A program made the translations under genes and the position numbers. A DNA stretch of 64,000 nucleotides from Marivivens sp. LCG002 (GTDB lineage: Bacteria > Pseudomonadota > Alphaproteobacteria > Rhodobacterales > Rhodobacteraceae): assembly GCF_030264275.1 (NCBI RefSeq), contig NZ_CP127165.1, forward strand, positions 918,001 through 982,000, written 5' to 3'. The number at the start of each line of letters is the position of its first letter. Position 1 is the stretch's first letter. Positions 1 to 64,000 of the stretch are shown here, piece by piece. The notes under the pieces are model-generated. The model was not told the DNA's origin. It did not search any database and worked only from the letters and a program-made list of their open reading frames with translations.

Positions 1-660
1 TTTGCCGAGCAGATGATCGCCATTCGCACCGCAGAAGCGACGGGCGGCGCGGATCGCAAAGAACTCAAATCCGAGCTTTTCTCTTCGGACTATCTGATCG
101 AGCGTCCCTTGCTTCAGGCGATGCGCCCCAATCCCAAGGGTGCGCCTGTGCTCCTGATCGACGAGATCGACCGCACGGATGAGCCGTTCGAAGCCTTCCT
201 GCTTGAGGCACTCTCGGATTTTCAGGTGACGATCCCCGAACTCGGCACGATCAAAGCGCCCGAGCCGCCGATCGTGATCCTCACGTCGAACCGCACGCGT
301 GAAGTGCATGACGCGCTCAAGCGCCGCTGTCTTTACCACTGGGTCGATTATCCCACCTTCGACCGAGAGCTTGAAATCCTTGCGGCCAAGGCCCCCGAGG
401 CACAGGAAACGCTCAGCCGCGAGGTCGTCGCCTTTGTCCAGAAGCTCCGCACCGAGGATCTGTTCAAGAAACCGGGTGTGGCCGAGACGATCGACTGGGC
501 GAAATGCCTTTTGGCTCTGGATGTCATCGACCTCTCGCCCGAAGTCATCGCAGACACTTTGGGCGCGATCTTGAAATATCAGGACGACATCTCCCGCATC
601 GAAGGGAGCGAGGCGCAGCGCCTGTTGAAAGAGGCACGTGCCGAGCTTGCCCCCGTATGA
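1..660 (+). CDS. coxD: MoxR-family AAA+ ATPase, CoxD-like (5' partial)
   Basis: This is the C-terminal part of a MoxR-type AAA+ ATPase. The frame is open to the first base of the window (FAEQ precedes the first internal Met), so the start lies upstream. Visible motifs are a Walker B box (LLIDEIDR), a sensor-1 region (ILTSNRTREV) and the R-rich segment DALKRRCLYHWVDYP typical of MoxR/CoxD proteins. In cox clusters CoxD works with the VWA protein CoxE in maturing the molybdenum hydroxylase active site; here the CoxE-like gene follows 33 bp downstream. The Walker A part is outside the window. The family call is firm; the CoxD role is inferred from the neighbours. Confidence 0.88.
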   Translation, partial: FAEQMIAIRTAEATGGADRKELKSELFSSDYLIERPLLQAMRPNPKGAPVLLIDEIDRTDEPFEAFLLEALSDFQVTIPELGTIKAPEPPIVILTSNRTREVHDALKRRCLYHWVDYPTFDRELEILAAKAPEAQETLSREVVAFVQKLRTEDLFKKPGVAETIDWAKCLLALDVIDLSPEVIADTLGAILKYQDDISRIEGSEAQRLLKEARAELAPV

Positions 661-693
661 GGGTCCAAAGAGGCATAGGGGATAGGGGACGCG

Positions 694-1953
694 ATGGCTG
701 AATACATCCCCCTGAACATTCCCGAAGACGGCAAGCTTGCGCACAACATTACCCATTTCGCCCGCGCGCTGCGAAAGGCGGGTCTCCCCGTGGGGCCCGG
801 CCGTGTGATCGACGCGATCCGCGCAGTCGAGGCGGCGGGGTTCACCGAAAAGATCGATTTTTACTGGACGCTCGAGGCCTGTTTCGTCTCGCGGCCTGAG
901 CACCGTGCCGTTTTTGGACAGGTTTTTCGGCTCTATTGGCGCGACCCGCGCTATCTGGAGCACATGATGTCGATGATGCTCCCCTCGGTGCGCGGTGTTC
1001 AGGAAGAGCGCAAAGCCAAGGCAGGGGAAAAGAGAGCCGCCGAAGCGCTTCTTGACGATCAGAACGTTCCGATGCCCAAGAAAGAGGACGAGGAAGACGA
1101 GAACGAAGAGGCGCTGATCGACATAGACGCCTCCAAGACCATCTCGACCGAAGAAAAGCTGCGCACGCTCGACTTTGAACAGATGTCCACCGCCGAAATG
1201 GCGGAGGCCAAGCGGATTCTGGCTCGGATGACATTACCCGTGCGTCCGATCAAGTCGCGCCGCACGATGGCGGGGCGCGGTGATCTTGCCGATTGGCGCG
1301 CCACCATGCGCAAAGCGCTCCGTCAGGGCGGCGAGATCATGGCGTTCGAAACGAAGAAGCGGCGCGAGCGGTATCCCAACCTTGTCGTGATCTGTGACAT
1401 TTCGGGGTCGATGAGCCAATATTCCCGCGCCGTGCTTCATTTCCTCCACGCGGTGTCGAACGCCAAAGGTCAGGGCTGGGCCAAGGTACATGCCTTTACC
1501 TTCGGCACGCGGCTGACCAACATCACCCGACACCTGCGCCAGCGCGATGTCGATGCCGCCCTTGCCGCTGCAGGGGCCGAGGCACAGGACTGGGAAGGCG
1601 GCACGCGGATCGGGGAATGCATCGACCGTTTCAACCGCGACTGGTCGCGCCGCGTTTTGGGGCAGGGGGCCGTTGTGATCCTCATCACCGATGGGCTTGA
1701 CCGCGACCCCGAAGGCGGGCTCGGCAAGGCGATGGAGCGGCTCTCGCTCTCGTCGCGGCAACTGATCTGGCTGAACCCGCTTTTGCGCTGGGAAGGCTTT
1801 GCCCCCAAGGCGCGCGGGATCAAAGAGATGCTGCCCCATGTGACGAGCTTCCGCGCTGGGCATAATATCGCTTCGCTTCAAGGGCTGTCCGAGGCAATCT
1901 ACAATCTTGGCGACACCGGCGAAAAGGCACGTCTGATGCGGCTCATCGAATAG
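694..1953 (+). CDS. coxE: VWA-domain protein, CoxE-like
   Basis: A 419-residue protein with an acidic linker (about residues 125-150, many E/D) and a C-terminal von Willebrand A domain. The MIDAS motif is DISGSMSQYS starting at Asp235, with a later DGLDRDPEGG loop. This matches CoxE/YehP-type VWA proteins, which pair with MoxR ATPases such as CoxD to mature molybdenum hydroxylases. It lies directly after the CoxD-like gene and before xdhC-type and molybdopterin-binding genes, so the four form a maturation set. No signal peptide is visible, so it should be cytoplasmic. Confidence 0.88.
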   Translation: MAEYIPLNIPEDGKLAHNITHFARALRKAGLPVGPGRVIDAIRAVEAAGFTEKIDFYWTLEACFVSRPEHRAVFGQVFRLYWRDPRYLEHMMSMMLPSVRGVQEERKAKAGEKRAAEALLDDQNVPMPKKEDEEDENEEALIDIDASKTISTEEKLRTLDFEQMSTAEMAEAKRILARMTLPVRPIKSRRTMAGRGDLADWRATMRKALRQGGEIMAFETKKRRERYPNLVVICDISGSMSQYSRAVLHFLHAVSNAKGQGWAKVHAFTFGTRLTNITRHLRQRDVDAALAAAGAEAQDWEGGTRIGECIDRFNRDWSRRVLGQGAVVILITDGLDRDPEGGLGKAMERLSLSSRQLIWLNPLLRWEGFAPKARGIKEMLPHVTSFRAGHNIASLQGLSEAIYNLGDTGEKARLMRLIE

Positions 1954-2019
1954 GTTTCCAGCGGTATCGGCTTGCAAGTCTTGCCGCGCATCATAGTTTG
2001 AACGGGGGAGGAGATTTCA

Positions 2020-2991
2020 ATGTCTCATACGATGGATTATCCTGCGCTCGCGCTCGAGTGGCACCGTTCGGGCCGTGGTGCGGTTCTGGCAACGGTGGTC
2101 GAGACTTGGGGCTCGGCGCCGCGCCCCGTCGGAAGCCAGCTCGTCATCGACCGCGATGGAGCGATGGAAGGTTCCGTTTCGGGCGGCTGTGTCGAAGGCG
2201 CCGTGATCACCGAAGCGATGGAAGCAATCGAGGACGGCAAATCCCGTCTTCTCGACTTCGGCGTTTCGGATGACGAGGCTTTTGCCGTGGGACTTGCCTG
2301 CGGCGGACGTATCCGCGTTCTGGTCGAGCCTGTGGGCGGCGTTCTTCCCGAAGCGCTTCTTGCCGAATTGGTCGAGGCGCGCGCCAAACGCCGCCAGATC
2401 GCCTATGTCGTAGACCTTCAGTCGGACAGCCGCAGACTTGCAGGGCGCGAGGAATTTGCCGACCGCTTCCGTCTTGATCGCTCGGGCGTCGAAGAGGACG
2501 GGCGCACCTTTGTGGCGATCCACAATCCCCCGCTTCGGATGGTGGTCGTGGGCGCGGTGCATATCGCCCAGCCCTTGGTCATGATGGCGCGGGCCTGCGG
2601 TTATGATCCGACGCTGATCGACCCGCGCCCCGTCTTCGGCTCGGAGGAACGCTTTACCGGATACCCGATCCTCGATGATTGGCCGGATGAGGCGCTCGCG
2701 GCGCATGGTCTTGACGCCCGAACCGCCGTTGTCACGCTGACCCATGATCCCAAGCTTGACGATCCCGCGATCAAGGTCGCGATCCGCTCCGAGTGTTTCT
2801 ATCTTGGTTGCCTTGGCTCCAAGCGCACCCACGCCAAGCGTGTCGAGCGTCTCGTTGCCGAAGGGTTCAATGAGGCGGAAATCGCCCGCATCCATGCGCC
2901 CGTCGGTCTCAATATCGGGGCGCTTTCGCCTGCCGAGATTGCGGTCAGCATCATGGCGCAGATCACCGAAACGCTTCGAGGGAAGAAATGA
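2020..2991 (+). CDS. XdhC/CoxF-family molybdenum cofactor maturation protein
   Basis: A 323-residue XdhC-family protein. The N-terminal XdhC part carries VLATVVETWGSAPRP and SVSGGCVEGAV; the C-terminal half is a Rossmann-like XdhC_C part (RMVVVGAVHIAQPL, then YLGCLGSKRTHAKR). XdhC proteins bind sulfurated Mo-cofactor and deliver it to xanthine-dehydrogenase-type enzymes. GGAGGAG lies upstream of the ATG. The stop overlaps the next start by 4 bp (ATGA), which indicates translational coupling. Its likely client is the coxSLM enzyme about 20 kb downstream, since no other Mo hydroxylase is in view. Confidence 0.88.
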   Translation: MSHTMDYPALALEWHRSGRGAVLATVVETWGSAPRPVGSQLVIDRDGAMEGSVSGGCVEGAVITEAMEAIEDGKSRLLDFGVSDDEAFAVGLACGGRIRVLVEPVGGVLPEALLAELVEARAKRRQIAYVVDLQSDSRRLAGREEFADRFRLDRSGVEEDGRTFVAIHNPPLRMVVVGAVHIAQPLVMMARACGYDPTLIDPRPVFGSEERFTGYPILDDWPDEALAAHGLDARTAVVTLTHDPKLDDPAIKVAIRSECFYLGCLGSKRTHAKRVERLVAEGFNEAEIARIHAPVGLNIGALSPAEIAVSIMAQITETLRGKK

Positions 2992-3968
2992 AATTCGGCC
3001 TCACCCCGATTGCCGAGTCCCAAGGCGCGATCCTTGCCCATTCTCTCAGGGGCGCAAGCCAGTCGCACAAGAAGGGCAAAGTGCTTGACGCGGCGGCTCT
3101 GGGGGATCTTGCCCGTGCGGGGCATGTGGAAATCACAACAGCGCGGCTCGAAGAGGGCGACCTTCACGAGGATGCCGCAGCGACCACGATAGCCGAGGCC
3201 GTCGCGGGCGAAGGGCTGCGACTGACCACGGCGACCACGGGCCGTGTAAATCTCTATGCAACGGGCGCGGGACTTGTTCTTGTGGAAGTCGCGGCGCTCG
3301 GGGCGCTCAACGCGATTGATCCTATGATCACGATCGCGACGGTCCCCAATTATCACCGCGCCGACGCCGACGGGCTTGTTGCGACGATCAAGATCATTTC
3401 CTATGCCGTGCGTCAAAGCGATGTCGAGCGCGCCGCCAAAGCCGCGCCCGCAGCGATCCGAGTGGTGCCGCCGAAAATCGGGACGGCCACCCTGATCGAG
3501 ACCACGACCGATGGCGAAGACCCTTCGCCCAAGGGACGTCACGCGATGATCGGACGGCTTGACCGTTTCGGCGTCCGGATGGACGAACGGGTGATCGTGC
3601 CCCATCGCAGCGCGGACATTGCCGAGGCAATCCGCTCAAGTCGCTCTGACCTTGTCATGATCCTCACCGCCTCGGCGACCTCCGATCCGCGTGATGTCGC
3701 GCCCGACGCCGTGCGCTTGGCTGGCGGGACGGTGACGCGGTTCGGCATGCCTGTCGATCCCGGGAACCTGCTCTTTCTGGGCGCACAGGGGGGACGGCCC
3801 GTGATCGGGCTTCCCGGATGTGCGCGCTCGATTGCCCTGAACGGCGCGGATTGGGTGCTTGAGCGGGTGCTCTGCGGGATCGAGGTAAGCCACGCGGACA
3901 TCGCCGCAATGGGGGTCGGCGGGCTGCTCAAGGAAATCCCGACAAGACCCGCCCCGCGCGAGGGTTAA
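2988..3968 (+). CDS. Molybdopterin-binding (MoaB/MoeA-like) protein
   Basis: A 326-residue protein with an N-terminal part starting MKFGLTPIAESQGAILAHS and a C-terminal MoCF-biosynthesis fold (DLVMILTASATSDPRDVAPDA, then MPVDPGNLLFLG and GRPVIGLPGCARS). Such proteins commonly sit in cox and xdh loci and are predicted to bind molybdopterin or nucleotidyl-transfer intermediates; I cannot assign a specific step. The ATG overlaps the xdhC stop by 4 bp. The 3' end overlaps the convergent apbE gene by 4 bp. Confidence 0.82.
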   Translation: MKFGLTPIAESQGAILAHSLRGASQSHKKGKVLDAAALGDLARAGHVEITTARLEEGDLHEDAAATTIAEAVAGEGLRLTTATTGRVNLYATGAGLVLVEVAALGALNAIDPMITIATVPNYHRADADGLVATIKIISYAVRQSDVERAAKAAPAAIRVVPPKIGTATLIETTTDGEDPSPKGRHAMIGRLDRFGVRMDERVIVPHRSADIAEAIRSSRSDLVMILTASATSDPRDVAPDAVRLAGGTVTRFGMPVDPGNLLFLGAQGGRPVIGLPGCARSIALNGADWVLERVLCGIEVSHADIAAMGVGGLLKEIPTRPAPREG

Positions 3969-4849
3969 AGGCTCCGTAGATTGCCCGTCAGGTCCACGAG
4001 GCGGATGGAAACAGGCGCCCCGAGACGGGCAGCGATCCCGCGCACTTGGTTCAGCGTGGCAAAACAGAGCGCGGTCGAAAGCCCATCGGCAACGGCTGCT
4101 CGCTCTGCAATCACACTCACCGTGGACCAGCTCGGCACAGCGGAAACGCCCCTCGGATCAAGGATATGCGCGGCGCCCGTCGCAAGCCGCATGGCCGCAG
4201 GGCTTGAGGTTGCGACTGCTCGATCGGTGAGCGAAATCATCCCGACACGGCCAAAGGACGGGTCTTCGATCCCGAGCCGCCAAGGCCCCGACAACGCGCG
4301 ATATTCCCCGATATTGACAAGCGAGCGTTCCAACCCGTGGGCCCGCAAAACGGAGATCACGCGGTCGGTCGAATAGCCTTGGGCGATCCCGTTCAGCGTC
4401 AGGGCTTGCCCCGCACCGAGTTGCACGCGGGTTTCGTCGAAGCGGACCCGATCAAAGCCGATGGAGGAACGGGCGCTTTGGGTGTTTTCGCCGTTCGCAT
4501 GGGCTTGCCAGAGGTGCTGGACGGTCGGATCGAAACGTCCTTCCGTCGCACGATAGAGTTTCGCCGACAAAGCCAGAATTTCGAGCATCGCGGCACTGGG
4601 GCGTTCAAGCCTGCCTTGGCTGTTGAGACGGCGCAATTCCGAGGTCGGGTCATAAAGACTGAAGGCCTTTTCCATCGCTTCGATCTCGGCCCAAACGGCA
4701 TCGAGCGCGGGGCCTGTCACATGCGCAGGTCCGTCGAGCGTGAGGGACACCTCGGCTCCGAAGGCCACGCGCTTTTGCGTGGCGCGCAGGTTCGACGGCA
4801 TCAAACTGGCCGCTGCGAAAATCTGGAGCGCGCGTCTTCGGGAAATCAT
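3965..4849 (-). CDS. apbE: ApbE-family FAD:protein FMN transferase
   Basis: ApbE attaches FMN covalently to a Thr of extracytoplasmic flavoproteins. The start at 4849 overlaps the stop of the NosR-like gene in an ATGA, and gives a 294-residue product starting MISRRRALQIF, a Tat-like or lipoprotein-like leader. Family signatures are LVNIGE, LTLNGIAQGYSTDRV, HILDPRG and ADGLSTALCF. A further upstream in-frame ATG (4891) would overlap the NosR-like gene and prefix a non-signal sequence, so it is rejected. The tight coupling points to the NosR-like protein as its substrate, as with NosX/NirX partners of NosR. Confidence 0.9.
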   Translation of the reverse strand: MISRRRALQIFAAASLMPSNLRATQKRVAFGAEVSLTLDGPAHVTGPALDAVWAEIEAMEKAFSLYDPTSELRRLNSQGRLERPSAAMLEILALSAKLYRATEGRFDPTVQHLWQAHANGENTQSARSSIGFDRVRFDETRVQLGAGQALTLNGIAQGYSTDRVISVLRAHGLERSLVNIGEYRALSGPWRLGIEDPSFGRVGMISLTDRAVATSSPAAMRLATGAAHILDPRGVSAVPSWSTVSVIAERAAVADGLSTALCFATLNQVRGIAARLGAPVSIRLVDLTGNLRSL

Positions 4850-6912
4850 GTGCGGGCCTCTTTCTTGGCAGCAAGGATCAGCGGAACACATTGCGCTTTA
4901 TCGTCGAAGATCTGGACGCAATCGAGACATTGGAAACATTCGGAATAGGCCACTTTGCCTGACTTGTTGATTGCGCCATAGTTGCATTTCACTTTGCAAA
5001 GCTGACAGGGCGTGCCGCAGGCCTTGCGCCTGTCGATCCAGTCGCGTGTTCGGAAGAGACCCATAATCGCCATGAACGCTCCGAGCGGGCAGACATAGCG
5101 GCAAAAGCCCTTGAACACGGATGTGGCCAGCACCAGCCAGAACACGGCGTAAACCACGTAATACCAATCGCGCACGAAAAAGACCGAGATCGCGGTCTTG
5201 AAGGGTTCAAGCTCTGCCGCAACAACGAGGTTCTCGGGGGTGATGAGCGCGGTTGCCGCAAGACCGAGAAGCGCGATGTATTTCAGCCCCTTGAGCCTCT
5301 GGTCGATCCGTTCGGGAATCCTGATTTGCGGGATTTTCAAGAGACGGCCGAGGTGATGGGCAAATTCCTGAAGAGCGCCGAACGGACAAAGCCAACCACA
5401 GAACAGACCGCGCCCCCAAAACACGAAACCGATGGCCGCGGCGCCCCAAATCAGGAGCGAGAACGGGTCATACAGCAGAAATTCGAGGCTTTGCTTCCAA
5501 ACCAGAGCCTGAAGCGTGCCGAGCACGGTGACGACCGACAACTGTCCTTGGCCCCACCAACCGACAAAGACGGTGACAAAGCCGAGAATGATGAGCCGAT
5601 ACTTGGTCAGAGTGGCTTTGCGCGCCACCCAATGCATGTTGGGACCGACAAGCCAGAACAAACCCCCAAGGAAAATGAGCCCGATGATAAGATCGACAGC
5701 ACGGTTGCGGACGGCTTCGAAGAGCGGCGAGACGGGTTTGATCTCTGCTTCGGTTATATAGAGCGTGGGGTCGGTGCCGATCTCGACCGAGAAACTCGTG
5801 GTGCCGATCTCGGGCTGGAACATGCCGCGCGCCCGCAGGGCATCGATGCCAAGCGTCCATGGCCGCGACGGATTAAAGCCGAGCCGTCGATCCGTGCGCA
5901 GGATCATGGCGACGCCTTCGGGGAAGTCGGGCACAAGTTCCACGTTCAAGTCGGCGTCACGCAGCGCAACAGGAAGTCCGTCTTGCGAGGCGGAAATCCA
6001 GTCGGGCGATGTATTGCGGATGAAATCCGCATCCACAAGCCCGTGACGTCCCGTCTCCAAAAGCAGGAAGGGTTCCGCAAAGGGGGTCAGTTCGAGAAAG
6101 CGGTCGAGCTGCTCTTGGGTGAACGCGGTCAGCACCGAGCGCGCCACCGCAGGCGAGCCGATGTCGATCACCCAAAGATCAAGAAAGATACCGTTCGGGT
6201 CCTCTTTCGCGATCGGGTCCTCATTGGCCCATCTTGTGCCCGCAAAGGCTGCGTCGACCTCTGCATTGGTGACGGTCAGGCGCGCGATAAGCCCCCGTTT
6301 TTCGAGTTCGTCAAAGCCAAGCGGTTCGGTCAGCGCGAAATTGGGTGAGGCAGGCGGCGCGGATGCGATCCCCGCGAGCCTTTCGCGGGCCACTTTACGG
6401 GTCGCAGCAAGGATCGACTCGTGTGCGATGCGCACACTTGCCGTCGCTTTGGTCACGCCGTCGAGATAGACAAGCGAGGACCCCGCCGAGCCGTCGCCGT
6501 ATGGGGTTCCGACCACCATGGTCTGGGAAATCGAAAGACCTCGGTATTGTTCGAGAAACTGGCGAAGGGGGGCTTCGCCCAACCCCGAGACGAAAATCGG
6601 TTCATGGTGATCGATCAGACGCACGTCGATGAAGCGACCCTCAAGGTCCACCGCCACAAAGAGATTGATCGGCACGCCCGCAAATCCGGGAAGAGGGGCC
6701 ATTTCACCCGTTTCAAAGACATAGCCCGCAAGCGAGCCGCCTGAATTCTGAAGCTCCCAGACGCCGTCATCGGTCAGGCGCTCGCCCAGAGCCATCGGCG
6801 CGATTACGAAGTCCTGCATCGCTTCGCGGGTCAGGATTTCGGCGCTCGACCCTTTGGGAAAAAGGGCAAGCATCAGGAGCGACGACAAAAGGGCGAGGGC
6901 ACGGAACAACAT
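4846..6912 (-). CDS. NosR/NirI-like membrane flavoprotein with Fe-S clusters
   Basis: About 688 residues. There is an N-terminal signal (MLFRALALLSSLLMLALFP), then a periplasmic FMN-binding domain with a flavinylation-type motif (DGVTKATAS), a long periplasmic region and several membrane helices. Two CxxxCP polyferredoxin motifs follow (CGWLCPFGA and CRYVCPLGA), then a C-terminal Cys-rich ferredoxin part (CGTPCQLCKVKC and CFQCLDC). This is the NosR layout. NosR normally feeds electrons to nitrous oxide reductase, but no nosZ or other nos gene is in the window. Its neighbours are quinoprotein genes, so a redox role for periplasmic alcohol oxidation is possible but unproven. An alternative start at 6948 adds a Cys-rich stretch that looks non-native. 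Confidence 0.85.
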   Translation of the reverse strand: MLFRALALLSSLLMLALFPKGSSAEILTREAMQDFVIAPMALGERLTDDGVWELQNSGGSLAGYVFETGEMAPLPGFAGVPINLFVAVDLEGRFIDVRLIDHHEPIFVSGLGEAPLRQFLEQYRGLSISQTMVVGTPYGDGSAGSSLVYLDGVTKATASVRIAHESILAATRKVARERLAGIASAPPASPNFALTEPLGFDELEKRGLIARLTVTNAEVDAAFAGTRWANEDPIAKEDPNGIFLDLWVIDIGSPAVARSVLTAFTQEQLDRFLELTPFAEPFLLLETGRHGLVDADFIRNTSPDWISASQDGLPVALRDADLNVELVPDFPEGVAMILRTDRRLGFNPSRPWTLGIDALRARGMFQPEIGTTSFSVEIGTDPTLYITEAEIKPVSPLFEAVRNRAVDLIIGLIFLGGLFWLVGPNMHWVARKATLTKYRLIILGFVTVFVGWWGQGQLSVVTVLGTLQALVWKQSLEFLLYDPFSLLIWGAAAIGFVFWGRGLFCGWLCPFGALQEFAHHLGRLLKIPQIRIPERIDQRLKGLKYIALLGLAATALITPENLVVAAELEPFKTAISVFFVRDWYYVVYAVFWLVLATSVFKGFCRYVCPLGAFMAIMGLFRTRDWIDRRKACGTPCQLCKVKCNYGAINKSGKVAYSECFQCLDCVQIFDDKAQCVPLILAAKKEART

Positions 6913-6956
6913 GCGCCGACAGTAATACCGACACGCAACGCAACACATAAGACAAA

Positions 6957-7020
6957 GGTCTCAAGGCCCGCCTGGGACCATTGACTTGACGCTTGATGCT
7001 CTTGAAACCTTGGTCCAAGG
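6957..7020 (+). promoter_or_regulatory. Candidate operator region upstream of ABC permease
   Basis: This holds an imperfect inverted repeat GGTCTCA (6957-6963) / TGGGACC (6973-6979) and a perfect palindrome CCTTGGTCCAAGG (7008-7020). The right arm of the palindrome runs into the ribosome-binding sequence of the permease gene (AAGGAG, 7017-7022). It resembles the GGTCGYA motif family found elsewhere in this island. A regulatory function is inferred. Confidence 0.4.
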
Positions 7021-7028
7021 AGAGAGCC

Positions 7029-7799
7029 ATGTCCAACGCAGAAAACCAGAGCCGCTCGTCACGGGGCGCGGTGTTTATCGCCTCGCTTCTGGCGATGTTT
7101 TTCCTCTGGATCGCGCTCTCTTGGGGCATGGGCCGCCCCAACGTTCTTCCTATGCCGTGGGAGGTCTGGCGCGTGGTGCTCAAAGAGGCGGCAAGCGGGC
7201 GTCTTTTCGACCATACGCTGGTTACGCTTTTTCGGGTGACTGCGGCCTTCGGGCTGTCGATGGCGCTCGGGCTGGTGATCGGGGTTTCGCTCGGGCTTTT
7301 GCCGCGCTTGAACCGTTTTGCCGAGCCTTGGGTCGTCCTAGCCCAGAACATGCCTGCTTTGGTGGTGATTGTGCTGTGTTACCTGTGGTTCGGGCTCAAT
7401 GACCTTGCCGCGATCCTTGCGGTATCGTTCAACAAAACCGCGCTCGTCGTCGTGACCCTGCGCGAGGGGACACGCGCGCTTGATCGTCATGTCTCGGAAA
7501 TGGCGTCGGTCTTCGGTATGTCCGCATCCGCGCGCGTGCGTCATGTGATCCTTCCCCAACTTGCGCCCTATATCGCCGCAAGCGCCCGCAACGGGCTTGC
7601 CATTATCTGGAAGTTGGTTCTGGTGGTCGAGTTTCTAGGGCGCGGCGATGGAGTGGGGTTCCAGATCCATCTCAACTTCCAGATGTTCGATGTGACAGCG
7701 GTCCTTGCCTATTCACTGACCTTTATCGCCCTGATGCTTTGTATCGAATACCTTGTTATCCAGCCTTTGGAGGCCCGAGCGAGACGTTGGCGGCGTTGA
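7029..7799 (+). CDS. NitT/TauT-type ABC transporter permease
   Basis: A 256-residue inner-membrane permease of the SsuC/TauC type. It has about six hydrophobic helices and an EAA loop (EMASVFGMSASARVRHVILPQLAPY, about residues 155-180). The start at 7029 is chosen because AAGGAGAG lies just upstream; the earlier ATG at 6993 precedes the ribosome-binding site. Its matching binding protein and ATPase genes are not adjacent but lie at 14678-16311, beyond the sensor genes and PQQ dehydrogenase. The substrate is unknown; a nutrient linked to quinoprotein function is possible from context only. Confidence 0.85.
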   Translation: MSNAENQSRSSRGAVFIASLLAMFFLWIALSWGMGRPNVLPMPWEVWRVVLKEAASGRLFDHTLVTLFRVTAAFGLSMALGLVIGVSLGLLPRLNRFAEPWVVLAQNMPALVVIVLCYLWFGLNDLAAILAVSFNKTALVVVTLREGTRALDRHVSEMASVFGMSASARVRHVILPQLAPYIAASARNGLAIIWKLVLVVEFLGRGDGVGFQIHLNFQMFDVTAVLAYSLTFIALMLCIEYLVIQPLEARARRWRR

Positions 7800-7800
7800 C

Positions 7801-7845
7801 CGCGACAAAGGTCTCTTGCACCAAAGTCGCTTGAACCAAGGTCCA
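7801..7845 (+). repeat. Three tandem imperfect 15-bp repeats (operator candidate)
   Basis: Units are at 7801-7815, 7816-7830 and 7831-7845. The last two read TTGCACCAAAGTCGC and TTGAACCAAGGTCCA; the first is more degenerate. The consensus TTGAACCAAGGTCGC also occurs exactly at 21098-21112 before the cytochrome gene. The repeats lie between the permease and the DUF1097 gene and are likely part of the island's regulatory motif set. Confidence 0.5.
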
Positions 7846-7920
7846 ATTCTCCCGTTGGTTGCAAGTTTCTAAGCTCCCGTCACCTGCTCGAAGAAGCGGG
7901 GAAGGTAATGGGAGGAAAAC

Positions 7921-8418
7921 ATGAACCTTATCAATGCACTTGCGATTTCTATCGGCGTTCTTGCCGCTGTGGCCACTTGGCTGTGTCTGGGGACGGGTTT
8001 CGGGCTTCAGGTCTGGGCGCTCTTTATCGGTTGGGGAAGTTTTTACCATACGGGCGGCAAGACCGACGGCCTCACCAAATCTGCCGTGAACCATATCTGG
8101 GGCGCTCTTGTCGCCTCAGTGGCTTTGATCGTCGTCGGCACGGTCGCAGGAAGCGTCGTCGTGACATCCATCATCGTCGGGGTCTCGGTGGTCGTGCTTG
8201 TTCTCGGCGCACATCTGCCGCTCTTGGCGACAATTCCTGCAGCGGTTTACGGCTATGCCTCGACCGCAGCTTTTGCCTTGCTCACAGGCGTTGCGATCGG
8301 CGAGCCTGCCGCGATGCTCAAGGCGGCGGGTATGATCGTGCTCTCGCTCATCATCGGCAATATCTTCGGTCTGGTCTCCGAGAAGGGCGCAGGCGCGCTC
8401 GTCAAATCGGACAGCTGA
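7921..8418 (+). CDS. DUF1097 family membrane protein
   Basis: A 165-residue, very hydrophobic protein with about five membrane helices. It starts MNLINALAISIGVLAAVATWL and contains WALFIGWGSFYHTGG and VNHIWGALVAS, which are features of DUF1097 inner-membrane proteins. GGGAGG lies 8 bases before the ATG. It is convergent with the hybrid kinase gene and follows the ABC permease behind a repeat cluster. DUF1097 proteins have no settled function; co-localisation with alcohol dehydrogenase genes suggests a transport or envelope role, as inference only. Confidence 0.75.
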   Translation: MNLINALAISIGVLAAVATWLCLGTGFGLQVWALFIGWGSFYHTGGKTDGLTKSAVNHIWGALVASVALIVVGTVAGSVVVTSIIVGVSVVVLVLGAHLPLLATIPAAVYGYASTAAFALLTGVAIGEPAAMLKAAGMIVLSLIIGNIFGLVSEKGAGALVKSDS

Positions 8419-8428
8419 TCAAAGTCCC

Positions 8429-8451
8429 GAGGGGCGGCGCGTTCGCCCCTC
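8429..8451. terminator. Possible convergent hairpin
   Basis: Arms GAGGGGCG (8429-8436) and CGCCCCTC (8444-8451) flank a 7-base loop between the convergent DUF1097 and kinase genes and touch the kinase stop codon. There is no clear T-run, so termination is uncertain. Confidence 0.3.
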
Positions 8452-10669
8452 AGGTATCCGCGCCTGCGGTTTCAAGGAAGAGATGCAGCGAGATCGGGTT
8501 GATCGGTTTGTGCAGCAATCCCATGTCCCGCGCTTCGACCTGAGCAATCGCTTCGGGCGAGCGATTGGCGGAAATGATCCGCGCGGGCACATGACCGATA
8601 AGATCATAGATCTTGCTCACCACATCGGTGCCGAGTTCGCCGTCATCGAGCTGGAGATCGACAAGCATCGCATCGGGAACAAGGTCGATTTCCTCGAGAA
8701 GCTGTATCGCTTCGTCGCCCGAGGCCACGTCGAGCACTTCGACATTCCATTTCTCCAGAAGGAGCGTCAAAGCACGGCGCATATCGAGATCGTTCTCGAT
8801 CAGGAGAACGACAAGCCCGTCGTGACGCCATTGGGCTTGGGGCGGAAGCGTGTCCTCTTCGGGGGGCGCCGCACCCAGACGGTCGACCAGAGGCACGGTG
8901 ACACGGAACACCGTCCCGACACCTTCTTCGGATTCGACGCTGAGTGGATGGCGCAAAAGGGCACAGGCGCGATCCACGATCGCAAGCCCAAGGCCAAGAC
9001 CCTCGGACGCGCTCGACCTTGCGTTCAACCGGTGGAATTCGCGGAAAATCGCCTCGTGTTCGGCCTGCGGGATACCGGGTCCTGTGTCCCAGACCTCTAT
9101 CCTGACCGAGCGGCGCATACGGCGCACACCGACAAGCACCCGTCCTGTTTCGGTGTAGCGGATCGCGTTCGAAATGAGGTTCTGAAGAATGCGGCGGATA
9201 TAGGTCGCATCCGAGCGGATGCGCACACGGCTCGGGATGACGCTCAGTTCCAGACCTTTGCGCTCGGCCAAGGGTTGGAATTCGTCGCGCAACTGGCGCA
9301 ACAGGGCGGCAAGATCGATGGTGTGCATGTCCACCGCAGCGCGGCCGCTCTCAAGTTTGGAGATGTCGAGAAGGGCTTCGATGATGGATTGCACCGAAGA
9401 GAGCGCATTCTGGGCTTTGCCCACGATATCGCGGTGGCGCTGTTCGCCAAGCTCTTCTGCAATCGACGACAGATAGAGCGTCGCCGCAGAGAGAGGTTGG
9501 AGCAGATCGTGACTGGCCGCCGCGACAAAGCGAGAGCGTGACGACATGGCCCGTTCGGCCACGGCCAGAGCGTCCTCAAGTTCGAGCGTGCGTTCCGTCA
9601 CCCTTTGTTCAAGCCGTTCGTTGGCCTCGCTCAGAGCAAGCGCCGCTTCGCGTTCGGGGGTGACATCGGTGATCGAAACCACAAAGCCCTTGTCGGGCAT
9701 CTCTTCGGCAAAAACATCGAAATACCGTCTTTCGCCGCGCCGGAATTCGAACCGAAGCGGGGGGCGGCGATCCGAGCGATTGACCCAATCGAGAAAACCT
9801 TGGCCTGAAAGATCGCTCACATAGGTGATCTGGTTTTCGAAGAGCCGGAAAATGGTTTCGAAGTCGAGCCCCGCGCGCATTTGGGTCAGCGGGATCGACA
9901 AGAGACTTGCCAGTCGTTGATTGAAGCCGACCAGCCGCCGCTCGTGGTCGAAGATGCCGACACCTTGATTGATATGTTCAAGCGTTGCGCGGATGAGGCG
10001 GGCCTGATCGTCGATGATCTTGCCGCGCTCCATCCGTTCCATGCGGATGATATCCGAGATATCGGTCTGCATGATGACGGTCTGACCGCCCGGCATGCGG
10101 TGTTCGGACACCTGCACCCAGCGGTCCCAGATCATGCGCACGTTGAACATCACATGTTCTTCGGCATGATGGGTCATGCGCTTTTGCACCCAGTCCTCGG
10201 GGCTTACGCCGTCGGGGAGATGCAGATAGCGGCTCTTGCTGACGAGGCGGATATAATCGTCAAAGGTCAAACCCGGTTTCAGCTCTTGCCGAATGTCGGG
10301 CATATGCATGCCGAAACGGCTGTTGCACAGGTTCAAGGCTCCATCCGCATCAAAGAGCGCAAAGCCTTCCTGGATGTTCTCGATGGCATTTGCCAGATCG
10401 AGACGCGCTTTCTCCGTTTCGCGGTTGGCCGAGGCTAGGCGGCTGTTCGAGACGTTCAACAGATCGAGCGCATTCTCGAGATCGCGGGTGCGTTCGCGCA
10501 CCTGTTCTTCGAGAAGAACGGCCCTCTGGAACTGGGTATAGGCCGCGCCGTGGTCATCGTTGATCTGTTCGATCCTACGCATGAGCGCGCTACAGATTTC
10601 GAACAGTTTTTCATTCTGCCGTTCGATCGGGTCACTGGGGTTGATCAGCGCGCGTGCCGAAGGGATCAC
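8450..10669 (-). CDS. PAS-containing hybrid sensor histidine kinase
   Basis: A 739-residue cytoplasmic kinase with no membrane helices. It has an N-terminal coiled coil (about residues 15-100), two PAS-like domains (starting near ANAIENIQEGFALFD and TLEHINQGVGIFD), and a HisKA domain with ASHDLLQPLSA (His387). A HATPase_c follows (NLISNAIRYTETG, DTGPGIP, GLGLGLAIV). A C-terminal receiver domain carries the phospho-acceptor Asp671 (MLVDLQLDDG) and the conserved Lys (LLHKPIN). It overlaps the FIST gene in an ATGA, so the two are co-translated. Hybrid kinases of this kind control quinoprotein alcohol dehydrogenases in pseudomonads; the LuxR-type regulator next door is the probable output. Confidence 0.9.
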   Translation of the reverse strand: MIPSARALINPSDPIERQNEKLFEICSALMRRIEQINDDHGAAYTQFQRAVLLEEQVRERTRDLENALDLLNVSNSRLASANRETEKARLDLANAIENIQEGFALFDADGALNLCNSRFGMHMPDIRQELKPGLTFDDYIRLVSKSRYLHLPDGVSPEDWVQKRMTHHAEEHVMFNVRMIWDRWVQVSEHRMPGGQTVIMQTDISDIIRMERMERGKIIDDQARLIRATLEHINQGVGIFDHERRLVGFNQRLASLLSIPLTQMRAGLDFETIFRLFENQITYVSDLSGQGFLDWVNRSDRRPPLRFEFRRGERRYFDVFAEEMPDKGFVVSITDVTPEREAALALSEANERLEQRVTERTLELEDALAVAERAMSSRSRFVAAASHDLLQPLSAATLYLSSIAEELGEQRHRDIVGKAQNALSSVQSIIEALLDISKLESGRAAVDMHTIDLAALLRQLRDEFQPLAERKGLELSVIPSRVRIRSDATYIRRILQNLISNAIRYTETGRVLVGVRRMRRSVRIEVWDTGPGIPQAEHEAIFREFHRLNARSSASEGLGLGLAIVDRACALLRHPLSVESEEGVGTVFRVTVPLVDRLGAAPPEEDTLPPQAQWRHDGLVVLLIENDLDMRRALTLLLEKWNVEVLDVASGDEAIQLLEEIDLVPDAMLVDLQLDDGELGTDVVSKIYDLIGHVPARIISANRSPEAIAQVEARDMGLLHKPINPISLHLFLETAGADT

Positions 10670-11841
10670 AGCCCGTCCTCCGGTGCAAAGATCGCGACTC
10701 CCGTCATGGTCTGGTTGACATGCATACCGTTGATCTGTTCGCCATAGGTGCTGAAGCCGACGACTTTGTTGCGTGCAAGGATGTCCGAGATTGCGCCCGT
10801 GCGTTGTTTCTGCTCGGCTTCGAGACGGCGCAGGATACAGTCACAAGCGATGATGGCTTGAGGCGTGCGCCCCCGCGCGATCCGCGCAAGTTCGCGGTCG
10901 AGATGCACGGCCATATCCTCGGGCTCGGCAAGCGTCAGGACAAGGCCTTCGTCGATGGCCGAGAAGAACACGAGGTCCCCATTGTCGAGCACCCGCTGGA
11001 TTGCCCGCACGTGATGGGTCCCGCCAAAGCGCACGACCACGGGATGCGCGGCAAAGGTAAAGGCGGAAAGCTGTTCAGGGTCCTTGCCGAGAATGCGTGC
11101 ATATTCACGCGCGGCGGGTTCGGCATTGATGCGGCGCACGATCCGGCGGCGCGAATCCGCCTCGGTGACCACCATCCGCGTTTCGGTCGGGGTCAAATGA
11201 TCGAGACTGAAGACATGAACAGGGCAGTTTGTCCTCACAAAACAAAGCACTGCGGCGTGGGTATAGACCTGTCCGCCGACCGCAATATAGGTCTCTTGAA
11301 AGCGGTCCCCATCACCTGCCGAGCCGCCGAAGAGCGGCACAGGTCCAAGACCCGAAACCACAGCCGCGACGACTTCGTCCTCTTTGATCGAAAGCCCGTC
11401 GATGGCGACAAAGGCGAATTCATGCTGCCACTCGGGTTCTTGGGCGTTCAGATCGGTGCGGAGCCTGATCATGCTTCCCACGATTTCTTGGGGGTCGAGT
11501 TTTTCCAGATGATTGATGAGGATCGAGCCGACACAGAAATTCGCGCGCGGAAGGCCGATGGCGGCAATGGTGCCTTCGGTATATCCGTGCTCGCCAAGCT
11601 CGCCCGCCGTGGTGCAGGCGATGACCCGTTCGGGCCCCCAAATCTCGACCGCTTGGGCGACGATCGTGCGGAATTTCGCATCGGGGCTTACATAAAGAAC
11701 CACCAGCGCAAAGTCGATCTCGGGGCCGAGGGCCTTGGCGAGTTCGGCGACAGCATCGGGGTGCGTGCACTCGATATGAGCTGATCGGACGATGCCCGTC
11801 AGATGCGCCACCGCGTCAAGCGGTTGCCCGGTTCCTCCCAT
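10666..11841 (-). CDS. FIST domain sensory protein
   Basis: A 391-residue protein with FIST_N (about residues 35-225; VIACTTAGELGEHGY and PVPLFGGSAGDGDRF) and FIST_C (about 230-375; DCILRRLEAEQKQ, then NKVVGFSTYGEQINGMHVNQTMTG). FIST proteins are predicted intracellular sensors of small ligands and usually pair with signalling proteins. The 4-bp overlap with the downstream hybrid kinase supports a direct sensor-kinase partnership. An inverted repeat TGACC-N9-GGTCA lies just before its start. The ligand is unknown. Confidence 0.88.
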   Translation of the reverse strand: MGGTGQPLDAVAHLTGIVRSAHIECTHPDAVAELAKALGPEIDFALVVLYVSPDAKFRTIVAQAVEIWGPERVIACTTAGELGEHGYTEGTIAAIGLPRANFCVGSILINHLEKLDPQEIVGSMIRLRTDLNAQEPEWQHEFAFVAIDGLSIKEDEVVAAVVSGLGPVPLFGGSAGDGDRFQETYIAVGGQVYTHAAVLCFVRTNCPVHVFSLDHLTPTETRMVVTEADSRRRIVRRINAEPAAREYARILGKDPEQLSAFTFAAHPVVVRFGGTHHVRAIQRVLDNGDLVFFSAIDEGLVLTLAEPEDMAVHLDRELARIARGRTPQAIIACDCILRRLEAEQKQRTGAISDILARNKVVGFSTYGEQINGMHVNQTMTGVAIFAPEDGL

Positions 11842-11862
11842 AGCCTCCTCCTAGGCTGACTT

Positions 11863-11881
11863 TGACCGGCACCATTGGTCA
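11863..11881. promoter_or_regulatory. Inverted repeat TGACC-N9-GGTCA before the FIST-kinase genes
   Basis: The arms are at 11863-11867 and 11877-11881, upstream of the FIST start (11841, minus strand). The half-site resembles the GGTC core of the island's recurring motif, suggesting autoregulation by the adjacent response regulator. This is inference. Confidence 0.4.
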
Positions 11882-11897
11882 GACGCAATCGTATTGG

Positions 11898-12572
11898 TTA
11901 CTGGCTGTCTTGCAAGACCGAAGCGAAACTGGCCTCCTTTGCAATCAGCACGGCTTGGGTGCGGCTTTGAACGCCCAGTTTACGCATGATCGCGGTGACA
12001 TGGGCTTTGACCGTCGTTTCAGCAATCGACAGATCATAAGCGATTTGCTTGTTCAACTTGCCTTCGCAGATGAGTTGCAGAATTTTTGCCTGTTGCCGTG
12101 TCAGCCGCGACATACGCGAGATTGCTTCGTCCTGATCGGTGGCGGGGCTGCTGGCGTTATTGTCGAGCGGCACGCCCTCGGGAACATAGCGCTCGCCGCG
12201 GGCGATGGCCTCAAAAGCGGCACGGAAGACTTCGCGCTGGCTGTGCTTGGGCACAAAACCCGATGCGCCTGCGCGGATCGTCGATGCGATCATGCGGTGA
12301 TCGGCCATCGAGCTGACGACGACGATCGGAATGGGAGCCACGACCTTCTGCAGACGGATCAACCCGTCAAGCCCGTTCACATCGGGCAAATTCAGGTCAA
12401 GCACCACCACCTCGGGTCTCAGCCCCGCGCCGATCTTTTCGAGCGCCGCTTCGAGATGTTCGGCGGTTTCGACTTTTCGGATGCCCGCAACCGTTTGAAG
12501 CGTCATCGACAGCGCGTCGAGAAAGAGCGGATGATCGTCAACAATCAGTGCGGTATTGAAAGTCATGGGCAT
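11898..12572 (-). CDS. LuxR/NarL-family response regulator
   Basis: About 224 residues. The N-terminal receiver has an acidic pocket (LIVDDHPLF), phospho-acceptor Asp in VVVLDLNLPDVNG and Lys in GFVPKHS. The C-terminal LuxR helix-turn-helix is LTRQQAKILQLICEGKLNKQIA, then AETTVKAHVTAIMRKLG. The start is taken at 12572; 12566 (the next Met) or 12617 are possible. It lies between the FIST-kinase operon and the PQQ dehydrogenase, all on the minus strand. It is the likely DNA-binding output of the kinase and the best candidate to bind the GGTCGYA sites. Confidence 0.88.
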   Translation of the reverse strand: MPMTFNTALIVDDHPLFLDALSMTLQTVAGIRKVETAEHLEAALEKIGAGLRPEVVVLDLNLPDVNGLDGLIRLQKVVAPIPIVVVSSMADHRMIASTIRAGASGFVPKHSQREVFRAAFEAIARGERYVPEGVPLDNNASSPATDQDEAISRMSRLTRQQAKILQLICEGKLNKQIAYDLSIAETTVKAHVTAIMRKLGVQSRTQAVLIAKEASFASVLQDSQ

Positions 12573-12665
12573 GGTGTCTGCTTCGCAAGTGACATGGTAT
12601 GGATCTATCCTACCCATAAGTCTCTATTCGGCAAACGACACTATGGTCTTAGCCCCGACATAAGA

Positions 12666-12689
12666 AAAGCGCGCCCGATGGCGCGCTTT
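12666..12689 (-). terminator. Rho-independent terminator of the PQQ dehydrogenase
   Basis: A 10-bp stem AAAGCGCGCC / GGCGCGCTTT with a CGAT loop. Read on the minus strand it ends in TTTTCTTA, just after the PQQ dehydrogenase stop and before the regulator start. Confidence 0.75.
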
Positions 12690-12709
12690 CCCCTTTGTTT
12701 CAAAGCGGT

Positions 12710-14458
12710 TTACTTGGCCAGTTTGAATGTCCAGATCATACCGCCCTGATTGAGGTAGTTGACGCGGTTTGCGACTTCGCCGCCCCAGAGCGGAACAGCG
12801 CCGCCCCAGCCCGATGCGACCGAGACATACTGTTCGCCGTCCATTTCCCAAGTGATCGGCTGGCCGACGATGCCCGAGCCGGTCTGGAAGGACCAAAGCT
12901 TTTCACCGGTTTCGTCGTCGAGCGCGATGAATTCACCTTCGGGGGTACCGGTAAAGACAAGGCCGCCTGCAGTGGTCATAACGCCTGCCCAGAGCGGGGC
13001 GTCGTTCTTGTATTCCCACTTGATTTCACCCGAATCCGGGTCAATGGCCTTGAGCGAACCGATATAGTCCTCGAAGAGCGGCTTGATGGTAAAGCCGGAA
13101 CCGAGATAGGCCGCGCCCTCGCGATAGGTCACAGGCTCGTTCCAGATGTCCATGCCCCATTCGTTCGACGGCACATAGAAGTTGCCTGTGCGCTGCGAAT
13201 AGGCCATCGGCATCCAGTTCTTGCCGCCAAGGAACGACGGGATCGCAAAGACCATCTCGCCCTTATCGCCGTCGGTCGCGGCCGAAGGATCGCCCGGACG
13301 GTTGTCCTCGTTATAGATCGGGCGGCCGTTTTCATCGATGCCCGAAGCCCAAGAGATGTCTTTGACGAAAGGCACAGCCGAGACGAACTTGCCGTCGGCG
13401 CGGTTCAGAACATAGAAGAACCCGTTGCGGTCGGCGGTTGCAAAGCGGTCGTTGCCCTCGCGGTCGGTATAGGCCACCACTTCGTTCACACCGTCAAAGT
13501 CCCAGCCTTCGCGCGGGGTGGTCTGGAAGTGCCACTTGATTTCGCCTGTTGCGGGGTCGATGCCCAGACGCGAAGCGGCGTAGAGGTTGTCACCCACGTT
13601 TCCTTCAGTCGGCGCGCCTGCGTTGCGCAAGTGCGAGTTCCACGGGGCAGGGTTGCCCGTGCCGAAGACCAGCGTGTCGGTGTCGGCGTCATAAGAGCCG
13701 CCAAGCCACGTCGCGCCGCCGCCTGTTTTCCACATATCGCCCGGCCAGGTCGCATTGAGCGTGCCCGTCATGGTCGATTCTTCGCCGTTGAGCGTGCCCA
13801 TATGGCCTTCGATCACGGGGCGGGTCCAAACGAGATCGCCCGTTTCCGCGTTGCGGGCCTGAACCTCGCCGACGATGCCGAATTCACCGCCCGAGTTACC
13901 CGTGACGATCAGACCGTTCACGATCAGGGGCGCAGCAGTATAGGAATAACCAGCACGATAATCGGCGATCTTCTTGTTCCAGACCACGTCGCCCGTCTTG
14001 AGGTTGAGGGCCACCAGACGCGCATCGAGCGTGCCGAAGTAGATGTTGTCGCCATAGATCGCGGCACCGCGGTTGATCACGTCACAGCAGGGCAGGATGC
14101 CTTCGGGCAGACGCGCGTCGTATTGCCAGATCTCTTTGCCTGTTTTGACGTCGATCGCATAAAGACGCGAGTAGGAGCCCGTCACATACATGATGCCGTC
14201 ATAGACAAGCGGCTGGGTTTCCTGACCGCGCTGTTTTTCGCCGCCCATGGAAAAGGCCCAAGCGGGAACAAGGCTGCCGACGGTGTCTTTGTTGATAGCC
14301 TCAAGCGGAGAGAAGCGCTGCAGATTGCGCCCCATACCGTTGGTGACGACCTGCGAGGTAATTGTCTGGTCGTTTGCGACGTCGGCTTCTGTCACCGCAG
14401 CTTGTGCGGTAGACAGAGCCATAAGGCTGACGGTTGCAGCCAGAATGAAGCGCTTCAT
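12710..14458 (-). CDS. PQQ-dependent alcohol dehydrogenase, lanthanide-type (PedH/ExaA-like)
   Basis: A 582-residue periplasmic quinoprotein with signal peptide [20 protein letters not shown] and an eight-bladed propeller rich in W-docking repeats ([19 protein letters not shown], then [20 protein letters not shown]). The vicinal Cys124-Cys125 disulfide ([11 protein letters not shown]) holds PQQ. The active-site segment is GWDFDGVNE: Asp320 is the catalytic Asp, and Asp322 at +2 is the extra ligand seen in lanthanide-dependent XoxF, ExaF and PedH. Calcium enzymes have Ser or Ala there. The C-terminal [13 protein letters not shown] is ExaA-like. The open frame continues upstream to 15865, but the signal peptide and GGGAGGATT before 14458 set the start. 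Confidence 0.93.
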
Positions 14459-14561
14459 TGGAATCCTCCCGTTGATTTTCGAAGTTCGGAGCTGCGCAAA
14501 AGGCCGAACCGGAACTGGGAAGAGTATGGATAACGACTTCGTGAGATGGGAATTGAACCTT

Positions 14562-14624
14562 GGTCGTAGCTGTGGTCGTAGATGCAGGCGCAGCATTTCT
14601 ACGACCCACAACCAAAAGGTCGTA
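14562..14624. promoter_or_regulatory. Cluster of four GGTCGTA motifs between divergent genes
   Basis: GGTCGTA occurs on the plus strand at 14562-14568, 14574-14580 and 14618-14624, and on the minus strand at 14600-14606. The last two form TACGACC-N11-GGTCGTA. The first two are direct repeats 12 bp apart. The first is preceded by TTGAACC (14553-14559). The cluster lies in the 219-bp gap between the PQQ dehydrogenase and the ABC binding-protein gene and probably controls both. Multiple exact heptamers in 63 bp are a strong sign of an operator. Confidence 0.65.
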
Positions 14625-14677
14625 TTTCGCGGCGCGGCCCGTTTTGCCAACCTGACGGGGAACTTTGGGAGGACTGA

Positions 14678-15649
14678 ATGACTTATTTTCGGACGCTGCT
14701 TGCAGGGGCCGCAACGCTTGCGCTTACCGCGGGGATCGCTCTTGCCGAGACCCCTGTCATCAAAGCGGCTGTCTTGCAGTCGGGGACGGTGAACTGGGAA
14801 CTCGACACGATCCTGAACCAAGACTTCGACGGCGCTCACGGCTTCGAACTCGAGGTCATGGGCGTGGCAGGTGGAGATGCGGCCCAGATCGCGCTTCTGG
14901 CGGGCGAAGTCGATACGATCGTATCGGATTGGCTCTGGGTGGCACGCCAGCGCGCGAACGGCGAAGACTTTGTTTTTATCCCGTATTCCAAAGCCGTAGG
15001 CGGCGTTCTTGTCGCAGGCGACAGCACGGCCACATCGCTTGCGGACCTTCGGGGCGGCAAAATCGGTATCGCGGGCGGTCCGCTCGACAAGAGCTGGCTT
15101 ATCCTGCGGGCCTATGCGCAGAACCAGTCGGGGTTCGACCTCAAGGAAGAGACCGAGCAGGTCTTTGGTGCGCCGCCGCTCATCGCTGAAACCGCGCTTG
15201 CGGGCGATGTCGACGGGGCGATCAACTTCTGGCATTTCGCTGCAAAAATGAAGGCAGCAGGTATGCGCGAGCTGGTCTCGGTGGACGAGGCTGCCCGCGC
15301 GCTGGGCCTTGATCCCGAAACGCCGCTTCTGGGTTATGTCGTCCGCGGCTCCATGGTTGCAGAGCACCCCGAGCTTGTCGCCGCACTCGCTGACGCGTCG
15401 CGGGATGCCAAGGCGCTTCTTGCCTCCGATCCCGCCGCATGGGAGCCACTGCGCGAACGTATGCGGGCAGGAAATGACGCCGAGTTCGAAGAGCTCAAAG
15501 CAGGCTTTATCGCAGGTATTCCCGCCCAAGGCGCGGTAGATGTCGCGGCGGCTGCCAAAATGATGGCGGTGATGATAGACTTGGGCGGTGACGAACTCGT
15601 CGGGGATATGGACGCATTGCCTGACGGAGTGTTTTGGACAGGACAATAA
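14678..15649 (+). CDS. ABC transporter substrate-binding protein (NMT1/SsuA-like)
   Basis: A 323-residue periplasmic binding protein with signal peptide [23 protein letters not shown] and an NMT1/SsuA-type fold ([21 protein letters not shown], then [19 protein letters not shown]). The stop and the next start overlap as TAATG, so it is coupled to the ATPase. The missing permease is probably the gene at 7029-7799. It is divergent from the PQQ dehydrogenase across the GGTCGTA cluster. The ligand is unknown; family members carry nitrate, sulfonates, taurine or thiamine precursors. Confidence 0.87.
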
Positions 15650-16311
15650 TGCAAGCAATCGCCCAAGGGACCGCGCCGCTTTCGGCGGAAGAGCAAAGCC
15701 CACTTCTCTCCCTCTCGCTCGAGTCCTTTGGCTTTGGCAGCGCTCCGATCCTCGGGGCGCTGTCTTTTGATATTGCGGCAGGTGAAAGCGTTGCGCTGCG
15801 CGGGGAGAGCGGGATCGGCAAAACCACGTTGCTGCGGCTGGTTGCGGGTCTCGAGGTCGCGCCAAAGAGCCGACTGATCGTCAATGGCCGTATGGGGATG
15901 GTGTTTCAGGAGCCGCATCTGTTGCGTTGGCGCTCGGTGCTAAGGAACATCACGCTGACGACGGGCGTCGATGACAGGCGCGCTCTGACGCTTCTGGACC
16001 AAGTCGGTCTGATCGGGAAAGAGGCGCTTTTCCCCGATCAGCTTTCACTTGGGCAACAGCGCAGGCTTGCCATCGCGCGTGCCTTTGCGGTGGAACCGGA
16101 TCTTTTGCTCTTGGATGAACCTTTCGTCTCGCTCGATGCGGAGCTTGCCGATCAGATGATGGGGCTTCTTGAAAGTCTGCGCGCGATCTATCGGCCTGCG
16201 CTGCTGTTGGTGACCCATGATGATGCCGAAGCCGAGCGGCTGACCGAACGGGCCATCACGCTTGGCGGGCATCCCGCGTCTATCATCTCAGACGTCAAAA
16301 GAGCGGGCTGA
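15649..16311 (+). CDS. ABC transporter ATP-binding protein
   Basis: A 220-residue nucleotide-binding subunit. It has Walker [11 protein letters not shown]-loop VFQEPHLL, signature [14 protein letters not shown], Walker B LLLLDEPF and switch His in LLVTHDD. The start is the ATG inside the TAATG overlap with the binding-protein gene; an upstream GTG/ATG-like start at 15634 would lie inside that gene. It partners with the preceding binding protein and probably the distant permease at 7029. Its 3' end overlaps the convergent Sel1 gene by 17 bp. Confidence 0.88.
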
Positions 16312-16843
16312 ATTTCCAGTTGTCCGCATCGGGCGTGATCTCGTTGAGATCATAGTCCGCCCCGCGAAGACGCTCGGCAATGGCGACACCTTCATCGGCG
16401 GCGCGGTCGATAAAGCGTCGGCCTGCTTCGCTATCTTCTGCCACGCCCCAGCCGCGCATCAGATCGATCCCGTGATTGAACATTCCGACAGGATCGCCGA
16501 GTTCGGCAGCGCGTTTGTTCCATTCGGCTGCGCCTTGGGGGTCGATCCCCGTCCCGTTGCCAAGACCGTTATCATCAAGATAGCCCATCCATGCCATCGC
16601 GGCCGTGTTGCCCGCATTGGCACAGGTTTCAAAGGTGAGGCGGGCATCGCTGTGATCGCCCTTTTTGGTCATGAAATACCCCGCGGCGCAGGAGGTCATC
16701 GACACCTCTCCCCGCCTGATATTTTCGATCACGCGGTTGAGGGTCAGCTCTTCTCGGTTCAGATCCCCGAATTGGCTTGGGTCCTCTTCTTCGGCCGCCA
16801 AAGGCGTGGCCGCAAGAGCCAAGGCAAAAATGAGATATCGCAT
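16295..16843 (-). CDS. Sel1-repeat (TPR-like) secreted protein
   Basis: A 182-residue protein with signal peptide MRYLIFALALAATPLAAE and two or more Sel1-like repeats (AAMAWMGYLDDNGLGNGTGID, then GMFNHGIDLMRGWGVAEDSEA). GGAGG lies 8 bases before the ATG. Sel1 repeats mediate protein contacts in the periplasm or envelope. It has its own upstream GGTCGTA (16904-16910) and sits between the two ABC systems of the quinoprotein island, so it may belong to the regulon. The function is unknown. Confidence 0.75.
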   Translation of the reverse strand: MRYLIFALALAATPLAAEEEDPSQFGDLNREELTLNRVIENIRRGEVSMTSCAAGYFMTKKGDHSDARLTFETCANAGNTAAMAWMGYLDDNGLGNGTGIDPQGAAEWNKRAAELGDPVGMFNHGIDLMRGWGVAEDSEAGRRFIDRAADEGVAIAERLRGADYDLNEITPDADNWKFSPLF

Positions 16844-16903
16844 GTCCAGTCCTCCAACCCCTCTCATCCTAGCAAAATTGGGTGAATTTGTCAGGCTTGC
16901 TAT

Positions 16904-16910
16904 GGTCGTA
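16904..16910 (+). promoter_or_regulatory. GGTCGTA motif upstream of the Sel1 gene
   Basis: A single exact GGTCGTA in the 73-bp gap between the ABC-2 permease stop and the Sel1 start, preceded by TTGCTAT. It matches the heptamer clustered at 14562-14624. Regulation of the Sel1 gene is inferred. Confidence 0.4.
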
Positions 16911-16916
16911 GTTCGG

Positions 16917-17708
16917 CTATTTGCCGTCTCTCGTGATGCCGCGTGCGGGGTCATAGCCATAGAGTGCAAGCGCGAGAAACACCCCAAGGCTCAGGCTCGT
17001 CCAGCCCAAAGCGGCAAGATTGACCTCGAGATAAAGCGCAAAGCGGATCAGCTCGACCGCATGGGTAAAGGGGTTGATCGTGCAAATCCAGAACAGCAGC
17101 TCGCCTGCCTCGGCCATCTTCCAGAGCGGGTAGAGCGCAGAGGACAAAAAGAACATCGGAAAGATCACAAAGTTCATAACCCCCGCGAAATTCTCGAGCT
17201 GCTTGACCTGTGACGAGATCGCAAGTCCCAAAGCGCCGAGCATCAATCCGCCAAGGCAAAGTGCGGGAAAGACCGCGAGATACCCCCAAGGGTCGAGGCG
17301 GATCTCGAAGAGCCAGGCAATCGCGAGGAAGCTATAGGCTTGAAGCGCCGAGATGAGCGTGCTCGCAACCAATTTGCAAAAGAGCAACCATCCCCGTGGG
17401 AGCGGCGCGGTCAAAAGGACCTTCATCGATCCCATCTCGCGGTCGTAAACAAGACTAAGAGAGGTCTGCATCCCATTGAAAAGCAATATCATTCCGCATA
17501 ATCCCGGAACGATATAAGTCTCGTAGGTGATATAGGTCTGATAGGGTGGGATGATCGAGAGACCGAGCGCGGCGCGAAAGCCTGCGGCAAAGACGAGAAG
17601 CCAGACCAAGGGACGCACCAAGGCGGCGAGGAACCTTTCGCGCTGGCCGACATAGCGGAGTGTCTCGCGGGTGATGATGGCGTGCAGGGCGATCCCAAAG
17701 GCTCTCAT
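16917..17708 (-). CDS. ABC-2 type permease, PQQ-alcohol-dehydrogenase-associated (PedC-like)
   Basis: A 263-residue ABC-2 membrane subunit with about six helices. Markers are VRPLVWLLVFAAGFRAALG, LVYDREMGSMKVLLTAPLPRG and the C-terminal ICTINPFTHAVELIRFALY. The ATG overlaps the ATPase stop by 4 bp. This permease type is a recurrent companion of PQQ alcohol dehydrogenases (the PedC-type family of pseudomonad ped loci). The exported substrate is unknown. A longer frame to 17885 runs into the ATPase gene and is rejected. Confidence 0.87.
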   Translation of the reverse strand: MRAFGIALHAIITRETLRYVGQRERFLAALVRPLVWLLVFAAGFRAALGLSIIPPYQTYITYETYIVPGLCGMILLFNGMQTSLSLVYDREMGSMKVLLTAPLPRGWLLFCKLVASTLISALQAYSFLAIAWLFEIRLDPWGYLAVFPALCLGGLMLGALGLAISSQVKQLENFAGVMNFVIFPMFFLSSALYPLWKMAEAGELLFWICTINPFTHAVELIRFALYLEVNLAALGWTSLSLGVFLALALYGYDPARGITRDGK

Positions 17709-18424
17709 AGCGGCTCGCCCACTTTGCGCATGAAAACCTCGGACAGGGGGAGGCCGCCGCAGATTTGCGCCGCCGTTCCGCGCTCGAGGACTTCGCCCTT
17801 GTGCAGAAGGATCAGATCGTCCGTCGGGCGCACTTCGTCCGTCAGATGGGTCGCCCAAAGCACGGTAAGCCCGTCTTCGGTGCAAAGACGGTGCACATGT
17901 TCGGTGATGGCGATCCGCGTCTGGCTGTCGAGCCCGACGGTCGGCTCGTCAAGAAGAAGCACTTCGGGTGCATGAAGCAGAGCGCGGGCGATTTCCGTGC
18001 GGCGTTTGTGCCCACCGTTAAGGGCGCGGACCTTTTCGCCCGCGCGTTCCAACATGCCAAGACGGTCAAGAGCGGCATCTATCTTGATGTCTGCGGCTTT
18101 GCCTGCAAAGCCATGCAAAGCGGCAAAATACCGAAGGTTCTGCCGCACGCTCAGATCAAGGTCGAGCGTCGTTTGCTGGAACACGATGCCCATCTTGGCG
18201 AGTGCGCGCAAAGGTGTTTCACGAAGGGGCGTATCGGCAATCTCGATCGTGCCACCGTTCGGCACGAGCAGCCCTGTGAGAATGGCGTAGAGCGTCGATT
18301 TTCCTGCACCATTCGGCCCGAGAAGCGCGCAAAACCTGCCGCGTTCGATCTCGAATCCCACATCCTTCAGCGCCTGTTTGGCCCCATAGCTGTGCGACAG
18401 GTTCTGAACGCGAAGACCGCTCAC
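17705..18424 (-). CDS. ABC transporter ATP-binding protein, PQQ-associated
   Basis: A 239-residue ATPase. It has Walker A LLGPNGAGKST, Q-loop IVFQQTTLDLDLSVRQNL, a degenerate signature ALNGGHKRRTEIARALL, Walker B VLLLDEPTVGLD and switch His in WATHLTDE. GTG is the start, giving a GTGA overlap with the upstream gene's stop. It belongs with the ABC-2 permease as an efflux-type transporter typical of quinoprotein ethanol dehydrogenase loci. The signature LNGGHKRR in place of LSGGQ is characteristic of this subgroup. Confidence 0.88.
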   Translation of the reverse strand: MSGLRVQNLSHSYGAKQALKDVGFEIERGRFCALLGPNGAGKSTLYAILTGLLVPNGGTIEIADTPLRETPLRALAKMGIVFQQTTLDLDLSVRQNLRYFAALHGFAGKAADIKIDAALDRLGMLERAGEKVRALNGGHKRRTEIARALLHAPEVLLLDEPTVGLDSQTRIAITEHVHRLCTEDGLTVLWATHLTDEVRPTDDLILLHKGEVLERGTAAQICGGLPLSEVFMRKVGEPL

Positions 18425-18867
18425 TCTATTGTAATCTCCAACCGTTGCAGTGCGCCTGTGCTGTTCGGGACGTGGAGATTATAGGACCCCGGCTTGATGG
18501 CGAGAAAACCGATTTCCATCGTTCCGGGATCGTCGAATTCCACACTGTCGAGCCCCAGCGGGCGGATTTCGAGACCTTCGATCACGATCTCGTCGATCCA
18601 GATCGCGCGAAAGAATTCGGGACCCACCAATCCGATTTCGGCAGAGCCGTCCGAGGTGATCTCGATCTCGTAATAAACGCCGGATTTAAGGACCAGCGGC
18701 GCGTCGGCAAGGGGCTCTCCCGCCGAGAGAAGGATCGGGGGCAAATCCTCTTTGTTCTTGGCCGAGAGAATCCCCGCCAAACCGAATGGGGATGGCTGAT
18801 CCTCTGCGTTCGCTGCGAAGGGAGCGCTAGCGATAAGCGCGGCAAAAGCGATTGTTCTGAATGACAT
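18421..18867 (-). CDS. Small secreted protein of unknown function in the PQQ operon
   Basis: A 148-residue protein with signal peptide MSFRTIAFAALIASAPFAANA. The mature part is beta-rich (GVYYEIEITSDGSAEIGLVG, then FLAIKPGSYNLHVPNSTG) and has no Cys or evident metal ligands. I do not recognise the family. It is translationally coupled to the ATPase (GTGA) and lies 11 bp after the beta-propeller gene, so it is an integral member of the operon and probably works in the periplasm with the propeller or binding protein. Confidence 0.75.
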   Translation of the reverse strand: MSFRTIAFAALIASAPFAANAEDQPSPFGLAGILSAKNKEDLPPILLSAGEPLADAPLVLKSGVYYEIEITSDGSAEIGLVGPEFFRAIWIDEIVIEGLEIRPLGLDSVEFDDPGTMEIGFLAIKPGSYNLHVPNSTGALQRLEITIE

Positions 18868-18878
18868 TAGGAAACCCT

Positions 18879-19844
18879 CTACGGCCGAACAGCCGCGCCC
18901 CAAGGGAAACGGCCAACTTTGATTGTTTTGACGGGGGTGCGGCTTGCCACGTCGATCACCGTGACATCGCCCGAAACGCCGTTCGTCGTGAAAAGCATCG
19001 TGTGATCCGGCGAAAACGCCATATGCCACACCCGACGCCCGACAAGGATATAGTCCTCGACTTCGTAGGTTTCGGTGTTCACCGCAGCCACATGGTTGGA
19101 CGGGCCAAGCGCGACGAATGCGGTCTTGCCGTCCTCCGAGAACTCGAATCCTACGGGCTGGATGTTGTCCTGATGCACGCCTTTGATCTCGAAGCTGATT
19201 TTGGCAAGCGGGGCCTGATCCGCGACGGCGAAAACCGTCACCGTTCCGCCGATTTCGGAGCTGACCCAAAGCTCGCTCCCCTCTTTGGCGAACTCGGCGT
19301 GGCGCGGACGCGCATCCACCAGAGTGTTGGCAAAAAGCTGATTCGTCTCGGTGTCGATCCAATGGGCCATATTCGTGGTTTCCGAGGTGGTGATCGCAAT
19401 CTTGCCGTCCGGTGACACCGCCATGCCTTCGGGTTCGATTCCGACGTCGATCTGGGCGATCACCTTGCGCTCGACGGTGTCCACCACCGTGGTGATCGCA
19501 TCATCTTCGTTGGCAATGTAAAGATGCCTATTGTCGGGGTGGAGCACGAATTGTTCGGGGTCCTCGCCCGATGGAAGATCGTGGAGAATCTCGCCTGTTT
19601 CGGGATCGATCACCTGAACCGTGTCGCTGTCCGAGGCACAGACATAAACCACCGAATAATCCTTGCTAAAGGTAATCCCGCGCGGCCGCTCGCCCGTTTC
19701 GATGGTGCGCACGACTTCGAGCGTGTCAATGTCGATCACGCTGATCGTGTCGTCATGTTCGTTCGTGACCCAAATCTCGCTCGCCGTTGCGGGCAGAGCG
19801 GCCAGAAGTGCAAGACAGGAGAGCGTCGATAAAAGGCGTTTCAT
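18879..19844 (-). CDS. PQQ-dependent catabolism-associated YVTN beta-propeller protein
   Basis: A 321-residue periplasmic protein with signal peptide MKRLLSTLSCLALLAALPATA followed by about seven YVTN-type blades (EIWVTNEHDDTISVIDIDT, YSVVYVCASDSDTVQVIDPE, LFTTNGVSGDVTVIDVA). This is the beta-propeller family that recurs beside PQQ alcohol dehydrogenases. It has no catalytic PQQ signature and probably acts in protein interaction or assembly. It lies in one minus-strand operon with the binding protein (3-bp gap) and the ABC-2 exporter. Confidence 0.87.
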   Translation of the reverse strand: MKRLLSTLSCLALLAALPATASEIWVTNEHDDTISVIDIDTLEVVRTIETGERPRGITFSKDYSVVYVCASDSDTVQVIDPETGEILHDLPSGEDPEQFVLHPDNRHLYIANEDDAITTVVDTVERKVIAQIDVGIEPEGMAVSPDGKIAITTSETTNMAHWIDTETNQLFANTLVDARPRHAEFAKEGSELWVSSEIGGTVTVFAVADQAPLAKISFEIKGVHQDNIQPVGFEFSEDGKTAFVALGPSNHVAAVNTETYEVEDYILVGRRVWHMAFSPDHTMLFTTNGVSGDVTVIDVASRTPVKTIKVGRFPWGAAVRP

Positions 19845-19847
19845 GAA

Positions 19848-21023
19848 TTACTCCGAAAAAGCGGTGCAGCGGCTCTGGGGCGCGTCGAGCCCGAGTGTGT
19901 CGAGATCCGATGTGGGATGAAGAAACCCCTCGAGCGGGGCGACCGCGACCACGGCGCCCGGATGAACGACGGGAATGGGCTGGCGCAGTTGTCCGTTCCA
20001 GCTTCGGAACGAAAGCGGCCGTCCTTTGAATGCGGCAAGCTCGAATTCGTCCGAGAGCATATAAGCGCGAAGCACGCTTGGATCATCGCTCGCGGTGCGC
20101 GTCACGGCCTCGCCCAAGGCACGAAGGGCGGCCCAGGCGGCATAATCCTTGGAGCGCATATTCCGCCCTGCATGGTCTTCGAAGCGGTTCTGGAGCTGGA
20201 CCGCACCCCATTGCTCCATCACATGGCTCCACCCCAAAGGCCGGAGCCCTTCGGAGCCCGCCAAAAGGACGGGGTCCCAGGTGTTATAGGGGAGGTAGCG
20301 GGCAAAATCGCCGATCTCGTCGGCGGCCAAAAGGACATCGTGATCGGGAAGCTCTTGGGTGAAAAGAGGCACCTCGGCCGTGGCAGCGCGGCGCATGTTC
20401 GCATCGAAGCGCCATTCCTTTTCCCCTTTGATTTTAAGACCGAATTTCCGCGCCGATCCGCGCAGCGCCTCGGCAAAGGCCATATCGGAGGCATGAGGCC
20501 CCGTAACCATGGCAAGATCGGGCCACCGCCGCTGCGCGAGAAACTGCATCAAGGCATCACTGCGCATGGTCAGACTTGCGGCGGTGTGCAGCACATTGGC
20601 GCGGCAAGCCTCGTCCCGAAGATCGGGTTCTTCGGCGGCTACGTTGAACAACAGAGCGTCTTCAAGCTCGGCAAGGTCGGCCAAAGCCAACAGACCCTCG
20701 CGCGGGGCGTCGATGATCAGAAACCGTGTTTGCGCCGCACTCTCGCGTCCCGCCGCAAGAAGATCGCCGCCCACGGGCACGATCCGCTCTTGCAGGCTCC
20801 AAGTCTGACCGAGGAATTTGCCCGTCGTTGCGTTGTCCTGAAGCCCGATCTCGGCTCCGCGCCATCCCTCGTCCTCGGGAATCGCATCGAGATTTGAGAG
20901 AACGGGGGGGCGCTCCACCTCCTGTTTGAGATAGGTGATCGTGATCGCCGTCTCGGATGCAGCAGGACCGCCCGCGCAAACGCCGACCAGACCGAGCCAA
21001 AAAACAAGCGTTTTGAGTGGCAT
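19848..21023 (-). CDS. PQQ-associated periplasmic binding protein (type I fold)
   Basis: A 391-residue protein with a hydrophobic leader (MPLKTLVFWLGLVGVCAGG) and a type I periplasmic-binding fold resembling branched-chain amino-acid binders (GAEIGLQDNATTGKFLGQTW, then LLAADEIGDFARYLPYNTW). It matches the ABC substrate-binding family that accompanies PQQ-dependent alcohol dehydrogenases. It is first in the minus-strand operon and divergent from cytochrome c550 across a region with TGCGACC and GGTCGCA arms. The ligand is unknown. Confidence 0.85.
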   Translation of the reverse strand: MPLKTLVFWLGLVGVCAGGPAASETAITITYLKQEVERPPVLSNLDAIPEDEGWRGAEIGLQDNATTGKFLGQTWSLQERIVPVGGDLLAAGRESAAQTRFLIIDAPREGLLALADLAELEDALLFNVAAEEPDLRDEACRANVLHTAASLTMRSDALMQFLAQRRWPDLAMVTGPHASDMAFAEALRGSARKFGLKIKGEKEWRFDANMRRAATAEVPLFTQELPDHDVLLAADEIGDFARYLPYNTWDPVLLAGSEGLRPLGWSHVMEQWGAVQLQNRFEDHAGRNMRSKDYAAWAALRALGEAVTRTASDDPSVLRAYMLSDEFELAAFKGRPLSFRSWNGQLRQPIPVVHPGAVVAVAPLEGFLHPTSDLDTLGLDAPQSRCTAFSE

Positions 21024-21072
21024 CCTCTTCTCCCTTTGGAAAAGGCTATCAAGTCGGATGCCGTCCGAGAAA

Positions 21073-21113
21073 TGCGACCATCGTCTAGGCTGCTGGCTTG
21101 AACCAAGGTCGCA
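21073..21113. promoter_or_regulatory. TGCGACC / GGTCGCA arms in the divergent promoter
   Basis: TGCGACC (21073-21079) and GGTCGCA (21107-21113) are inverted, 27 bases apart. The second is the end of TTGAACCAAGGTCGC (21098-21112), the consensus of the repeats at 7816-7845. The pair lies between the divergent binding-protein and cytochrome c genes and is a probable shared operator. Confidence 0.55.
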
Positions 21114-21192
21114 TAGATTTGATCAGCAAAGCGCGGGTAGTCAAAAAGCCAACCTTCGAACGCATGCTGCATTAGATTGAGGAGATCGCCCC

Positions 21193-21885
21193 ATGCTCAA
21201 AGCGCGCCACGCCATTCTTATTTCCGCAGGCCTTATCGCCGTTGCGGGTTTCGTCAACGCTCATGGGGATGTCGCCCCACAGCCTGTCAACACCGACGCC
21301 TTGCCCGACATCGGTGAGGAATGGCTGATCGAGAATCCCTATCGCGCAGAGGCCGTGGGCGAGGACGTCTGGCTCAAAGCGGTCGAAATCGGATCGTCGG
21401 GCTTCAACCAGAATTGCGCGCGCTGCCATGGCCTCGGGGCCATCTCGGGCGGGCTTGCTCCCGATCTGCGGTTCCTTGAAGCGGAAGAATACGGGGATGA
21501 ATGGTTCATGGAGCGTTTCCGCCATGGCTATACCCAGAACGGCACCACCAAGATGCCCGCCTTCGAGGAAGTGCTCGGTCAAAAAGCAGGCTGGGCGATC
21601 CGCACCTATGTCGAAACCCGTCCCGATGATCAGCAAGTGACTGAAAACGCCGGTGAACTTGGCGCCCTTCGGGACAAGCTGGCCGAGCTTGCGACGGGAG
21701 GCGAGGCGGATACAGAGGCCCTGCGCGCCGAACTCAACGCGATTGCCGATAATATCGAAACACTTTCAGGTGCGCCGATTGCGGTTTCGATCGCTTGGGA
21801 GGCGGCCCGCGCTCTCGACGGAAGCGCGACAGGCTACAAACACGCCTCTGAAATCCTGACGGTCGGACTTTCGGCGGCGCACTGA
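21193..21885 (+). CDS. Cytochrome c-550, PedF-like
   Basis: A 230-residue monoheme cytochrome with a signal peptide (MLKARHAILISAGLIAVAGFVNA). The heme site is CARCH (Cys75, Cys78, His79) and the likely axial Met is Met121 in TTKMPAF. It is the expected electron acceptor of the quinoprotein dehydrogenase. About 95 residues follow the heme domain, rich in E/A/L and helical (ELGALRDKLAELATGGEAD). That is long for a small c550 and may be an oligomerisation segment. It is coupled to the next gene (TGATG). Confidence 0.87.
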   Translation: MLKARHAILISAGLIAVAGFVNAHGDVAPQPVNTDALPDIGEEWLIENPYRAEAVGEDVWLKAVEIGSSGFNQNCARCHGLGAISGGLAPDLRFLEAEEYGDEWFMERFRHGYTQNGTTKMPAFEEVLGQKAGWAIRTYVETRPDDQQVTENAGELGALRDKLAELATGGEADTEALRAELNAIADNIETLSGAPIAVSIAWEAARALDGSATGYKHASEILTVGLSAAH

Positions 21886-22787
21886 TGATGAAACGCTTGC
21901 CCCTCAGCCTTGTGATGATGACCCTTGCGGCGGGGGGGCTTGCCACGCCGGCATCGGCCAGATGCGAGGATTACGTCCCGCAGGCCAAACCGCAGAACGT
22001 GAGCCGTGATATCGTCGGGCAGGATCTCGACACGATCATCGAGCGCGGCTTCATCGAATTCGCGGTGTTCGAGGACTTTGCGCCCTATTCCTTTGAAGAG
22101 GCGGGGCAACCGAGGGGCGTCGACATCGAAATCGCCAAGCTTATCGCCGAGAGCATCGGCGTCGCGCCCAAGTTCAAATTCGTGCAGGCGGACGAGAATC
22201 TTGAAGCGGATCTACGCAACTGGATCTGGAAAGGCCCCGTCGTCGGGGGCGCGGTCGCGAACGTGATGATGCACGTTCCTTACAACAGCGACTTTGCCTG
22301 CCGCGTGGAGCAAGTGGTCTTTACGGGCCAATACTACAAAGAGGGTATTGCCATCGCCTATGATGCGGCCTTTTATGAAGGTGACAAACCCACACCACCG
22401 TTTTTCCGTTTCGATCCCGTCGCGGTCCAGAACGATACGATTGCCGACTTCTATCTGACGAACCTTCTTGGGGCAGGGGCCTCGGCCAATGTGCGCCGCT
22501 TCCCTGAAATCGGCGAAGCAGTCGCTGCGATCGGAACGGGCGAGGTGCGCGGTGCGATGGGACCGAAGGCGCAGCTCGAGTATTTCGCGGGCGACGGCGT
22601 CGAGGTCCATCAGCCGCCGCTCGTGAACTTCGGTGTCGGCCAGTGGACAGTCGGTGTTGCTGTCCATTTCGCTTATCGTCCACTCGGGTATGCTGTGGAT
22701 GACGCGATATACGCCGCCCTCCAAGATGGGCGAATCGAACAGATTTTTGCCGATTACGGACTCACGTTCACGGCACCCGAGAGATAG
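21885..22787 (+). CDS. Quinoprotein-associated periplasmic binding protein (MoxJ/XoxJ-like)
   Basis: A 300-residue SBP-3-type protein with a signal peptide (MMKRLPLSLVMMTLAAGGLATPASA). The mature part starts with a Cys-containing segment (RCEDYVPQAKPQNVS) and has FAPYSFEEAGQPRGVDIEIAK and GPKAQLEYFAGDG. It belongs to the MoxJ/XoxJ-like group encoded beside quinoprotein dehydrogenases; MoxJ-type proteins are thought to activate or assemble the dehydrogenase rather than transport. The start overlaps the cytochrome stop (TGATG); Met at 21888 is equally possible. Confidence 0.86.
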   Translation: MMKRLPLSLVMMTLAAGGLATPASARCEDYVPQAKPQNVSRDIVGQDLDTIIERGFIEFAVFEDFAPYSFEEAGQPRGVDIEIAKLIAESIGVAPKFKFVQADENLEADLRNWIWKGPVVGGAVANVMMHVPYNSDFACRVEQVVFTGQYYKEGIAIAYDAAFYEGDKPTPPFFRFDPVAVQNDTIADFYLTNLLGAGASANVRRFPEIGEAVAAIGTGEVRGAMGPKAQLEYFAGDGVEVHQPPLVNFGVGQWTVGVAVHFAYRPLGYAVDDAIYAALQDGRIEQIFADYGLTFTAPER

Positions 22788-22799
22788 CTATCGGCCTTT

Positions 22800-22820
22800 G
22801 GTCGTATATGCAGGGTCGCA
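22800..22820 (+). promoter_or_regulatory. GGTCGTA-N7-GGTCGCA operator before coxG
   Basis: GGTCGTA (22800-22806) and GGTCGCA (22814-22820) are direct repeats 14 bp apart, about 40 bp upstream of the coxG start. The 15 bases at 22800-22814 match 14574-14588 (before the ABC binding-protein gene, opposite the PQQ dehydrogenase) at 14 positions. A weak -10-like TAGCCT lies at 22830-22835, which would place the site over the -35 region. This links the cox genes to the quinoprotein regulon. Confidence 0.6.
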
Positions 22821-22859
22821 ACCCCGCACTAGCCTTTTGACGAGAAGATGGAGGAAGCC

Positions 22860-23381
22860 GTGGAACTATCTGATTCCCGTGTCATCAATGCCGCCCCCGA
22901 AGCCGTTTGGTCGGCGCTTTTGGACCCCGAGGTGCTCAAAGCCTGTATTCCGGGATGTCAGGAGATGAACGGCTCTGTCGCCGACGGGTTCGAAGCCGTC
23001 GTCGTCCAGAAGATTGGTCCCGTCAAAGCGACCTTCAAAGGCGCGGTTCAACTGTCCGACATCGTCGAAGGCAAAAGCTGCACCATTTCGGGCGAGGGCA
23101 AGGGCGGTCCTGCGGGATTCGCGAACGGCGGCGCCAAAGTGACCTTGACCCCTGTCGAAGGCGGAACGCAGCTCGACTACACGGTCGAAGCCCGTATCGG
23201 CGGCAAGATCGCCCAACTCGGTAGCCGCATCATCGACGGTGTGGCCCGCAAGCTTGCAGACGAATTTTTTGCGAAATTTCAATCCGTTGTCGAAGGCCCT
23301 GCGCCCGAGGCAGAGGCCGGAGAGGAGCCGGTTCAGGCGGAGGGAGAAAAGAAAGGCTGGATCAAGCGAGTTTTCTCGTAA
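22860..23381 (+). CDS. coxG: CoxG-like SRPBCC domain protein
   Basis: A 173-residue protein starting MELSDSRVINAAPEAVWSAL, followed by DPEVLKACIPGCQEMNG, the classic CoxG N-terminus. GTG at 22860 is preferred because GGAGGA lies 7 bases upstream of it and overlaps the alternative ATG at 22848. The SRPBCC fold runs to about residue 145, then an acidic linker and a basic end (KKGWIKRVFS) that could contact the membrane. CoxG anchors CO dehydrogenase to the membrane in carboxydotrophs; here it leads the S-L-M genes. Confidence 0.9.
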   Translation: MELSDSRVINAAPEAVWSALLDPEVLKACIPGCQEMNGSVADGFEAVVVQKIGPVKATFKGAVQLSDIVEGKSCTISGEGKGGPAGFANGGAKVTLTPVEGGTQLDYTVEARIGGKIAQLGSRIIDGVARKLADEFFAKFQSVVEGPAPEAEAGEEPVQAEGEKKGWIKRVFS

Positions 23382-23411
23382 GATCCCGTTATCCATTAGG
23401 GAGGAGTAACC

Positions 23412-23897
23412 ATGACCAAAATTTCCATGACGGTGAATGGCCGTCAGGTCACGGGCGACGTCGAAGGACGCACGTTGCTTGTTGATTTCCTGCGCGAGAA
23501 CCTGCGTCTCACGGGGACCCACGTCGGCTGTGACACGTCGCAGTGTGGGGCCTGCACCGTTCATGTGAACGGTCTTCAGGTCAAATCCTGCACCATGTTC
23601 GCTGTCGAGGCCGATGGCGCCGAGGTCGGCACCGTCGAAGGCCAGCAGAACGCCGACGGCTCGCTCTCGACGCTTCAGGCAGCGTTTCAGGAGCATCACG
23701 GACTTCAGTGCGGGTTCTGCACGCCTGGCATGATCATGGCGGCGTCTTCGCTGCTCAAGGTCAACCCCAAGCCCACCGAAGCCGAAATCCGTCATCATCT
23801 TGAAGGCAATATCTGCCGCTGCACGGGTTATCACAACATCGTCAAAGCGATCATGGCCGCAAGCGGTCAGGATGTGAGCAAGATTGCCGCCGAATAA
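23412..23897 (+). CDS. coxS: Molybdenum hydroxylase small (2Fe-2S) subunit, CoxS-like
   Basis: A 161-residue [2Fe-2S] subunit. The plant-type cluster ligands are in [16 protein letters not shown] with a later Cys (VKSC). The C-terminal cluster ligands are CGFCTPGM and [10 protein letters not shown]. The length is normal for CoxS/XdhA-type small subunits. GGGAGGAG lies upstream. It sits between coxG and coxL in the order S-L-M, unlike the M-S-L order of true CO dehydrogenase operons. Confidence 0.94.
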
Positions 23898-23962
23898 GGC
23901 GGGCGCACCAAGAGGCCGTGCGGAGGGAGCCGCGCGGAATAGTTTATTCAGGGAGGAATGAG

Positions 23963-26326
23963 ATGCCCAAGGATAGTGGTATTGGCGCCAGCTCTAAACG
24001 GCGCGAGGACGTGCGGTTCCTGACCGGTAAGGGTCAGTATACCGACGACGTGAATGTTTACGGTCAGACCTATGTGCATTTCCTGCGCTCGGATGTGGCG
24101 CATGCACGGATCAACGGGATCGATACCTCGGCCGCAGAAGCGATGCCGGGTGTTGTGCGTATTTTCACGGGCAAGGATTTTGAAGGTATCGGCGGTTTGC
24201 CCTGCGGTTGGCAGGTCACCGACCGTCACGGTCAGCCCATGCAGGAACCGGGACACCCCGTTCTGGCACAGGGCAAGGTCCGCCACGTGGGCGACCCGAT
24301 CGCAGCCGTTGTCGCGGAAACCCGCGAACAGGCCCGCGATGCGGCAGAAGCCATCGGTCTCGATCTCGAAGAGCTTCCGGCTGTCGTGAATATGAAAGAG
24401 GCGCTCAAGGACGGTGCCCCGAAGGTTCACGACGATCTGAGCTCGAACCTCTGCTATGACTGGGGTTTCGTGGAAGACAACAAAGCCGCCGTTGATGAAG
24501 CCATCAAGAATGCGGCCCATGTCACCACGCTCGAACTGGTGAACAACCGTCTGGTTGCCAACCCGATGGAACCGCGTGTGGCCGTGGGCGACTATAACGC
24601 CGCCAACGATGAATCGACGCTCTACACCACCTCGCAGAACCCGCATGTGATCCGTCTTCTGATGGGGGCCTTCGTTCTGGGAATCCCCGAGCACAAGCTC
24701 CGCGTTGTGGCGCCCGATGTCGGCGGCGGTTTCGGCACCAAGATCTTCCACTATGCGGAAGAAGCCTTTGTGACCTTTGCGGCCCGTCAGATCAAGCGTC
24801 CCGTCAAATGGACCTCGACCCGTTCCGAAGCCTTTATGTCGGATGCCCATGGCCGTGACCACGTGACCAAGATCGAGCTCGCGCTCGACAAGGACAACAA
24901 CTTCACCGCTGTTCGCACCGAGACCTATGCAAACATGGGCGCTTATCTGTCCACCTTTGCGCCTTCGGTTCCGACGTGGCTCCACGGCACCCTGATGGCG
25001 GGCAACTACAAGACCCCGCTCATCTATGTGAACGTCAAGGCCGTGTTCACCAACACCGTTCCTGTGGACGCATATCGCGGTGCGGGACGTCCCGAGGCGA
25101 CCTTCCAGCTTGAGCGGGTGATCGACAAAGCCGCGCGCGAGCTTGGCGTTGATCCGATCAAACTGCGTCGTCAGAACTTCATCACCCAGTTCCCCTATGC
25201 CACTCCTGTGGCTGTGGAGTACGATACCGGCGACTATACCGCGACGATGGACAAGCTCGAAGAGATCATGGATCTTTCGGGGTTTGCCGCGCGCCGCAAG
25301 GCCTCCGAAGCCAAGGGCAAATGGCGCGGTCTCGGCGTCAACTGCTACATCGAGGCTTGCGGCATCGCACCGTCGAACCTTGTCGGGCAACTCGGGGCGC
25401 GTGCAGGTCTCTATGACGCTGCGACGGTCCGTGTGAATGCGACGGGCTCCATCTCGGTCATGGTCGGGGCGCACAGCCACGGTCAGGGTCACGAGACGAC
25501 CTTCCCGCAGGTGATCGCCGAGATGATCGGCATCGACGAAAGCCAGATCGACATCGTGCACGGCGACTCGTCCAAGATCCCCTTCGGCATGGGCACCTAT
25601 GGTTCGCGGTCGCTTGCGGTCTGTGGCTCCGCCATGGTTCGCGCAACCGAAAAGGTCATCCGCAAGGCCAAGAAGATCGCCGCTCACCTGCTCGAAGCAT
25701 CGGAAGCCGATATCGAGCTCAAGAACGGCAAATTCTCGGTCGCGGGCACCGATAAGTCGGTCGATTGGGCTGGGGTCACTCTTGCGGCCTATGTGCCGCA
25801 TAACTACCCGCTCGAAGAGATCGAACCCGGTCTCGAAGAAACCGCGTTCTACGATCCGGCCAACTTCACCTATCCGTCGGGCGCCTATGCCTGCGAAGTG
25901 GAAGTCGACCCCGAAACGGGCAAGGTCACGATCGAGAAGTTCGCAGCCGCCGACGACTTTGGTAACGTTGTGAACCCGATGATCGTCGAAGGTCAGGTCC
26001 ACGGCGGTATCGCCCAAGGTATCGGCCAGGCGCTTCTCGAAGCCGCTGTCTACGATGAAAACGGTCAGCTCCAGTCGGCGTCCTATATGGACTATGCGAT
26101 GCCGCGTGCGGATGATCTTCCGTTCTATATCGTCGACCATTCGTCCTGCACGCCCTGCACCCATAACCCCCTTGGGGTCAAAGGCTGTGGTGAAGCAGGG
26201 GCCATCGGCTCGCCGCCCGCCGTTGTGAACGCCGTCATCGACGCGCTCGCATCGGGTGGCAAGAACGTCGGCCATATCGACATGCCCCTGACGCCGCATC
26301 GCGTCTGGAAAGCAATGAACCAGTAA
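23963..26326 (+). CDS. coxL: Molybdenum hydroxylase large subunit, form II CoxL-like
   Basis: A 787-residue Mo-binding subunit with the molybdopterin-binding pattern DVGGGFGTK and the catalytic Glu in [12 protein letters not shown] near the C-terminus. The active-site loop reads AYRGAGR (residues 370-376), the form II signature. Form I, the proven CO dehydrogenase, has AYxCSFR with the Cys that binds Cu. So CO oxidation is not supported; an aldehyde or heterocycle hydroxylase is likelier. The start at 23963 follows GGGAGG; the upstream 15 codons (from 23918) precede the ribosome-binding site and are rejected. Confidence 0.93.
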
Positions 26327-26341
26327 GAGGAGGACGACATC

Positions 26342-27127
26342 ATGTATGCATTCGACGTAACCCGTCCGAAAACCGTGGCCGATGCAGTTGCTGCTCTTGC
26401 TGGCGAAGACGCTCAGGCACTGGGTGGGGGGCAAACCCTCATCCCGACCCTGAAACAGCGTCTGGCCTCTCCTGCAGTGCTGGTGAGCCTTTCGGCCATC
26501 GACGAGATCAAGGGCGTTTGCCAAGACGGCAGTGTCCTGAGCATCGGCGGCGGAACGACCCACGCAACGGTTGCGGCAGAGGCGGGGGCCTATCCCGCGC
26601 TGGCGGCCTTGGCCGCGAACATCGGTGATCCTGCGGTGCGCAGCCGCGGGACCATCGGTGGCTCGCTTGCCAACAACGATCCTTCGGCGTGCTACCCTTC
26701 GGCGGCTCTGGCTTCCAATGCGACCATCGTGACCAACACTCGCGAGATCGCAGCGGATGACTACTTCCAAGGGCTGTTCACCACCGCTCTGAACGAAGGC
26801 GAGATCATCACGGGCGTGAAATTCCCGATCCCGCAGGCCGCGAACTATCAAAAGTTCGTCCAGCCTGCATCGCGCTTCAGCCTTGTCGGGGTGTTTGTGG
26901 CCAAATACGCCGACGGTGTTCGCGTGGCGGTCACGGGCGCATCCGAGAACGGCGTGTTCCGCTGGTCCGAAGCAGAGGCTGCGCTTTCTGCGAACTTCTC
27001 GGCAGCGGCTCTCGAGGGGCTCACCGCTTCGGCGGATGGCTTGATCAACGACCTTCACGGGGACGCGGAATATCGCGCCCATCTGATCAAGGTCATGACC
27101 AAGCGCGCTGTCGCTGCGGCCAAGTAA
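26342..27127 (+). CDS. coxM: Molybdenum hydroxylase medium (FAD) subunit, CoxM-like
   Basis: A 261-residue FAD-binding subunit. The two FAD-binding motifs are [18 protein letters not shown] and [12 protein letters not shown], with [18 protein letters not shown] after them. It delivers electrons from the Fe-S clusters to an acceptor, probably the quinone pool in cox-type enzymes. GAGGAGG precedes the ATG, 15 bp after coxL. It is the last gene of the cox structural operon; a shared terminator follows before infC. Confidence 0.93.
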
Positions 27128-27168
27128 GACCGTCCTGCTCGCGCTTCATGCGGGCAGGTCCAACAAAA

Positions 27169-27190
27169 AAGCCGCCCTTCGGGGCGGCTT
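27169..27190 (-). terminator. Terminator between coxM and infC
   Basis: The stem AAGCCGCC / GGCGGCTT has a CTTCGG loop. The A-run at 27165-27170 becomes a T-run on the minus strand, so it mainly ends infC. On the plus strand it is followed by TTTCTC and may also end the cox operon. Confidence 0.8.
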
Positions 27191-27217
27191 TCTCGTATCA
27201 GGGGATTCGTGCGAGCC

Positions 27218-27760
27218 TTACTTGGTCGGGCTCAGCATCATGACCATCTGACGGCCTTCCATTTTGGGCATGTTGTCGACCTTGCCGTGTTCGGTAATGT
27301 CGGAAGCCACACGCTCCAGCAGATTCCGTCCAAGATCCTGGTGGGCCATTTCGCGGCCACGGAAACGCAGCGTAACTTTGACCTTGTCGCCGTTCTCGAG
27401 GAACTTGAGGACCGAGCGCATTTTCACTTCGTAATCGTGGGTATCCGTGTTGGGACGGAACTTTACCTCTTTGATTTCGATGATCTTTTGCTTCTTGCGA
27501 GCCTCGGCCTCTTTCTTCTGGGTCTCGTACTTGTACTTGCCGAAGTCCATGATTTTACACACGGGCGGCACAGCATTGGGCGAGATTTCTACAAGATCGA
27601 GACCGGCTTCTTCGGCCATTTCAAGAGCGCGAGCGGGAGAGACCACTCCGACGTTCTCGCCTTCGGCGCCAATAAGACGGATTTCAGTGCCCCGAATACG
27701 GTCGTTGATACGGGGTCCAGTTTCACGCACCGGAGGTGCGTTATGAGGTCTGCGGGCTAT
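27218..27760 (-). CDS. infC: Translation initiation factor IF-3, apparent AUA start
   Basis: IF-3 binds the 30S subunit and checks the start codon. The two domains are complete ([20 protein letters not shown] and [17 protein letters not shown], ending [12 protein letters not shown]). The first plausible ATG/GTG is at 27730, but the conserved N-terminus [14 protein letters not shown] is encoded upstream, beginning right after an ATA codon (27760-27758). AAGGA lies 7 bases before it. No in-frame ATG, GTG or TTG gives this end, so AUA appears to be the start. infC is known to use rare AUU-type starts for autoregulation. Confidence 0.9.
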
Positions 27761-27772
27761 GGCCTTGTCCTT
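27758..27772 (-). promoter_or_regulatory. Ribosome-binding site and AUA start of infC
   Basis: AAGGA (27772-27768) is separated by 7 bases from ATA (27760-27758) on the minus strand. Rare start codons let IF-3 repress its own translation, as shown for AUU in Escherichia coli; autoregulation here is inferred. Confidence 0.65.
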
Positions 27773-27954
27773 TCGGCTGTTAGCAATTTCTTGCGCAAAA
27801 TATAGGCCCTTAGCGCTGCGCGCAACCCGCTATTGAGGCATTGGGCTAAAGTCCTGTTTTCCCCCATGAGTTGTCTCTTTCCCTTTCATGTTGCATCTGT
27901 CATAGGGGCCGCGGAACCCGGATTGGGGGCTCCGTCCAAAAAAGGAAGTGTATC

Positions 27955-28677
27955 ATGAGAGCGATTATCATCATTGCTATCGCTGCGATCGCCGGTTTCT
28001 TCGGCTATCAGTATTTTGCCAATGGTAAGGCACCTGTCGAAGCGGTCGAAACCGTGACCGAAAAGGCAGAAACCGCTGCAGAAGGCGCGACCGAAGCAGC
28101 GACCGAAGCTGCTGCAACCGCGACCGAGGCTGCCACCGAAGCCGCCACCGCCGCAACCGAAGCTGCGACCGCTGCTGCTGAGGCGACCGAAGCTGCTGCC
28201 GAGGCTGCCACCGATGCGGCTGCCGGTGCTGTAGAAGCTGCTGCAGAAGCTGCGACCGACGCGGTAGAAGCTGCTGCCGAGGCTGGCGCTGCTGCCACCG
28301 ATGCCGCTGCCGCTGCGACCGAAGCTGCGACTGATGCGGCGACCGCTGCGACCGAAGCTGCGACCGATGCCGCCACTGAGGCTGCAACCGACGCCGCTGT
28401 AGCTGCCGAAGGCGCCGCTGCTGCTGCCACCGAGGCCGCAACTGCCGCCACCGACGCTGCAACCAACGCCCTCGGTTCGGTTGCTGCTGCTCTTGATCCC
28501 GCTACTCTCCTGAACGTCGAGAACTTCGATGCGGCCGCTGTCGTATCCTACATCGAAGCCTCGTCGCTCGAAGACGGCACCAAGGGCACGCTTGTCACCG
28601 CTGTGAACGCAGCCGGCGACAACCCCGAGCTCATTCAGGGCGTGATCGATCAGATCAAGGCGGCTCTGGGTCTCTGA
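27955..28677 (+). CDS. Alanine-rich membrane-anchored repeat protein
   Basis: A 240-residue protein of unknown function. An N-terminal membrane helix (MRAIIIIAIAAIAGFFGYQYF) is followed by about 130 residues of Ala/Thr/Glu/Asp repeats (units like TEAATEAA and TDAATAA) that predict one long amphipathic helix. The C-terminal 60 residues are normal sequence (DPATLLNVENFDAAAVVSYIE). The start at 27955 follows AAGGAAG; the upstream extension of the frame has no signal character. It probably spans or lines the periplasm. The repeat leaves long spurious frames open on both strands. A strong terminator follows. Confidence 0.75.
   Translation: MRAIIIIAIAAIAGFFGYQYFANGKAPVEAVETVTEKAETAAEGATEAATEAAATATEAATEAATAATEAATAAAEATEAAAEAATDAAAGAVEAAAEAATDAVEAAAEAGAAATDAAAAATEAATDAATAATEAATDAATEAATDAAVAAEGAAAAATEAATAATDAATNALGSVAAALDPATLLNVENFDAAAVVSYIEASSLEDGTKGTLVTAVNAAGDNPELIQGVIDQIKAALGL
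28066..28470 (+). repeat. Degenerate GCN/ACC/GAN codon repeat
   Basis: Nearly every codon encodes Ala, Thr, Glu or Asp, in units such as GCGACCGAAGCTGC repeated with variation. It encodes the helical rod of the protein at 27955-28677 and could expand or contract by slippage or recombination. Confidence 0.7.
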
Positions 28678-28695
28678 TCCAACCCGTCCCAAAAG

Positions 28696-28723
28696 AAAGG
28701 GCCGCTCGATCGAGCGGCCCTTT
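28696..28723 (+). terminator. Perfect-palindrome terminator
   Basis: A 28-bp perfect palindrome (arms start AAAGGGCCGCTCGA) is followed by further T residues to 28725. It ends the alanine-rich gene and, given its symmetry, may also end the convergent ferredoxin reductase gene. Confidence 0.85.
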
Positions 28724-28744
28724 TTCGTTGAACTGTCGGTAAAA

Positions 28745-29596
28745 TCAGTCGAGGAACGCCTTTTCTACGACATATTGCGCGGGCTTCGAGTTCGCACCTT
28801 CCTCAAGGCCATAGCCTTCGAGCATCTCTTTGATCTCGAGGTTGAAGGCAAGGTTGCCGCAGACCATCGCACGGTCGGTCTCGGGGTTGATTTGCGGCAC
28901 GCCGAGATCGGCAAACGCCTCGCCCGAGCGCATCAGATCGGTGATGCGGCCCATCTTGGGGCTCTCTTCGCGGGTGGTGGTCGGATAGTATTTGATCTTC
29001 TTCCAGAAGCCGTCTCCGATGACTTCGTTCAAAAGCTCGTCCGTCTTGAGGCTTTCGATCAGGTCGCGGCCATAGGTCAGCTCGCCCACTTCGCGGCAGG
29101 TATGGGTGATGATGACCTCGTCATAATCCTCATAGGTCTGCGGCTCGCGCAAGAGCGAGGCAAACGGCGCAAACCCTGTGCCCGTGGCAAAGAACCAGAT
29201 GCGCTTGCCGGGAAGGAGCGCGTCATGCACAAGTGTGCCGACGGGCTTGGGGCGCAGGATGATTTCGTCCCCGACCTTGATGTGCTGGAGCTTGGAGGTC
29301 AGTGGGCCGTCTTGCACCTTGATCGAGTAGAACTCCAGCTCTTCGTCCCAAGAGGGCGAGGCGATGGAATAGGCGCGCAGCAATGGCTTTTGCTTGCCCG
29401 TCACGGGATCAGGGTCGCCCATCAGGCCGATCATCACGAACTCGCCCGAGCGGAACCGCATCGACGCAGGGCGCGTGCAGCGGAAGGAAAACAGGCGGTC
29501 GGTATAATGTGCCACAGCGGTCACGGTCTGTGCGTCCGGCATGGTCACGGCTTTGGCGGGTGCGGGTGCTTCGGTCACTAGGGCTTGCTCGGTCAT
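28745..29596 (-). CDS. fpr: Ferredoxin--NADP+ reductase
   Basis: A 283-residue FAD enzyme. It has the FAD-binding motif RAYSIASP, then VGTLVHDALLPG and NADP-binding FATGTGFAPFASL, with C-terminal AMVCGNLAFNLEIKEML. It exchanges electrons between NADPH and ferredoxin or flavodoxin. The start at 29596 (MTEQALVTEAPAP) is preferred to 29635, though the ribosome-binding site is weak. It lies at the end of the sulfate-assimilation gene run and could feed reductant to the ferredoxin-type sulfite reductase upstream. Confidence 0.9.
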   Translation of the reverse strand: MTEQALVTEAPAPAKAVTMPDAQTVTAVAHYTDRLFSFRCTRPASMRFRSGEFVMIGLMGDPDPVTGKQKPLLRAYSIASPSWDEELEFYSIKVQDGPLTSKLQHIKVGDEIILRPKPVGTLVHDALLPGKRIWFFATGTGFAPFASLLREPQTYEDYDEVIITHTCREVGELTYGRDLIESLKTDELLNEVIGDGFWKKIKYYPTTTREESPKMGRITDLMRSGEAFADLGVPQINPETDRAMVCGNLAFNLEIKEMLEGYGLEEGANSKPAQYVVEKAFLD

Positions 29597-29667
29597 ATCT
29601 CTCTCGCGCCACACCATGGGGCGCGCCTTTGTCATACGCGTTGATCTGGATCAGGGGAAGGGGCCGA

Positions 29668-30078
29668 TCAGGCCCGCATCCGCGACTGATAGTCATGGGC
29701 CTGCCATTTTGCACGGGCGAGCCATTGATCTTCGGGCTGACGCGCAGCGAGATCATCGCTGATCTCGACCTCGTCGAAACCCGAGCGACGGGCCATCGCG
29801 TATTGATCGGCGATCACATGGCCCTTGGCACGCAGGCGGCCCTTGAACCCCTCGCGGCGCAACTGCGCGGCAAGGGTAAAGCCGCGCCCGTCCGAAAACG
29901 AGGGGAAAAGGATACGCACGAAGGATGCCCCCGAAAGACGGGCGGCAAGGTCGCGGATCTCTGCGTTGGAGGGCACTTCGATTGCGGGGGTGTCCGTCGT
30001 CGCATCGTCAAGCGCGACAAAGGTTCCCTCGAAGTCATCTGCGGCAAAGCCGCTGTCGGTTACAATCACAGTCATCAT
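29668..30078 (-). CDS. DUF934 domain protein of the sulfate-assimilation operon
   Basis: A 136-residue protein with FVALDDATTD, LSGASFVRILFPSFSDGRGFTLA and RSGFDEVEISDDLA, typical of DUF934. Such proteins follow cysH/cysI in many proteobacteria and are thought to help sulfite reductase, but the role is not established. It starts 9 bp after the cysH stop. No cofactor motif or membrane segment is visible. Confidence 0.82.
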   Translation of the reverse strand: MMTVIVTDSGFAADDFEGTFVALDDATTDTPAIEVPSNAEIRDLAARLSGASFVRILFPSFSDGRGFTLAAQLRREGFKGRLRAKGHVIADQYAMARRSGFDEVEISDDLAARQPEDQWLARAKWQAHDYQSRMRA

Positions 30079-30087
30079 TTATCCCTT

Positions 30088-30825
30088 TCAGGCCGCAACA
30101 CCGCCACCGCGAACGACTTTGCCGTTCACAAAGTGGATGCCGCATTCTTCTTTGTTCGAGTTCCGCCAGCGTCCCGCACGCGGGTCTTCGCCTTCTTTGA
30201 CGGGCGAGGTGCAAGGGGCGCAACCGATGGATGGATAGCCCTTGGCCACCAGCGGGTGACGGGGTAGGCGGTTTTCGGTCATATAGTCCTGAAGATCGCT
30301 CATGTCCCAGTGGCAGAGCGGGTTGATCTTGATCCGCGTGTCGTCCTCGTTCTCAAAGAAGTCGAGCGCCGCGCGGGTCGAGCTTTGATACCGTTTGCGC
30401 CCCGTGATCCACGCATCATAGTCGTTCAATGCGTTCTGGAGCGGGATCGTCTTGCGCAAATCGCAGCAAGCATCGGTGTTATACTGATGCAAGGTGCCGT
30501 CGGGATCGTGGAGCTTCTTCATCTCGTCGGAGGCGCGGATCACTTTCACGTTCTTGAGGTGAAGGCGCTCGGTCAATTCGTGTTGATAGTCGAGCGTCTC
30601 GGCAAAGAGCATCTCGGTATCGATGAACAGAACGGGCGTCGTGCGGTCGATCACGGACACGAGGTGCAAGAGCACCACCGACTCCGCGCCGAACGACGAC
30701 ACGAGCGCAGTCTTGCCCACCTGAGCGTCCCGCAATGCGCCTTCGAGAACCGAAGTCGCACTGTGGTGCTTGTAGCGGGTGTTGAGCGCCGTGACGCGTT
30801 TTGCGACGGGTTCACTCAGCGGCAT
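30088..30825 (-). CDS. cysH: APS reductase (CysH, Fe-S type)
   Basis: A 245-residue reductase that reduces adenylyl sulfate to sulfite. It has the PP-loop-like SSFGAESVVLLHL and the paired cysteines CCDLRK and GCAPCTSP that bind a [4Fe-4S] cluster. These mark the APS-using form and are absent from the PAPS form. The catalytic C-terminal Cys is in EECGIHF. The start at 30825 (MPLSEPVAKRVTAL) gives the normal length and overlaps the cysI end by 14 bp; the longer frame to 30972 lies inside cysI and is rejected. Confidence 0.92.
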   Translation of the reverse strand: MPLSEPVAKRVTALNTRYKHHSATSVLEGALRDAQVGKTALVSSFGAESVVLLHLVSVIDRTTPVLFIDTEMLFAETLDYQHELTERLHLKNVKVIRASDEMKKLHDPDGTLHQYNTDACCDLRKTIPLQNALNDYDAWITGRKRYQSSTRAALDFFENEDDTRIKINPLCHWDMSDLQDYMTENRLPRHPLVAKGYPSIGCAPCTSPVKEGEDPRAGRWRNSNKEECGIHFVNGKVVRGGGVAA

Positions 30826-32485
30826 GGGCACGGGCCTCCGCATCGTAGAGTGCGGTCTTGAACGGCTCCATACCGACCCGCTTGAACGCTTCGAGGAAGG
30901 TTTCTTCGGGGCTTTCGCGCAGGTCGAGATAGGCAAGAACAATGCGTTCGATCGCATCGGTGATGTCCTCATACGAGAAACCGGGTCCCGTTTTGGTGCC
31001 GATCACCGCGTCTTCGGTGCCGTCGCCGCCAAGGGTGATCTGGTAATTCTCGACGCCGGCGCGGTCGAGGCCCAGAATTCCGATGTGGCCAACGTGGTGG
31101 TGTCCGCAAGCGTTGATGCAGCCCGAAATTTTGATCTTGAGCGGGCCGACCTCGTGCTCGAGCTTGAGCTCCTCGAAACGGGTTGCGATCTCTTGCGCGA
31201 TCGGGATCGAACGCGCGGTTGCAAGGGCGCAGTAATCCATACCGGGGCAAGCAATGATGTCCGAGATGAGACCGATGTTCGCAGTCGCAAGGTCGGCTTC
31301 GCGCAGGGCTTGGTACACCGCCGGAAGATCCGATTTATGGACATGCGGCAGGATCACGTTCTGCTCGTGGCTGATCCGCAGCTCGCCGTGACCGTATGCC
31401 TCGGCCAGATCGGCCATCACGCGCATCTGGTGCGATGTTGCATCCCCGGGGGTCTGGCCATGCTTTTTGATCGAGATCGACACGATGGCATAGCCGTCGA
31501 CACGGTGCTCGGCAAGGTTGGTGTCGCTCCACGACGCAAAGGCAGGGTTGGCCAGACGGTAAGCGTCATAGGCCTCCGTGCCTTTGGTCACGAATTCGGG
31601 CGCGGCAAAGTGCTTTTGGATTTGCGCAAGAATGTCCTGATCCACACCCGTAAAGGTCGGACGGATCGCCGCGAAACGCTCGTCGACAAGGGCCGCAAAG
31701 GTATCGAGACCGTTCTCGTGGACGGTGATCTTGATCCGCGCCTTATACTTGTTGTCGCGGCGGCCAAGGAGGTTCCAGACCGAAACAACAGCTTCGACAT
31801 AGGGAAGAAGGTCCGCTTTGGGCAGGAAGTCCTTGATCACCTTGCCGACCATCGGCGTGCGGCCGAGACCGCCACCGACGATGACTTCAAATCCGAGTTC
31901 ACCCGCCGCGTTGCGCACCATGCGCAGGCCGATGTCATGCGCTTTGGTGACGGCGCGGTCGTTGGGCGAGCCGGTGATCGCGATCTTGAACTTGCGCGGC
32001 AAGAACTGGAATTCGGGATGGTCGGTGGACCACTGGCGCAGCAATTCGGCAACGGGACGGGGGTCTTCGATCTCGTCGGCGGCGGCTCCAGCGAAATGGT
32101 CAGCGGTTACGTTTCGGATCGTATTGCCCGAGGTCTGGATCGCGTGCATTTCGACATCGGCAAGCGCGCTCAGGATATCGGGCACATCGGCAAGCTTGGG
32201 CCAGTTGAACTGGATGTTCTGGCGGGTGGTGAAATGGCCATAGCCCTTGTCCCACTTGTCCGCGATATAGGCGAGCTGACGCATCTGCGAGGGGTTGATC
32301 GTCCCATAGGGCACGGCCACGCGGAGCATATAGGCGTGAAGCTGGAGATAGAGCCCGTTCATAAGGCGCAGGGGGCGGAACTCGTCCTCGGTCAGCGAGC
32401 CGTCGATGCGGCGCTCGACCTGCGCGCGGAATTGCGCAACGCGCTCGCGGACGAAAGCTTCGTCAAAGTCGTTATACTTATACAT
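30812..32485 (-). CDS. cysI: Nitrite/sulfite reductase, siroheme [4Fe-4S] (CysI-like)
   Basis: A 557-residue siroheme enzyme that reduces sulfite to sulfide with six electrons. The cluster/siroheme ligands are in CPGMDYCALA and GCINACGHHH; the N-terminal half has GTINPSQMRQLAYIADKWD and YGHFTTRQNIQFNWP. It resembles ferredoxin-dependent sulfite/nitrite reductases. Context with cysH and cysG favours sulfite. It starts 2 bp after the DUF2849 gene and overlaps cysH. Confidence 0.92.
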   Translation of the reverse strand: MYKYNDFDEAFVRERVAQFRAQVERRIDGSLTEDEFRPLRLMNGLYLQLHAYMLRVAVPYGTINPSQMRQLAYIADKWDKGYGHFTTRQNIQFNWPKLADVPDILSALADVEMHAIQTSGNTIRNVTADHFAGAAADEIEDPRPVAELLRQWSTDHPEFQFLPRKFKIAITGSPNDRAVTKAHDIGLRMVRNAAGELGFEVIVGGGLGRTPMVGKVIKDFLPKADLLPYVEAVVSVWNLLGRRDNKYKARIKITVHENGLDTFAALVDERFAAIRPTFTGVDQDILAQIQKHFAAPEFVTKGTEAYDAYRLANPAFASWSDTNLAEHRVDGYAIVSISIKKHGQTPGDATSHQMRVMADLAEAYGHGELRISHEQNVILPHVHKSDLPAVYQALREADLATANIGLISDIIACPGMDYCALATARSIPIAQEIATRFEELKLEHEVGPLKIKISGCINACGHHHVGHIGILGLDRAGVENYQITLGGDGTEDAVIGTKTGPGFSYEDITDAIERIVLAYLDLRESPEETFLEAFKRVGMEPFKTALYDAEARAHAAE

Positions 32486-32487
32486 TC

Positions 32488-32787
32488 TTAAATCTCCACC
32501 TGCTTGCCGTGGGCATAGTTCGAAGGCCCGCGGGTGCGGAAGGCTTCTCGGAAATGGGTCGGCTCGGGGCCGTTCGCGCCCGCCTTGGCCTCGACGAGAT
32601 AGGGGCCGACAACGGTTGCGGCATCACGCTGGGCGTCCAGAAGACGGATTTCGGCATGGGCCTCATCCTCGATCAGCTCGGCCTCACACATATTGCGGGT
32701 CCAGCGATCATCGGCGGTGAGCCAAACGGCATCTCCTTCGAGCAGATGGTTGGCTGTGACGACTTTGGGTGTGAATTGGCGGCTCAT
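32488..32787 (-). CDS. DUF2849 domain protein
   Basis: A 99-residue protein starting MSRQFTPKVVTANHLLEGDAV with a single small domain (WLTADDRWTRNMCEAELI, then VVGPYLVEAKAG). DUF2849 genes recur between cysG and cysI in alphaproteobacteria; the function is unknown, and help to siroheme insertion or sulfite reductase is a guess from position. The ATG overlaps the cysG stop in an ATGA and the stop is 2 bp before cysI. Confidence 0.85.
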   Translation of the reverse strand: MSRQFTPKVVTANHLLEGDAVWLTADDRWTRNMCEAELIEDEAHAEIRLLDAQRDAATVVGPYLVEAKAGANGPEPTHFREAFRTRGPSNYAHGKQVEI

Positions 32788-34184
32788 TGAGCGGCCTCCT
32801 TTAGGTCTAGGGACGTGAGGACCTCGGCCGCGTGGCGCGGCGCAAGGCCATAGAGAAGGATGGCGGGGCCGTGCAGGTCGCTGCGCGACAGCGCGGGCTC
32901 CAGCTCGGCAAGGGTGGTGGACAGAACGCGGCTTTCGGGGCGCGAGGCGTTTTCAACCACGGTGATCGGGGTGTCGGGGTTTGCGCCATGCATGATTAGG
33001 CGACCCTGCACGAACCGCGCGGCGCGCTTGCCCATATAGATCGCGGCAACCTCGCCGTCTTTGGCAAGAGCGCGCCAGTCATGGTCGGCAAAGCCCTTCA
33101 TATCGTGACCCGTCAGAAGCCTGACCGAGGCGTTGCGGCCCCGCTTGGTCAGGCTCTGGCCGATTTGCGCCACAGCCGCAGAGGCCGCTGTGATGCCGGG
33201 CACGATGCGATAGGAAATACCTGCGTCTTCAATAGCTTCGATCTCTTCGTCGAGGCGACCGAAAACGGTGGGATCACCGGCCTTGAGACGCACGACATGG
33301 GCCCCTTGTGCCGCATGTTCGACGATAAGACGGTTGATCTCGTCCTGTGTGGTCGAAGGACCGAAACCCTCTTTGCCGACGTTGATCATCAGCGCTTCGC
33401 GGCGGGCAAGTTCGAGGATCTCGCGGCTGACCAGACGGTCATAGATCACCACATCCGCCTCATCGAGCGCCTTGCGCGCCTTGAGCGTCAGAAGTTCGGG
33501 ATCACCGGGACCTGCGCCGACAAGATCGACATGGCCTTCCTTTTGGGCGGTCATGATATGCTGATCGAGAAGCGCTTCGAGCGCCGCGCTCGCCCCTTTT
33601 GCCCCATTGGCCTCGACGGCTTTGGGACCTGCTTTGAAATAATAGTCGGCCCAGAAGTCACGACGCTTGCGACCCAAAGGCAGCGTCTCGACCGCATGAC
33701 GGAAGGATTTCCCCACACGCGCCAAAAGGCCGAGCGTCACGGGGAGCCGCTCTTCAAGGTCCGCTTTGATGGCACGGGCCAGAACAGGGGCCGCGCCTTC
33801 GGTGCCGATGGCGACCGTCACAGGATCACGGTCGACGATGGCGGGGGTGATGAATGCGCTGTCTTCGAGGTTATCAACGATATTGACCAGCGCTCCTTCG
33901 GCGCGGGCGATTGCCGCAACGCGGGCGTCCTCTGCGTCATCCTCGTTCGCGGCATAGAAAAGGGCAGCGCAAAGCACGTCTCCGCGGCGCAATGCGCGGC
34001 GGGTCAGGATGATTTTCCCCTCAAGGCCCAGCTTTTCGATGTCGGCATGGGGGGCGTCGGCATAGACGGCGATACGCGCTTCCGTCTTGAGCAAAAGACG
34101 AAGTTTCGCCATCGCAGCCTCTCCACCGCCCGAAAGGACGATGCGCCGACCGGCGACCGAGAGAAAGATGGGGAAGTGTTGCAT
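32784..34184 (-). CDS. cysG: Siroheme synthase CysG
   Basis: A 466-residue trifunctional enzyme. The N-terminal precorrin-2 dehydrogenase/ferrochelatase has FLSVAGRRIVLSGGGEAAMAK. The C-terminal uroporphyrinogen-III methyltransferase has VDLVGAGPGDPELLTLKA, VIYDRLVS and RLKAGDPTVFGR, then GITAASAAVA. It makes the siroheme needed by cysI and leads the operon. A conserved operator cluster and the divergent Lrp-type regulator lie upstream, so sulfur-responsive control is likely. Confidence 0.93.
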   Translation of the reverse strand: MQHFPIFLSVAGRRIVLSGGGEAAMAKLRLLLKTEARIAVYADAPHADIEKLGLEGKIILTRRALRRGDVLCAALFYAANEDDAEDARVAAIARAEGALVNIVDNLEDSAFITPAIVDRDPVTVAIGTEGAAPVLARAIKADLEERLPVTLGLLARVGKSFRHAVETLPLGRKRRDFWADYYFKAGPKAVEANGAKGASAALEALLDQHIMTAQKEGHVDLVGAGPGDPELLTLKARKALDEADVVIYDRLVSREILELARREALMINVGKEGFGPSTTQDEINRLIVEHAAQGAHVVRLKAGDPTVFGRLDEEIEAIEDAGISYRIVPGITAASAAVAQIGQSLTKRGRNASVRLLTGHDMKGFADHDWRALAKDGEVAAIYMGKRAARFVQGRLIMHGANPDTPITVVENASRPESRVLSTTLAELEPALSRSDLHGPAILLYGLAPRHAAEVLTSLDLKEAAQ

Positions 34185-34212
34185 CGCATACTCCTGAAGG
34201 TTTCCCTGTCTA

Positions 34213-34303
34213 TATAGAACATTTTTCCGTATTTTGCCTATTGTACGGCAAGAATAAGGACGTATGTTCTATTCAGGCGGTGGATCGCTTTGAATGTTCT
34301 ATA
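34213..34303. promoter_or_regulatory. Three phased copies of an 11-bp operator between cysG and the Lrp gene
   Basis: TATAGAACATT (34213-34223) is the exact reverse complement of AATGTTCTATA (34293-34303). A third copy, TATGTTCTATT, is at 34263-34273. The spacings of 50 and 30 bp keep the copies on one face of the helix, as expected for an Lrp/AsnC protein. The last copy covers the upstream ATG at 34294, which supports the later start at 34321. Confidence 0.65.
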
Positions 34304-34320
34304 AGTCGGGAAAAACAGGA

Positions 34321-34782
34321 ATGTCTTTTCGTATTGATGAAACGGATCGGAAAATCCTTTGCGAGCTGCAAAGGGACGCCGCCCAATCGCTGGACGATAT
34401 TTCAAGAAATGTGGGGTCGTCCAAGACACCCGTCTGGAACCGAATCCGCAAGATGAAAGAAGCGGGGATCATCGGCCGTCAGACGGTTTTCCTTGATGCC
34501 GAGGCTCTTGGGTTCGAAGCCTGTTTCTTTGTTCTGATCCGCACCAGCGAGCACGAAGTAGAGTGGCAGCGCAAATTCCTTGCCGCGCTGCGTGCCCGTC
34601 CCGAAGTGCAGGAGGCACACCGTTTGGCGGGGGATATCGACTATATCCTCAAGGTGCGCGTGAAAAACGCCCGCGCCTATGATGAGTTCTATCAGGCGCT
34701 TATTTCCGAAGTGAAAATCCACAACGTCACTGCACTCCTCTCGATGGAAGAGATCAAATCGACGCTTGATCTTCCGCTCTAG
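34321..34782 (+). CDS. Lrp/AsnC-family transcriptional regulator
   Basis: A 153-residue regulator. The N-terminal helix-turn-helix is ETDRKILCELQRDAAQSLDDI, then SSKTPVWNRIRKMKEAG. The C-terminal RAM/AsnC domain has EVQEAHRLAGDIDYILKVRV. It is divergent from cysG across three 11-bp operator copies, so it probably controls the sulfate-assimilation operon and itself. The ATG at 34321 is preceded by AGGA; 34294 lies within an operator copy. The stop overlaps the convergent P450 gene by 4 bp. Confidence 0.9.
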   Translation: MSFRIDETDRKILCELQRDAAQSLDDISRNVGSSKTPVWNRIRKMKEAGIIGRQTVFLDAEALGFEACFFVLIRTSEHEVEWQRKFLAALRARPEVQEAHRLAGDIDYILKVRVKNARAYDEFYQALISEVKIHNVTALLSMEEIKSTLDLPL

Positions 34783-35942
34783 CGGCGCACCATCAAGGCC
34801 TTGAGCCCGTGGAAGTGATAGACATTCGCAAACTCCGACGGGTCTGCGGGTGACAGGGTCGGGCAGCGCTCGAAGAGCACTTTGAGCGCTGTCACAAGCT
34901 CGAGCCGCGCGAGCGGAGCGCCGACGCAAAAATGGATGCCGCCGCCGAAGCTGGTGTTCACGGGGCCTTTGCGGGCGGGATCGAAGACATTGGGGTAAGG
35001 ATAGGCCGCAGGATCGCGATTGGCCGAGGCCAGAAGGCAATTCACAGCCTCGCCCCGTCGGAATGCGTGGCCAAAGACGGTGACATCCTCTTTGGCATAT
35101 CTGGTAAAGGAATGGAGCGGCGGATCGAAGCGGATGGCTTCTTCGACGACCTCGGCGGTGATGTCGGTGATCCCGAGCGACATCAGAAGTTTCACCGTAT
35201 TGCCCATCGTGTGAACGGTGGCCTCGTGACCTGCGTTAAGCAATAGAATGCAGGTGGTTATCAGCTCGTCTTCGGAGAGAGAGCCGCCCTCGTCGCGGGC
35301 GCGGATCAATTCGGAAATAAGATCGTCGGCAGGAGCCGCACGTTTGGTCTGGATATGGCGACGGATATAGTCGGCGAATTCGGTCGAAGCTTGCGCCGCA
35401 TCCTCTTCGATTTCGCGGGTGCGCCGCGCCTGATACATCGAGACCATTTTGGCCGACCAATCAAGGAGTTGCACGGCGTCCTTTTCGGGCACACCGAGCA
35501 ACCTGCAAATGATGATGACGGGAATCGGAGTGCAAAACGCCTTGAGCAGATCGAAGTCACCCGAGGGGAAGGCGTCGATCAAACCATGCGCCAGCGCCCG
35601 AATTTCGGGCTCGAGCGATTTGATCCGCCGCGAGGTAAAGGCCCGCAGCACCAGCGCCCGTAACTGCGTATGGCGCGGTGGTTCCAGTTCAAGCATGGAA
35701 TGCGCTTCGAGATCGTAGAAAGGCTTGGTATGAGGTGCGATGGGCGGCGCAAGATCGGAAGGCAGTTCCCGCCCGAACCGCCGATCCTTGAGCAAAGCGG
35801 ACACCGCTTCGAACGAGACCGCACAGATCGTTTGATAGTCTTCCCAGTAAACCAACGGTCCATGTTCCCGCGCGCTGTCGTAAAACGCATAGGGGTTTTG
35901 GACAAAGTCCGGATCGGTCGGGGACTGTTTGATCGATTTCAT
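34779..35942 (-). CDS. Cytochrome P450
   Basis: A 387-residue soluble bacterial P450. The heme loop is FGGGIHFCVGAPLARLE (Cys ligand), the I-helix has LLNAGHEATVH in place of the usual AGxDTT, and the meander and ERR/ExxR regions are present (EEAIRFDPPLHSFTRYA). It needs ferredoxin and a reductase; none is adjacent, though fpr is about 5 kb away. The substrate cannot be told. It is divergent from the DctB-like kinase with a 60-bp gap. Confidence 0.93.
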   Translation of the reverse strand: MKSIKQSPTDPDFVQNPYAFYDSAREHGPLVYWEDYQTICAVSFEAVSALLKDRRFGRELPSDLAPPIAPHTKPFYDLEAHSMLELEPPRHTQLRALVLRAFTSRRIKSLEPEIRALAHGLIDAFPSGDFDLLKAFCTPIPVIIICRLLGVPEKDAVQLLDWSAKMVSMYQARRTREIEEDAAQASTEFADYIRRHIQTKRAAPADDLISELIRARDEGGSLSEDELITTCILLLNAGHEATVHTMGNTVKLLMSLGITDITAEVVEEAIRFDPPLHSFTRYAKEDVTVFGHAFRRGEAVNCLLASANRDPAAYPYPNVFDPARKGPVNTSFGGGIHFCVGAPLARLELVTALKVLFERCPTLSPADPSEFANVYHFHGLKALMVRR

Positions 35943-36002
35943 GTGCGCAAGGTGGCAGCAGGCTCTGGTATTTGCAACGGGCTCTTTGCTATCCTGTCCT
36001 CA

Positions 36003-37781
36003 ATGAAAAGATATCTGGTCCAACGTCTCGTCGTGATTTTGCTCTTTCTCTCGGCGGTGGCCGTAGGGTCAAGAGCGGTGTGGAACTATGGCTTCGACTC
36101 GGCGCTGGACCAGCTTGCCAGTCGCGGTCGATCCGACCTCGCGCTTGCGGGGGATCGTCTGACGTCCGAACTCCAGTCCTCGCGCGAATTGGCGGTGTTC
36201 GTCGCCGCGCACCCGATGGTCAAAGGGCTGCTCTACGGTTCCCAGACCCGTGAAGCCACGAACAGGGTTCTACAAGAGATCGCCGACAAAGCAGGTTTGA
36301 TGGACCTTGTCGTGGTCACGCCCGATGGCGAAACCTTGGCCCATGCGCGCGAGCTTCCCCCTGAGGATCATGCCTCGCGCGAGGATTTCGTGCGGGCGAT
36401 GGACGGTGCTTTGGGGGTCTCCCACGCCATGAGCAAACTCTACGGGCGGCGGATATTTCGCTTTGCTGCGCCCGTTTTCGGCGCGCAGGGGCCCGTTCTT
36501 GGAGCCGTCGTTGCGATTACCGATGTCGAGGCCGTCGAGGCCGCATGGCGCGGGGACAGGCCGACCGTGTTCTTCACCGACGAATACGGCGTGATTTTCG
36601 TTTCGAACCGCTCCGAGCTTTTATTCCGCGCGCGAGAGGGCACCTCGAGCGATCAAGTGCCGAGTGATGTCTATGAGACGGTCCGTGTGACGCCCTTTGT
36701 CGACTATGTCAGGCAGGATCGGGCCGGCTATGATCTTTGGGGCGTGGACGGTGGGAGGTATCTTCCATCCCAAGCGCTCCACTTCGAGAAGCTCTTGCCG
36801 ACAATCGGACTTCGGGTCGAGGCGTTGCTCGATGTCGCGCCCGCACGCCAGCTTGCCTTTCTTCAGGCGGCGATCACGGCGGCGCTTTGCCTTGCTTTTG
36901 GTGCGCTCCTCTTTCTTGCGACCGAGAGACGGCGGACGCTTTCGCGTCTCAACCAAAGCCTCGAAGCGCGTGTCGAACGGCGCACAGAAGAGCTTCAGGC
37001 GGCGAACGAGTCGCTTCGTCGCGAGGTGGCCGAACGCATCGCCGCCGAGGCGCGGCTCAAGCAGATGCAGGCGGAATTGGTCCAAGCCGGAAAACTCTCC
37101 GCTTTGGGTCAGATGTCGGCGGGTATCAGTCACGAGCTGAACCAACCGCTTATGGCAATCCGCTCCTTTGCCGAAAATGCCGAGACTTTCCTCGAGCGTG
37201 GTAAGGTCGACGTTGCCGCCCAGAACCTCGGACGTATCTCCGAACTCGCGCGGCGCATGGGACGGATCATCCGCAATTTGCGCGCCTTTGCCAAACAAGA
37301 GGACGAACCTCTGACCGATGTCGATGTGAACGGGGTGATCGAGGCCTGTTTCGAGATAATCGCGAGCAAAGCCCAACATGAAGGTGTCGCGCTCTTCTGG
37401 GAGGCACAGGCGGGTCTCCCGAAGGTCCGTGCGGGCGAAGTGCGTCTTCAGCAAGTGGTTCTCAACCTGATTTCGAACGCGATCGACGCAATGGAAGGCC
37501 TTGGCGACAAACGCGTCGAGGTTATGACCCAAGACCTCGGCAAGCGTGTTGCCGTTTCAGTGCGCGACCATGGTCCGGGGATTGCCGAACCCGAAAAGAT
37601 ATTCGATCCCTTCTATTCGACGAAAAAGATCGGCGCAGCCGAGGGTATGGGGCTTGGGCTCTCGATCAGCTATGGTCTCGTCCAGAGTTTCGGCGGCGCG
37701 ATTCAGGGCCGCAACCACCCAGAAGGGGGAGCGGTCTTTACCATCGAATTGACCGCATCCCAAATGCAGGAGAACGCATGA
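36003..37781 (+). CDS. dctB: DctB-like sensor histidine kinase
   Basis: A 592-residue membrane kinase. The first helix is residues 4-24 (YLVQRLVVILLFLSAVAVG), followed by a periplasmic Cache-type sensing domain to about 280. The second helix is AFLQAAITAALCLAFGALLFL, then a coiled coil, HisKA with ISHELNQPLMAI (His377), and HATPase (NLISNAIDAMEGLG, DHGPGI, GMGLGLSISYGLV). It overlaps the regulator gene in an ATGA and precedes the TRAP genes, so it probably senses the TRAP substrate. The 5' extension of the frame to 35670 lies antisense to the P450 gene. Confidence 0.9.
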   Translation: MKRYLVQRLVVILLFLSAVAVGSRAVWNYGFDSALDQLASRGRSDLALAGDRLTSELQSSRELAVFVAAHPMVKGLLYGSQTREATNRVLQEIADKAGLMDLVVVTPDGETLAHARELPPEDHASREDFVRAMDGALGVSHAMSKLYGRRIFRFAAPVFGAQGPVLGAVVAITDVEAVEAAWRGDRPTVFFTDEYGVIFVSNRSELLFRAREGTSSDQVPSDVYETVRVTPFVDYVRQDRAGYDLWGVDGGRYLPSQALHFEKLLPTIGLRVEALLDVAPARQLAFLQAAITAALCLAFGALLFLATERRRTLSRLNQSLEARVERRTEELQAANESLRREVAERIAAEARLKQMQAELVQAGKLSALGQMSAGISHELNQPLMAIRSFAENAETFLERGKVDVAAQNLGRISELARRMGRIIRNLRAFAKQEDEPLTDVDVNGVIEACFEIIASKAQHEGVALFWEAQAGLPKVRAGEVRLQQVVLNLISNAIDAMEGLGDKRVEVMTQDLGKRVAVSVRDHGPGIAEPEKIFDPFYSTKKIGAAEGMGLGLSISYGLVQSFGGAIQGRNHPEGGAVFTIELTASQMQENA

Positions 37782-39010
37782 CCCGCAAGGTTTTGATGGT
37801 CGATGATGATCGTGAAGTCCGCGAGGCTTTGGGCCAGACGCTTGAACTTGCCGACCTTGATCCCATCCTTGCGGGTTCGTTCGTCGAGGCAAAGGACCAC
37901 ATCGTTGCGGGCTTTGACGGGATCATCGTGACAGATATCCGCATGCCGGGGCGGGACGGGTTCCATCTTTTGTCCTATACCCATAGCGTCGATCCCGAAC
38001 TTCCCGTCATCCTTTTGACGGGGGAAGGGGATATTCCCATGGCGGTCAAAGGAATATCGAGCGGCGCCTTCGGCTTCCTTGAAAAACCCTGCGCACCCAA
38101 GGACTTTCTCGCTGTTGTAGAAAAGGCATTGCGCACCCGCGCATTGGTTCAGGAAAATCGCCGCCTCAAACGCGAGGCCGAAACAGGGGACGCGGCTGCC
38201 CGTATGTTGCGGGGAAGATCCGAGCTTTCACGGAAAATGCGATCGGATGCCCGAGCGGTGGCCCGTACGAGCGCCGACGTGCTCATCACGGGCGAGCCCG
38301 GGGTCGGCACTGCAAAAATGGCCGAGGTGGTGCATTTTCTCTCTGCAGGGTCCAACGCGCCTTTCCTCAAATTCAGCGCCTCCACGTTTGGCGGTGAAAC
38401 CATGGATCGTGCCTTTGAAGCGGCGATCGGTGGCTCCCTCTTTCTGGACGAAGTGGCGCGAATGACTCCCTCCGCGCAATTCTCGCTTCTTGAAGCGATG
38501 GAAAGGCCAAGCCGTCCGCGCGTTATTGCGGGCACCTATGCCGATCTGGGCCAAGAGGTGAAAGAAGGACGGTTCTCGCCTGATCTCTTCTATATCCTTC
38601 AAGCAGCGACGATCCGAATTCCACCGCTGCGGGAGCGGCCCGAAGATATCCCCGAGCTGTTCAAGCACTATGTCGACATTGCCTGCGAGCAGTCCGATTT
38701 GCCGACGCCCGAAATCACGCCAGAGGTTCTCTCGCGCCTCATGGCACAAGATTGGCCCGGCAATGCGCGCTCGCTGATGAATGCGGCCATGCGCTTTGCC
38801 ATGGGGCTTAGCGAGATCGGTGACCAGCAGCCCGAAGAACTTGGCCTTGCCGAACAGATGGCACAAGTGGAGCGGAGCCTGTTGATTGCGGCGCTTCAGC
38901 GTCACGGCGGCAATGCGACCGAAGCGGCCAGAGGCCTGAAGCTCCCGCGCAAGACCTTCTACGACAAGCTGGTGCGCCACGGAATCAAAGCCGAGATTTA
39001 TCGGGATTGA
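37778..39010 (+). CDS. dctD: DctD-like response regulator lacking GAFTGA
   Basis: A 410-residue NtrC-family regulator. The receiver has MVDDDREV, phospho-acceptor in VTDIRMPGRDG and Lys in FLEKPCAP. The central AAA+ domain is shortened: Walker A is GEPGVGTAK (residues 172-180), without the usual GK(T/S), and the GAFTGA loop that contacts sigma54 is absent between FLKFSAS and GGSLFLDEV. Walker B and PLRERPEDIPEL remain. A Fis-type helix-turn-helix (NATEAARGLKLPRKTFYDKL) ends the protein. It probably activates without sigma54. It overlaps dctB by 4 bp. Confidence 0.9.
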   Translation: MTRKVLMVDDDREVREALGQTLELADLDPILAGSFVEAKDHIVAGFDGIIVTDIRMPGRDGFHLLSYTHSVDPELPVILLTGEGDIPMAVKGISSGAFGFLEKPCAPKDFLAVVEKALRTRALVQENRRLKREAETGDAAARMLRGRSELSRKMRSDARAVARTSADVLITGEPGVGTAKMAEVVHFLSAGSNAPFLKFSASTFGGETMDRAFEAAIGGSLFLDEVARMTPSAQFSLLEAMERPSRPRVIAGTYADLGQEVKEGRFSPDLFYILQAATIRIPPLRERPEDIPELFKHYVDIACEQSDLPTPEITPEVLSRLMAQDWPGNARSLMNAAMRFAMGLSEIGDQQPEELGLAEQMAQVERSLLIAALQRHGGNATEAARGLKLPRKTFYDKLVRHGIKAEIYRD

Positions 39011-39017
39011 GTCGGGC

Positions 39018-39068
39018 TGTGCGGAAATCCGCACAGTTATCGCAAACCGATGTGCGGATTTTCGCCAC
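39018..39068. promoter_or_regulatory. Palindromic upstream activator sites for the TRAP operon
   Basis: TGTGCGGA-AA-TCCGCACA (39018-39035) is a perfect 8-bp inverted repeat, and a degraded copy TGTGCGGATTTTCGCCAC is at 39051-39068. They are 33 bp (three turns) apart and just downstream of the dctD stop. They are likely DctD-like binding sites about 70-120 bp before the promoter. Confidence 0.65.
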
Positions 39069-39101
39069 CCATCAAGAACTTTTGCGACGTTGCCGGGGCG
39101 G

Positions 39102-39133
39102 TTGGCTGTTAAGTATCTGAATGTAATTATAAT
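39102..39133 (+). promoter_or_regulatory. Candidate sigma70 promoter of dctP
   Basis: A perfect -10 box TATAAT (39128-39133) lies in AT-rich sequence. The -35 is poor: TTGGCT (39102-39107) is 20 bases away. There is no GG/GC -24/-12 element. This fits an activator-dependent sigma70 promoter. A leader of about 105 bases follows. Confidence 0.5.
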
Positions 39134-39245
39134 TCACTCCCTCTCACGTAGAGTTGAATTTTTGCTTGTCGGAGTCTTCTCCTGCCTCTTTTGTGATCCC
39201 AGTCATCCATTTCGGGTGCAAATTAAGTTTCTTTGGGAGGAAACC

Positions 39246-40256
39246 ATGAAATTCTTTAAGCTCGCAGCTTCCGCTGCTGCTCTTGCTGTTGCTGCTTCGG
39301 GCGCTTTTGCCGACACCGCTGGCTGTGACGAAGGCGAAATCGTCGTAAAGTTCAGCCACGTTACCAACAGCGACAAGCACCCCAAGGGCATCGCTGCCAA
39401 CCTTCTGATGGAGCGCGTGAACGCCGAGATGGACGGCACCATGTGCATGGAAGTGTTCCCGAACTCGACCCTCTACACCGACGAACAGGTTATCGAAGCA
39501 ATGCTTCGCGGTGACGTGCAGATGGCTGCTCCGTCGCTGTCGCTCTTTGAATCGATCACCAAGTCGTTCCGTCTGTTCGACCTTCCGTTCCTGTTCAAGT
39601 CGATCGAAGCTGTCGACGCGTTCCAGGCTTCGGAAACCGGTATGGCTATGCTCGACTCGATGCAGCGCCGCGGCGTTCAGGGTCTGGGCTACTGGCACAA
39701 CGGCATGAAGCAGATGTCGGCCAACAAGCCGCTGATCACGCCTGCTGACGCTGCCGGCCTCAAGTTCCGCGTCCAGCCTTCGGACGTTCTGGTTGCCCAG
39801 ATGGAAGCACTGGGTGCTTCGCCGCAGCCGATGGCCTTCTCGGAAGTTTACGGCGCACTGCAAACCGGCGTTGTCGACGGTCAGGAGAACACCTGGTCGA
39901 ACATCTACGGCCAGAAGTTCTTCGAAGTTCAGGACGGTATCACCGAAACCAACCATGGCGTTCTTGACTATATGGTCATCTCGTCGGTCGACTTCCTCGA
40001 CAGCCTTGATCCGGCCGTTCGTGACCAGCTCCTGAACATCTTCAACGAAGTCACTGCAGAGCGTAACGCTGCCGTGGCTCAGGTTGACGCCGATGCACGT
40101 CAGGCCATCCTCGATGCTGGCGGCGTGATCCGCGAGCTGGACGACGCAACCCGCGCTCAGTGGCTCGACGCCATGTCGCCGGTCTGGAGCCGTTTCGCCG
40201 AAGAAGTAGGCCAGGACAACATCGACGCAGCGCTGGCTATCAACGACAGCATGTAA
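39246..40256 (+). CDS. dctP: TRAP transporter substrate-binding protein DctP
   Basis: A 336-residue periplasmic binding protein with signal peptide MKFFKLAASAAALAVAASGAFA. It has the DctP fold (VVKFSHVTNSDKHPKGIAA, then FRLFDLPFLF and LKFRVQPSDVLVAQMEALGA with the conserved carboxylate-binding Arg). The start follows GGGAGGAAACC. Its codon use is more strongly biased than its neighbours', suggesting high expression. A hairpin follows before the membrane subunits. The ligand is a carboxylate; the exact one is unknown. Confidence 0.93.
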   Translation: MKFFKLAASAAALAVAASGAFADTAGCDEGEIVVKFSHVTNSDKHPKGIAANLLMERVNAEMDGTMCMEVFPNSTLYTDEQVIEAMLRGDVQMAAPSLSLFESITKSFRLFDLPFLFKSIEAVDAFQASETGMAMLDSMQRRGVQGLGYWHNGMKQMSANKPLITPADAAGLKFRVQPSDVLVAQMEALGASPQPMAFSEVYGALQTGVVDGQENTWSNIYGQKFFEVQDGITETNHGVLDYMVISSVDFLDSLDPAVRDQLLNIFNEVTAERNAAVAQVDADARQAILDAGGVIRELDDATRAQWLDAMSPVWSRFAEEVGQDNIDAALAINDSM

Positions 40257-40280
40257 TCCTTTCACGGACGTCGAAAAGCG

Positions 40281-40308
40281 TGGCCCGGCGGCATTCTCTG
40301 CCGGGCCA
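40281..40308 (+). terminator. Hairpin between dctP and dctQ (attenuator)
   Basis: The stem TGGCCCGGC / GCCGGGCCA has a 10-base loop and is followed by only ATTTC. It probably reduces readthrough and stabilises the dctP message, giving more binding protein than membrane subunits. Confidence 0.6.
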
Positions 40309-40343
40309 TTTCATACCTAATACGCTGTTTGAGCGAGGGGACC

Positions 40344-41033
40344 ATGAGCGCATCGTGGAAATATGAACCGAAGACGAAACTGGGACGCTTCGTCCATGAG
40401 TTCGAAGAAAATGCTATTGCCCTGATGCTGGGCCTTATGACGGCACTGACATTCATCAACGTCATTCGCCGCTATGTCTTCAACGCCAGCCTGATTTGGA
40501 GCCTCGAGGTCGTTCTCGTGCTGTTCGCTTGGTTGGTGCTTTTCGGGATTGCCTACGGTTTCAAGGTCACTGCACACCTTGGCGTCGACGCGGTCACTAA
40601 CCTTCTTTCGCACCGTGGCCGCCGTATAGCGGGCCTGCTGTCCGCAGCGATCTGCCTTTTCTATGCAGTTTTGCTTTTGAAAGGCGCATGGGACTACTGG
40701 GCCCCATTTGCCGAGCTCAAGCCGACGACAGGCCGCTGGTTCCCCACGGGGATCGACTGGGGCGCACGGGGCACCTCCTATTTTGAAACGGACCAGATCC
40801 CTATGCCGGGCTTTCTTAAGTGGCTCGAGGACGCGATCAACTACGGCGAGACCTACTCCAAGATGCCGCGGGTCGTTCCCTATGTGATCCTGCCGATTTC
40901 CGCGCTCCTGATTTTGGTGCGCATCGTGCAGGCCACTCTGCGCATTATCAAAGGCGAACAGAATAGCCTGATCGTCAGCCACGAAGCAGAAGACGCGGTC
41001 GAAGAAGTTGCCGCTATGAACCGCGAGGCTTAA
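40344..41033 (+). CDS. dctQ: TRAP transporter small permease DctQ
   Basis: A 229-residue membrane protein with four helices (starting EENAIALMLGLMTALTFINVI). The DctQ core is RYVFNASLIWSLEVVLVLFAWLVLFG. It is longer than typical (about 170 residues) because of a loop between helices 3 and 4 (about residues 120-175: WAPFAELKPTTGRWFPTGID) that holds a predicted periplasmic segment. ATG at 40344 follows GAGGGG; a TTG at 40329 is less likely. It pairs with DctM. Confidence 0.9.
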   Translation: MSASWKYEPKTKLGRFVHEFEENAIALMLGLMTALTFINVIRRYVFNASLIWSLEVVLVLFAWLVLFGIAYGFKVTAHLGVDAVTNLLSHRGRRIAGLLSAAICLFYAVLLLKGAWDYWAPFAELKPTTGRWFPTGIDWGARGTSYFETDQIPMPGFLKWLEDAINYGETYSKMPRVVPYVILPISALLILVRIVQATLRIIKGEQNSLIVSHEAEDAVEEVAAMNREA

Positions 41034-41038
41034 TTCCG

Positions 41039-42463
41039 ATGGAAGTACTTCTCCTTTTTACACTGATCGTTGGCCTGCTTCTGATCGGCGTGCCGATTGC
41101 CGTCAGCCTTGGTCTGTCGTCGATCATCTTCCTGTTGGGGTTCTCGGAAACCTCGCTGGGGTCGGTGGCACAGTCCATGTATCAGGCGATGGCCGGTCAC
41201 TACACGCTTCTTGCCATCCCGTTCTTCATCCTTGCGTCGTCGTTCATGTCGACGGGCGGTGTGGCTAAACGGATCATCCGTTTCGCGATTGCCTGTGTGG
41301 GCCACCTTCAGGGCGGTCTGGCGATTGCTGGTGTTCTTGCCTGTATGATGTTCGCCGCGCTGTCGGGGTCTTCGCCTGCGACCGTGGTTGCCATCGGTTC
41401 CATCGTGATCGCCGCAATGCGTCAGGTCGGTTATACCAAGGAATTCGCGGCAGGCGTCATCTGTAACGCAGGGACCTTGGGTATTCTGATCCCGCCCTCG
41501 ATCGTGATGGTTGTCTACGCCTCGGCGACGGACGTTTCGGTTGGCCGCATGTTCCTTGCAGGGGTTATTCCCGGTCTTCTGGCTGGCCTTATGCTCATGA
41601 TCACCATCTATGTGATGGCCAAGCTCAAGAACATGCCCAAAGGCGAATGGCTCGGCTGGGGCGAAGTCTTCGGGGCCTTCCGCGAAGCGATCTGGGGCCT
41701 GTTCCTCATCGCGATCATCATGGGCGGCATCTACGGCCATCCGTGGATCAACTTCTCGGGCGGCGAAGAAGGCTTCATTTACTGGCGCGGCGGTGCGTTT
41801 ACTCCGACCGAAGCGGCAGCCGTTGCAGCGATCTATGCCTTCTTCATTGCGACATTCGTCTATCGCGACATGGGGCCCTTGGCCACGGAGAATGGTCCGA
41901 TTTCGCTGCTGCGCAAGCCGCAGGCTCTGATCACGGCCCTGTTCCACCGCGACACCCGCAACACGCTCTTTGAAGCGGGTAAGCTGACGGTCACCCTGAT
42001 GTTCATCATCGCCAACGCGCTGATCCTCAAGCACGTGCTGACGGACGAACAGATCCCGCAGCACATTGCAGGCGCGATGCTCGATGCAGGCTTCGGACCC
42101 GTCATGTTCCTTATCGTTGTGAACGTGATCCTGCTCATCGGCGGCCAGTTCATGGAGCCTTCGGGTCTCATCGTGATCGTGGCTCCGCTGGTGTTCCCGA
42201 TTGCGATCGAGCTTGGGATCGACCCGATCCACCTCGGTATCATCATGGTGGTGAACATGGAAATCGGGATGATCACTCCGCCCGTAGGTCTCAACCTCTT
42301 CGTGACTTCGGGCGTAGCAGGAATGCCGATGATGGCGGTCGTGCGTGCAGCACTTCCTTTCCTCGCCGTGCTCTTCGTCTTCCTGATCCTGATCACCTAT
42401 GTGCCCTGGATTTCGACGGCCATTCCGAACGCCATAATGGGGCCTGAAATTATCACCAACTAG
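41039..42463 (+). CDS. dctM: TRAP transporter large permease DctM
   Basis: A 474-residue protein with about 12 helices, 5 bp after dctQ. DctM signatures are LFTLIVGLLLIGVPIAVSLG, GGVAKRIIRFA, FAALSGSSPATVVAIGSIV and IPPSIVMVVYA, with a C-terminal GLNLFVTSGVAG. An insertion around residues 210-285 (GEWLGWGEVFGAFREA, then GGEEGFIYWRGGAFTPTEAAA) makes it longer than most. It moves the substrate with a sodium gradient. Confidence 0.93.
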   Translation: MEVLLLFTLIVGLLLIGVPIAVSLGLSSIIFLLGFSETSLGSVAQSMYQAMAGHYTLLAIPFFILASSFMSTGGVAKRIIRFAIACVGHLQGGLAIAGVLACMMFAALSGSSPATVVAIGSIVIAAMRQVGYTKEFAAGVICNAGTLGILIPPSIVMVVYASATDVSVGRMFLAGVIPGLLAGLMLMITIYVMAKLKNMPKGEWLGWGEVFGAFREAIWGLFLIAIIMGGIYGHPWINFSGGEEGFIYWRGGAFTPTEAAAVAAIYAFFIATFVYRDMGPLATENGPISLLRKPQALITALFHRDTRNTLFEAGKLTVTLMFIIANALILKHVLTDEQIPQHIAGAMLDAGFGPVMFLIVVNVILLIGGQFMEPSGLIVIVAPLVFPIAIELGIDPIHLGIIMVVNMEIGMITPPVGLNLFVTSGVAGMPMMAVVRAALPFLAVLFVFLILITYVPWISTAIPNAIMGPEIITN

Positions 42464-42489
42464 TTCTCCTCCTTGACGAGTGGTGATCG

Positions 42490-42519
42490 AAAGGGGCTGC
42501 GCATTGCGCGGCCCCTTTT
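42490..42519 (+). terminator. Terminator of the TRAP operon
   Basis: The stem AAAGGGGCTGCGC / GCGCGGCCCCTTTT has an ATT loop and ends in TTTTC. It follows dctM by 27 bp. Confidence 0.8.
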
Positions 42520-42602
42520 CTGTTGGGCCGCGACACATTGGCAAAGGTTGCGTAAATCCCGACAGGTGCTAAGAACCGGACGGAATTTTAGAAACGGAAT
42601 AG

Positions 42603-43880
42603 ATGATGTCCCACCCCCATGTTCTGATCGCCGGAGGCGGTATCGGCGGTCTTGCTTTGGCGCTCACCCTTGAGCAGATCGGCGTGCCCTGCACCGTGTT
42701 CGAGAGCGTCTCCGATCTCAAACCCTTGGGCGTGGGTATCAACATTCAACCCAATGCGGTGCGCGAGCTTTTCGATCTCGGGATCACGGCAGAGGATCTC
42801 GACGGGGTCGGGATCAGCGCCAAAGAATGGGCGCTCGTAGGGCTCAACGGCAATGACATCTATGCCGAACCCCGCGGGCTCGACGCTGGCTATAACTGGC
42901 CGCAGTATGCCGTCCACCGCGGGCGCTTCCATCTCATGCTGCGCGACAAATTCGTCGAACGGGCAGGCGCGGGGGCCTTGCGTCTGGGATGCCGCGTGAC
43001 GGGTTATGAAAAGACCGAGACAGGCGTCGTTGCCTTGATCGAGCGCCCGAACGGCGAAATGCTGCGCGAGGAGGGAACACTCCTCGTCGGTGCGGATGGC
43101 ATCCACTCGGCGATCCGTGCCCAGATGCACCCCGACCAGCCGCCGATCCATTGGGGCGGCGCAGTCATGTGGCGCGGCACCACGCGGGCCAAGCCGATCC
43201 GCACGGGGTCCTCGTTCATCGGTCTCGGTACGCATGAACACCGCATGGTGATCTATCCCATCTCGCAGCCCGACGCCGACGGCTATGCCGATGTGAACTG
43301 GATCGCGGAAGTGACGTTCAAAGACCTCGATCAGCGCACAGGCTGGTTCAAACCCGCCAAGATCGAGGACTTCATCCATCATTTCGAGGGCTGGACCTAT
43401 GAATGGCTCGACGTGCCCACACTCTTGCGTGGCGGCGATGTGGCTTACGAAAACCCGATGATCGACCGCGATCCGGTGGCGACTTGGCAGGACGGCCCTG
43501 TCGTTCTTATGGGGGATGCGGCCCATGCCATGTATCCCACAGGCTCGAACGGCGCGAGCCAAGCGATCATCGACGCGCGCACCTTGGGCGCTGCCTTCCT
43601 TGAGCACGGGGTGAACACAGCTGCGCTCGCCGATTACGACACCGCGCTCTGCGGACCCGTGTCCGAGTTGATTTTGCGAAATCGCGGGGCAGGGCCGTTT
43701 GGTCTGTTGAACATGGTCGACGAACGGTGCGGCGGCACCTTTGACAACATCGACGATGTGATCCCCGAGGCCGAGCGCAGCGAATTCATGGCGAAATACA
43801 AATCCGCCGCCGGTTTTGCCAAGGACAAGCTCAACGACGCGCCCCGCACCATCCCCGAGGGCGCCAAAGTCGCGCTCTGA
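42603..43880 (+). CDS. FAD-dependent aromatic monooxygenase (PhzS-like)
   Basis: A 425-residue class A flavoprotein hydroxylase. It has the dinucleotide-binding HVLIAGGGIGGLALALTLE, then LGVGINIQPNAVREL, the middle motif LVGADGIHSAIRA, and FAD-ribityl GDAAHAMYPTGSNGASQAI. EPRGLDAGYNWPQYAVHRG resembles PhzS-type phenazine hydroxylases. It uses NAD(P)H and oxygen to hydroxylate an aromatic ring; the true substrate is unknown. Two adjacent ATGs (42603, 42606) are possible starts. It follows the TRAP operon terminator and probably has its own promoter. Confidence 0.88.
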   Translation: MMSHPHVLIAGGGIGGLALALTLEQIGVPCTVFESVSDLKPLGVGINIQPNAVRELFDLGITAEDLDGVGISAKEWALVGLNGNDIYAEPRGLDAGYNWPQYAVHRGRFHLMLRDKFVERAGAGALRLGCRVTGYEKTETGVVALIERPNGEMLREEGTLLVGADGIHSAIRAQMHPDQPPIHWGGAVMWRGTTRAKPIRTGSSFIGLGTHEHRMVIYPISQPDADGYADVNWIAEVTFKDLDQRTGWFKPAKIEDFIHHFEGWTYEWLDVPTLLRGGDVAYENPMIDRDPVATWQDGPVVLMGDAAHAMYPTGSNGASQAIIDARTLGAAFLEHGVNTAALADYDTALCGPVSELILRNRGAGPFGLLNMVDERCGGTFDNIDDVIPEAERSEFMAKYKSAAGFAKDKLNDAPRTIPEGAKVAL

Positions 43881-43887
43881 TGCAAAA

Positions 43888-43905
43888 GGGGGCGTCGCCG
43901 CCCCC
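43888..43905 (-). terminator. Terminator between the monooxygenase and tpiA
   Basis: The stem GGGGGCG / CGCCCCC has a TCGC loop. On the minus strand the stem is followed by TTTT, so it ends tpiA; it may also stop the convergent monooxygenase transcript. Confidence 0.7.
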
Positions 43906-43912
43906 TCACACC

Positions 43913-44659
43913 TCAGGCGTTTTCAAGCGCCGTGATGATCGGCCCGAAGTCAGCCGCTTTGAGAGACGCACCCCCGACGAGCGCACCGTCCACATCCTCG
44001 ACCGCGAAAATCTCGGTGGCGTTCGAAGGTTTGACCGATCCGCCATAAAGAACGCGCATACCTTGGCCTTCCTCGCCGAAGCGGGTGACAAGCAGGGTGC
44101 GGATATGGGCGTGAACTTCTGCGATCTGCTCAAGGGTCGGAATCTTGCCCGTGCCGATGGCCCAGACGGGTTCATAGGCGATCACCGTATTCGCCGCAGT
44201 CGCAGTCGCGGGCACCGACCCCGAAAGCTGGGTTTCCACAACGCCGAGAGTTGCGCCGCTTTCGCGTTCGTCCAGCGTTTCTCCGATGCAGATCACGGCA
44301 ATAAGCCCGCCCGAAATCGCGGCCTCGCTCTTGGCATGGACGATGGCATCGGTTTCACCGTGATCGGCGCGGCGCTCGGAATGGCCGAGGATGACATAGG
44401 TTGCGCCCGCATCCTTGAGCATCGCGGCCGAGATATCGCCCGTGTGAGCCCCTTTGCCGTTCATGTGGCAATCCTGACCGCCCGTCGCAATTGCGCTGTC
44501 TTTGGTGATGTCGCTCATGCGCGACAGAAGCGTGGCAGGCGGGCAAAGGAGAAGATCGACCGTCGGTGTCGGATTGGCCGCAATGAGCGCTTTGACCTCG
44601 GTCAGGTCAGCGGCGGTCCCGTTCATTTTCCAATTCCCGGCGGCGAGTTTGCGGCGCAT
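43913..44659 (-). CDS. tpiA: Triosephosphate isomerase
   Basis: A 248-residue glycolytic isomerase. It has Lys in AAGNWKMNG, catalytic His in VILGHSERR, catalytic Glu in [12 protein letters not shown], and the phosphate loop [12 protein letters not shown]. Length and motifs are complete. AAAGGAGGATC precedes the ATG. It is monocistronic or first in its group, with the terminator just after its stop. Confidence 0.95.
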
Positions 44660-44718
44660 TTTGATCCTCCTTTGTGGGTTCTGTTATGTCTAACAATCCA
44701 CCAAGAGGTTGCAAGCGC

Positions 44719-45042
44719 TCAAAGATACTCCAAAGCCCGCCGTGCCAAGGCACTTGCTTCGTCGGGATGGTCGAGAACATCCTCGGGGAGCGCCCAATAG
44801 GGCATCTGGGTGATCCCCCCGTTCTTGCGCTCATAGCTCCAGCGCTCCCAGCCTTGGGCGGTCATCCAATCGGCAAAGCCGCCCGCACCCTTGAGCAGGA
44901 TGAGGCCATCGGACATGATCAGGGAAAAAATCGTGCCGCTCGCATAAATGCAGAGCCCACCCATCATCTTGCGAGTGCTCAACGGGCCGACATGACGGAA
45001 CAGGTCGAGCGCGAACTCGATCTGTTCGTCCGAAACGCTCAT
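44719..45042 (-). CDS. TfoX/Sxy N-terminal domain protein
   Basis: A 107-residue protein with the TfoX N-terminal fold (LFRHVGPLSTRKMMGGLCIYASG, then GGFADWMTAQGWERWSYERKNG). In enteric bacteria TfoX/Sxy regulates competence, but this short single-domain form is common in alphaproteobacteria without known function. The ATG overlaps the iscA stop by 4 bp. Confidence 0.87.
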   Translation of the reverse strand: MSVSDEQIEFALDLFRHVGPLSTRKMMGGLCIYASGTIFSLIMSDGLILLKGAGGFADWMTAQGWERWSYERKNGGITQMPYWALPEDVLDHPDEASALARRALEYL

Positions 45043-45404
45043 TTATCGGCCGTCAGGCTTTCGTCGAATTTGATCGACTCGCCGCAGCCGCAGGCATCCA
45101 CAACATTGGGGTTCTTGAACTTGAACCCGCTTTCCAAAAGCGAGGTTTCATAGTCGATCTCGGTGCCGAAGAGGAACATCTGGGCCATTGGCGCGATGAT
45201 CACGCGAGCGCCGTTCAGCTCGACCACTTCATCGTGGGCGGCGATCTCGTCGACATAGTCCATGGTGTATTCCATGCCCGCGCAGCCGCCTTTTTTCACC
45301 CCGATCTTGAGCCCCATGTGCCCGCCGCGCTCCATGAGCTTGGCGATTTGCGAGGCCGCACGCGGCGTGATGGTGACGGGTGAGCTTCCCGGAATGCCGA
45401 ACAT
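45039..45404 (-). CDS. Iron-sulfur assembly scaffold/carrier (IscA/SufA family)
   Basis: A 121-residue A-type carrier that hands Fe-S clusters to client proteins. The three conserved cysteines are in VKKGGCAGMEY and DACGCGESI. AAGGAGATCC lies before the ATG. It is 56 bp after the SufT-like gene, and both are likely remnants of, or satellites to, a suf gene set located outside the window. The N-terminal MFGIPGSSPVTIT is typical of the rhodobacterial form. Confidence 0.92.
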   Translation of the reverse strand: MFGIPGSSPVTITPRAASQIAKLMERGGHMGLKIGVKKGGCAGMEYTMDYVDEIAAHDEVVELNGARVIIAPMAQMFLFGTEIDYETSLLESGFKFKNPNVVDACGCGESIKFDESLTADK

Positions 45405-45460
45405 TTGGATCTCCTTTGAGACCTAATCTAGGATGCGCAGACTTTGCGCTCAAGTGTCGA

Positions 45461-45835
45461 TCACATAAACCCGAGTTCAAGGCGGGCTTCGTCGGACATC
45501 ATGTCCATGCCCCACTGCGGCTCCCAGGTCAGTTCGACGTCAATGGATTTGACCCCTGCAACAGGTCCGACCGCATCGGCGACCCATCCCGGCATCTCGC
45601 CCGCGACGGGACATCCCGGCGCAGTCAGGGTCATGATCACTTTGACGTCATTTTCTTCATTGATATCAACGGTGTAAACGAGACCGAGATCAAAGATATT
45701 CACAGGAATTTCGGGGTCATAGACCGTGCGGCATGCCTCGACCACCGCGTCATAAAGCGGGTGCTCGGTGCTTGACGGTTTGATCAGAGGAGCGCCCTCT
45801 ACAGTGCCAGTCGTATCGTTCATTGCAGCGTCCAT
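45461..45835 (-). CDS. SufT-like DUF59 (MIP18) protein
   Basis: A 124-residue protein with the DUF59 motif VYDPEIPVNIFDLGLVYTVDI, then MTLTAPGCPVAGEMPGWVADAV (conserved Cys) and VELTWEPQWGMDMMSDEARLELG. SufT proteins assist Fe-S cluster maturation. AGGA lies 6 bases before the ATG at 45835. It precedes the A-type carrier in the same direction, which supports a Fe-S role. Confidence 0.92.
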   Translation of the reverse strand: MDAAMNDTTGTVEGAPLIKPSSTEHPLYDAVVEACRTVYDPEIPVNIFDLGLVYTVDINEENDVKVIMTLTAPGCPVAGEMPGWVADAVGPVAGVKSIDVELTWEPQWGMDMMSDEARLELGFM

Positions 45836-46050
45836 AAAATTCCTGAGTGTTCATATAGGGTTTTGGGGCGCTGGGGTAAAGAGGGCAAGGCCCGCTCTCA
45901 CAGAAATGCGAAATGGACGCCTAGTCATAGGACTGGGGCGGTATGCGAAAGGATGTATCGGCATTCGCGCTTTATTGGTTCAAGGTCCGCGGATCGCACG
46001 TTGCATCTTTTTGAGGTGTTTCGACCATTGAACCGAAATTTGTGGCGAAG

Positions 46051-46560
46051 ATGACGACTGCTATACAAAAACTCCTTACCGAGATGTCGCCGAGCGAGGC
46101 TGTGCAAGAGCTGGATCTTGGACGATCCCAATTCTTTGACGACGTTGCGGCAACTTTTGTTAGGCTGACCCAAGCCGATGCTTCACTCGTTATTTTGGTC
46201 GGTCCGGACGAACTTCATGTGGTCGGTGTACATGGGGGAGAGTTCTCCAACTTCCAGCGAAGCATGGATAGAACAAGCGCCCAAGTCTACGAGGTCATGA
46301 GTGATTTCGACATCCAATATCCAAATTCGCACCTTGTGAACGGCAAGCAAGCAAGAGCGAAAAGTGCGGTTTTCTGCGCCCTGCGGCTCAACGGCGAAAA
46401 CGTCGGCAATATTGTCGGCATCTTCACTGAACGTCGGACCGATTTTGGGGACGCTCAGGATGAATTGATTAAACTCGCAGACATCACAAGCGAAGTTCTA
46501 CGCGAGAAGATCGCGTTCAAACTGATGCTTGCCGATGTTTTTGCCTTGGCGAACGCATAG
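46051..46560 (+). CDS. GAF-like domain protein, first of a pair
   Basis: A 169-residue protein that I cannot assign to a named family. The predicted fold is a GAF-like domain (QADASLVILVGPDELHVVGVHG, then SAVFCALRLNGENVGNIVGIF) after a short helical N-terminus with FFDDVAATF. No catalytic or cofactor motif is seen. GTG at 46042 or ATG at 46051 are possible starts; neither has a strong ribosome site. The next gene, 7 bp downstream, looks like a diverged copy (FFDSIAEL, GKRVGALGVG). Confidence 0.6.
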   Translation: MTTAIQKLLTEMSPSEAVQELDLGRSQFFDDVAATFVRLTQADASLVILVGPDELHVVGVHGGEFSNFQRSMDRTSAQVYEVMSDFDIQYPNSHLVNGKQARAKSAVFCALRLNGENVGNIVGIFTERRTDFGDAQDELIKLADITSEVLREKIAFKLMLADVFALANA

Positions 46561-46567
46561 GCCCGAT

Positions 46568-47080
46568 ATGACCCCAGATCTCTCGGCAATTCTTGGGCAA
46601 ATGGACGATCCGCAGCGTGCTGCGGCCTATGAGCTTGAACGGAATGTCTTCTTCGACTCGATTGCAGAGCTCGGCGCAAAAGTGGTCGGGCGCAACATCG
46701 CGTCGCTCTATCTCGAAATGCACGACAAGAACTACGTGATCGGCGGATACAATCTCGCGCGCAAAACGTGGCCTCTCATGCAGAAAGAGGTTTTCCGCAA
46801 TTACGCCTTTCTCGATGTGCCCGATGCGCGCCCCTACATGGAAAAGATCGCCAAGGAATACGGCAAGACTTACCAAGTCGCCTCTATGACGATTTGCGAA
46901 GTCACCTGTTTTGGCAAACGGGTCGGTGCGCTCGGGGTCGGGGACAGCGTCAAGGTGGGGCCTTTGGCTGCGGCGGACAAAGACGCACTGTTGCGGGTGG
47001 CGCGGATGGCCTCTTATGTGATCGAGACACGCTCTGCCGCGCAGCTTCTCAGACAAGACCTTGCCGCCATTCTCTCGTAA
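46568..47080 (+). CDS. GAF-like domain protein, second of a pair
   Basis: A 170-residue protein starting MTPDLSAILGQMDDPQ with a GAF-like domain (NIASLYLEMHDKNYVIGGYN, then SMTICEVTCFGKRVGALGVGD). It contains one Cys pair separated by a Val-Thr spacer region (TICEVTCF). The start at 46568 avoids overlap with the first gene; a start at 46529 is possible. Shared layout with the preceding gene suggests an old tandem duplication. Function unknown; the spacing implies one operon. Confidence 0.62.
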   Translation: MTPDLSAILGQMDDPQRAAAYELERNVFFDSIAELGAKVVGRNIASLYLEMHDKNYVIGGYNLARKTWPLMQKEVFRNYAFLDVPDARPYMEKIAKEYGKTYQVASMTICEVTCFGKRVGALGVGDSVKVGPLAAADKDALLRVARMASYVIETRSAAQLLRQDLAAILS

Positions 47081-47109
47081 GGTTCCGCTTGGCATCCTCG
47101 GAGATTTAG

Positions 47110-48270
<1,161 letters not shown>

Positions 48271-48278
48271 GCAGAGCG

Positions 48279-49046
48279 TTAGGCCGGAACGCCCTTTGGG
48301 TTCGCGCGAAAAGCGCGCTGCACGGCGCGAAGACTAAAGGTCAGGTCGTCGTCGAACCAATGCAAGAGCGCATTGCCGAGGCTTGCGTTCGAGAGCTCCA
48401 TGGCAAGATGGGCATGGGTTGCGCCTTCGCCCGTGTCTTCGAGAACGAGGGTGTAATAGGTCTGTTCCCCTCGGTCGCTGTCGCGCTCGATCAGAAAGCG
48501 GGCCCGTTCATAGCGGTTCCGCTCGAGATGGGTAAGGGTCATCTCTTCGAGCAATGTGTCACCCGTTTCCAAGCGCAAATAAAAGGTGTCGGGGTCGTCC
48601 TTGTCCCGATCGAAATCTACGAGCGCGCAGGATTTGACATCTTCGGGATGCGCTTCACCGGGAATGATGGCGGCCCAGATCGCGCGGGCAGGGCCTTCTA
48701 TCGTGGCGCGTTGCTCGGACAGGGTCCGGAAGTGGAAGCCGAAGTGCTCGGCCACGCGGCCATAAGCAAGCTGATGGACAAGCCAGCCCGTCACCAATCC
48801 CGCCGAAGCGGCGACATCGGGCGTCAGTGGAAGCGCCGTTGCAATCACGAAACCTGTGGTGAGCGTTTCGGCCCAGTTGCGAAGCGCAGGTTGCAGGATA
48901 AGCACCAGAGAGAGGCAGGCGAGCCCCGTAAAACCGCAGACCAGCGCCTGCCAACCGGCGCCAAAGCCCAAAAGCCCCGCGAGGAGACAACCAAGTCCCG
49001 TCACCGCATATCTTCGCTTTTGACGCGCAAGTCTTTTTACCTGCAT
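48279..49046 (-). CDS. Membrane protein with SRPBCC-like C-terminal domain, unknown
   Basis: A 255-residue protein with two to three N-terminal helices (YAVTGLGCLLAGLLGFGAGW, then LVCGFTGLACLSLVLIL). The soluble C-terminal domain (about residues 105-245) is rich in DDDP- and E-containing strands, with WFDDDLTFSLRAVQRAFR at the end. It resembles SRPBCC-type domains, but the match is weak. The start at 49046 follows GAGG; a longer start at 49097 is possible. No operon partner. Function unknown. Confidence 0.65.
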   Translation of the reverse strand: MQVKRLARQKRRYAVTGLGCLLAGLLGFGAGWQALVCGFTGLACLSLVLILQPALRNWAETLTTGFVIATALPLTPDVAASAGLVTGWLVHQLAYGRVAEHFGFHFRTLSEQRATIEGPARAIWAAIIPGEAHPEDVKSCALVDFDRDKDDPDTFYLRLETGDTLLEEMTLTHLERNRYERARFLIERDSDRGEQTYYTLVLEDTGEGATHAHLAMELSNASLGNALLHWFDDDLTFSLRAVQRAFRANPKGVPA

Positions 49047-49218
49047 CACGACCTCGTGTAGCCTTGCACATACCTTTGTGCATTTCTGGAGTGGCACCGA
49101 ACTTGCAGACGATATTTGCCTTGAAATATGGCGATTGGGCGGCGAATGAGGGGTATTTTACGGTTTCCTGCCCTTGCTGTTCCTGCACCAAAGAGGCACA
49201 GTTTACCCAGCAAGGATG

Positions 49219-49248
49219 CTTGAACTCGGTGCGCAACTGCACCATGTT
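49219..49248 (+). promoter_or_regulatory. Candidate sigma32 heat-shock promoter of lon
   Basis: CTTGAAC (49219-49225) and CACCATGTT (49240-49248) are spaced 15 bases from CTTGAA, close to the heat-shock pattern CTTGAA-N13-17-CCCCATNT. It lies about 75 bp before the lon ATG. lon is a classic heat-shock gene, which supports it. One base of the -10 deviates. Confidence 0.45.
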
Positions 49249-49323
49249 TAGCGTCCTAGCGGAGACGCCGTCGGTTGCCGTTGATCGGGACCTTGGTGTC
49301 TTGCCATAAAAAAGGATACGAGC

Positions 49324-51732
49324 ATGCAAGAACCTCTCGCCATGTCTTACCCCGTGCTGCCGCTGCGCGATATCGTTGTGTTCCCGCACATGATCGTGCC
49401 GCTCTTTGTCGGTCGAGAGAAATCCGTCCGCGCCCTCGAAGAGGTGATGCAGGACGACAAGCAAATTCTGTTGTCGAGCCAGGTCGATCCCTCGCAGGAT
49501 GATCCGACCCGCGACGACATCTACAAAGTCGGTGTGCTTGCCAATGTGCTCCAGCTTCTCAAGTTGCCCGATGGCACCGTCAAGGTGCTTGTCGAGGGCA
49601 AGAGCCGCGTGCGCATCACCGACATTCAGGACAATGCCAATTTCTTCGAAGCCACGATCGAACCCCTCGAGGAGTTCACGGGCGACGAAACCGAGGTCGC
49701 CGCTCTGGTGCGTTCGGTCGGAGAAGAGTTCGAGCGTTACGCCAAGATCAAGAAGAACATCCCCGAAGAGGCGATGGCCGCCGTGTCCGAAGCGACCGAT
49801 CCCGCCAAGCTCGCCGATCTTGTGGCGGGCCACCTCGGAGTAGAAGTCGGCCAGAAGCAGGGGCTTCTTGAAACGCTGTCGATCAGCGAGCGTCTGGAAA
49901 AGGTCTATGGCCTGATGCAGGGCGAAATGTCCGTCCTTCAGGTCGAGAAGAAGATCAAGACCCGCGTCAAGAGCCAGATGGAGCGCACCCAGCGCGAGTA
50001 TTACCTGAATGAGCAGATGAAGGCCATTCAGAAGGAACTCGGCGACGGCGAGGACGGTCAGAACGAGATCGCCGAGCTTGAAGCCCGCATCGCCGAAACC
50101 AAGCTTTCAAAGGAAGCCAAGGAAAAGGCCGAGGCCGAACTCAAGAAGCTCAAGTCCATGAGCCCGATGAGCGCCGAAGCGACCGTCGTGCGCAATTATC
50201 TCGACTGGATGCTCTCGATCCCGTGGGGCGTCAAATCGCGCACCAAAAAGAACCTCGGCAATGCCGAAGCGATCCTCGATGCCGATCACTATGGTCTTGA
50301 AAAGGTCAAGGAACGCATCGTCGAATATCTCGCGGTGCAGCAGCGTTCGGCCAAGCTCAAGGGTCCGATCATGTGCCTCGTCGGCCCTCCGGGTGTCGGC
50401 AAGACCTCGCTCGGTAAGTCGGTCGCCAAGGCCACGGGACGCGAGTTCATTCGCATCTCGCTCGGCGGGGTGCGCGACGAATCCGAGATCCGCGGCCACC
50501 GTCGGACCTATATCGGCTCCATGCCTGGCAAGATCATTCAGGCGTTGAAAAAGGCCAAGACCACGAACCCGCTCATCCTGCTCGACGAAATCGACAAGAT
50601 GGGGCAGGACTTCCGTGGCGATCCGGCCTCGGCCATGCTCGAAGTGCTTGATCCGGAACAGAACTCGACCTTTGTCGACCACTATCTCGAAGTGGAATAC
50701 GATCTGTCGAACGTGATGTTCCTGACCACCTCGAACAGCTACAACATGCCTGGGCCGCTTCTCGACCGTATGGAGATCATCCCGCTTTCGGGCTATACCG
50801 AAGACGAAAAGCGCGAGATCGCCAAGCAGCATCTTCTGCCCAAGCAGATCAAGAACCACGGGCTCAAGTCCAAAGAGTTCGCGATGTCCGACGGCGCGCT
50901 GACCGAGGTCATCCGCACCTATACCCGCGAAGCAGGCGTGCGGAACCTTGAGCGCGAGATTGCCAAGATCTGCCGCAAGGCTCTGACCAAGATCGTCAAG
51001 AAAGAGGTCGATCGCGTCGAAGTGACGGAAAGCAACGTCGATGACTATCTCGGCGTGCCGCGCTATCGCCACGGGCTGGCCGAAAAAGAGGATCAGGTCG
51101 GCGTCGTCACCGGTCTTGCATATACGTCGGTCGGCGGCGAGCTTCTGAGCATCGAAGCGCTGCGTCTTCCGGGCAAGGGCCGTATGAAGACCACGGGCAA
51201 GCTCGGCGATGTGATGAAGGAGTCCATCGACGCGGCATCAAGCTATGTGCGTTCCATTTCGCCGCAACTCGGCGTCAAGCCGACCAAGTTCGACAATTGG
51301 GACATCCACGTGCACGTGCCTGATGGCGCAACGCCCAAGGACGGCCCATCGGCCGGTCTCGCCATGGTCACCGCGATCGTTTCGGTGCTGACCCAGATCC
51401 CCGTGCGCAAAGACATTGCCATGACGGGCGAGGTGACACTGCGCGGCAATGCGACCGCCATCGGCGGGCTCAAGGAAAAGCTTCTTGCGGCGCTGCGCGG
51501 CGGGATCAAAACCGTGCTGATCCCCGAGGAAAACCTCAAGGATCTCCCCGAGATCCCCGACAACGTCAAAGAGGGGCTCGAGATCATCGCCGTCAAACAT
51601 GTCTCCGAGGTTCTGGAGCATGCTCTTGTCGGCAAGCCCTCTCCGATCGAGTGGGACGAGGAGGCCGAAGAAGCCGCTGCAGCCGCTGCTCTGGCGGCAA
51701 AAGAGGGCGGCAAAGGGGCGGTTGCGCACTGA
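49324..51732 (+). CDS. lon: ATP-dependent protease Lon
   Basis: An 802-residue AAA+ serine protease that degrades misfolded and regulatory proteins. It has an N-terminal LON domain (YPVLPLRDIVVFPHMIVPL), a coiled coil, Walker A GPPGVGKTS (about residue 354), Walker B ILLDEIDKM, and the catalytic dyad Ser676 (KDGPSAGLAM) and Lys in GGLKEKLLAAL about 43 residues later. The C-terminal tail is Ala/Glu rich. AAGGA precedes the ATG. A hairpin terminator follows. Confidence 0.96.
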   Translation: MQEPLAMSYPVLPLRDIVVFPHMIVPLFVGREKSVRALEEVMQDDKQILLSSQVDPSQDDPTRDDIYKVGVLANVLQLLKLPDGTVKVLVEGKSRVRITDIQDNANFFEATIEPLEEFTGDETEVAALVRSVGEEFERYAKIKKNIPEEAMAAVSEATDPAKLADLVAGHLGVEVGQKQGLLETLSISERLEKVYGLMQGEMSVLQVEKKIKTRVKSQMERTQREYYLNEQMKAIQKELGDGEDGQNEIAELEARIAETKLSKEAKEKAEAELKKLKSMSPMSAEATVVRNYLDWMLSIPWGVKSRTKKNLGNAEAILDADHYGLEKVKERIVEYLAVQQRSAKLKGPIMCLVGPPGVGKTSLGKSVAKATGREFIRISLGGVRDESEIRGHRRTYIGSMPGKIIQALKKAKTTNPLILLDEIDKMGQDFRGDPASAMLEVLDPEQNSTFVDHYLEVEYDLSNVMFLTTSNSYNMPGPLLDRMEIIPLSGYTEDEKREIAKQHLLPKQIKNHGLKSKEFAMSDGALTEVIRTYTREAGVRNLEREIAKICRKALTKIVKKEVDRVEVTESNVDDYLGVPRYRHGLAEKEDQVGVVTGLAYTSVGGELLSIEALRLPGKGRMKTTGKLGDVMKESIDAASSYVRSISPQLGVKPTKFDNWDIHVHVPDGATPKDGPSAGLAMVTAIVSVLTQIPVRKDIAMTGEVTLRGNATAIGGLKEKLLAALRGGIKTVLIPEENLKDLPEIPDNVKEGLEIIAVKHVSEVLEHALVGKPSPIEWDEEAEEAAAAAALAAKEGGKGAVAH

Positions 51733-51762
51733 CCTTGCACGCTTTGGTTGACTAGATGTTGG

Positions 51763-51784
51763 GGGCGCGGTGAATTCCGCGCCC
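51763..51784 (+). terminator. Terminator after lon
   Basis: The stem GGGCGCGG / CCGCGCCC has a TGAATT loop, followed by TTATCT. It follows the lon stop by 30 bp. Confidence 0.65.
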
Positions 51785-51799
51785 TTATCTATTGGCGTG

Positions 51800-51827
51800 T
51801 TGATTAAATCCTTGGGTGATGTAAGCT
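51800..51827 (+). promoter_or_regulatory. Candidate promoter of the HU-like gene
   Basis: TTGATT (51800-51805) and TAAGCT (51822-51827) are 16 bases apart, about 60 bp before the HU-like gene. A weak match to sigma70 consensus. Confidence 0.35.
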
Positions 51828-51888
51828 ATCGGTCAATCAACCAAAAATCGGCGCAAGACCGACAGCTACCAGCGGAAAGAGCAGACAG

Positions 51889-52299
51889 ATGGCCACGAAA
51901 TCCAAAACCAAAACCGTCGCGAAAGCGGCGACCGAAGAGGCGCCCAAGCCCGAGCTTCACCTTGTCGAGGGTGAACCCGATGTGGTGATCGCCTCGGCGA
52001 CGCCCGACAGCAACACGGGCGTTACCCGCAAGCCCCGGTTCATCGACCGCGTGGTCGAGCGCTCCGAGATGCGCAAGCGGGAGGTCAAACCGGCGGTTGA
52101 GGCGGCTCTTGCCGTTCTGGCCGAAGCCATTGCCAACGGTGAGGAGCTCATCCTTCCGCCTCTGGGGAAAATCAAGGTCAGCCGCGAAAAGGACTTTGCG
52201 AACGGAACCGCCTATGTGGTGAAAATCCGCGTGCCGAACGCGAGCGATCCCGAAGACGCCGATAATGCCGAAGAAGCTATTGCAGAGGCCGCAGAGTAG
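51889..52299 (+). CDS. HU-family-like DNA-binding protein
   Basis: A 136-residue protein. A Lys/Ala-rich N-terminal tail (MATKSKTKTVAKAATEEA) precedes an HU-like fold (FIDRVVERSEMRKREVKPAVE, then LAEAIANGEELILPPLGKIKV). The end is acidic (DPEDADNAEEAIAEAAE). HU proteins bend DNA non-specifically; this form is longer than the standard 90 residues. It lies between the lon terminator and tRNA-Val, with its own candidate promoter. Confidence 0.75.
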   Translation: MATKSKTKTVAKAATEEAPKPELHLVEGEPDVVIASATPDSNTGVTRKPRFIDRVVERSEMRKREVKPAVEAALAVLAEAIANGEELILPPLGKIKVSREKDFANGTAYVVKIRVPNASDPEDADNAEEAIAEAAE

Positions 52300-52317
52300 C
52301 GTTAAACGGCACCCATC

Positions 52318-52393
<76 letters not shown>

Positions 52394-52402
52394 GAATACC
52401 TT

Positions 52403-52428
52403 GCGCACCTCTTGCGGGTGCGCTTTTT
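52403..52428 (+). terminator. Terminator after tRNA-Val, abutting the next gene
   Basis: The stem GCGCACC / GGTGCGC has a 7-base loop and is followed by TTTTTATTT. The next start codon is only 9 bases beyond, at 52437. Confidence 0.8.
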
Positions 52429-52436
52429 ATTTGGCC

Positions 52437-53018
52437 ATGACTGAACAGCTCCCTGATCTTTATATCCTCCGCCACGGTGAGACGCTCTGGAACCTCGAAG
52501 AGAGGATGCAGGGTGGTCTGGATTCGGCTCTGACCGAAAAGGGGCATGCACAGGCAGAGCGCATGGCCGAAGTGCTTCGGGCGCGTGGGGTCGGGCCGGA
52601 GGGCTTTGACCTATGGACAAGCCCCAAGGGCCGCGCAATTGAAACCGCGCGCTATGTGCAAGAGGCGACGGGCCTTGTGGCACGGATCGACGAGGACTTG
52701 CGCGAAATATCGGTCGGCGATTGGGTCGGCCTGAGCAAGGCCGAGATCGAGGCGAAATGGCCCGCGCCCAAGCCCGACGAAGACTTTGTCGATTTCTATG
52801 CGCGTGCCCCCAACGGCGACTCATTCGAGGCCTTCTGGGACCGCATGGGCGGGGTCATCGCGCGGATCAAGCGGCCGACCGTCATCGTCACCCATGGGAT
52901 GACGTCGCGATTCTTGCGTACGCGGGTTTTGGGTCTCGGTCTCAAGGACTTACGTGCGGTCGAAGGCGGGCAGGGGGCGGTCTTTCACATCACCAATGGC
53001 CAACATTTCAAGCTCTGA
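52437..53018 (+). CDS. Histidine phosphatase family protein
   Basis: A 193-residue phosphoglycerate-mutase-like protein. It has LYILRHGETLWN with the catalytic RHG near the N-terminus, SPKGRAIETAR, and the second His in VIVTHGMTSRFLR. The Glu region is DEDLREISVGDW. It hydrolyses phosphate monoesters; the substrate is unknown. The start is fixed by the RHG position, yet no ribosome-binding site is seen: a terminator hairpin ends just upstream, so the message may be leaderless or read through from tRNA-Val. It is flanked by identical tRNA-Val genes. Confidence 0.9.
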   Translation: MTEQLPDLYILRHGETLWNLEERMQGGLDSALTEKGHAQAERMAEVLRARGVGPEGFDLWTSPKGRAIETARYVQEATGLVARIDEDLREISVGDWVGLSKAEIEAKWPAPKPDEDFVDFYARAPNGDSFEAFWDRMGGVIARIKRPTVIVTHGMTSRFLRTRVLGLGLKDLRAVEGGQGAVFHITNGQHFKL

Positions 53019-53089
53019 CGCGGCTTTGTGAAATTTTTCTGCAAAAGCCTCTTGCCACCGGCGGCGGCTCTTTGTATCAGCCGCGCATC

Positions 53090-53165
<76 letters not shown>

Positions 53166-53181
53166 TTTACCCCTCTCTTTG

Positions 53182-53370
53182 CTAGTCGTCTTGAAATCTC
53201 AGCCCTGCTGCACGCATTGCTGTTTCCAATTTGCCGAGCGCATTTGGTCCGATGCCATGGAGTGACGCAATCTGGGACCGTTTGAAGTGCGCAAGTGTTT
53301 CGAGGCTGTCTATCCCTGCAGAAGCAAGTGCGCGACCAGCGGGGGCGGATGCCTTGGGTAACTCCGTCAT
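53182..53370 (-). CDS. Small helix-hairpin-helix (RNAP alpha-CTD-like) protein
   Basis: A 62-residue protein (MTELPKASAPAGRALASAG, then HFKRSQIASLHGIGPNALG and KLETAMRAAGL) with a helix-hairpin-helix pattern like that of the RNA polymerase alpha C-terminal domain, suggesting DNA binding. The frame stays open upstream to 53511, but that part is not family-like. No strong ribosome-binding site. Moderate confidence that it is a gene. Confidence 0.5.
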   Translation of the reverse strand: MTELPKASAPAGRALASAGIDSLETLAHFKRSQIASLHGIGPNALGKLETAMRAAGLRFQDD

Positions 53371-53670
53371 CGTATTGATATCCCGTTGCTTTCTGAACCA
53401 CGTTGTCACGAATCCTAGGGATGCCCTCTTGATTCTCGCAAGGGCGAAGTCGGTCAATCTGTTCCTCGAATAAGTGGATCGAAGATGGCTCTCATCGCCC
53501 ATATATCGCATAGCTAACCCTAGGTTTTTCTATGTTTTATTGGGGGTATGAGAACGGGCCCGAAATGAATTTCACAAACTGAGCATTTTTGCCCTCCGAA
53601 GTGCTTGACGACCTTCGCCACTCACCATAGAAGGCCCCTCACGTTCGGTCGTTCACCGAATGGCAGATAC
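53371..53670. other. Intergenic region before tandem tRNA-Asp
   Basis: No convincing gene is seen. It is AT-richer than its surroundings, with a T-run near 53526-53542. Its right end holds the tRNA promoter at 53605-53633. The minus-strand frame from the small helix-hairpin-helix gene enters from the left and lacks family features. Confidence 0.6.
53605..53633 (+). promoter_or_regulatory. Promoter of the tandem tRNA-Asp genes
   Basis: TTGACG (53605-53610) and TAGAAG (53628-53633) with 17-base spacing, 38 bp before the first tRNA-Asp. A good sigma70-like layout. Confidence 0.6.
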
Positions 53671-53747
53671 GCGGTTGTAGCTCAGTTGGTTAGAGTACCG
53701 GCCTGTCACGCCGGGGGTCGCGGGTTCGAGCCCCGTCAACCGCGCCA
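53671..53747 (+). tRNA. tRNA-Asp (anticodon GUC), first copy
   Basis: A 77-nt tRNA with acceptor GCGGTTG/CAACCGC, D-loop AGCTCAGTTGGTTAGAGT, anticodon loop CTGTCAC (GUC), T-arm CGCGGGTTCGAGCCCCG and encoded CCA. The following 31 bases separate it from an identical copy. It is a substrate of Tgt. Confidence 0.96.
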
Positions 53748-53778
53748 CTGCCCATTTAGAACGACTTACCGTAAGTGC

Positions 53779-53855
53779 GCGGTTGTAGCTCAGTTGGTTA
53801 GAGTACCGGCCTGTCACGCCGGGGGTCGCGGGTTCGAGCCCCGTCAACCGCGCCA
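53779..53855 (+). tRNA. tRNA-Asp (anticodon GUC), second copy
   Basis: Identical in sequence to 53671-53747. The two form one short transcription unit ending at the hairpin at 53880. Confidence 0.96.
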
Positions 53856-53879
53856 CTTCTTCCCCGTGGGGAAACTTTG

Positions 53880-53909
53880 ACGCCAAGGCTTTTGCCTCTG
53901 GCGTTTTTT
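53880..53909 (+). terminator. Terminator of the tRNA-Asp pair
   Basis: The stem ACGCCA-AGGC / GCCT-C-TGGCGT has a TTTT loop and one bulged C, followed by a run of T residues. Confidence 0.8.
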
Positions 53910-53954
53910 GTTGTCTTAATATATTTTATTTTTGAAATGTTTAAGGAGTTCCAA

Positions 53955-54173
53955 ATGCAACTGCTCGATACGATCCCGTGGAATATCGCCATTCTCGCCG
54001 CATTGACGCTAGGGTTGGCGCCGTTCTTTCCCGAGCCGCATATCTGGGAAAAGCTCAAAATGCTTGCGGGCGGATCATTGACCCGCCCGCTCGATATTTT
54101 CGATCTGGTGCTGCACGGCGCGCCTTGGCTTTTGCTCTTGGCCAAGATCGCCCGCGAAGTGCTTAGCCGTTGA
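53955..54173 (+). CDS. Small membrane protein (so-called RND transporter family)
   Basis: A 72-residue protein starting MQLLDTIPWNIAILAALTLG, with two hydrophobic segments separated by PFFPEPHIWEKLKMLAGGSL. Homologues are common in Rhodobacteraceae and often labelled RND transporter without basis. AAGGAG precedes the ATG at 53955; the frame upstream to 53877 overlaps the tRNA terminator. It overlaps the convergent peptidase gene by 11 bp. Function unknown. Confidence 0.72.
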   Translation: MQLLDTIPWNIAILAALTLGLAPFFPEPHIWEKLKMLAGGSLTRPLDIFDLVLHGAPWLLLLAKIAREVLSR

Positions 54174-55536
54174 CGGCGGCGAGGATACGCGCCCAGCTTC
54201 TGATCCCTTTGTGGAAGGAGCGAAGGTCGTATTTCTCGTTCGGCGAATGGATCTGGTCGTCACCATTGGCAAAGCCGATGAGCATCGCGTCCATATCGAG
54301 ATAGGTCTTGAAATAGCCCGCCACGGGAATGGAGCCGCCAGCGCCCACAAAGGCAGCCGCATCCGGCCATTCGTCGCTGAGTGCGCCGCGTGCCTGTTCA
54401 AAGGCGGGATGGTCGAGAGACATCACGCTGGCGGGACCTGCGCCGTGTTCCTTGAACGAGACCGAGCAATCGGGCGGCAACATGTCCGCCACATAGGCGC
54501 GAAAGGCCTTGCGGATCGCATGGGGGTCTTGGGTGCCGACCAGACGGAAGCTGACCTTGGCCGAAGCGATCGAGGGAAGCACGGTCTTGAAGCCTTCACC
54601 CGTGTAGCCGCCCGTGATCCCGTTGAATTCGCAGGTCGGGCGCGACCAGATCTGCTCGAGCGCAGTATAGCCTTTTTCGCCCGCAGGGGTGCTGAGGCCG
54701 ACGCCGCCGAGGAAGCCGTCTGCGTCGAAGCCGAGGCCCTCCCATTGCGCTTTGAGCGCGTCGGTAAGCTCCTCTACGCCATCATAGAAGCCGGGGAGCG
54801 TGACGCGGCCATTGTCGTCGTGAAGCCCCGCAAGGATGCGGGTCAGAACGCGGATCGGGTTCGCAGCGGGCCCGCCGAACATGCCCGAATGAAGGTCCTT
54901 GTTCGGACCCGTGACGGTCAGCTCTTCGCCGCAAAGACCGCGTAGCATCGTCGTGATCGCGGGCGTATCGCGGTTGAACATACCCGTGTCGCAGATCAGG
55001 GCGATGTCGGCCTTGAGCTCGTCCTTGTTCTCTTGGAGGAAAGGAATGAGCGAGGGTGACCCGCTTTCCTCTTCGCCTTCGAGAAAGATCGTGATGCGAC
55101 AGGGGAGGGTGCCCGTCTCGGCCTTCCAGGCGCGCAGCGCTTCGATAAAGGTCATCAGCTGGCCTTTGTCGTCGGATGCACCGCGGGCGCGGATCACTTT
55201 CCCGTTAGCGGTGTCTTCCAGCGCGGGATCAAAGGGGTCGCGGTGCCAGAGGGTGATCGGGTCCACGGGCTGCACGTCATAATGCCCGTAGAACAGAAGA
55301 TGCGGGCCGCCGTCGCCGCCATGCGCGACCACCATCGGATGACCGGGCGTGGGGCGCTTGGAGGCATCAAAGCCCAGTGTTTTCAAATCGTTGACAAGCC
55401 AGTCTGCAGCGCGGTCGCAGTCGGTTTTATAGGCGGGATCGGTCGAGATCGACGGGATTCGCAGCAAGTCGAACAGGCGATCGACAGTGTGGTCGAGATC
55501 GGCATCGATCCGGTCGAGAATCTTTTCGAGGGTCAT
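54163..55536 (-). CDS. M20-family metallopeptidase (dipeptidase-like)
   Basis: A 457-residue zinc hydrolase. The ligands and catalytic residues are in LLFYGHYDVQPVD (His, Asp), RGASDDKGQL (bridging Asp), EGEEESGS (catalytic Glu and ligand Glu) and the C-terminal QIHSPNEKYDL (His). The dimerisation domain covers about residues 205-360. It cleaves short peptides or acylated amino acids, probably in the cytoplasm since there is no signal peptide. Monocistronic. Confidence 0.94.
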   Translation of the reverse strand: MTLEKILDRIDADLDHTVDRLFDLLRIPSISTDPAYKTDCDRAADWLVNDLKTLGFDASKRPTPGHPMVVAHGGDGGPHLLFYGHYDVQPVDPITLWHRDPFDPALEDTANGKVIRARGASDDKGQLMTFIEALRAWKAETGTLPCRITIFLEGEEESGSPSLIPFLQENKDELKADIALICDTGMFNRDTPAITTMLRGLCGEELTVTGPNKDLHSGMFGGPAANPIRVLTRILAGLHDDNGRVTLPGFYDGVEELTDALKAQWEGLGFDADGFLGGVGLSTPAGEKGYTALEQIWSRPTCEFNGITGGYTGEGFKTVLPSIASAKVSFRLVGTQDPHAIRKAFRAYVADMLPPDCSVSFKEHGAGPASVMSLDHPAFEQARGALSDEWPDAAAFVGAGGSIPVAGYFKTYLDMDAMLIGFANGDDQIHSPNEKYDLRSFHKGIRSWARILAAVNG

Positions 55537-55720
55537 GGGACTTCCTTTTGTTTCCGATAGGAGACTACGCGTCTCGATCGGCGTGTCCAGAAGGCTCGGC
55601 TGTGCAAAAATCGTCAGGGGGCGTCAAAAGGTAGCGTATTGTTAGAACTGGTCTAAAGTTATAGATACGCGCAAACCCGCCGTTAGAGAACTGCCGCCGC
55701 CTGACGTGAAGGATAGACCA

Positions 55721-56944
55721 TTGGACTATAACGCCATTCTTGATGCCGCTCTTGGAACCCTCCACAAAGAGGGCCGTTATCGCACGTTCATCGATATCGA
55801 GCGCCGCAATGGTCAGTTTCCCCATGCGATCTGGCGCAAGCCCGACGGGACCGAGGCCGAAATCACCGTATGGTGCGGCAATGACTATCTCGGGATGGGG
55901 CAGCACCCTGTCGTGCTCAAAGCCATGCATGAGGCATTGGACGCCACCGGCGCAGGCTCGGGCGGCACGCGCAATATTTCGGGCACCACGGTTTACCATA
56001 ACCGTCTCGAAGCCGAACTTGCCGATCTTCACCAGAAAGAAGCGGCGCTTCTGTTCACCAGCGCCTATGTCGCCAATGACGCGACCCTTTCGACGCTGCA
56101 TCGGCTTTTCCCCGGTTTGATCATCTATTCGGACGAGCTGAACCATGCCTCGATGATCGAAGGCATTCGCCGCAACAACGGCGCAAAGCGCGTCTGGAAG
56201 CACAATGATCTCGATGATCTGCGCGCCAAGCTCATGGCAGATGATCCCAAAGCGCCCAAGCTGATCGCCTTTGAATCGGTCTATTCGATGGACGGCGACT
56301 TCGGCCCGCTCAAAGAGCTTTGCGATCTTGCCGAGGAATTCGGTGCGCTCACCTATCTCGACGAAGTGCACGCGGTCGGCATGTATGGCCCGCGCGGTGG
56401 CGGTGTGGCCGAACGTGACGGACTTCTTGACCGTATCGACATCATCAACGGCACGCTGGGCAAGGCTTTTGGCGTGCACGGCGGCTATATCGCGGCCTCT
56501 GCGCGGATGTGTGATGCGATCCGGTCTTATGCGCCGGGCTTTATCTTTACCACCTCGCTTCCGCCCGTTGTCGCGGCAGGGGCGGCCGCGTCGGTCGCAC
56601 ATCTCAAGACCGATCAGTCGATCCGCGATCTGCACCAAGAGCGCGCCCGCGTGCTCAAGCTGCGGCTCAAGGGGCTTGGCCTTCCGATCATCGATCATGG
56701 CTCGCATATTGTGCCCGTGATCGTGGGTGATCCCGTTCACACCAAAAAGTTGTCCGATATGCTCTTGTCGGAATTCGGCATCTATGTGCAGCCGATCAAC
56801 TTCCCCACGGTTCCGCGTGGCACCGAGCGTTTGCGCTTTACACCATCCCCTGTGCATGGCGCGCCCGAAATCGACAAATTGGTACAGGCTATGGACGCGC
56901 TCTGGTCCCATTGTGCGCTGAATCGTGCCGAAATGGCGGGTTAA
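55721..56944 (+). CDS. hemA: 5-aminolevulinate synthase, TTG start
   Basis: A 407-residue PLP enzyme that condenses glycine and succinyl-CoA, the first step of heme synthesis in alphaproteobacteria. It begins (L/M)[21 protein letters not shown] at 55721 matches the known N-terminus of rhodobacterial HemA and has AAGGA 7 bases upstream. The GTG at 55706 precedes that ribosome site and adds KDRP. The PLP Lys is in TLGKAFG, with glycine-rich [12 protein letters not shown]. No FNR-type box is seen in the 184 bp upstream. Confidence 0.95.
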
Positions 56945-57054
56945 CAATTTTCTGCGAGTGCACATCTTTTTGGTGTATGCTAGGCGTCAATCAAGCGCTG
57001 AGTCGGGACGAATCGAGCTAAAGCGCTATTGAATTCGGGCAGTGGGACGGCCTA

Positions 57055-58266
57055 ATGATTGGCAAAAGCTTCAAGCGTGCAAAAACGCTAGTTGAACCGG
57101 AAGTCAAAGGCTTTGACTCCTTTGATATGAAGCTTGGCGATGCCATGCGCGGTGAACGTGCGACCCTCGGTAAATCGCTTCTCGACGTCCAACGCGAGCT
57201 CAAGATCAAGGCCTCGTATATTGCCGCGATCGAAAACGCCGATCCCGATGCCTTTGATACGCCCGGTTTCATTGCGGGTTATGTGCGGTCCTATGCGCGC
57301 TATCTCAACATGGACCCCGATCGCGCTTTCGAACAGTTTTGCCGCGAGAGCGGATTCAGCACGGCGCACGGGATGTCCGCCGCAGCCTCGTCGCGTCGCC
57401 CTGCAAAGGCCGCGATCGACCCCAATGCACCGCGTGATATTTTCTCGTCGTCGCAGACGCCCTTTATCCCCGCCAGTGAAGCTTTCCTGTCGCGGATCGA
57501 GCCGGGTGCAGTCGGATCGGTTATGGTGCTTGTCGCTCTGATCTGTGGCCTTGGCTATGGCGGCTGGACCGTTCTTCAAGAAGTGCAGCGCGTGCAATTC
57601 GCACCCGTCGAGAATGCGCCGATTGTGGTCTCGGATATTGATCCGCTGGCAGGTGCCGCGGCTGCAACCGATGCGGATGCTTCGGTCGAGCAGGTCGCAA
57701 CCTTCCAGGCTCCGAGCACCGAAGAGCTTGATCGTCTTTACCGTCCGCAAGCGCTTGATGTGCCTGTGATGGTGGCCCGCGATGCACCGATTTCGACGCT
57801 CAACCCTGCGTCGGTCGGCACGCTTGCGCCCACCGCCGATGTCGAGAGCGCATATGAAGTTGCCGAGCTTGTGGCCCAATCCGTTGCCGACTCTGTCGCG
57901 GCCCAATCCGAAGTGCAGGTTCTTGAAACCGCTGCTCCCGGACTCCAGATGGTCGCTGTGCGTCCCGCATGGGTGCGCGTGCGCGGCGCCGATGGCTCTG
58001 TTCTCTTTGAAGGCATCATGAACGCGGGCGACACTTATGCCGTGCCGATGCTCGAAGAAGCACCGACCCTGCGTGTGGGCGAATCCGGTGCCGTTTATTT
58101 CGCGATCAACGGCACGCACTATGGCCCTGCGGGTGCAACGGGCACTGTGACGTCGAACCTTCCGCTTTCGGTGGACAGCCTGACCCAGACCTATGCGGTT
58201 GCCGACATCACGGCGGACAACGATCTTGCCAAGGTCGTGAACGTCGCGCAAGCCGACACGCAATAA
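57055..58266 (+). CDS. RodZ-like helix-turn-helix membrane protein (DUF4115)
   Basis: A 403-residue protein. The N-terminal cytoplasmic HTH_25 domain is RATLGKSLLDVQRELKIKAS, then AIENADPDAFDTPGFIAGYVRS. One membrane helix follows near residues 145-165 (VGSVMVLVALICGLGYGGW). The periplasmic part is a low-complexity region followed by a DUF4115 domain (RPAWVRVRGADGSVLFEGIM). This matches RodZ, which links MreB to the envelope. It precedes ispG, as in other alphaproteobacteria. Confidence 0.88.
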   Translation: MIGKSFKRAKTLVEPEVKGFDSFDMKLGDAMRGERATLGKSLLDVQRELKIKASYIAAIENADPDAFDTPGFIAGYVRSYARYLNMDPDRAFEQFCRESGFSTAHGMSAAASSRRPAKAAIDPNAPRDIFSSSQTPFIPASEAFLSRIEPGAVGSVMVLVALICGLGYGGWTVLQEVQRVQFAPVENAPIVVSDIDPLAGAAAATDADASVEQVATFQAPSTEELDRLYRPQALDVPVMVARDAPISTLNPASVGTLAPTADVESAYEVAELVAQSVADSVAAQSEVQVLETAAPGLQMVAVRPAWVRVRGADGSVLFEGIMNAGDTYAVPMLEEAPTLRVGESGAVYFAINGTHYGPAGATGTVTSNLPLSVDSLTQTYAVADITADNDLAKVVNVAQADTQ

Positions 58267-58288
58267 GCTGCAAAGCCATCCTTTCGTA

Positions 58289-58320
58289 ACGGCCCGTGCA
58301 TTTCGTGATGCGCGGGCCGT
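58289..58320 (+). terminator. Possible terminator after the RodZ-like gene
   Basis: ACGGCCCG pairs with CGGGCCGT around an inner TGCAT/ATGC stem and TTCG loop. A T-run comes only after six bases, so it is a weak terminator. Confidence 0.5.
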
Positions 58321-58376
58321 TGCCGTTTTCGGGCAGGAGCCTTAGGTAGGGGTGAAACTGGCCAAAGAGGTTTGCA

Positions 58377-59492
58377 ATGTCGCATAATCCCGTTCGTCCC
58401 TGGCGCAACATCGAGCGCCGCAAATCGCGTCAGATCATGGTCGGGAATGTGCCTGTCGGCGGGGATGCACCGATTTCGGTGCAGACAATGACCAACACCC
58501 TCACCACCGACGTGAAAGGGACCATTGCCCAAGTGCTTGCCGCGGCAGAGGCGGGAGCGGATATCGTGCGGGTTTCGGTCCCCGACGAGGCGTCGAGCCG
58601 CGCGCTCAAAGAGATTGTTGCCGAAAGCCCCGTTCCGATCGTGGCCGATATCCATTTCCACTATAAGCGCGGGATCGAAGCGGCAGAGGCGGGCGCGGCC
58701 TGTCTTCGGATCAATCCGGGCAACATCGGCGACGAAAGCCGCGTGCGCGAGGTGATCAAAGCGGCGCGCGATCATAACTGTTCCATCCGCATCGGGGTGA
58801 ACGCAGGGTCGCTTGAAAAGCATCTCTTGGAAAAATACGGCGAGCCGTGCCCCGAAGCGATGGTGGAAAGCGGGCTAGAGCATATCCGCATTCTTCAGGA
58901 TAACGATTTTCACGAGTTCAAGATTTCGGTCAAAGCCTCCGACGTGTTCCTTGCCGCTGCTGCCTATCAGGCGCTTGCGGATGCAACCGATGCGCCGATC
59001 CATCTCGGGATCACCGAGGCGGGCGGGCTCATGTCGGGCACGATCAAATCGGCCATCGGGCTTGGCAATCTTCTGTGGTCGGGGATCGGTGACACCATCC
59101 GTGTGAGCCTTTCGGCTGATCCTGTAGAAGAGGTCAAGGTCGGCTACGAGATCCTCAAATCGCTGGGGCTGCGCCATCGCGGGGTCAACATCATTTCCTG
59201 CCCCTCCTGCGCGCGTCAAGGCTTTGACGTGATCAAGACGGTCGAGGCGCTTGAACAACGGCTTGCCCATATCAAGACACCGATGAGCCTTTCGATCATC
59301 GGCTGCGTGGTCAACGGACCGGGCGAAGCGCTGATGACCGATGTCGGCTTTACGGGCGGTGGCGCGGGGTCGGGGATGGTCTATCTTGCGGGCAAGCAGA
59401 GCCACAAGCTCGACAATGCCCGCATGGTCGATCACATCGTCGAACAGGTCGAGAAAAAGGCCGCCGAAATCGAGGCGGCCCAATCCGAATAA
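58377..59492 (+). CDS. ispG: 4-hydroxy-3-methylbut-2-enyl-diphosphate synthase
   Basis: A 371-residue [4Fe-4S] enzyme of the MEP isoprenoid pathway. The cluster ligands are in [11 protein letters not shown] and [10 protein letters not shown]; other motifs are [27 protein letters not shown] and [11 protein letters not shown]. It has the short bacterial form. It follows the RodZ-like gene and ends in a strong terminator. Confidence 0.96.
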
Positions 59493-59502
59493 ACCAAAGT
59501 TC

Positions 59503-59526
59503 AAAGGGGGCTTGGCCCCCTTTTTT
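59503..59526. terminator. Terminator between ispG and the DsbA-like gene
   Basis: GGGGGC / GCCCCC with a TTG loop, flanked by AAA and a six-T run. It ends ispG and touches the convergent stop codon, so it may act on both strands. Confidence 0.85.
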
Positions 59527-60272
59527 CAACCGTCTTGACGGGCTTTGGTGACGATCTCTTCCATTGCGGAGAGCGGGACATAGCCGCGCAGCACCTCGTT
59601 GCCGATGATGAACGTCGGAGTGCCCGTGACCTGCATCCGCTGGCCGAGGAGTGCGGTTTCGCGGATTTCGCGGGTGACGTCATCGCTCTCCATTTTCGCA
59701 ATGATTTCATTGGCATCAAGCGCAAAACTCTCGGCCAGACGGACGAGGGCTTCGGGCGTGATGTCGGTTTTCATCGTCATCAGCGTGTCGTGAAGGTCCT
59801 TGTAGACCTCGGTGCCGTGAAGGTTCTTGACCGCAATGGCAAAGCGCGCAGCCAGAACGGATTGATCTCCGAGGATCGGATATTCCTTGACGATAAAGCG
59901 GATGTTGCCGTCGGCATTGATCAGCTCTTCGACTTCGGGGAAGGCCTTTTTGCAATAGCCGCAGCGGTAGTCCATGAATTCGACGATGGTGATGTCGCCA
60001 TCGGGGTTGCCGCCCACAAAGGAGAAGCCGTCCTCGTAAAGCGCCTCGGCATTGTCGACGAGCATTTGCTGATCGCCTGCCGCCGCCATCTCGGCCTGAC
60101 GCTGTTCGAGCACGCCGATGGCTTCCATGAGGACTTCGGGATTGTCGAGCAGATAGGCGCGCACTTCCGAGCGGAACGCCGCGCGTTCGTCATCACTCAT
60201 GGACGAAAGGTCCAGAGCGGCGAGAGGCGAGGCAAGGGCAAAGGCAGCTGCGAAGGCGAGGGGCTTTAACAT
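59526..60272 (-). CDS. DsbA-family thiol-disulfide oxidoreductase
   Basis: A 248-residue periplasmic protein with signal peptide MLKPLAFAAAFALASPLAA. A helical N-terminal segment (residues about 25-85) precedes a thioredoxin fold with the active site CGYCKK and the cis-Pro loop VTGTPTFIIGN. It resembles DsbA/BdbD-like or ScsC-like proteins. It could oxidise or isomerise disulfides; the quinoprotein's vicinal disulfide and cytochromes are plausible clients but no link is seen. Confidence 0.92.
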   Translation of the reverse strand: MLKPLAFAAAFALASPLAALDLSSMSDDERAAFRSEVRAYLLDNPEVLMEAIGVLEQRQAEMAAAGDQQMLVDNAEALYEDGFSFVGGNPDGDITIVEFMDYRCGYCKKAFPEVEELINADGNIRFIVKEYPILGDQSVLAARFAIAVKNLHGTEVYKDLHDTLMTMKTDITPEALVRLAESFALDANEIIAKMESDDVTREIRETALLGQRMQVTGTPTFIIGNEVLRGYVPLSAMEEIVTKARQDG

Positions 60273-60404
60273 AAGAACTCCGTGATTGGTCGGATGAAGT
60301 CACCACATACAGGTGGCAAGAGCAAGAGGGCGCCTTACACAAAGGTGCATTGACGAAGCGGTTCCTAACAAGGCAAACACGAGGCGAAACCTAAAGGACA
60401 GGCG

Positions 60405-61553
60405 ATGCGGAACTCAAGACGCGGTGAGGTTGATCCCTTTATTGTGATGGACGTGATGGAAGCGGCGCGCAAAGCCGAAAGTGCGGGCCGTCACATCATC
60501 CATATGGAAGTCGGGCAACCTGGCACGGGCGCACCGAAAGAGGCGCTCGACCGTCTTGCCGCCGATATGGCCAAGGGGCCTTTGGGCTATACCGTCGCGC
60601 TTGGTCTGCCCGAGTTGCGCGCGCGCATCGCCCGCCATTACGGCGAGTGGTATAACGTCGATCTTGATCCTGCGCGGGTGATCGTCACGTCGGGGGCATC
60701 GGGCGGGTTTATCCTCGGGTTCACTTCGCTCTTTGATACGGGCGACCGCGTGGGTCTCGGGGCGCCGTGCTATCCTTCGTATCGGCAGATACTGAAGTCC
60801 TTCGATCTCGAGGCCGTTGCGATGCCTACGACACTTGCCGCGCGGTTCCAGCCCGTGCCCGAGGATGTCGCGGCCTTTGATCTTCAGGGGCTTATCGTTG
60901 CTTCGCCCGCCAATCCGACGGGAACGATGCTTGGAACGGGCGAACTCTCGGCGCTGGCCGAGGCTTGCGCTTTGCAGAATGCCGCCTTTGTCTCGGACGA
61001 GATTTACCACGGGATCGACTATGACACCCGCCCCGTGAGCGCACTCGAGGTGACGGACGAGGTCTATGTCATCAACTCTTTCTCCAAGTATTTCTCGATG
61101 ACGGGCTGGCGCGTGGGCTGGATGGTCGTGCCCGAAGATCACGTGCGCCGCGTCGAGCGGATCGCCCAGAACCAGTTCATCTGTTCGAGCCATGCCTCGC
61201 AGCTCTTGGCGCTCTATGCGATGGACTGTGATCCTGAACTCAAGGCCAATCTCGACGTCTATCGCGCCAACCGTGATCTGATGCTCCAAGGTTTGCCCAA
61301 AGCGGGATTTACGAAGATTGCGCCGCCTGACGGGGCCTTTTACGTCTATGCCGACGTGAGCGAGTTTACCGACGACAGCCTTGGCTTTGCGGCGGAAATT
61401 CTTGAAAAAGCGGGGGTTGCCGTCACGCCCGGTCTGGATTTCGATCCTGTGGAAGGGGGGCGCTGGCTCCGGTTTTCCTATGCGCGCAGCACGGCCGACA
61501 TCGCCGAGGGCCTTGCGCGGCTCGAGCGCTTTATGTTGGAGCGCAGCGCATGA
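60405..61553 (+). CDS. Class I/II PLP-dependent aminotransferase
   Basis: A 382-residue fold-type I aminotransferase. The PLP Lys is in NSFSKYFSMTGWRVGW; other motifs are VTSGASGGFILGF, LIVASPANPTGTM and the C-terminal Arg in GRWLRFSYARS. It is similar to aspartate- or alanine-type enzymes; the substrate is unclear. It overlaps the amidase gene in an ATGA, a conserved alphaproteobacterial arrangement that does not imply function. Confidence 0.92.
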   Translation: MRNSRRGEVDPFIVMDVMEAARKAESAGRHIIHMEVGQPGTGAPKEALDRLAADMAKGPLGYTVALGLPELRARIARHYGEWYNVDLDPARVIVTSGASGGFILGFTSLFDTGDRVGLGAPCYPSYRQILKSFDLEAVAMPTTLAARFQPVPEDVAAFDLQGLIVASPANPTGTMLGTGELSALAEACALQNAAFVSDEIYHGIDYDTRPVSALEVTDEVYVINSFSKYFSMTGWRVGWMVVPEDHVRRVERIAQNQFICSSHASQLLALYAMDCDPELKANLDVYRANRDLMLQGLPKAGFTKIAPPDGAFYVYADVSEFTDDSLGFAAEILEKAGVAVTPGLDFDPVEGGRWLRFSYARSTADIAEGLARLERFMLERSA

Positions 61554-62758
61554 AGGGCCTGATCCTCGCACTTGCGCTCTTGGCGTCGCCTCTTGCAGCG
61601 CAGGACTTTACCGCTCTGGCGCGCATCGATGCGGCAGCGAGCCGGATTTCGGACAAGACACGGGGCGTGGCGATCGATCTTTTCCTCTCGCAACCTGTGC
61701 CGTTCCGCGTCTTTACGCTCACCGAGCCGATGCGACTTGTGATCGATTTCCGCGAGGTGGATTGGCGTGGTGTCGGGGCAGATACCCTCCTCCAAGGGCA
61801 AAAGGTGCGCGATGTGCGCTTTGGCACCCTTCGCCCCGGATGGTCGCGGATGGTGGCCGATCTTGCCGAGCCTCTGGCGGTCAAACTTGCCAGTATGACC
61901 GTGTCCGAGGTGGACGGCACCGCCAAACTCAGCCTTGAACTTGAACGCGTCGACGAGGCGACCTTTGCGGAGAAAAGCGGCGCGCCCGTCGATCCCGATT
62001 GGGAGCTGATAGCCGCTGATCCGACACTTGGTCCTGCGCCCAAGCCTGACTTTGGCGATACGGTGGTTGTCATCGATCCGGGGCATGGGGGCATTGATCC
62101 CGGTGCGGAGAGGGGAGCGAGCAAAGAGGCCGATCTGATGCTTGCTCTTGCGCAAGAGGTTGCCCAAACCCTTGAACGGATTGATGGATTTCAAGCTGTG
62201 CTGACCCGTTCGAGCGACATTTTCGTTCCCCTCGAAGAGCGGATGACCATTGCGCGGGCGGCGGGGGCGGATGTGTTTATCTCGCTTCATGCCGATGCCT
62301 TGGAAGAGGGCGGCGCGAGCGGGGCCTCTGTCTATACGCTCAGCCCATCAGCAGCGGACGAGGCATCGCAGCGGATGGCCGAGCGGCACGAGCGCGGCGA
62401 TCTTCTGGCGGGGGTCGATCTTGCGGGGCAGGACGACCGGATCGCGACCGCCTTGATGGATCTGGTGCGGCTCGAAACCATGCCCCAAAGCGAGAGCCTT
62501 GCGCTGGAAATCGTCGAAGCCTTTGACGAAATAGGCGCACCGCTCAATTCGCGGCCCCGTCGCACGGCCGAGTTGGCGGTTCTCAATGCCGCCGATTTCC
62601 CTTCGGTGCTTGTCGAAGTCGGCTTTCTGTCGGACGTAGGGGACCGCGAGCGGCTTTCGAGCGCGATCGGACGCGCGCCGATTGTTGCGGGACTTGTCGT
62701 TGCGGTTCAGCGTTGGCAGGCGGAATGGGCGGCAAACAAGACGCTGCTACGGCAATAA
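61550..62758 (+). CDS. amiC: N-acetylmuramoyl-L-alanine amidase AmiC-type
   Basis: A 402-residue periplasmic amidase. A signal peptide (MKGLILALALLASPLAAQ) leads into an AMIN domain (AIDLFLSQPVPFRVFTLTEP), then a zinc-dependent Amidase_3 domain: IDPGHGGIDPG (His), GASKEADLML (Glu), ISLHADA (His) and the catalytic Glu in VEVGFLSD. It cuts septal peptidoglycan. The start overlaps the aminotransferase stop by 4 bp; PBP1A follows 90 bp downstream. Confidence 0.93.
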   Translation: MKGLILALALLASPLAAQDFTALARIDAAASRISDKTRGVAIDLFLSQPVPFRVFTLTEPMRLVIDFREVDWRGVGADTLLQGQKVRDVRFGTLRPGWSRMVADLAEPLAVKLASMTVSEVDGTAKLSLELERVDEATFAEKSGAPVDPDWELIAADPTLGPAPKPDFGDTVVVIDPGHGGIDPGAERGASKEADLMLALAQEVAQTLERIDGFQAVLTRSSDIFVPLEERMTIARAAGADVFISLHADALEEGGASGASVYTLSPSAADEASQRMAERHERGDLLAGVDLAGQDDRIATALMDLVRLETMPQSESLALEIVEAFDEIGAPLNSRPRRTAELAVLNAADFPSVLVEVGFLSDVGDRERLSSAIGRAPIVAGLVVAVQRWQAEWAANKTLLRQ

Positions 62759-62848
62759 GGCACGATCACGCCGATTTTTCCAATCTCGGTTTTGACGAAA
62801 CGCGGCCTACAACTTATAAGCGGCGCACATTCTATCGGGGGCAAGCGC

Positions 62849-64000
62849 GTGCTGCGTTTCATTTTATCGTTCTTCGGAACAATTTTTTCTATGATCACGC
62901 TTGGCATCGGTCTGGCCGCGCTTTCGCTTGGCGCTATTTTCTATATGTATGGCAAGGACTTGCCGAGCTACGAGGTGCTCTCGCAGTATCGTCCCAAGAC
63001 GATCAGCCGCATCTATTCGGGCGAAGGTCAGATCATCGACGAATTCGCCACCGAGCGGCGCGTCTTTACCCCTGCGGAAGAGATTCCCGATATCGTCAAG
63101 CAGGCGTTTATTTCCGCCGAAGACAAGAACTTCTATACCCACCCCGGTTATGACGTGCGTGGGATGGCTGCGGCCTTTATCGATGCGGTCAAATCGCGCG
63201 GGGCCGATCTTCGCGGGGCGTCGACCATCACGCAGCAGGTGATGAAGAACTTCCTTCTCGACGGATCGCGTTCCGCCGAACGCAAGATCAAGGAACTCAT
63301 CCTTGCCGCGCGTATTGAAAAGGCGATGGATAAAGAGCGCATTCTCGAACTTTATCTCAACGAGATCGATCTTGGTGTGCGCAGCTTCGGTGTCACGGCC
63401 GCCGCGCAGTCCTATTTCAACAAGCCGCTGAGCCAGCTTTCGCCCGCCGAGGCGGCCTTTCTCGCTGTGCATCCCAAAGCGCCCTACAGCTATCATCCCG
63501 TCAAGAACCGCGAAGCCGCGCTCGAGCGCCGTAATTTCATTCTTCGCGAGATGTTCGAGAATGGGTATCTGACCGACGCTGAATATGAAGAGGCGCGCAA
63601 CGATCCCTTGCGCACGGTGCAGAACGGTGATTTCCCGAGCTATCAAAGCTCGCGACAATCGCGCGACTATTTCACCGAAGAGGTCCGCCGTCAGGTGACG
63701 CAGCTCTTCGGTCTCACTCAGGAACAGTTCTCGTCCGAAGGTTACGCAATCCGTGCCACCGTCGATGCCGAGCTTCAGGTCGTGGCCGCCCATGCGCTGC
63801 AACGCCAGCTTGAGGATTTTGACCGATCCTTGGGCAAATGGCGCGGAACAAGCGAAAAGATCGCGGAAGAGAACCTCGGGTCCGAAGACGCATGGCGTGC
63901 TGCGCTCTCCGCGCTTTCGGTCCCGCGTGACATCACGCTCGATGGTCAGTGGTATCCTGCGGTCGTGCTCGGTGTCGAAGAACAGCGCCTTGTGATCGGG
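62849..64000 (+). CDS. mrcA: Penicillin-binding protein 1A (3' partial)
   Basis: The first 384 codons of a class A PBP, open to the window's end. GTG at 62849 begins VLRFILSFFGTIFSMITLGI, a membrane anchor. The glycosyltransferase (GT51) domain has FISAEDKNFYTHPGYD, GASTITQQVMKNF, RKIKELILAARIEK and LELYLNEIDLG. The usual ALPKAP motif reads AVHPKAPYSYHP. The OB-like linker and transpeptidase domain lie mostly outside. It is next to amiC, as is usual in this order. Confidence 0.93.
   Translation, partial: MLRFILSFFGTIFSMITLGIGLAALSLGAIFYMYGKDLPSYEVLSQYRPKTISRIYSGEGQIIDEFATERRVFTPAEEIPDIVKQAFISAEDKNFYTHPGYDVRGMAAAFIDAVKSRGADLRGASTITQQVMKNFLLDGSRSAERKIKELILAARIEKAMDKERILELYLNEIDLGVRSFGVTAAAQSYFNKPLSQLSPAEAAFLAVHPKAPYSYHPVKNREAALERRNFILREMFENGYLTDAEYEEARNDPLRTVQNGDFPSYQSSRQSRDYFTEEVRRQVTQLFGLTQEQFSSEGYAIRATVDAELQVVAAHALQRQLEDFDRSLGKWRGTSEKIAEENLGSEDAWRAALSALSVPRDITLDGQWYPAVVLGVEEQRLVIG

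Follow-up and report, generated by a model that had tools for sequence, protein, structure and literature searches.

The role of the form II 'CO dehydrogenase' CoxSLM is called unclear, or not CO oxidation, in the available text of two reports (PMC13203968, PMC6794299); in the portion seen of the former, its function is not agreed, and its genes are widespread (at least 113 of 289 class genomes; see below). In Marivivens sp. LCG002, such an enzyme is encoded beside a PQQ alcohol dehydrogenase (ADH) cluster within the 64,000-nucleotide stretch that was analyzed (the window), raising two questions: are the operons under common control, and does Cox use the product of the ADH? A sequence-only reading had proposed both, based on a 15-base match between the two promoters. 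It had also described cox genes flanking the quinoprotein cluster, as we found: maturation-like genes lie at 13–3968 and structural genes at 22860–27127. The features are as follows.

13–3968, forward strand: genes presumed to be moxR/coxD-like, coxE-like and mocA-like, with an XdhC/CoxI-like gene (PF13478 and PF02625 for 2020–2991)
8450–10669, reverse strand: NahK/ErcS'-like hybrid histidine kinase (NF041831, 384.7 bits, cut-off 1500; NF041832, 363.7 bits, cut-off 400; both under cut-off)
10666–11841, reverse strand: NosP-like FIST-domain sensor (NF041558, 376.8 bits, under its cut-off of 450; PF08495 and PF10442, over cut-off)
11898–12617, reverse strand: ErdR-like LuxR-family response regulator, putative operator binder (top match NCBIfam NF041830, ErdR)
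12710–14458, reverse strand: PQQ alcohol dehydrogenase, likely lanthanide type (WDFDGVNE; TIGR03075, 759.9 bits, over cut-off)
14549–14568, reverse strand: conserved ADH operator TACGACCAAGGTTCAATTCC, core 14552–14568 (motif from 83 ADH promoters)
14574–14588, forward strand: the 15-mer of the sequence-only reading, a second, tandem operator half
14608–14627, forward strand: operator copy facing the ABC binding-protein gene, ACAACCAAAAGGTCGTATTT (coxG matrix 14.2)
14678–16311, forward strand: ABC substrate-binding protein (SBP) and ATPase genes (NCBIfam matches under cut-off; PF09084)
16917–21023, reverse strand: pedC, pedB, 154-aa protein, beta-propeller and PQQ_ABC_bind genes (TIGR03861, TIGR03864, TIGR03866 and TIGR03863, over cut-offs; ped names inferred)
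21097–21116, forward strand: operator in the divergent PQQ_ABC_bind (pedA1-like)/pedF promoter, CTTGAACCAAGGTCGCATAG (coxG matrix 20.9)
21193–22787, forward strand: cytochrome c550 (PedF; TIGR04494, 190.5 bits, over cut-off) and a family-3 binding protein (PF00497) that we take to be XoxJ-like
22790–22809, forward strand: coxG operator ATCGGCCTTTGGTCGTATAT, right half GGTCGTA (22800–22806) perfect, left half weak
22830–22835, forward strand: TAGCCT, a possible −10 element
22860–23381, forward strand: coxG (GTG start; PF06240, 110 bits, over cut-off)
23412–27127, forward strand: coxS-coxL-coxM, form II molybdenum hydroxylase (AYRGAGR; all family matches under cut-off)

The Cox enzyme was classified using the active-site loop, AYRGAGR in form II as against AYXCSFR, as defined in the part of PMC13203968 available. 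The loop here reads AYRGAGR, aligned against AYRCSFR of CO dehydrogenase 1n5w, and the genes run coxS-coxL-coxM, as in described form II enzymes (PMC13203968 and PMC6794299, in part). A form I aerobic CO dehydrogenase was rejected: TIGR02416 scored 634 of the 991 bits required, and the loop has no Cys. The best NCBIfam scores of all three subunits were with glyceraldehyde dehydrogenase (NF041018–NF041020), but each was under its curated cut-off (656 vs 790, 219.5 vs 290 and 195 vs 350 bits), so membership in that family was likewise rejected. The best start of coxG is the GTG at 22860, which stands behind GGAGGA and aligns with the start codons of relatives. Homologs of the 13–3968 genes lie ahead of coxS in many relatives, and a mocA-like gene directly precedes coxS, with no coxG, in 31 of 60 loci listed.

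The best PDB match of the ADH was 6zcv (E 1e-246), presumably PedH; both proteins contain WDFDGVNE, whereas 1flg has WDFSGNNE. The extra Asp beside the catalytic Asp (WDFD) is a mark of PedH-type lanthanide ADHs, and the hint of lanthanide dependence in the sequence-only reading would fit this site.

The 15-base match itself was borne out: 22800–22814 (GGTCGTATATGCAGG), 46–60 bp upstream of the coxG GTG, and 14574–14588 (GGTCGTAGATGCAGG) are identical at 14 of 15 positions. Such a match anywhere in the window means little, because 1334 15-mer pairs within it differ by one mismatch at most. In the hand-listed gaps of the cluster (925 bp), 7 such pairs were found, overlapping registers counted apart, and 7 of 200 gap shuffles produced one or more. 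A whole-genome search for GGTCGTAKATGCAGG within one mismatch gave only one further place (C2:26089). Its GGTCGTA core occurs eight times in the window against 3.2 expected; one copy precedes coxG, and four fall in a 63-bp part of the ADH/ABC promoter (14562+, 14574+, 14600− and 14618+). On the ADH side, the 14574 copy named in the sequence-only reading is real and present in the congener G108, but the copy conserved among relatives is the neighboring one at 14552–14568. Similarly, the expectation that relatives with both operons keep the 15-mer failed for the exact string and held for the underlying operator: upstream of coxG in G108 the core operator is left and the 15-mer is gone. This loss and the abundance of 14/15 matches are what coincidence would predict. 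It is nonetheless a very remote explanation, as separate searches in relatives of the two promoters recovered one common operator.

Specifically, the ADH promoters (n = 83) yielded TACGACCAttGtgCAATacc and the coxG upstreams (n = 56).Tac.cCcttGGTCgaATag, both containing the imperfect inverted repeat TACGACC-NN-GGTCNAA, which usually lies about 50 bp before coxG. The same search of coxS upstreams in operons without coxG (n = 43) gave an unrelated motif. We then scored upstream regions with the ADH-trained matrix against dinucleotide-preserving shuffles, moxR upstreams being trimmed to 180 bp; base counts only were preserved in the tests of other promoters, of the 21-locus matrix, and of the 15-mer and ACTU sites. 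The set's shuffle 95% level was exceeded by 68% of the 56 coxG upstreams, by 9% of 43 coxS-without-coxG upstreams, by 4% of 27 moxR upstreams and by 0 of 29 infC upstreams. Recovery of ADH promoters by this matrix is circular and was left out. The window's coxG operator scored 22.3 with the coxG matrix, 21.3 with a matrix trained on 21 named loci, the window left out, and 18.8 with the ADH-trained matrix, which preferred the opposite orientation; by eye, its left half is poor (3/7).

The operator was also present at SBP, pedF and PQQ_ABC_bind promoters, and was rare before xoxJ, yvtn and coxM. All 43 pedF upstreams, the window's included, exceeded the shuffle 95% level, as did 96% of 28 SBP upstreams, which may overlap the ADH operator. 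With the ADH matrix, 25% of coxL and 40–63% of NahK upstreams exceeded shuffles, which we read as coding conservation. In the 3.16 Mb genome, exact TACGACCNNNGTNNNAT occurs at the ADH site alone, and places at one mismatch showed no enrichment over a reversed control (21 vs 18). Three of these besides the coxG site scored above 10 with the ADH matrix (L200, 20.2; L212, 14.2; L199, 11.0), all within ORFs 279 aa or longer. ORF location is a weak filter, the ADH operator itself lying inside a spurious 728-aa ORF, and further genomic targets are therefore neither claimed nor excluded. The L200 site lies close to where a 469-aa ORF ends, ahead of another gene.

The likely binder of the common operator is the regulator at 11898–12617, next to the NosP- and NahK-like genes. 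Its score with ErdR (NF041830) was 155.9 bits, under the cut-off of 390, and it is thus termed ErdR-like only. In 12 genomes, the regulator stands beside cox with no ADH between; a search at E ≤ 1e-20 detected no PQQ-ADH homolog in six of them. Cox-linked regulators are scattered among ADH-linked ones, supported branches forcing at least four changes, and the majority sequence of the HTH (QQAR to QAVL) is identical in the two groups.

The matrix from the 21 named coxG loci was used to evaluate whether the site before cox tracks the regulator (at least 54% identity), testing other genomes and the window. In the family sample, where the genome encodes the regulator, a site preceded 20 of 29 operons, vs 4 of 47 where it does not (p = 5e-8); it was thus undetected in nine regulator-bearing operons. 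By operon type, sites were found in 21 of 35 coxG-type operons vs 3 of 41 without coxG. Independent pairs gave 7.8 for and 0.1 against (median p = 0.008), and less strongly 7.7 for and 1.3 against with the ADH-trained matrix (median p = 0.07). Among unlinked coxG operons in ADH-less genomes, the association was not significant: sites were present in 3 of 4 with vs 4 of 11 without the regulator at 54% identity (p = 0.28), and in 5 of 7 vs 2 of 8 for regulator homologs at E ≤ 1e-40 (p = 0.13). Outside the family, CoxL (E ≤ 1e-270) was found in at least 113 and the regulator in at least 5 of 289 class genomes, scoring the best 3 and 9 candidates per genome, respectively. With CoxL widespread and the regulator rare there, control of cox looks like a local acquisition.

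Common control as proposed in the sequence-only reading is well supported by the common operator, by a site that tracks the regulator and by the regulator's position beside cox without an ADH. On these grounds, coxG-S-L-M quite probably belongs to the regulon of the NosP-NahK-ErdR-like module that would also control the PQQ-ADH cluster, with the coxG, ADH, ABC and pedF/pedA1 promoters as its putative targets. Alternatively, a different LuxR-type protein of this class, such as an acetate CrbR-type regulator, might bind the cox sites, the motif being common to the promoters and the regulator not. The motif class is indeed also that of Pseudomonas CrbR, some genomes contain weaker homologs (38–49%), and G001 and G081 have a site with only such a homolog. 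It is the homolog of at least 54% identity, however, that the site tracks and that adjoins cox in the 12 genomes, with an unchanged HTH majority sequence, making this alternative improbable. A shade less probable again is readthrough alone, whereby coxG-M is transcribed as the tail of pedF-xoxJ, its own upstream site being a relic or chance. The xoxJ-coxG gap is 72 bp on the same strand, pedF has its own site, and in L017 and L025 the gap is estimated at about 21–22 bp, leaving scant room for a promoter; against this, coxG operons that do not follow xoxJ, being beside the regulator or elsewhere, carry the site in 15 of 28 cases.

Common control would also be explained if the ADH produced a periplasmic aldehyde that Cox oxidized, as the sequence-only reading supposed. 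Proximity, the common operator and the best scores of the three subunits with glyceraldehyde dehydrogenase favor this, although none of those matches attained its cut-off. Among 120 family genomes, CoxL (at least 68% identity) was found in 83 and the ADH (at least 79% identity) in 23, with no association: CoxL occurred in 17 of the 23 ADH-bearing genomes and in 66 of the 97 others. Together with the regulator-linked cox operons in genomes lacking a detectable PQQ-ADH, this independence leaves the coupling unsupported and, in our view, doubtful. Ten cox-neighbor proteins from genomes without the ADH, searched for a clue to the substrate, belonged to unrelated families (alpha-amylase, MTTB, transglycosylase, IalB, HerA, short-chain dehydrogenase, DUF808, phosphoglucomutase) or to none.

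Returning to control by the module, the module may respond to an alcohol, aldehyde or related metabolite as its signal, or possibly to NO via NosP. On this signal, NahK would bring about phosphorylation of the regulator, which, as a dimer bound immediately before the −35 region, would turn transcription on; Cox would then oxidize a small aldehyde or similar compound present at that time, from the ADH or not. We tentatively suggest that form II Cox of Rhodobacteraceae is neither a CO enzyme nor a quinoprotein accessory, but may be a main output of a portable module coupled repeatedly to cox alone or to a lanthanide-type ADH alone, and in this genome to the two together. The substrate of Cox could be the compound sensed by the module or a close derivative, most plausibly a small aldehyde. 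Tying a regulator, operator and sensor to form II Cox reduces the matter to a simple question: which compound induces the operon through the regulator?

The operator resembles the ACTU motif of the Pseudomonas CrbS/R (MxtR/ErdR) regulon, as described in the portion of PMC5715377 available: a LuxR-family regulator acts there through an imperfect inverted repeat, like TACTACCAAAGTCTAAT, that immediately precedes the promoter, and the operator here appears to be of this class. Five ACTU sites given there scored P ≤ 4e-4 with both of our matrices. The CrbS/R kinase has an SLC5 symporter domain and targets including acs and actP (same text); here, in contrast, a NahK-like kinase adjoins a NosP-like gene, and the putative targets comprise an ADH cluster and a molybdenum hydroxylase; CrbR/ErdR-class operators would be extended to the latter. 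The Pseudomonas ped cluster similarly combines a PQQ-ADH, Ped transporter genes and NosP-like PP_2663, the hybrid kinase PedS1 (NahK) and the LuxR-type regulator AgmR (PMC12997753, in part). The string 'molybd' has no match in the text of that paper seen; here, coxGSLM has an operator, and in relatives cox may have its own copy of the module. In literature searches covering open-licence full texts, we found no paper whose title or abstract opening describes CrbR/ErdR-class control of form II Cox, and the regulatory context proposed here is a difference from the available text of PMC13203968 and PMC6794299.

At the coxG promoter, the site ends 50 bp before the gene, with TAGCCT downstream. Inspection by eye of 20 xoxJ-coxG gaps revealed a TAG.CT-like string after the site in many relatives.

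The putative site and the genes considered here are arranged in the window as follows.

8450-12617, NahK-, NosP- and ErdR-like genes beside the alcohol dehydrogenase gene (best NCBIfam matches, all below cut-off); the ErdR-like, LuxR-family response regulator ("the regulator") occupies 11898-12617
12710-14458, PQQ alcohol dehydrogenase (ADH), a TIGR03075 enzyme closest to 6zcv, with which it has WDFDGVNE in common
after ADH, an ABC pair, pedC/pedB-like genes, a propeller gene, a PQQ_ABC_bind gene, PedF and a family-3 binding protein
22860, GTG start of coxG (PF06240)

The coxS-L-M genes were assigned to form II based on the active-site loop and gene order. Form I CO dehydrogenase was rejected for this enzyme, and the Cox enzyme reached no family cut-off in the family profile scores. 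For form II, PMC6794299 and PMC13203968 describe CO as an unlikely substrate or call the role unclear. A mocA-like gene lies directly 5' of coxS, without coxG, in 31 of the 60 loci displayed; the window's quinoprotein cluster thus sits between two blocks that often occur together.

The sequence-only reading took two 15-mers, at 22800-22814 before coxG and 14574-14588 in the ADH/ABC promoter, as an apparently shared operator. Their near-identity was confirmed (14 of 15 bases). By itself, this match is little proof because the window contains 1334 pairs of 15-mers with no more than one mismatch. Among the hand-listed cluster gaps (925 bp), there were 7 such pairs, counting overlapping registers apart, and shuffled gaps yielded at least one pair in 7 of 200 trials. 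Allowing up to three mismatches, the pattern occurred at 6 places in the window versus 2.1 expected. The ADH/ABC promoter contains four copies of the core GGTCGTA, and the region before coxG contains one. Genome-wide, a third near-match, with one mismatch, lies at C2:26089-26103 of the same genome.

The operator was evaluated using upstream regions from 80 named ADH loci and 80 stretches of other family genomes, the latter being 78 CoxL loci of at least 68% identity, one of 56%, and one regulator contig. Unsupervised searches, both including the window, returned TACGACCAttGtgCAATacc from ADH upstreams (n = 83) and.Tac.cCcttGGTCgaATag from coxG upstreams (n = 56). These are one imperfect inverted repeat, with its strong half on the left for ADH promoters and on the right for the coxG set. 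As the repeat is nearly symmetric, the ADH-trained matrix often aligned coxG sites, including the window's, in the opposite orientation. By this matrix, 68% of the 56 coxG upstreams scored above the shuffle 95% level, versus 9% of 43 coxS upstreams lacking coxG, 4% of 27 for moxR and 0 of 29 for infC. Median scores of coxG upstreams were 15.8 beside the regulator (n = 12), 7.6 beside the ADH cluster (n = 27) and -3.9 elsewhere (n = 16). Upstreams of coxS in coxG-less operons (n = 43) yielded a different motif, CGTGcTTaAcTc; these operons may answer to another regulator. In one cox operon without coxG (G032), a copy of the putative operator lies directly before coxS.

The coxG-trained matrix scored above shuffles for the ABC substrate-binding protein gene (96%, n = 28), PQQ_ABC_bind (97%, n = 34) and pedF (100%, n = 43), and rarely for the family-3 binding protein gene xoxJ (0%, n = 49), the beta-propeller gene yvtn (5%, n = 37), coxM (6%, n = 81) and pedC (10%, n = 58). 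ErdR (58%, n = 12) and nosR-like (67%, n = 9) upstreams were intermediate. Values for NahK (63% of 63) and coxL (25% of 51, ADH-trained matrix) were ascribed to coding conservation. Counts for these sets are not independent, as divergent gene pairs have one gap in common.

We next consider co-occurrence in 120 family genomes, the window's own included, using identity limits of at least 68% for CoxL, 79% for ADH and 54% for the regulator. Among the matches listed, CoxL occurred in 83 genomes (two partial), ADH in 23 and the regulator in 41. The regulator was present in 23 of 34 scored genomes with coxG-type operons versus 5 of 41 without coxG (p = 8e-7). A matrix trained on 21 named coxG loci alone detected the site in 21 of 35 coxG-type operons (window included) versus 3 of 41 without coxG. 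By genome, 20 of 29 that have the regulator carried the site, versus 4 of 47 that lack it (p = 5e-8). On the CoxL tree, 7.8 independent pairs favoured the association and 0.1 opposed it (median p = 0.008); the ADH-trained matrix gave a weaker result (7.7 versus 1.3, median p = 0.07). Among unlinked coxG operons of genomes without ADH, the association was not significant (5/7 versus 2/8, p = 0.13), nor was it in this small subset with the regulator at 54% or above (3/4 versus 4/11, p = 0.28). Along the CoxL tree, supported branches require at least 14 changes of the site label; the site has therefore been repeatedly gained and lost.

In 12 genomes (L117-L128), picked because their regulator and CoxL matches were close together, the regulator lies a few kb or less from coxG, and ADH does not separate the two. 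NosP and NahK homologs of at least 49% accompany it in 10 of the 12; L122 has neither, and L128 has only a 32% kinase match. ADH occurs elsewhere in the genome in two (G095, G089). A PQQ-ADH homolog at E ≤ 1e-20 was absent from six of the other ten (G009, G038, G023, G029, G110 and G103), and the best full-length homologs in the remaining four had 37-39% identity. In two loci with identical regulators (L009 and L135), the regulator is beside cox and ADH is ~10 kb away. In a tree of 69 regulators, cox-linked members are dispersed among ADH-linked ones, with 8 changes of linkage, of which supported branches require at least 4; the majority HTH sequences of both groups are identical between QQAR and QAVL. 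Across a class-wide sample, CoxL was common (113/289) and the regulator rare (5/289), based on the best 3 and 9 candidates scored per genome.

These data bear on the proposal that Cox oxidizes the aldehyde produced by ADH, which they do not indicate: among the matches listed, CoxL occurred in 17 of 23 genomes with ADH versus 66 of 97 without. Since the presence of ADH and CoxL is unrelated and the regulator-cox pair occurs without ADH, channelling of product between the enzymes is possible but not indicated.

The putative operator resembles the sites of CrbR (ErdR): five distinct sites from Table 4 of PMC5715377, part proven and part predicted there, scored P ≤ 4e-4 with both matrices. In that system, as described in the same table's source, a repeat at -52 to -36 of acs is needed for activation. 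The putative coxG site ends 50 bp upstream of coxG and is followed by TAGCCT; the natural inference is that a regulator dimer just upstream of -35 would activate coxG transcription. Local regulators of the Pseudomonas ped cluster named in PMC12997753 include a NosP-like protein, the NahK homolog PedS1, and AgmR. The orphan Cox enzyme thereby acquires a probable regulatory context.

pedC-pedB-like ABC genes lie close to coxG, in divergent orientation, in L125, L130 and L153 (G061, G062 and G001), with a short-chain dehydrogenase gene in between in L130. An MTTB-family gene and a transglycosylase gene are near the regulator-cox clusters of L122, L123 and L124; the MTTB gene was identified in L123, and those of L122 and L124 fall in the same blastp cluster. 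In the window, 4846-6948 encodes a membrane protein with 4Fe-4S domains (PF12801), which we take to be NosR-like, and the adjoining gene at 3965-4891 is presumably ApbE-like; homologs of both occur in the quinoprotein clusters of many relatives. So do those of two small proteins, 16295-16846 and 18421-18885, one with a weak Sel1 match below cut-off and the other without a family match. Finally, the ORF at 27871-28677 encodes a long Ala/Thr/Glu-rich repeat protein of the AATEAATDAA type.
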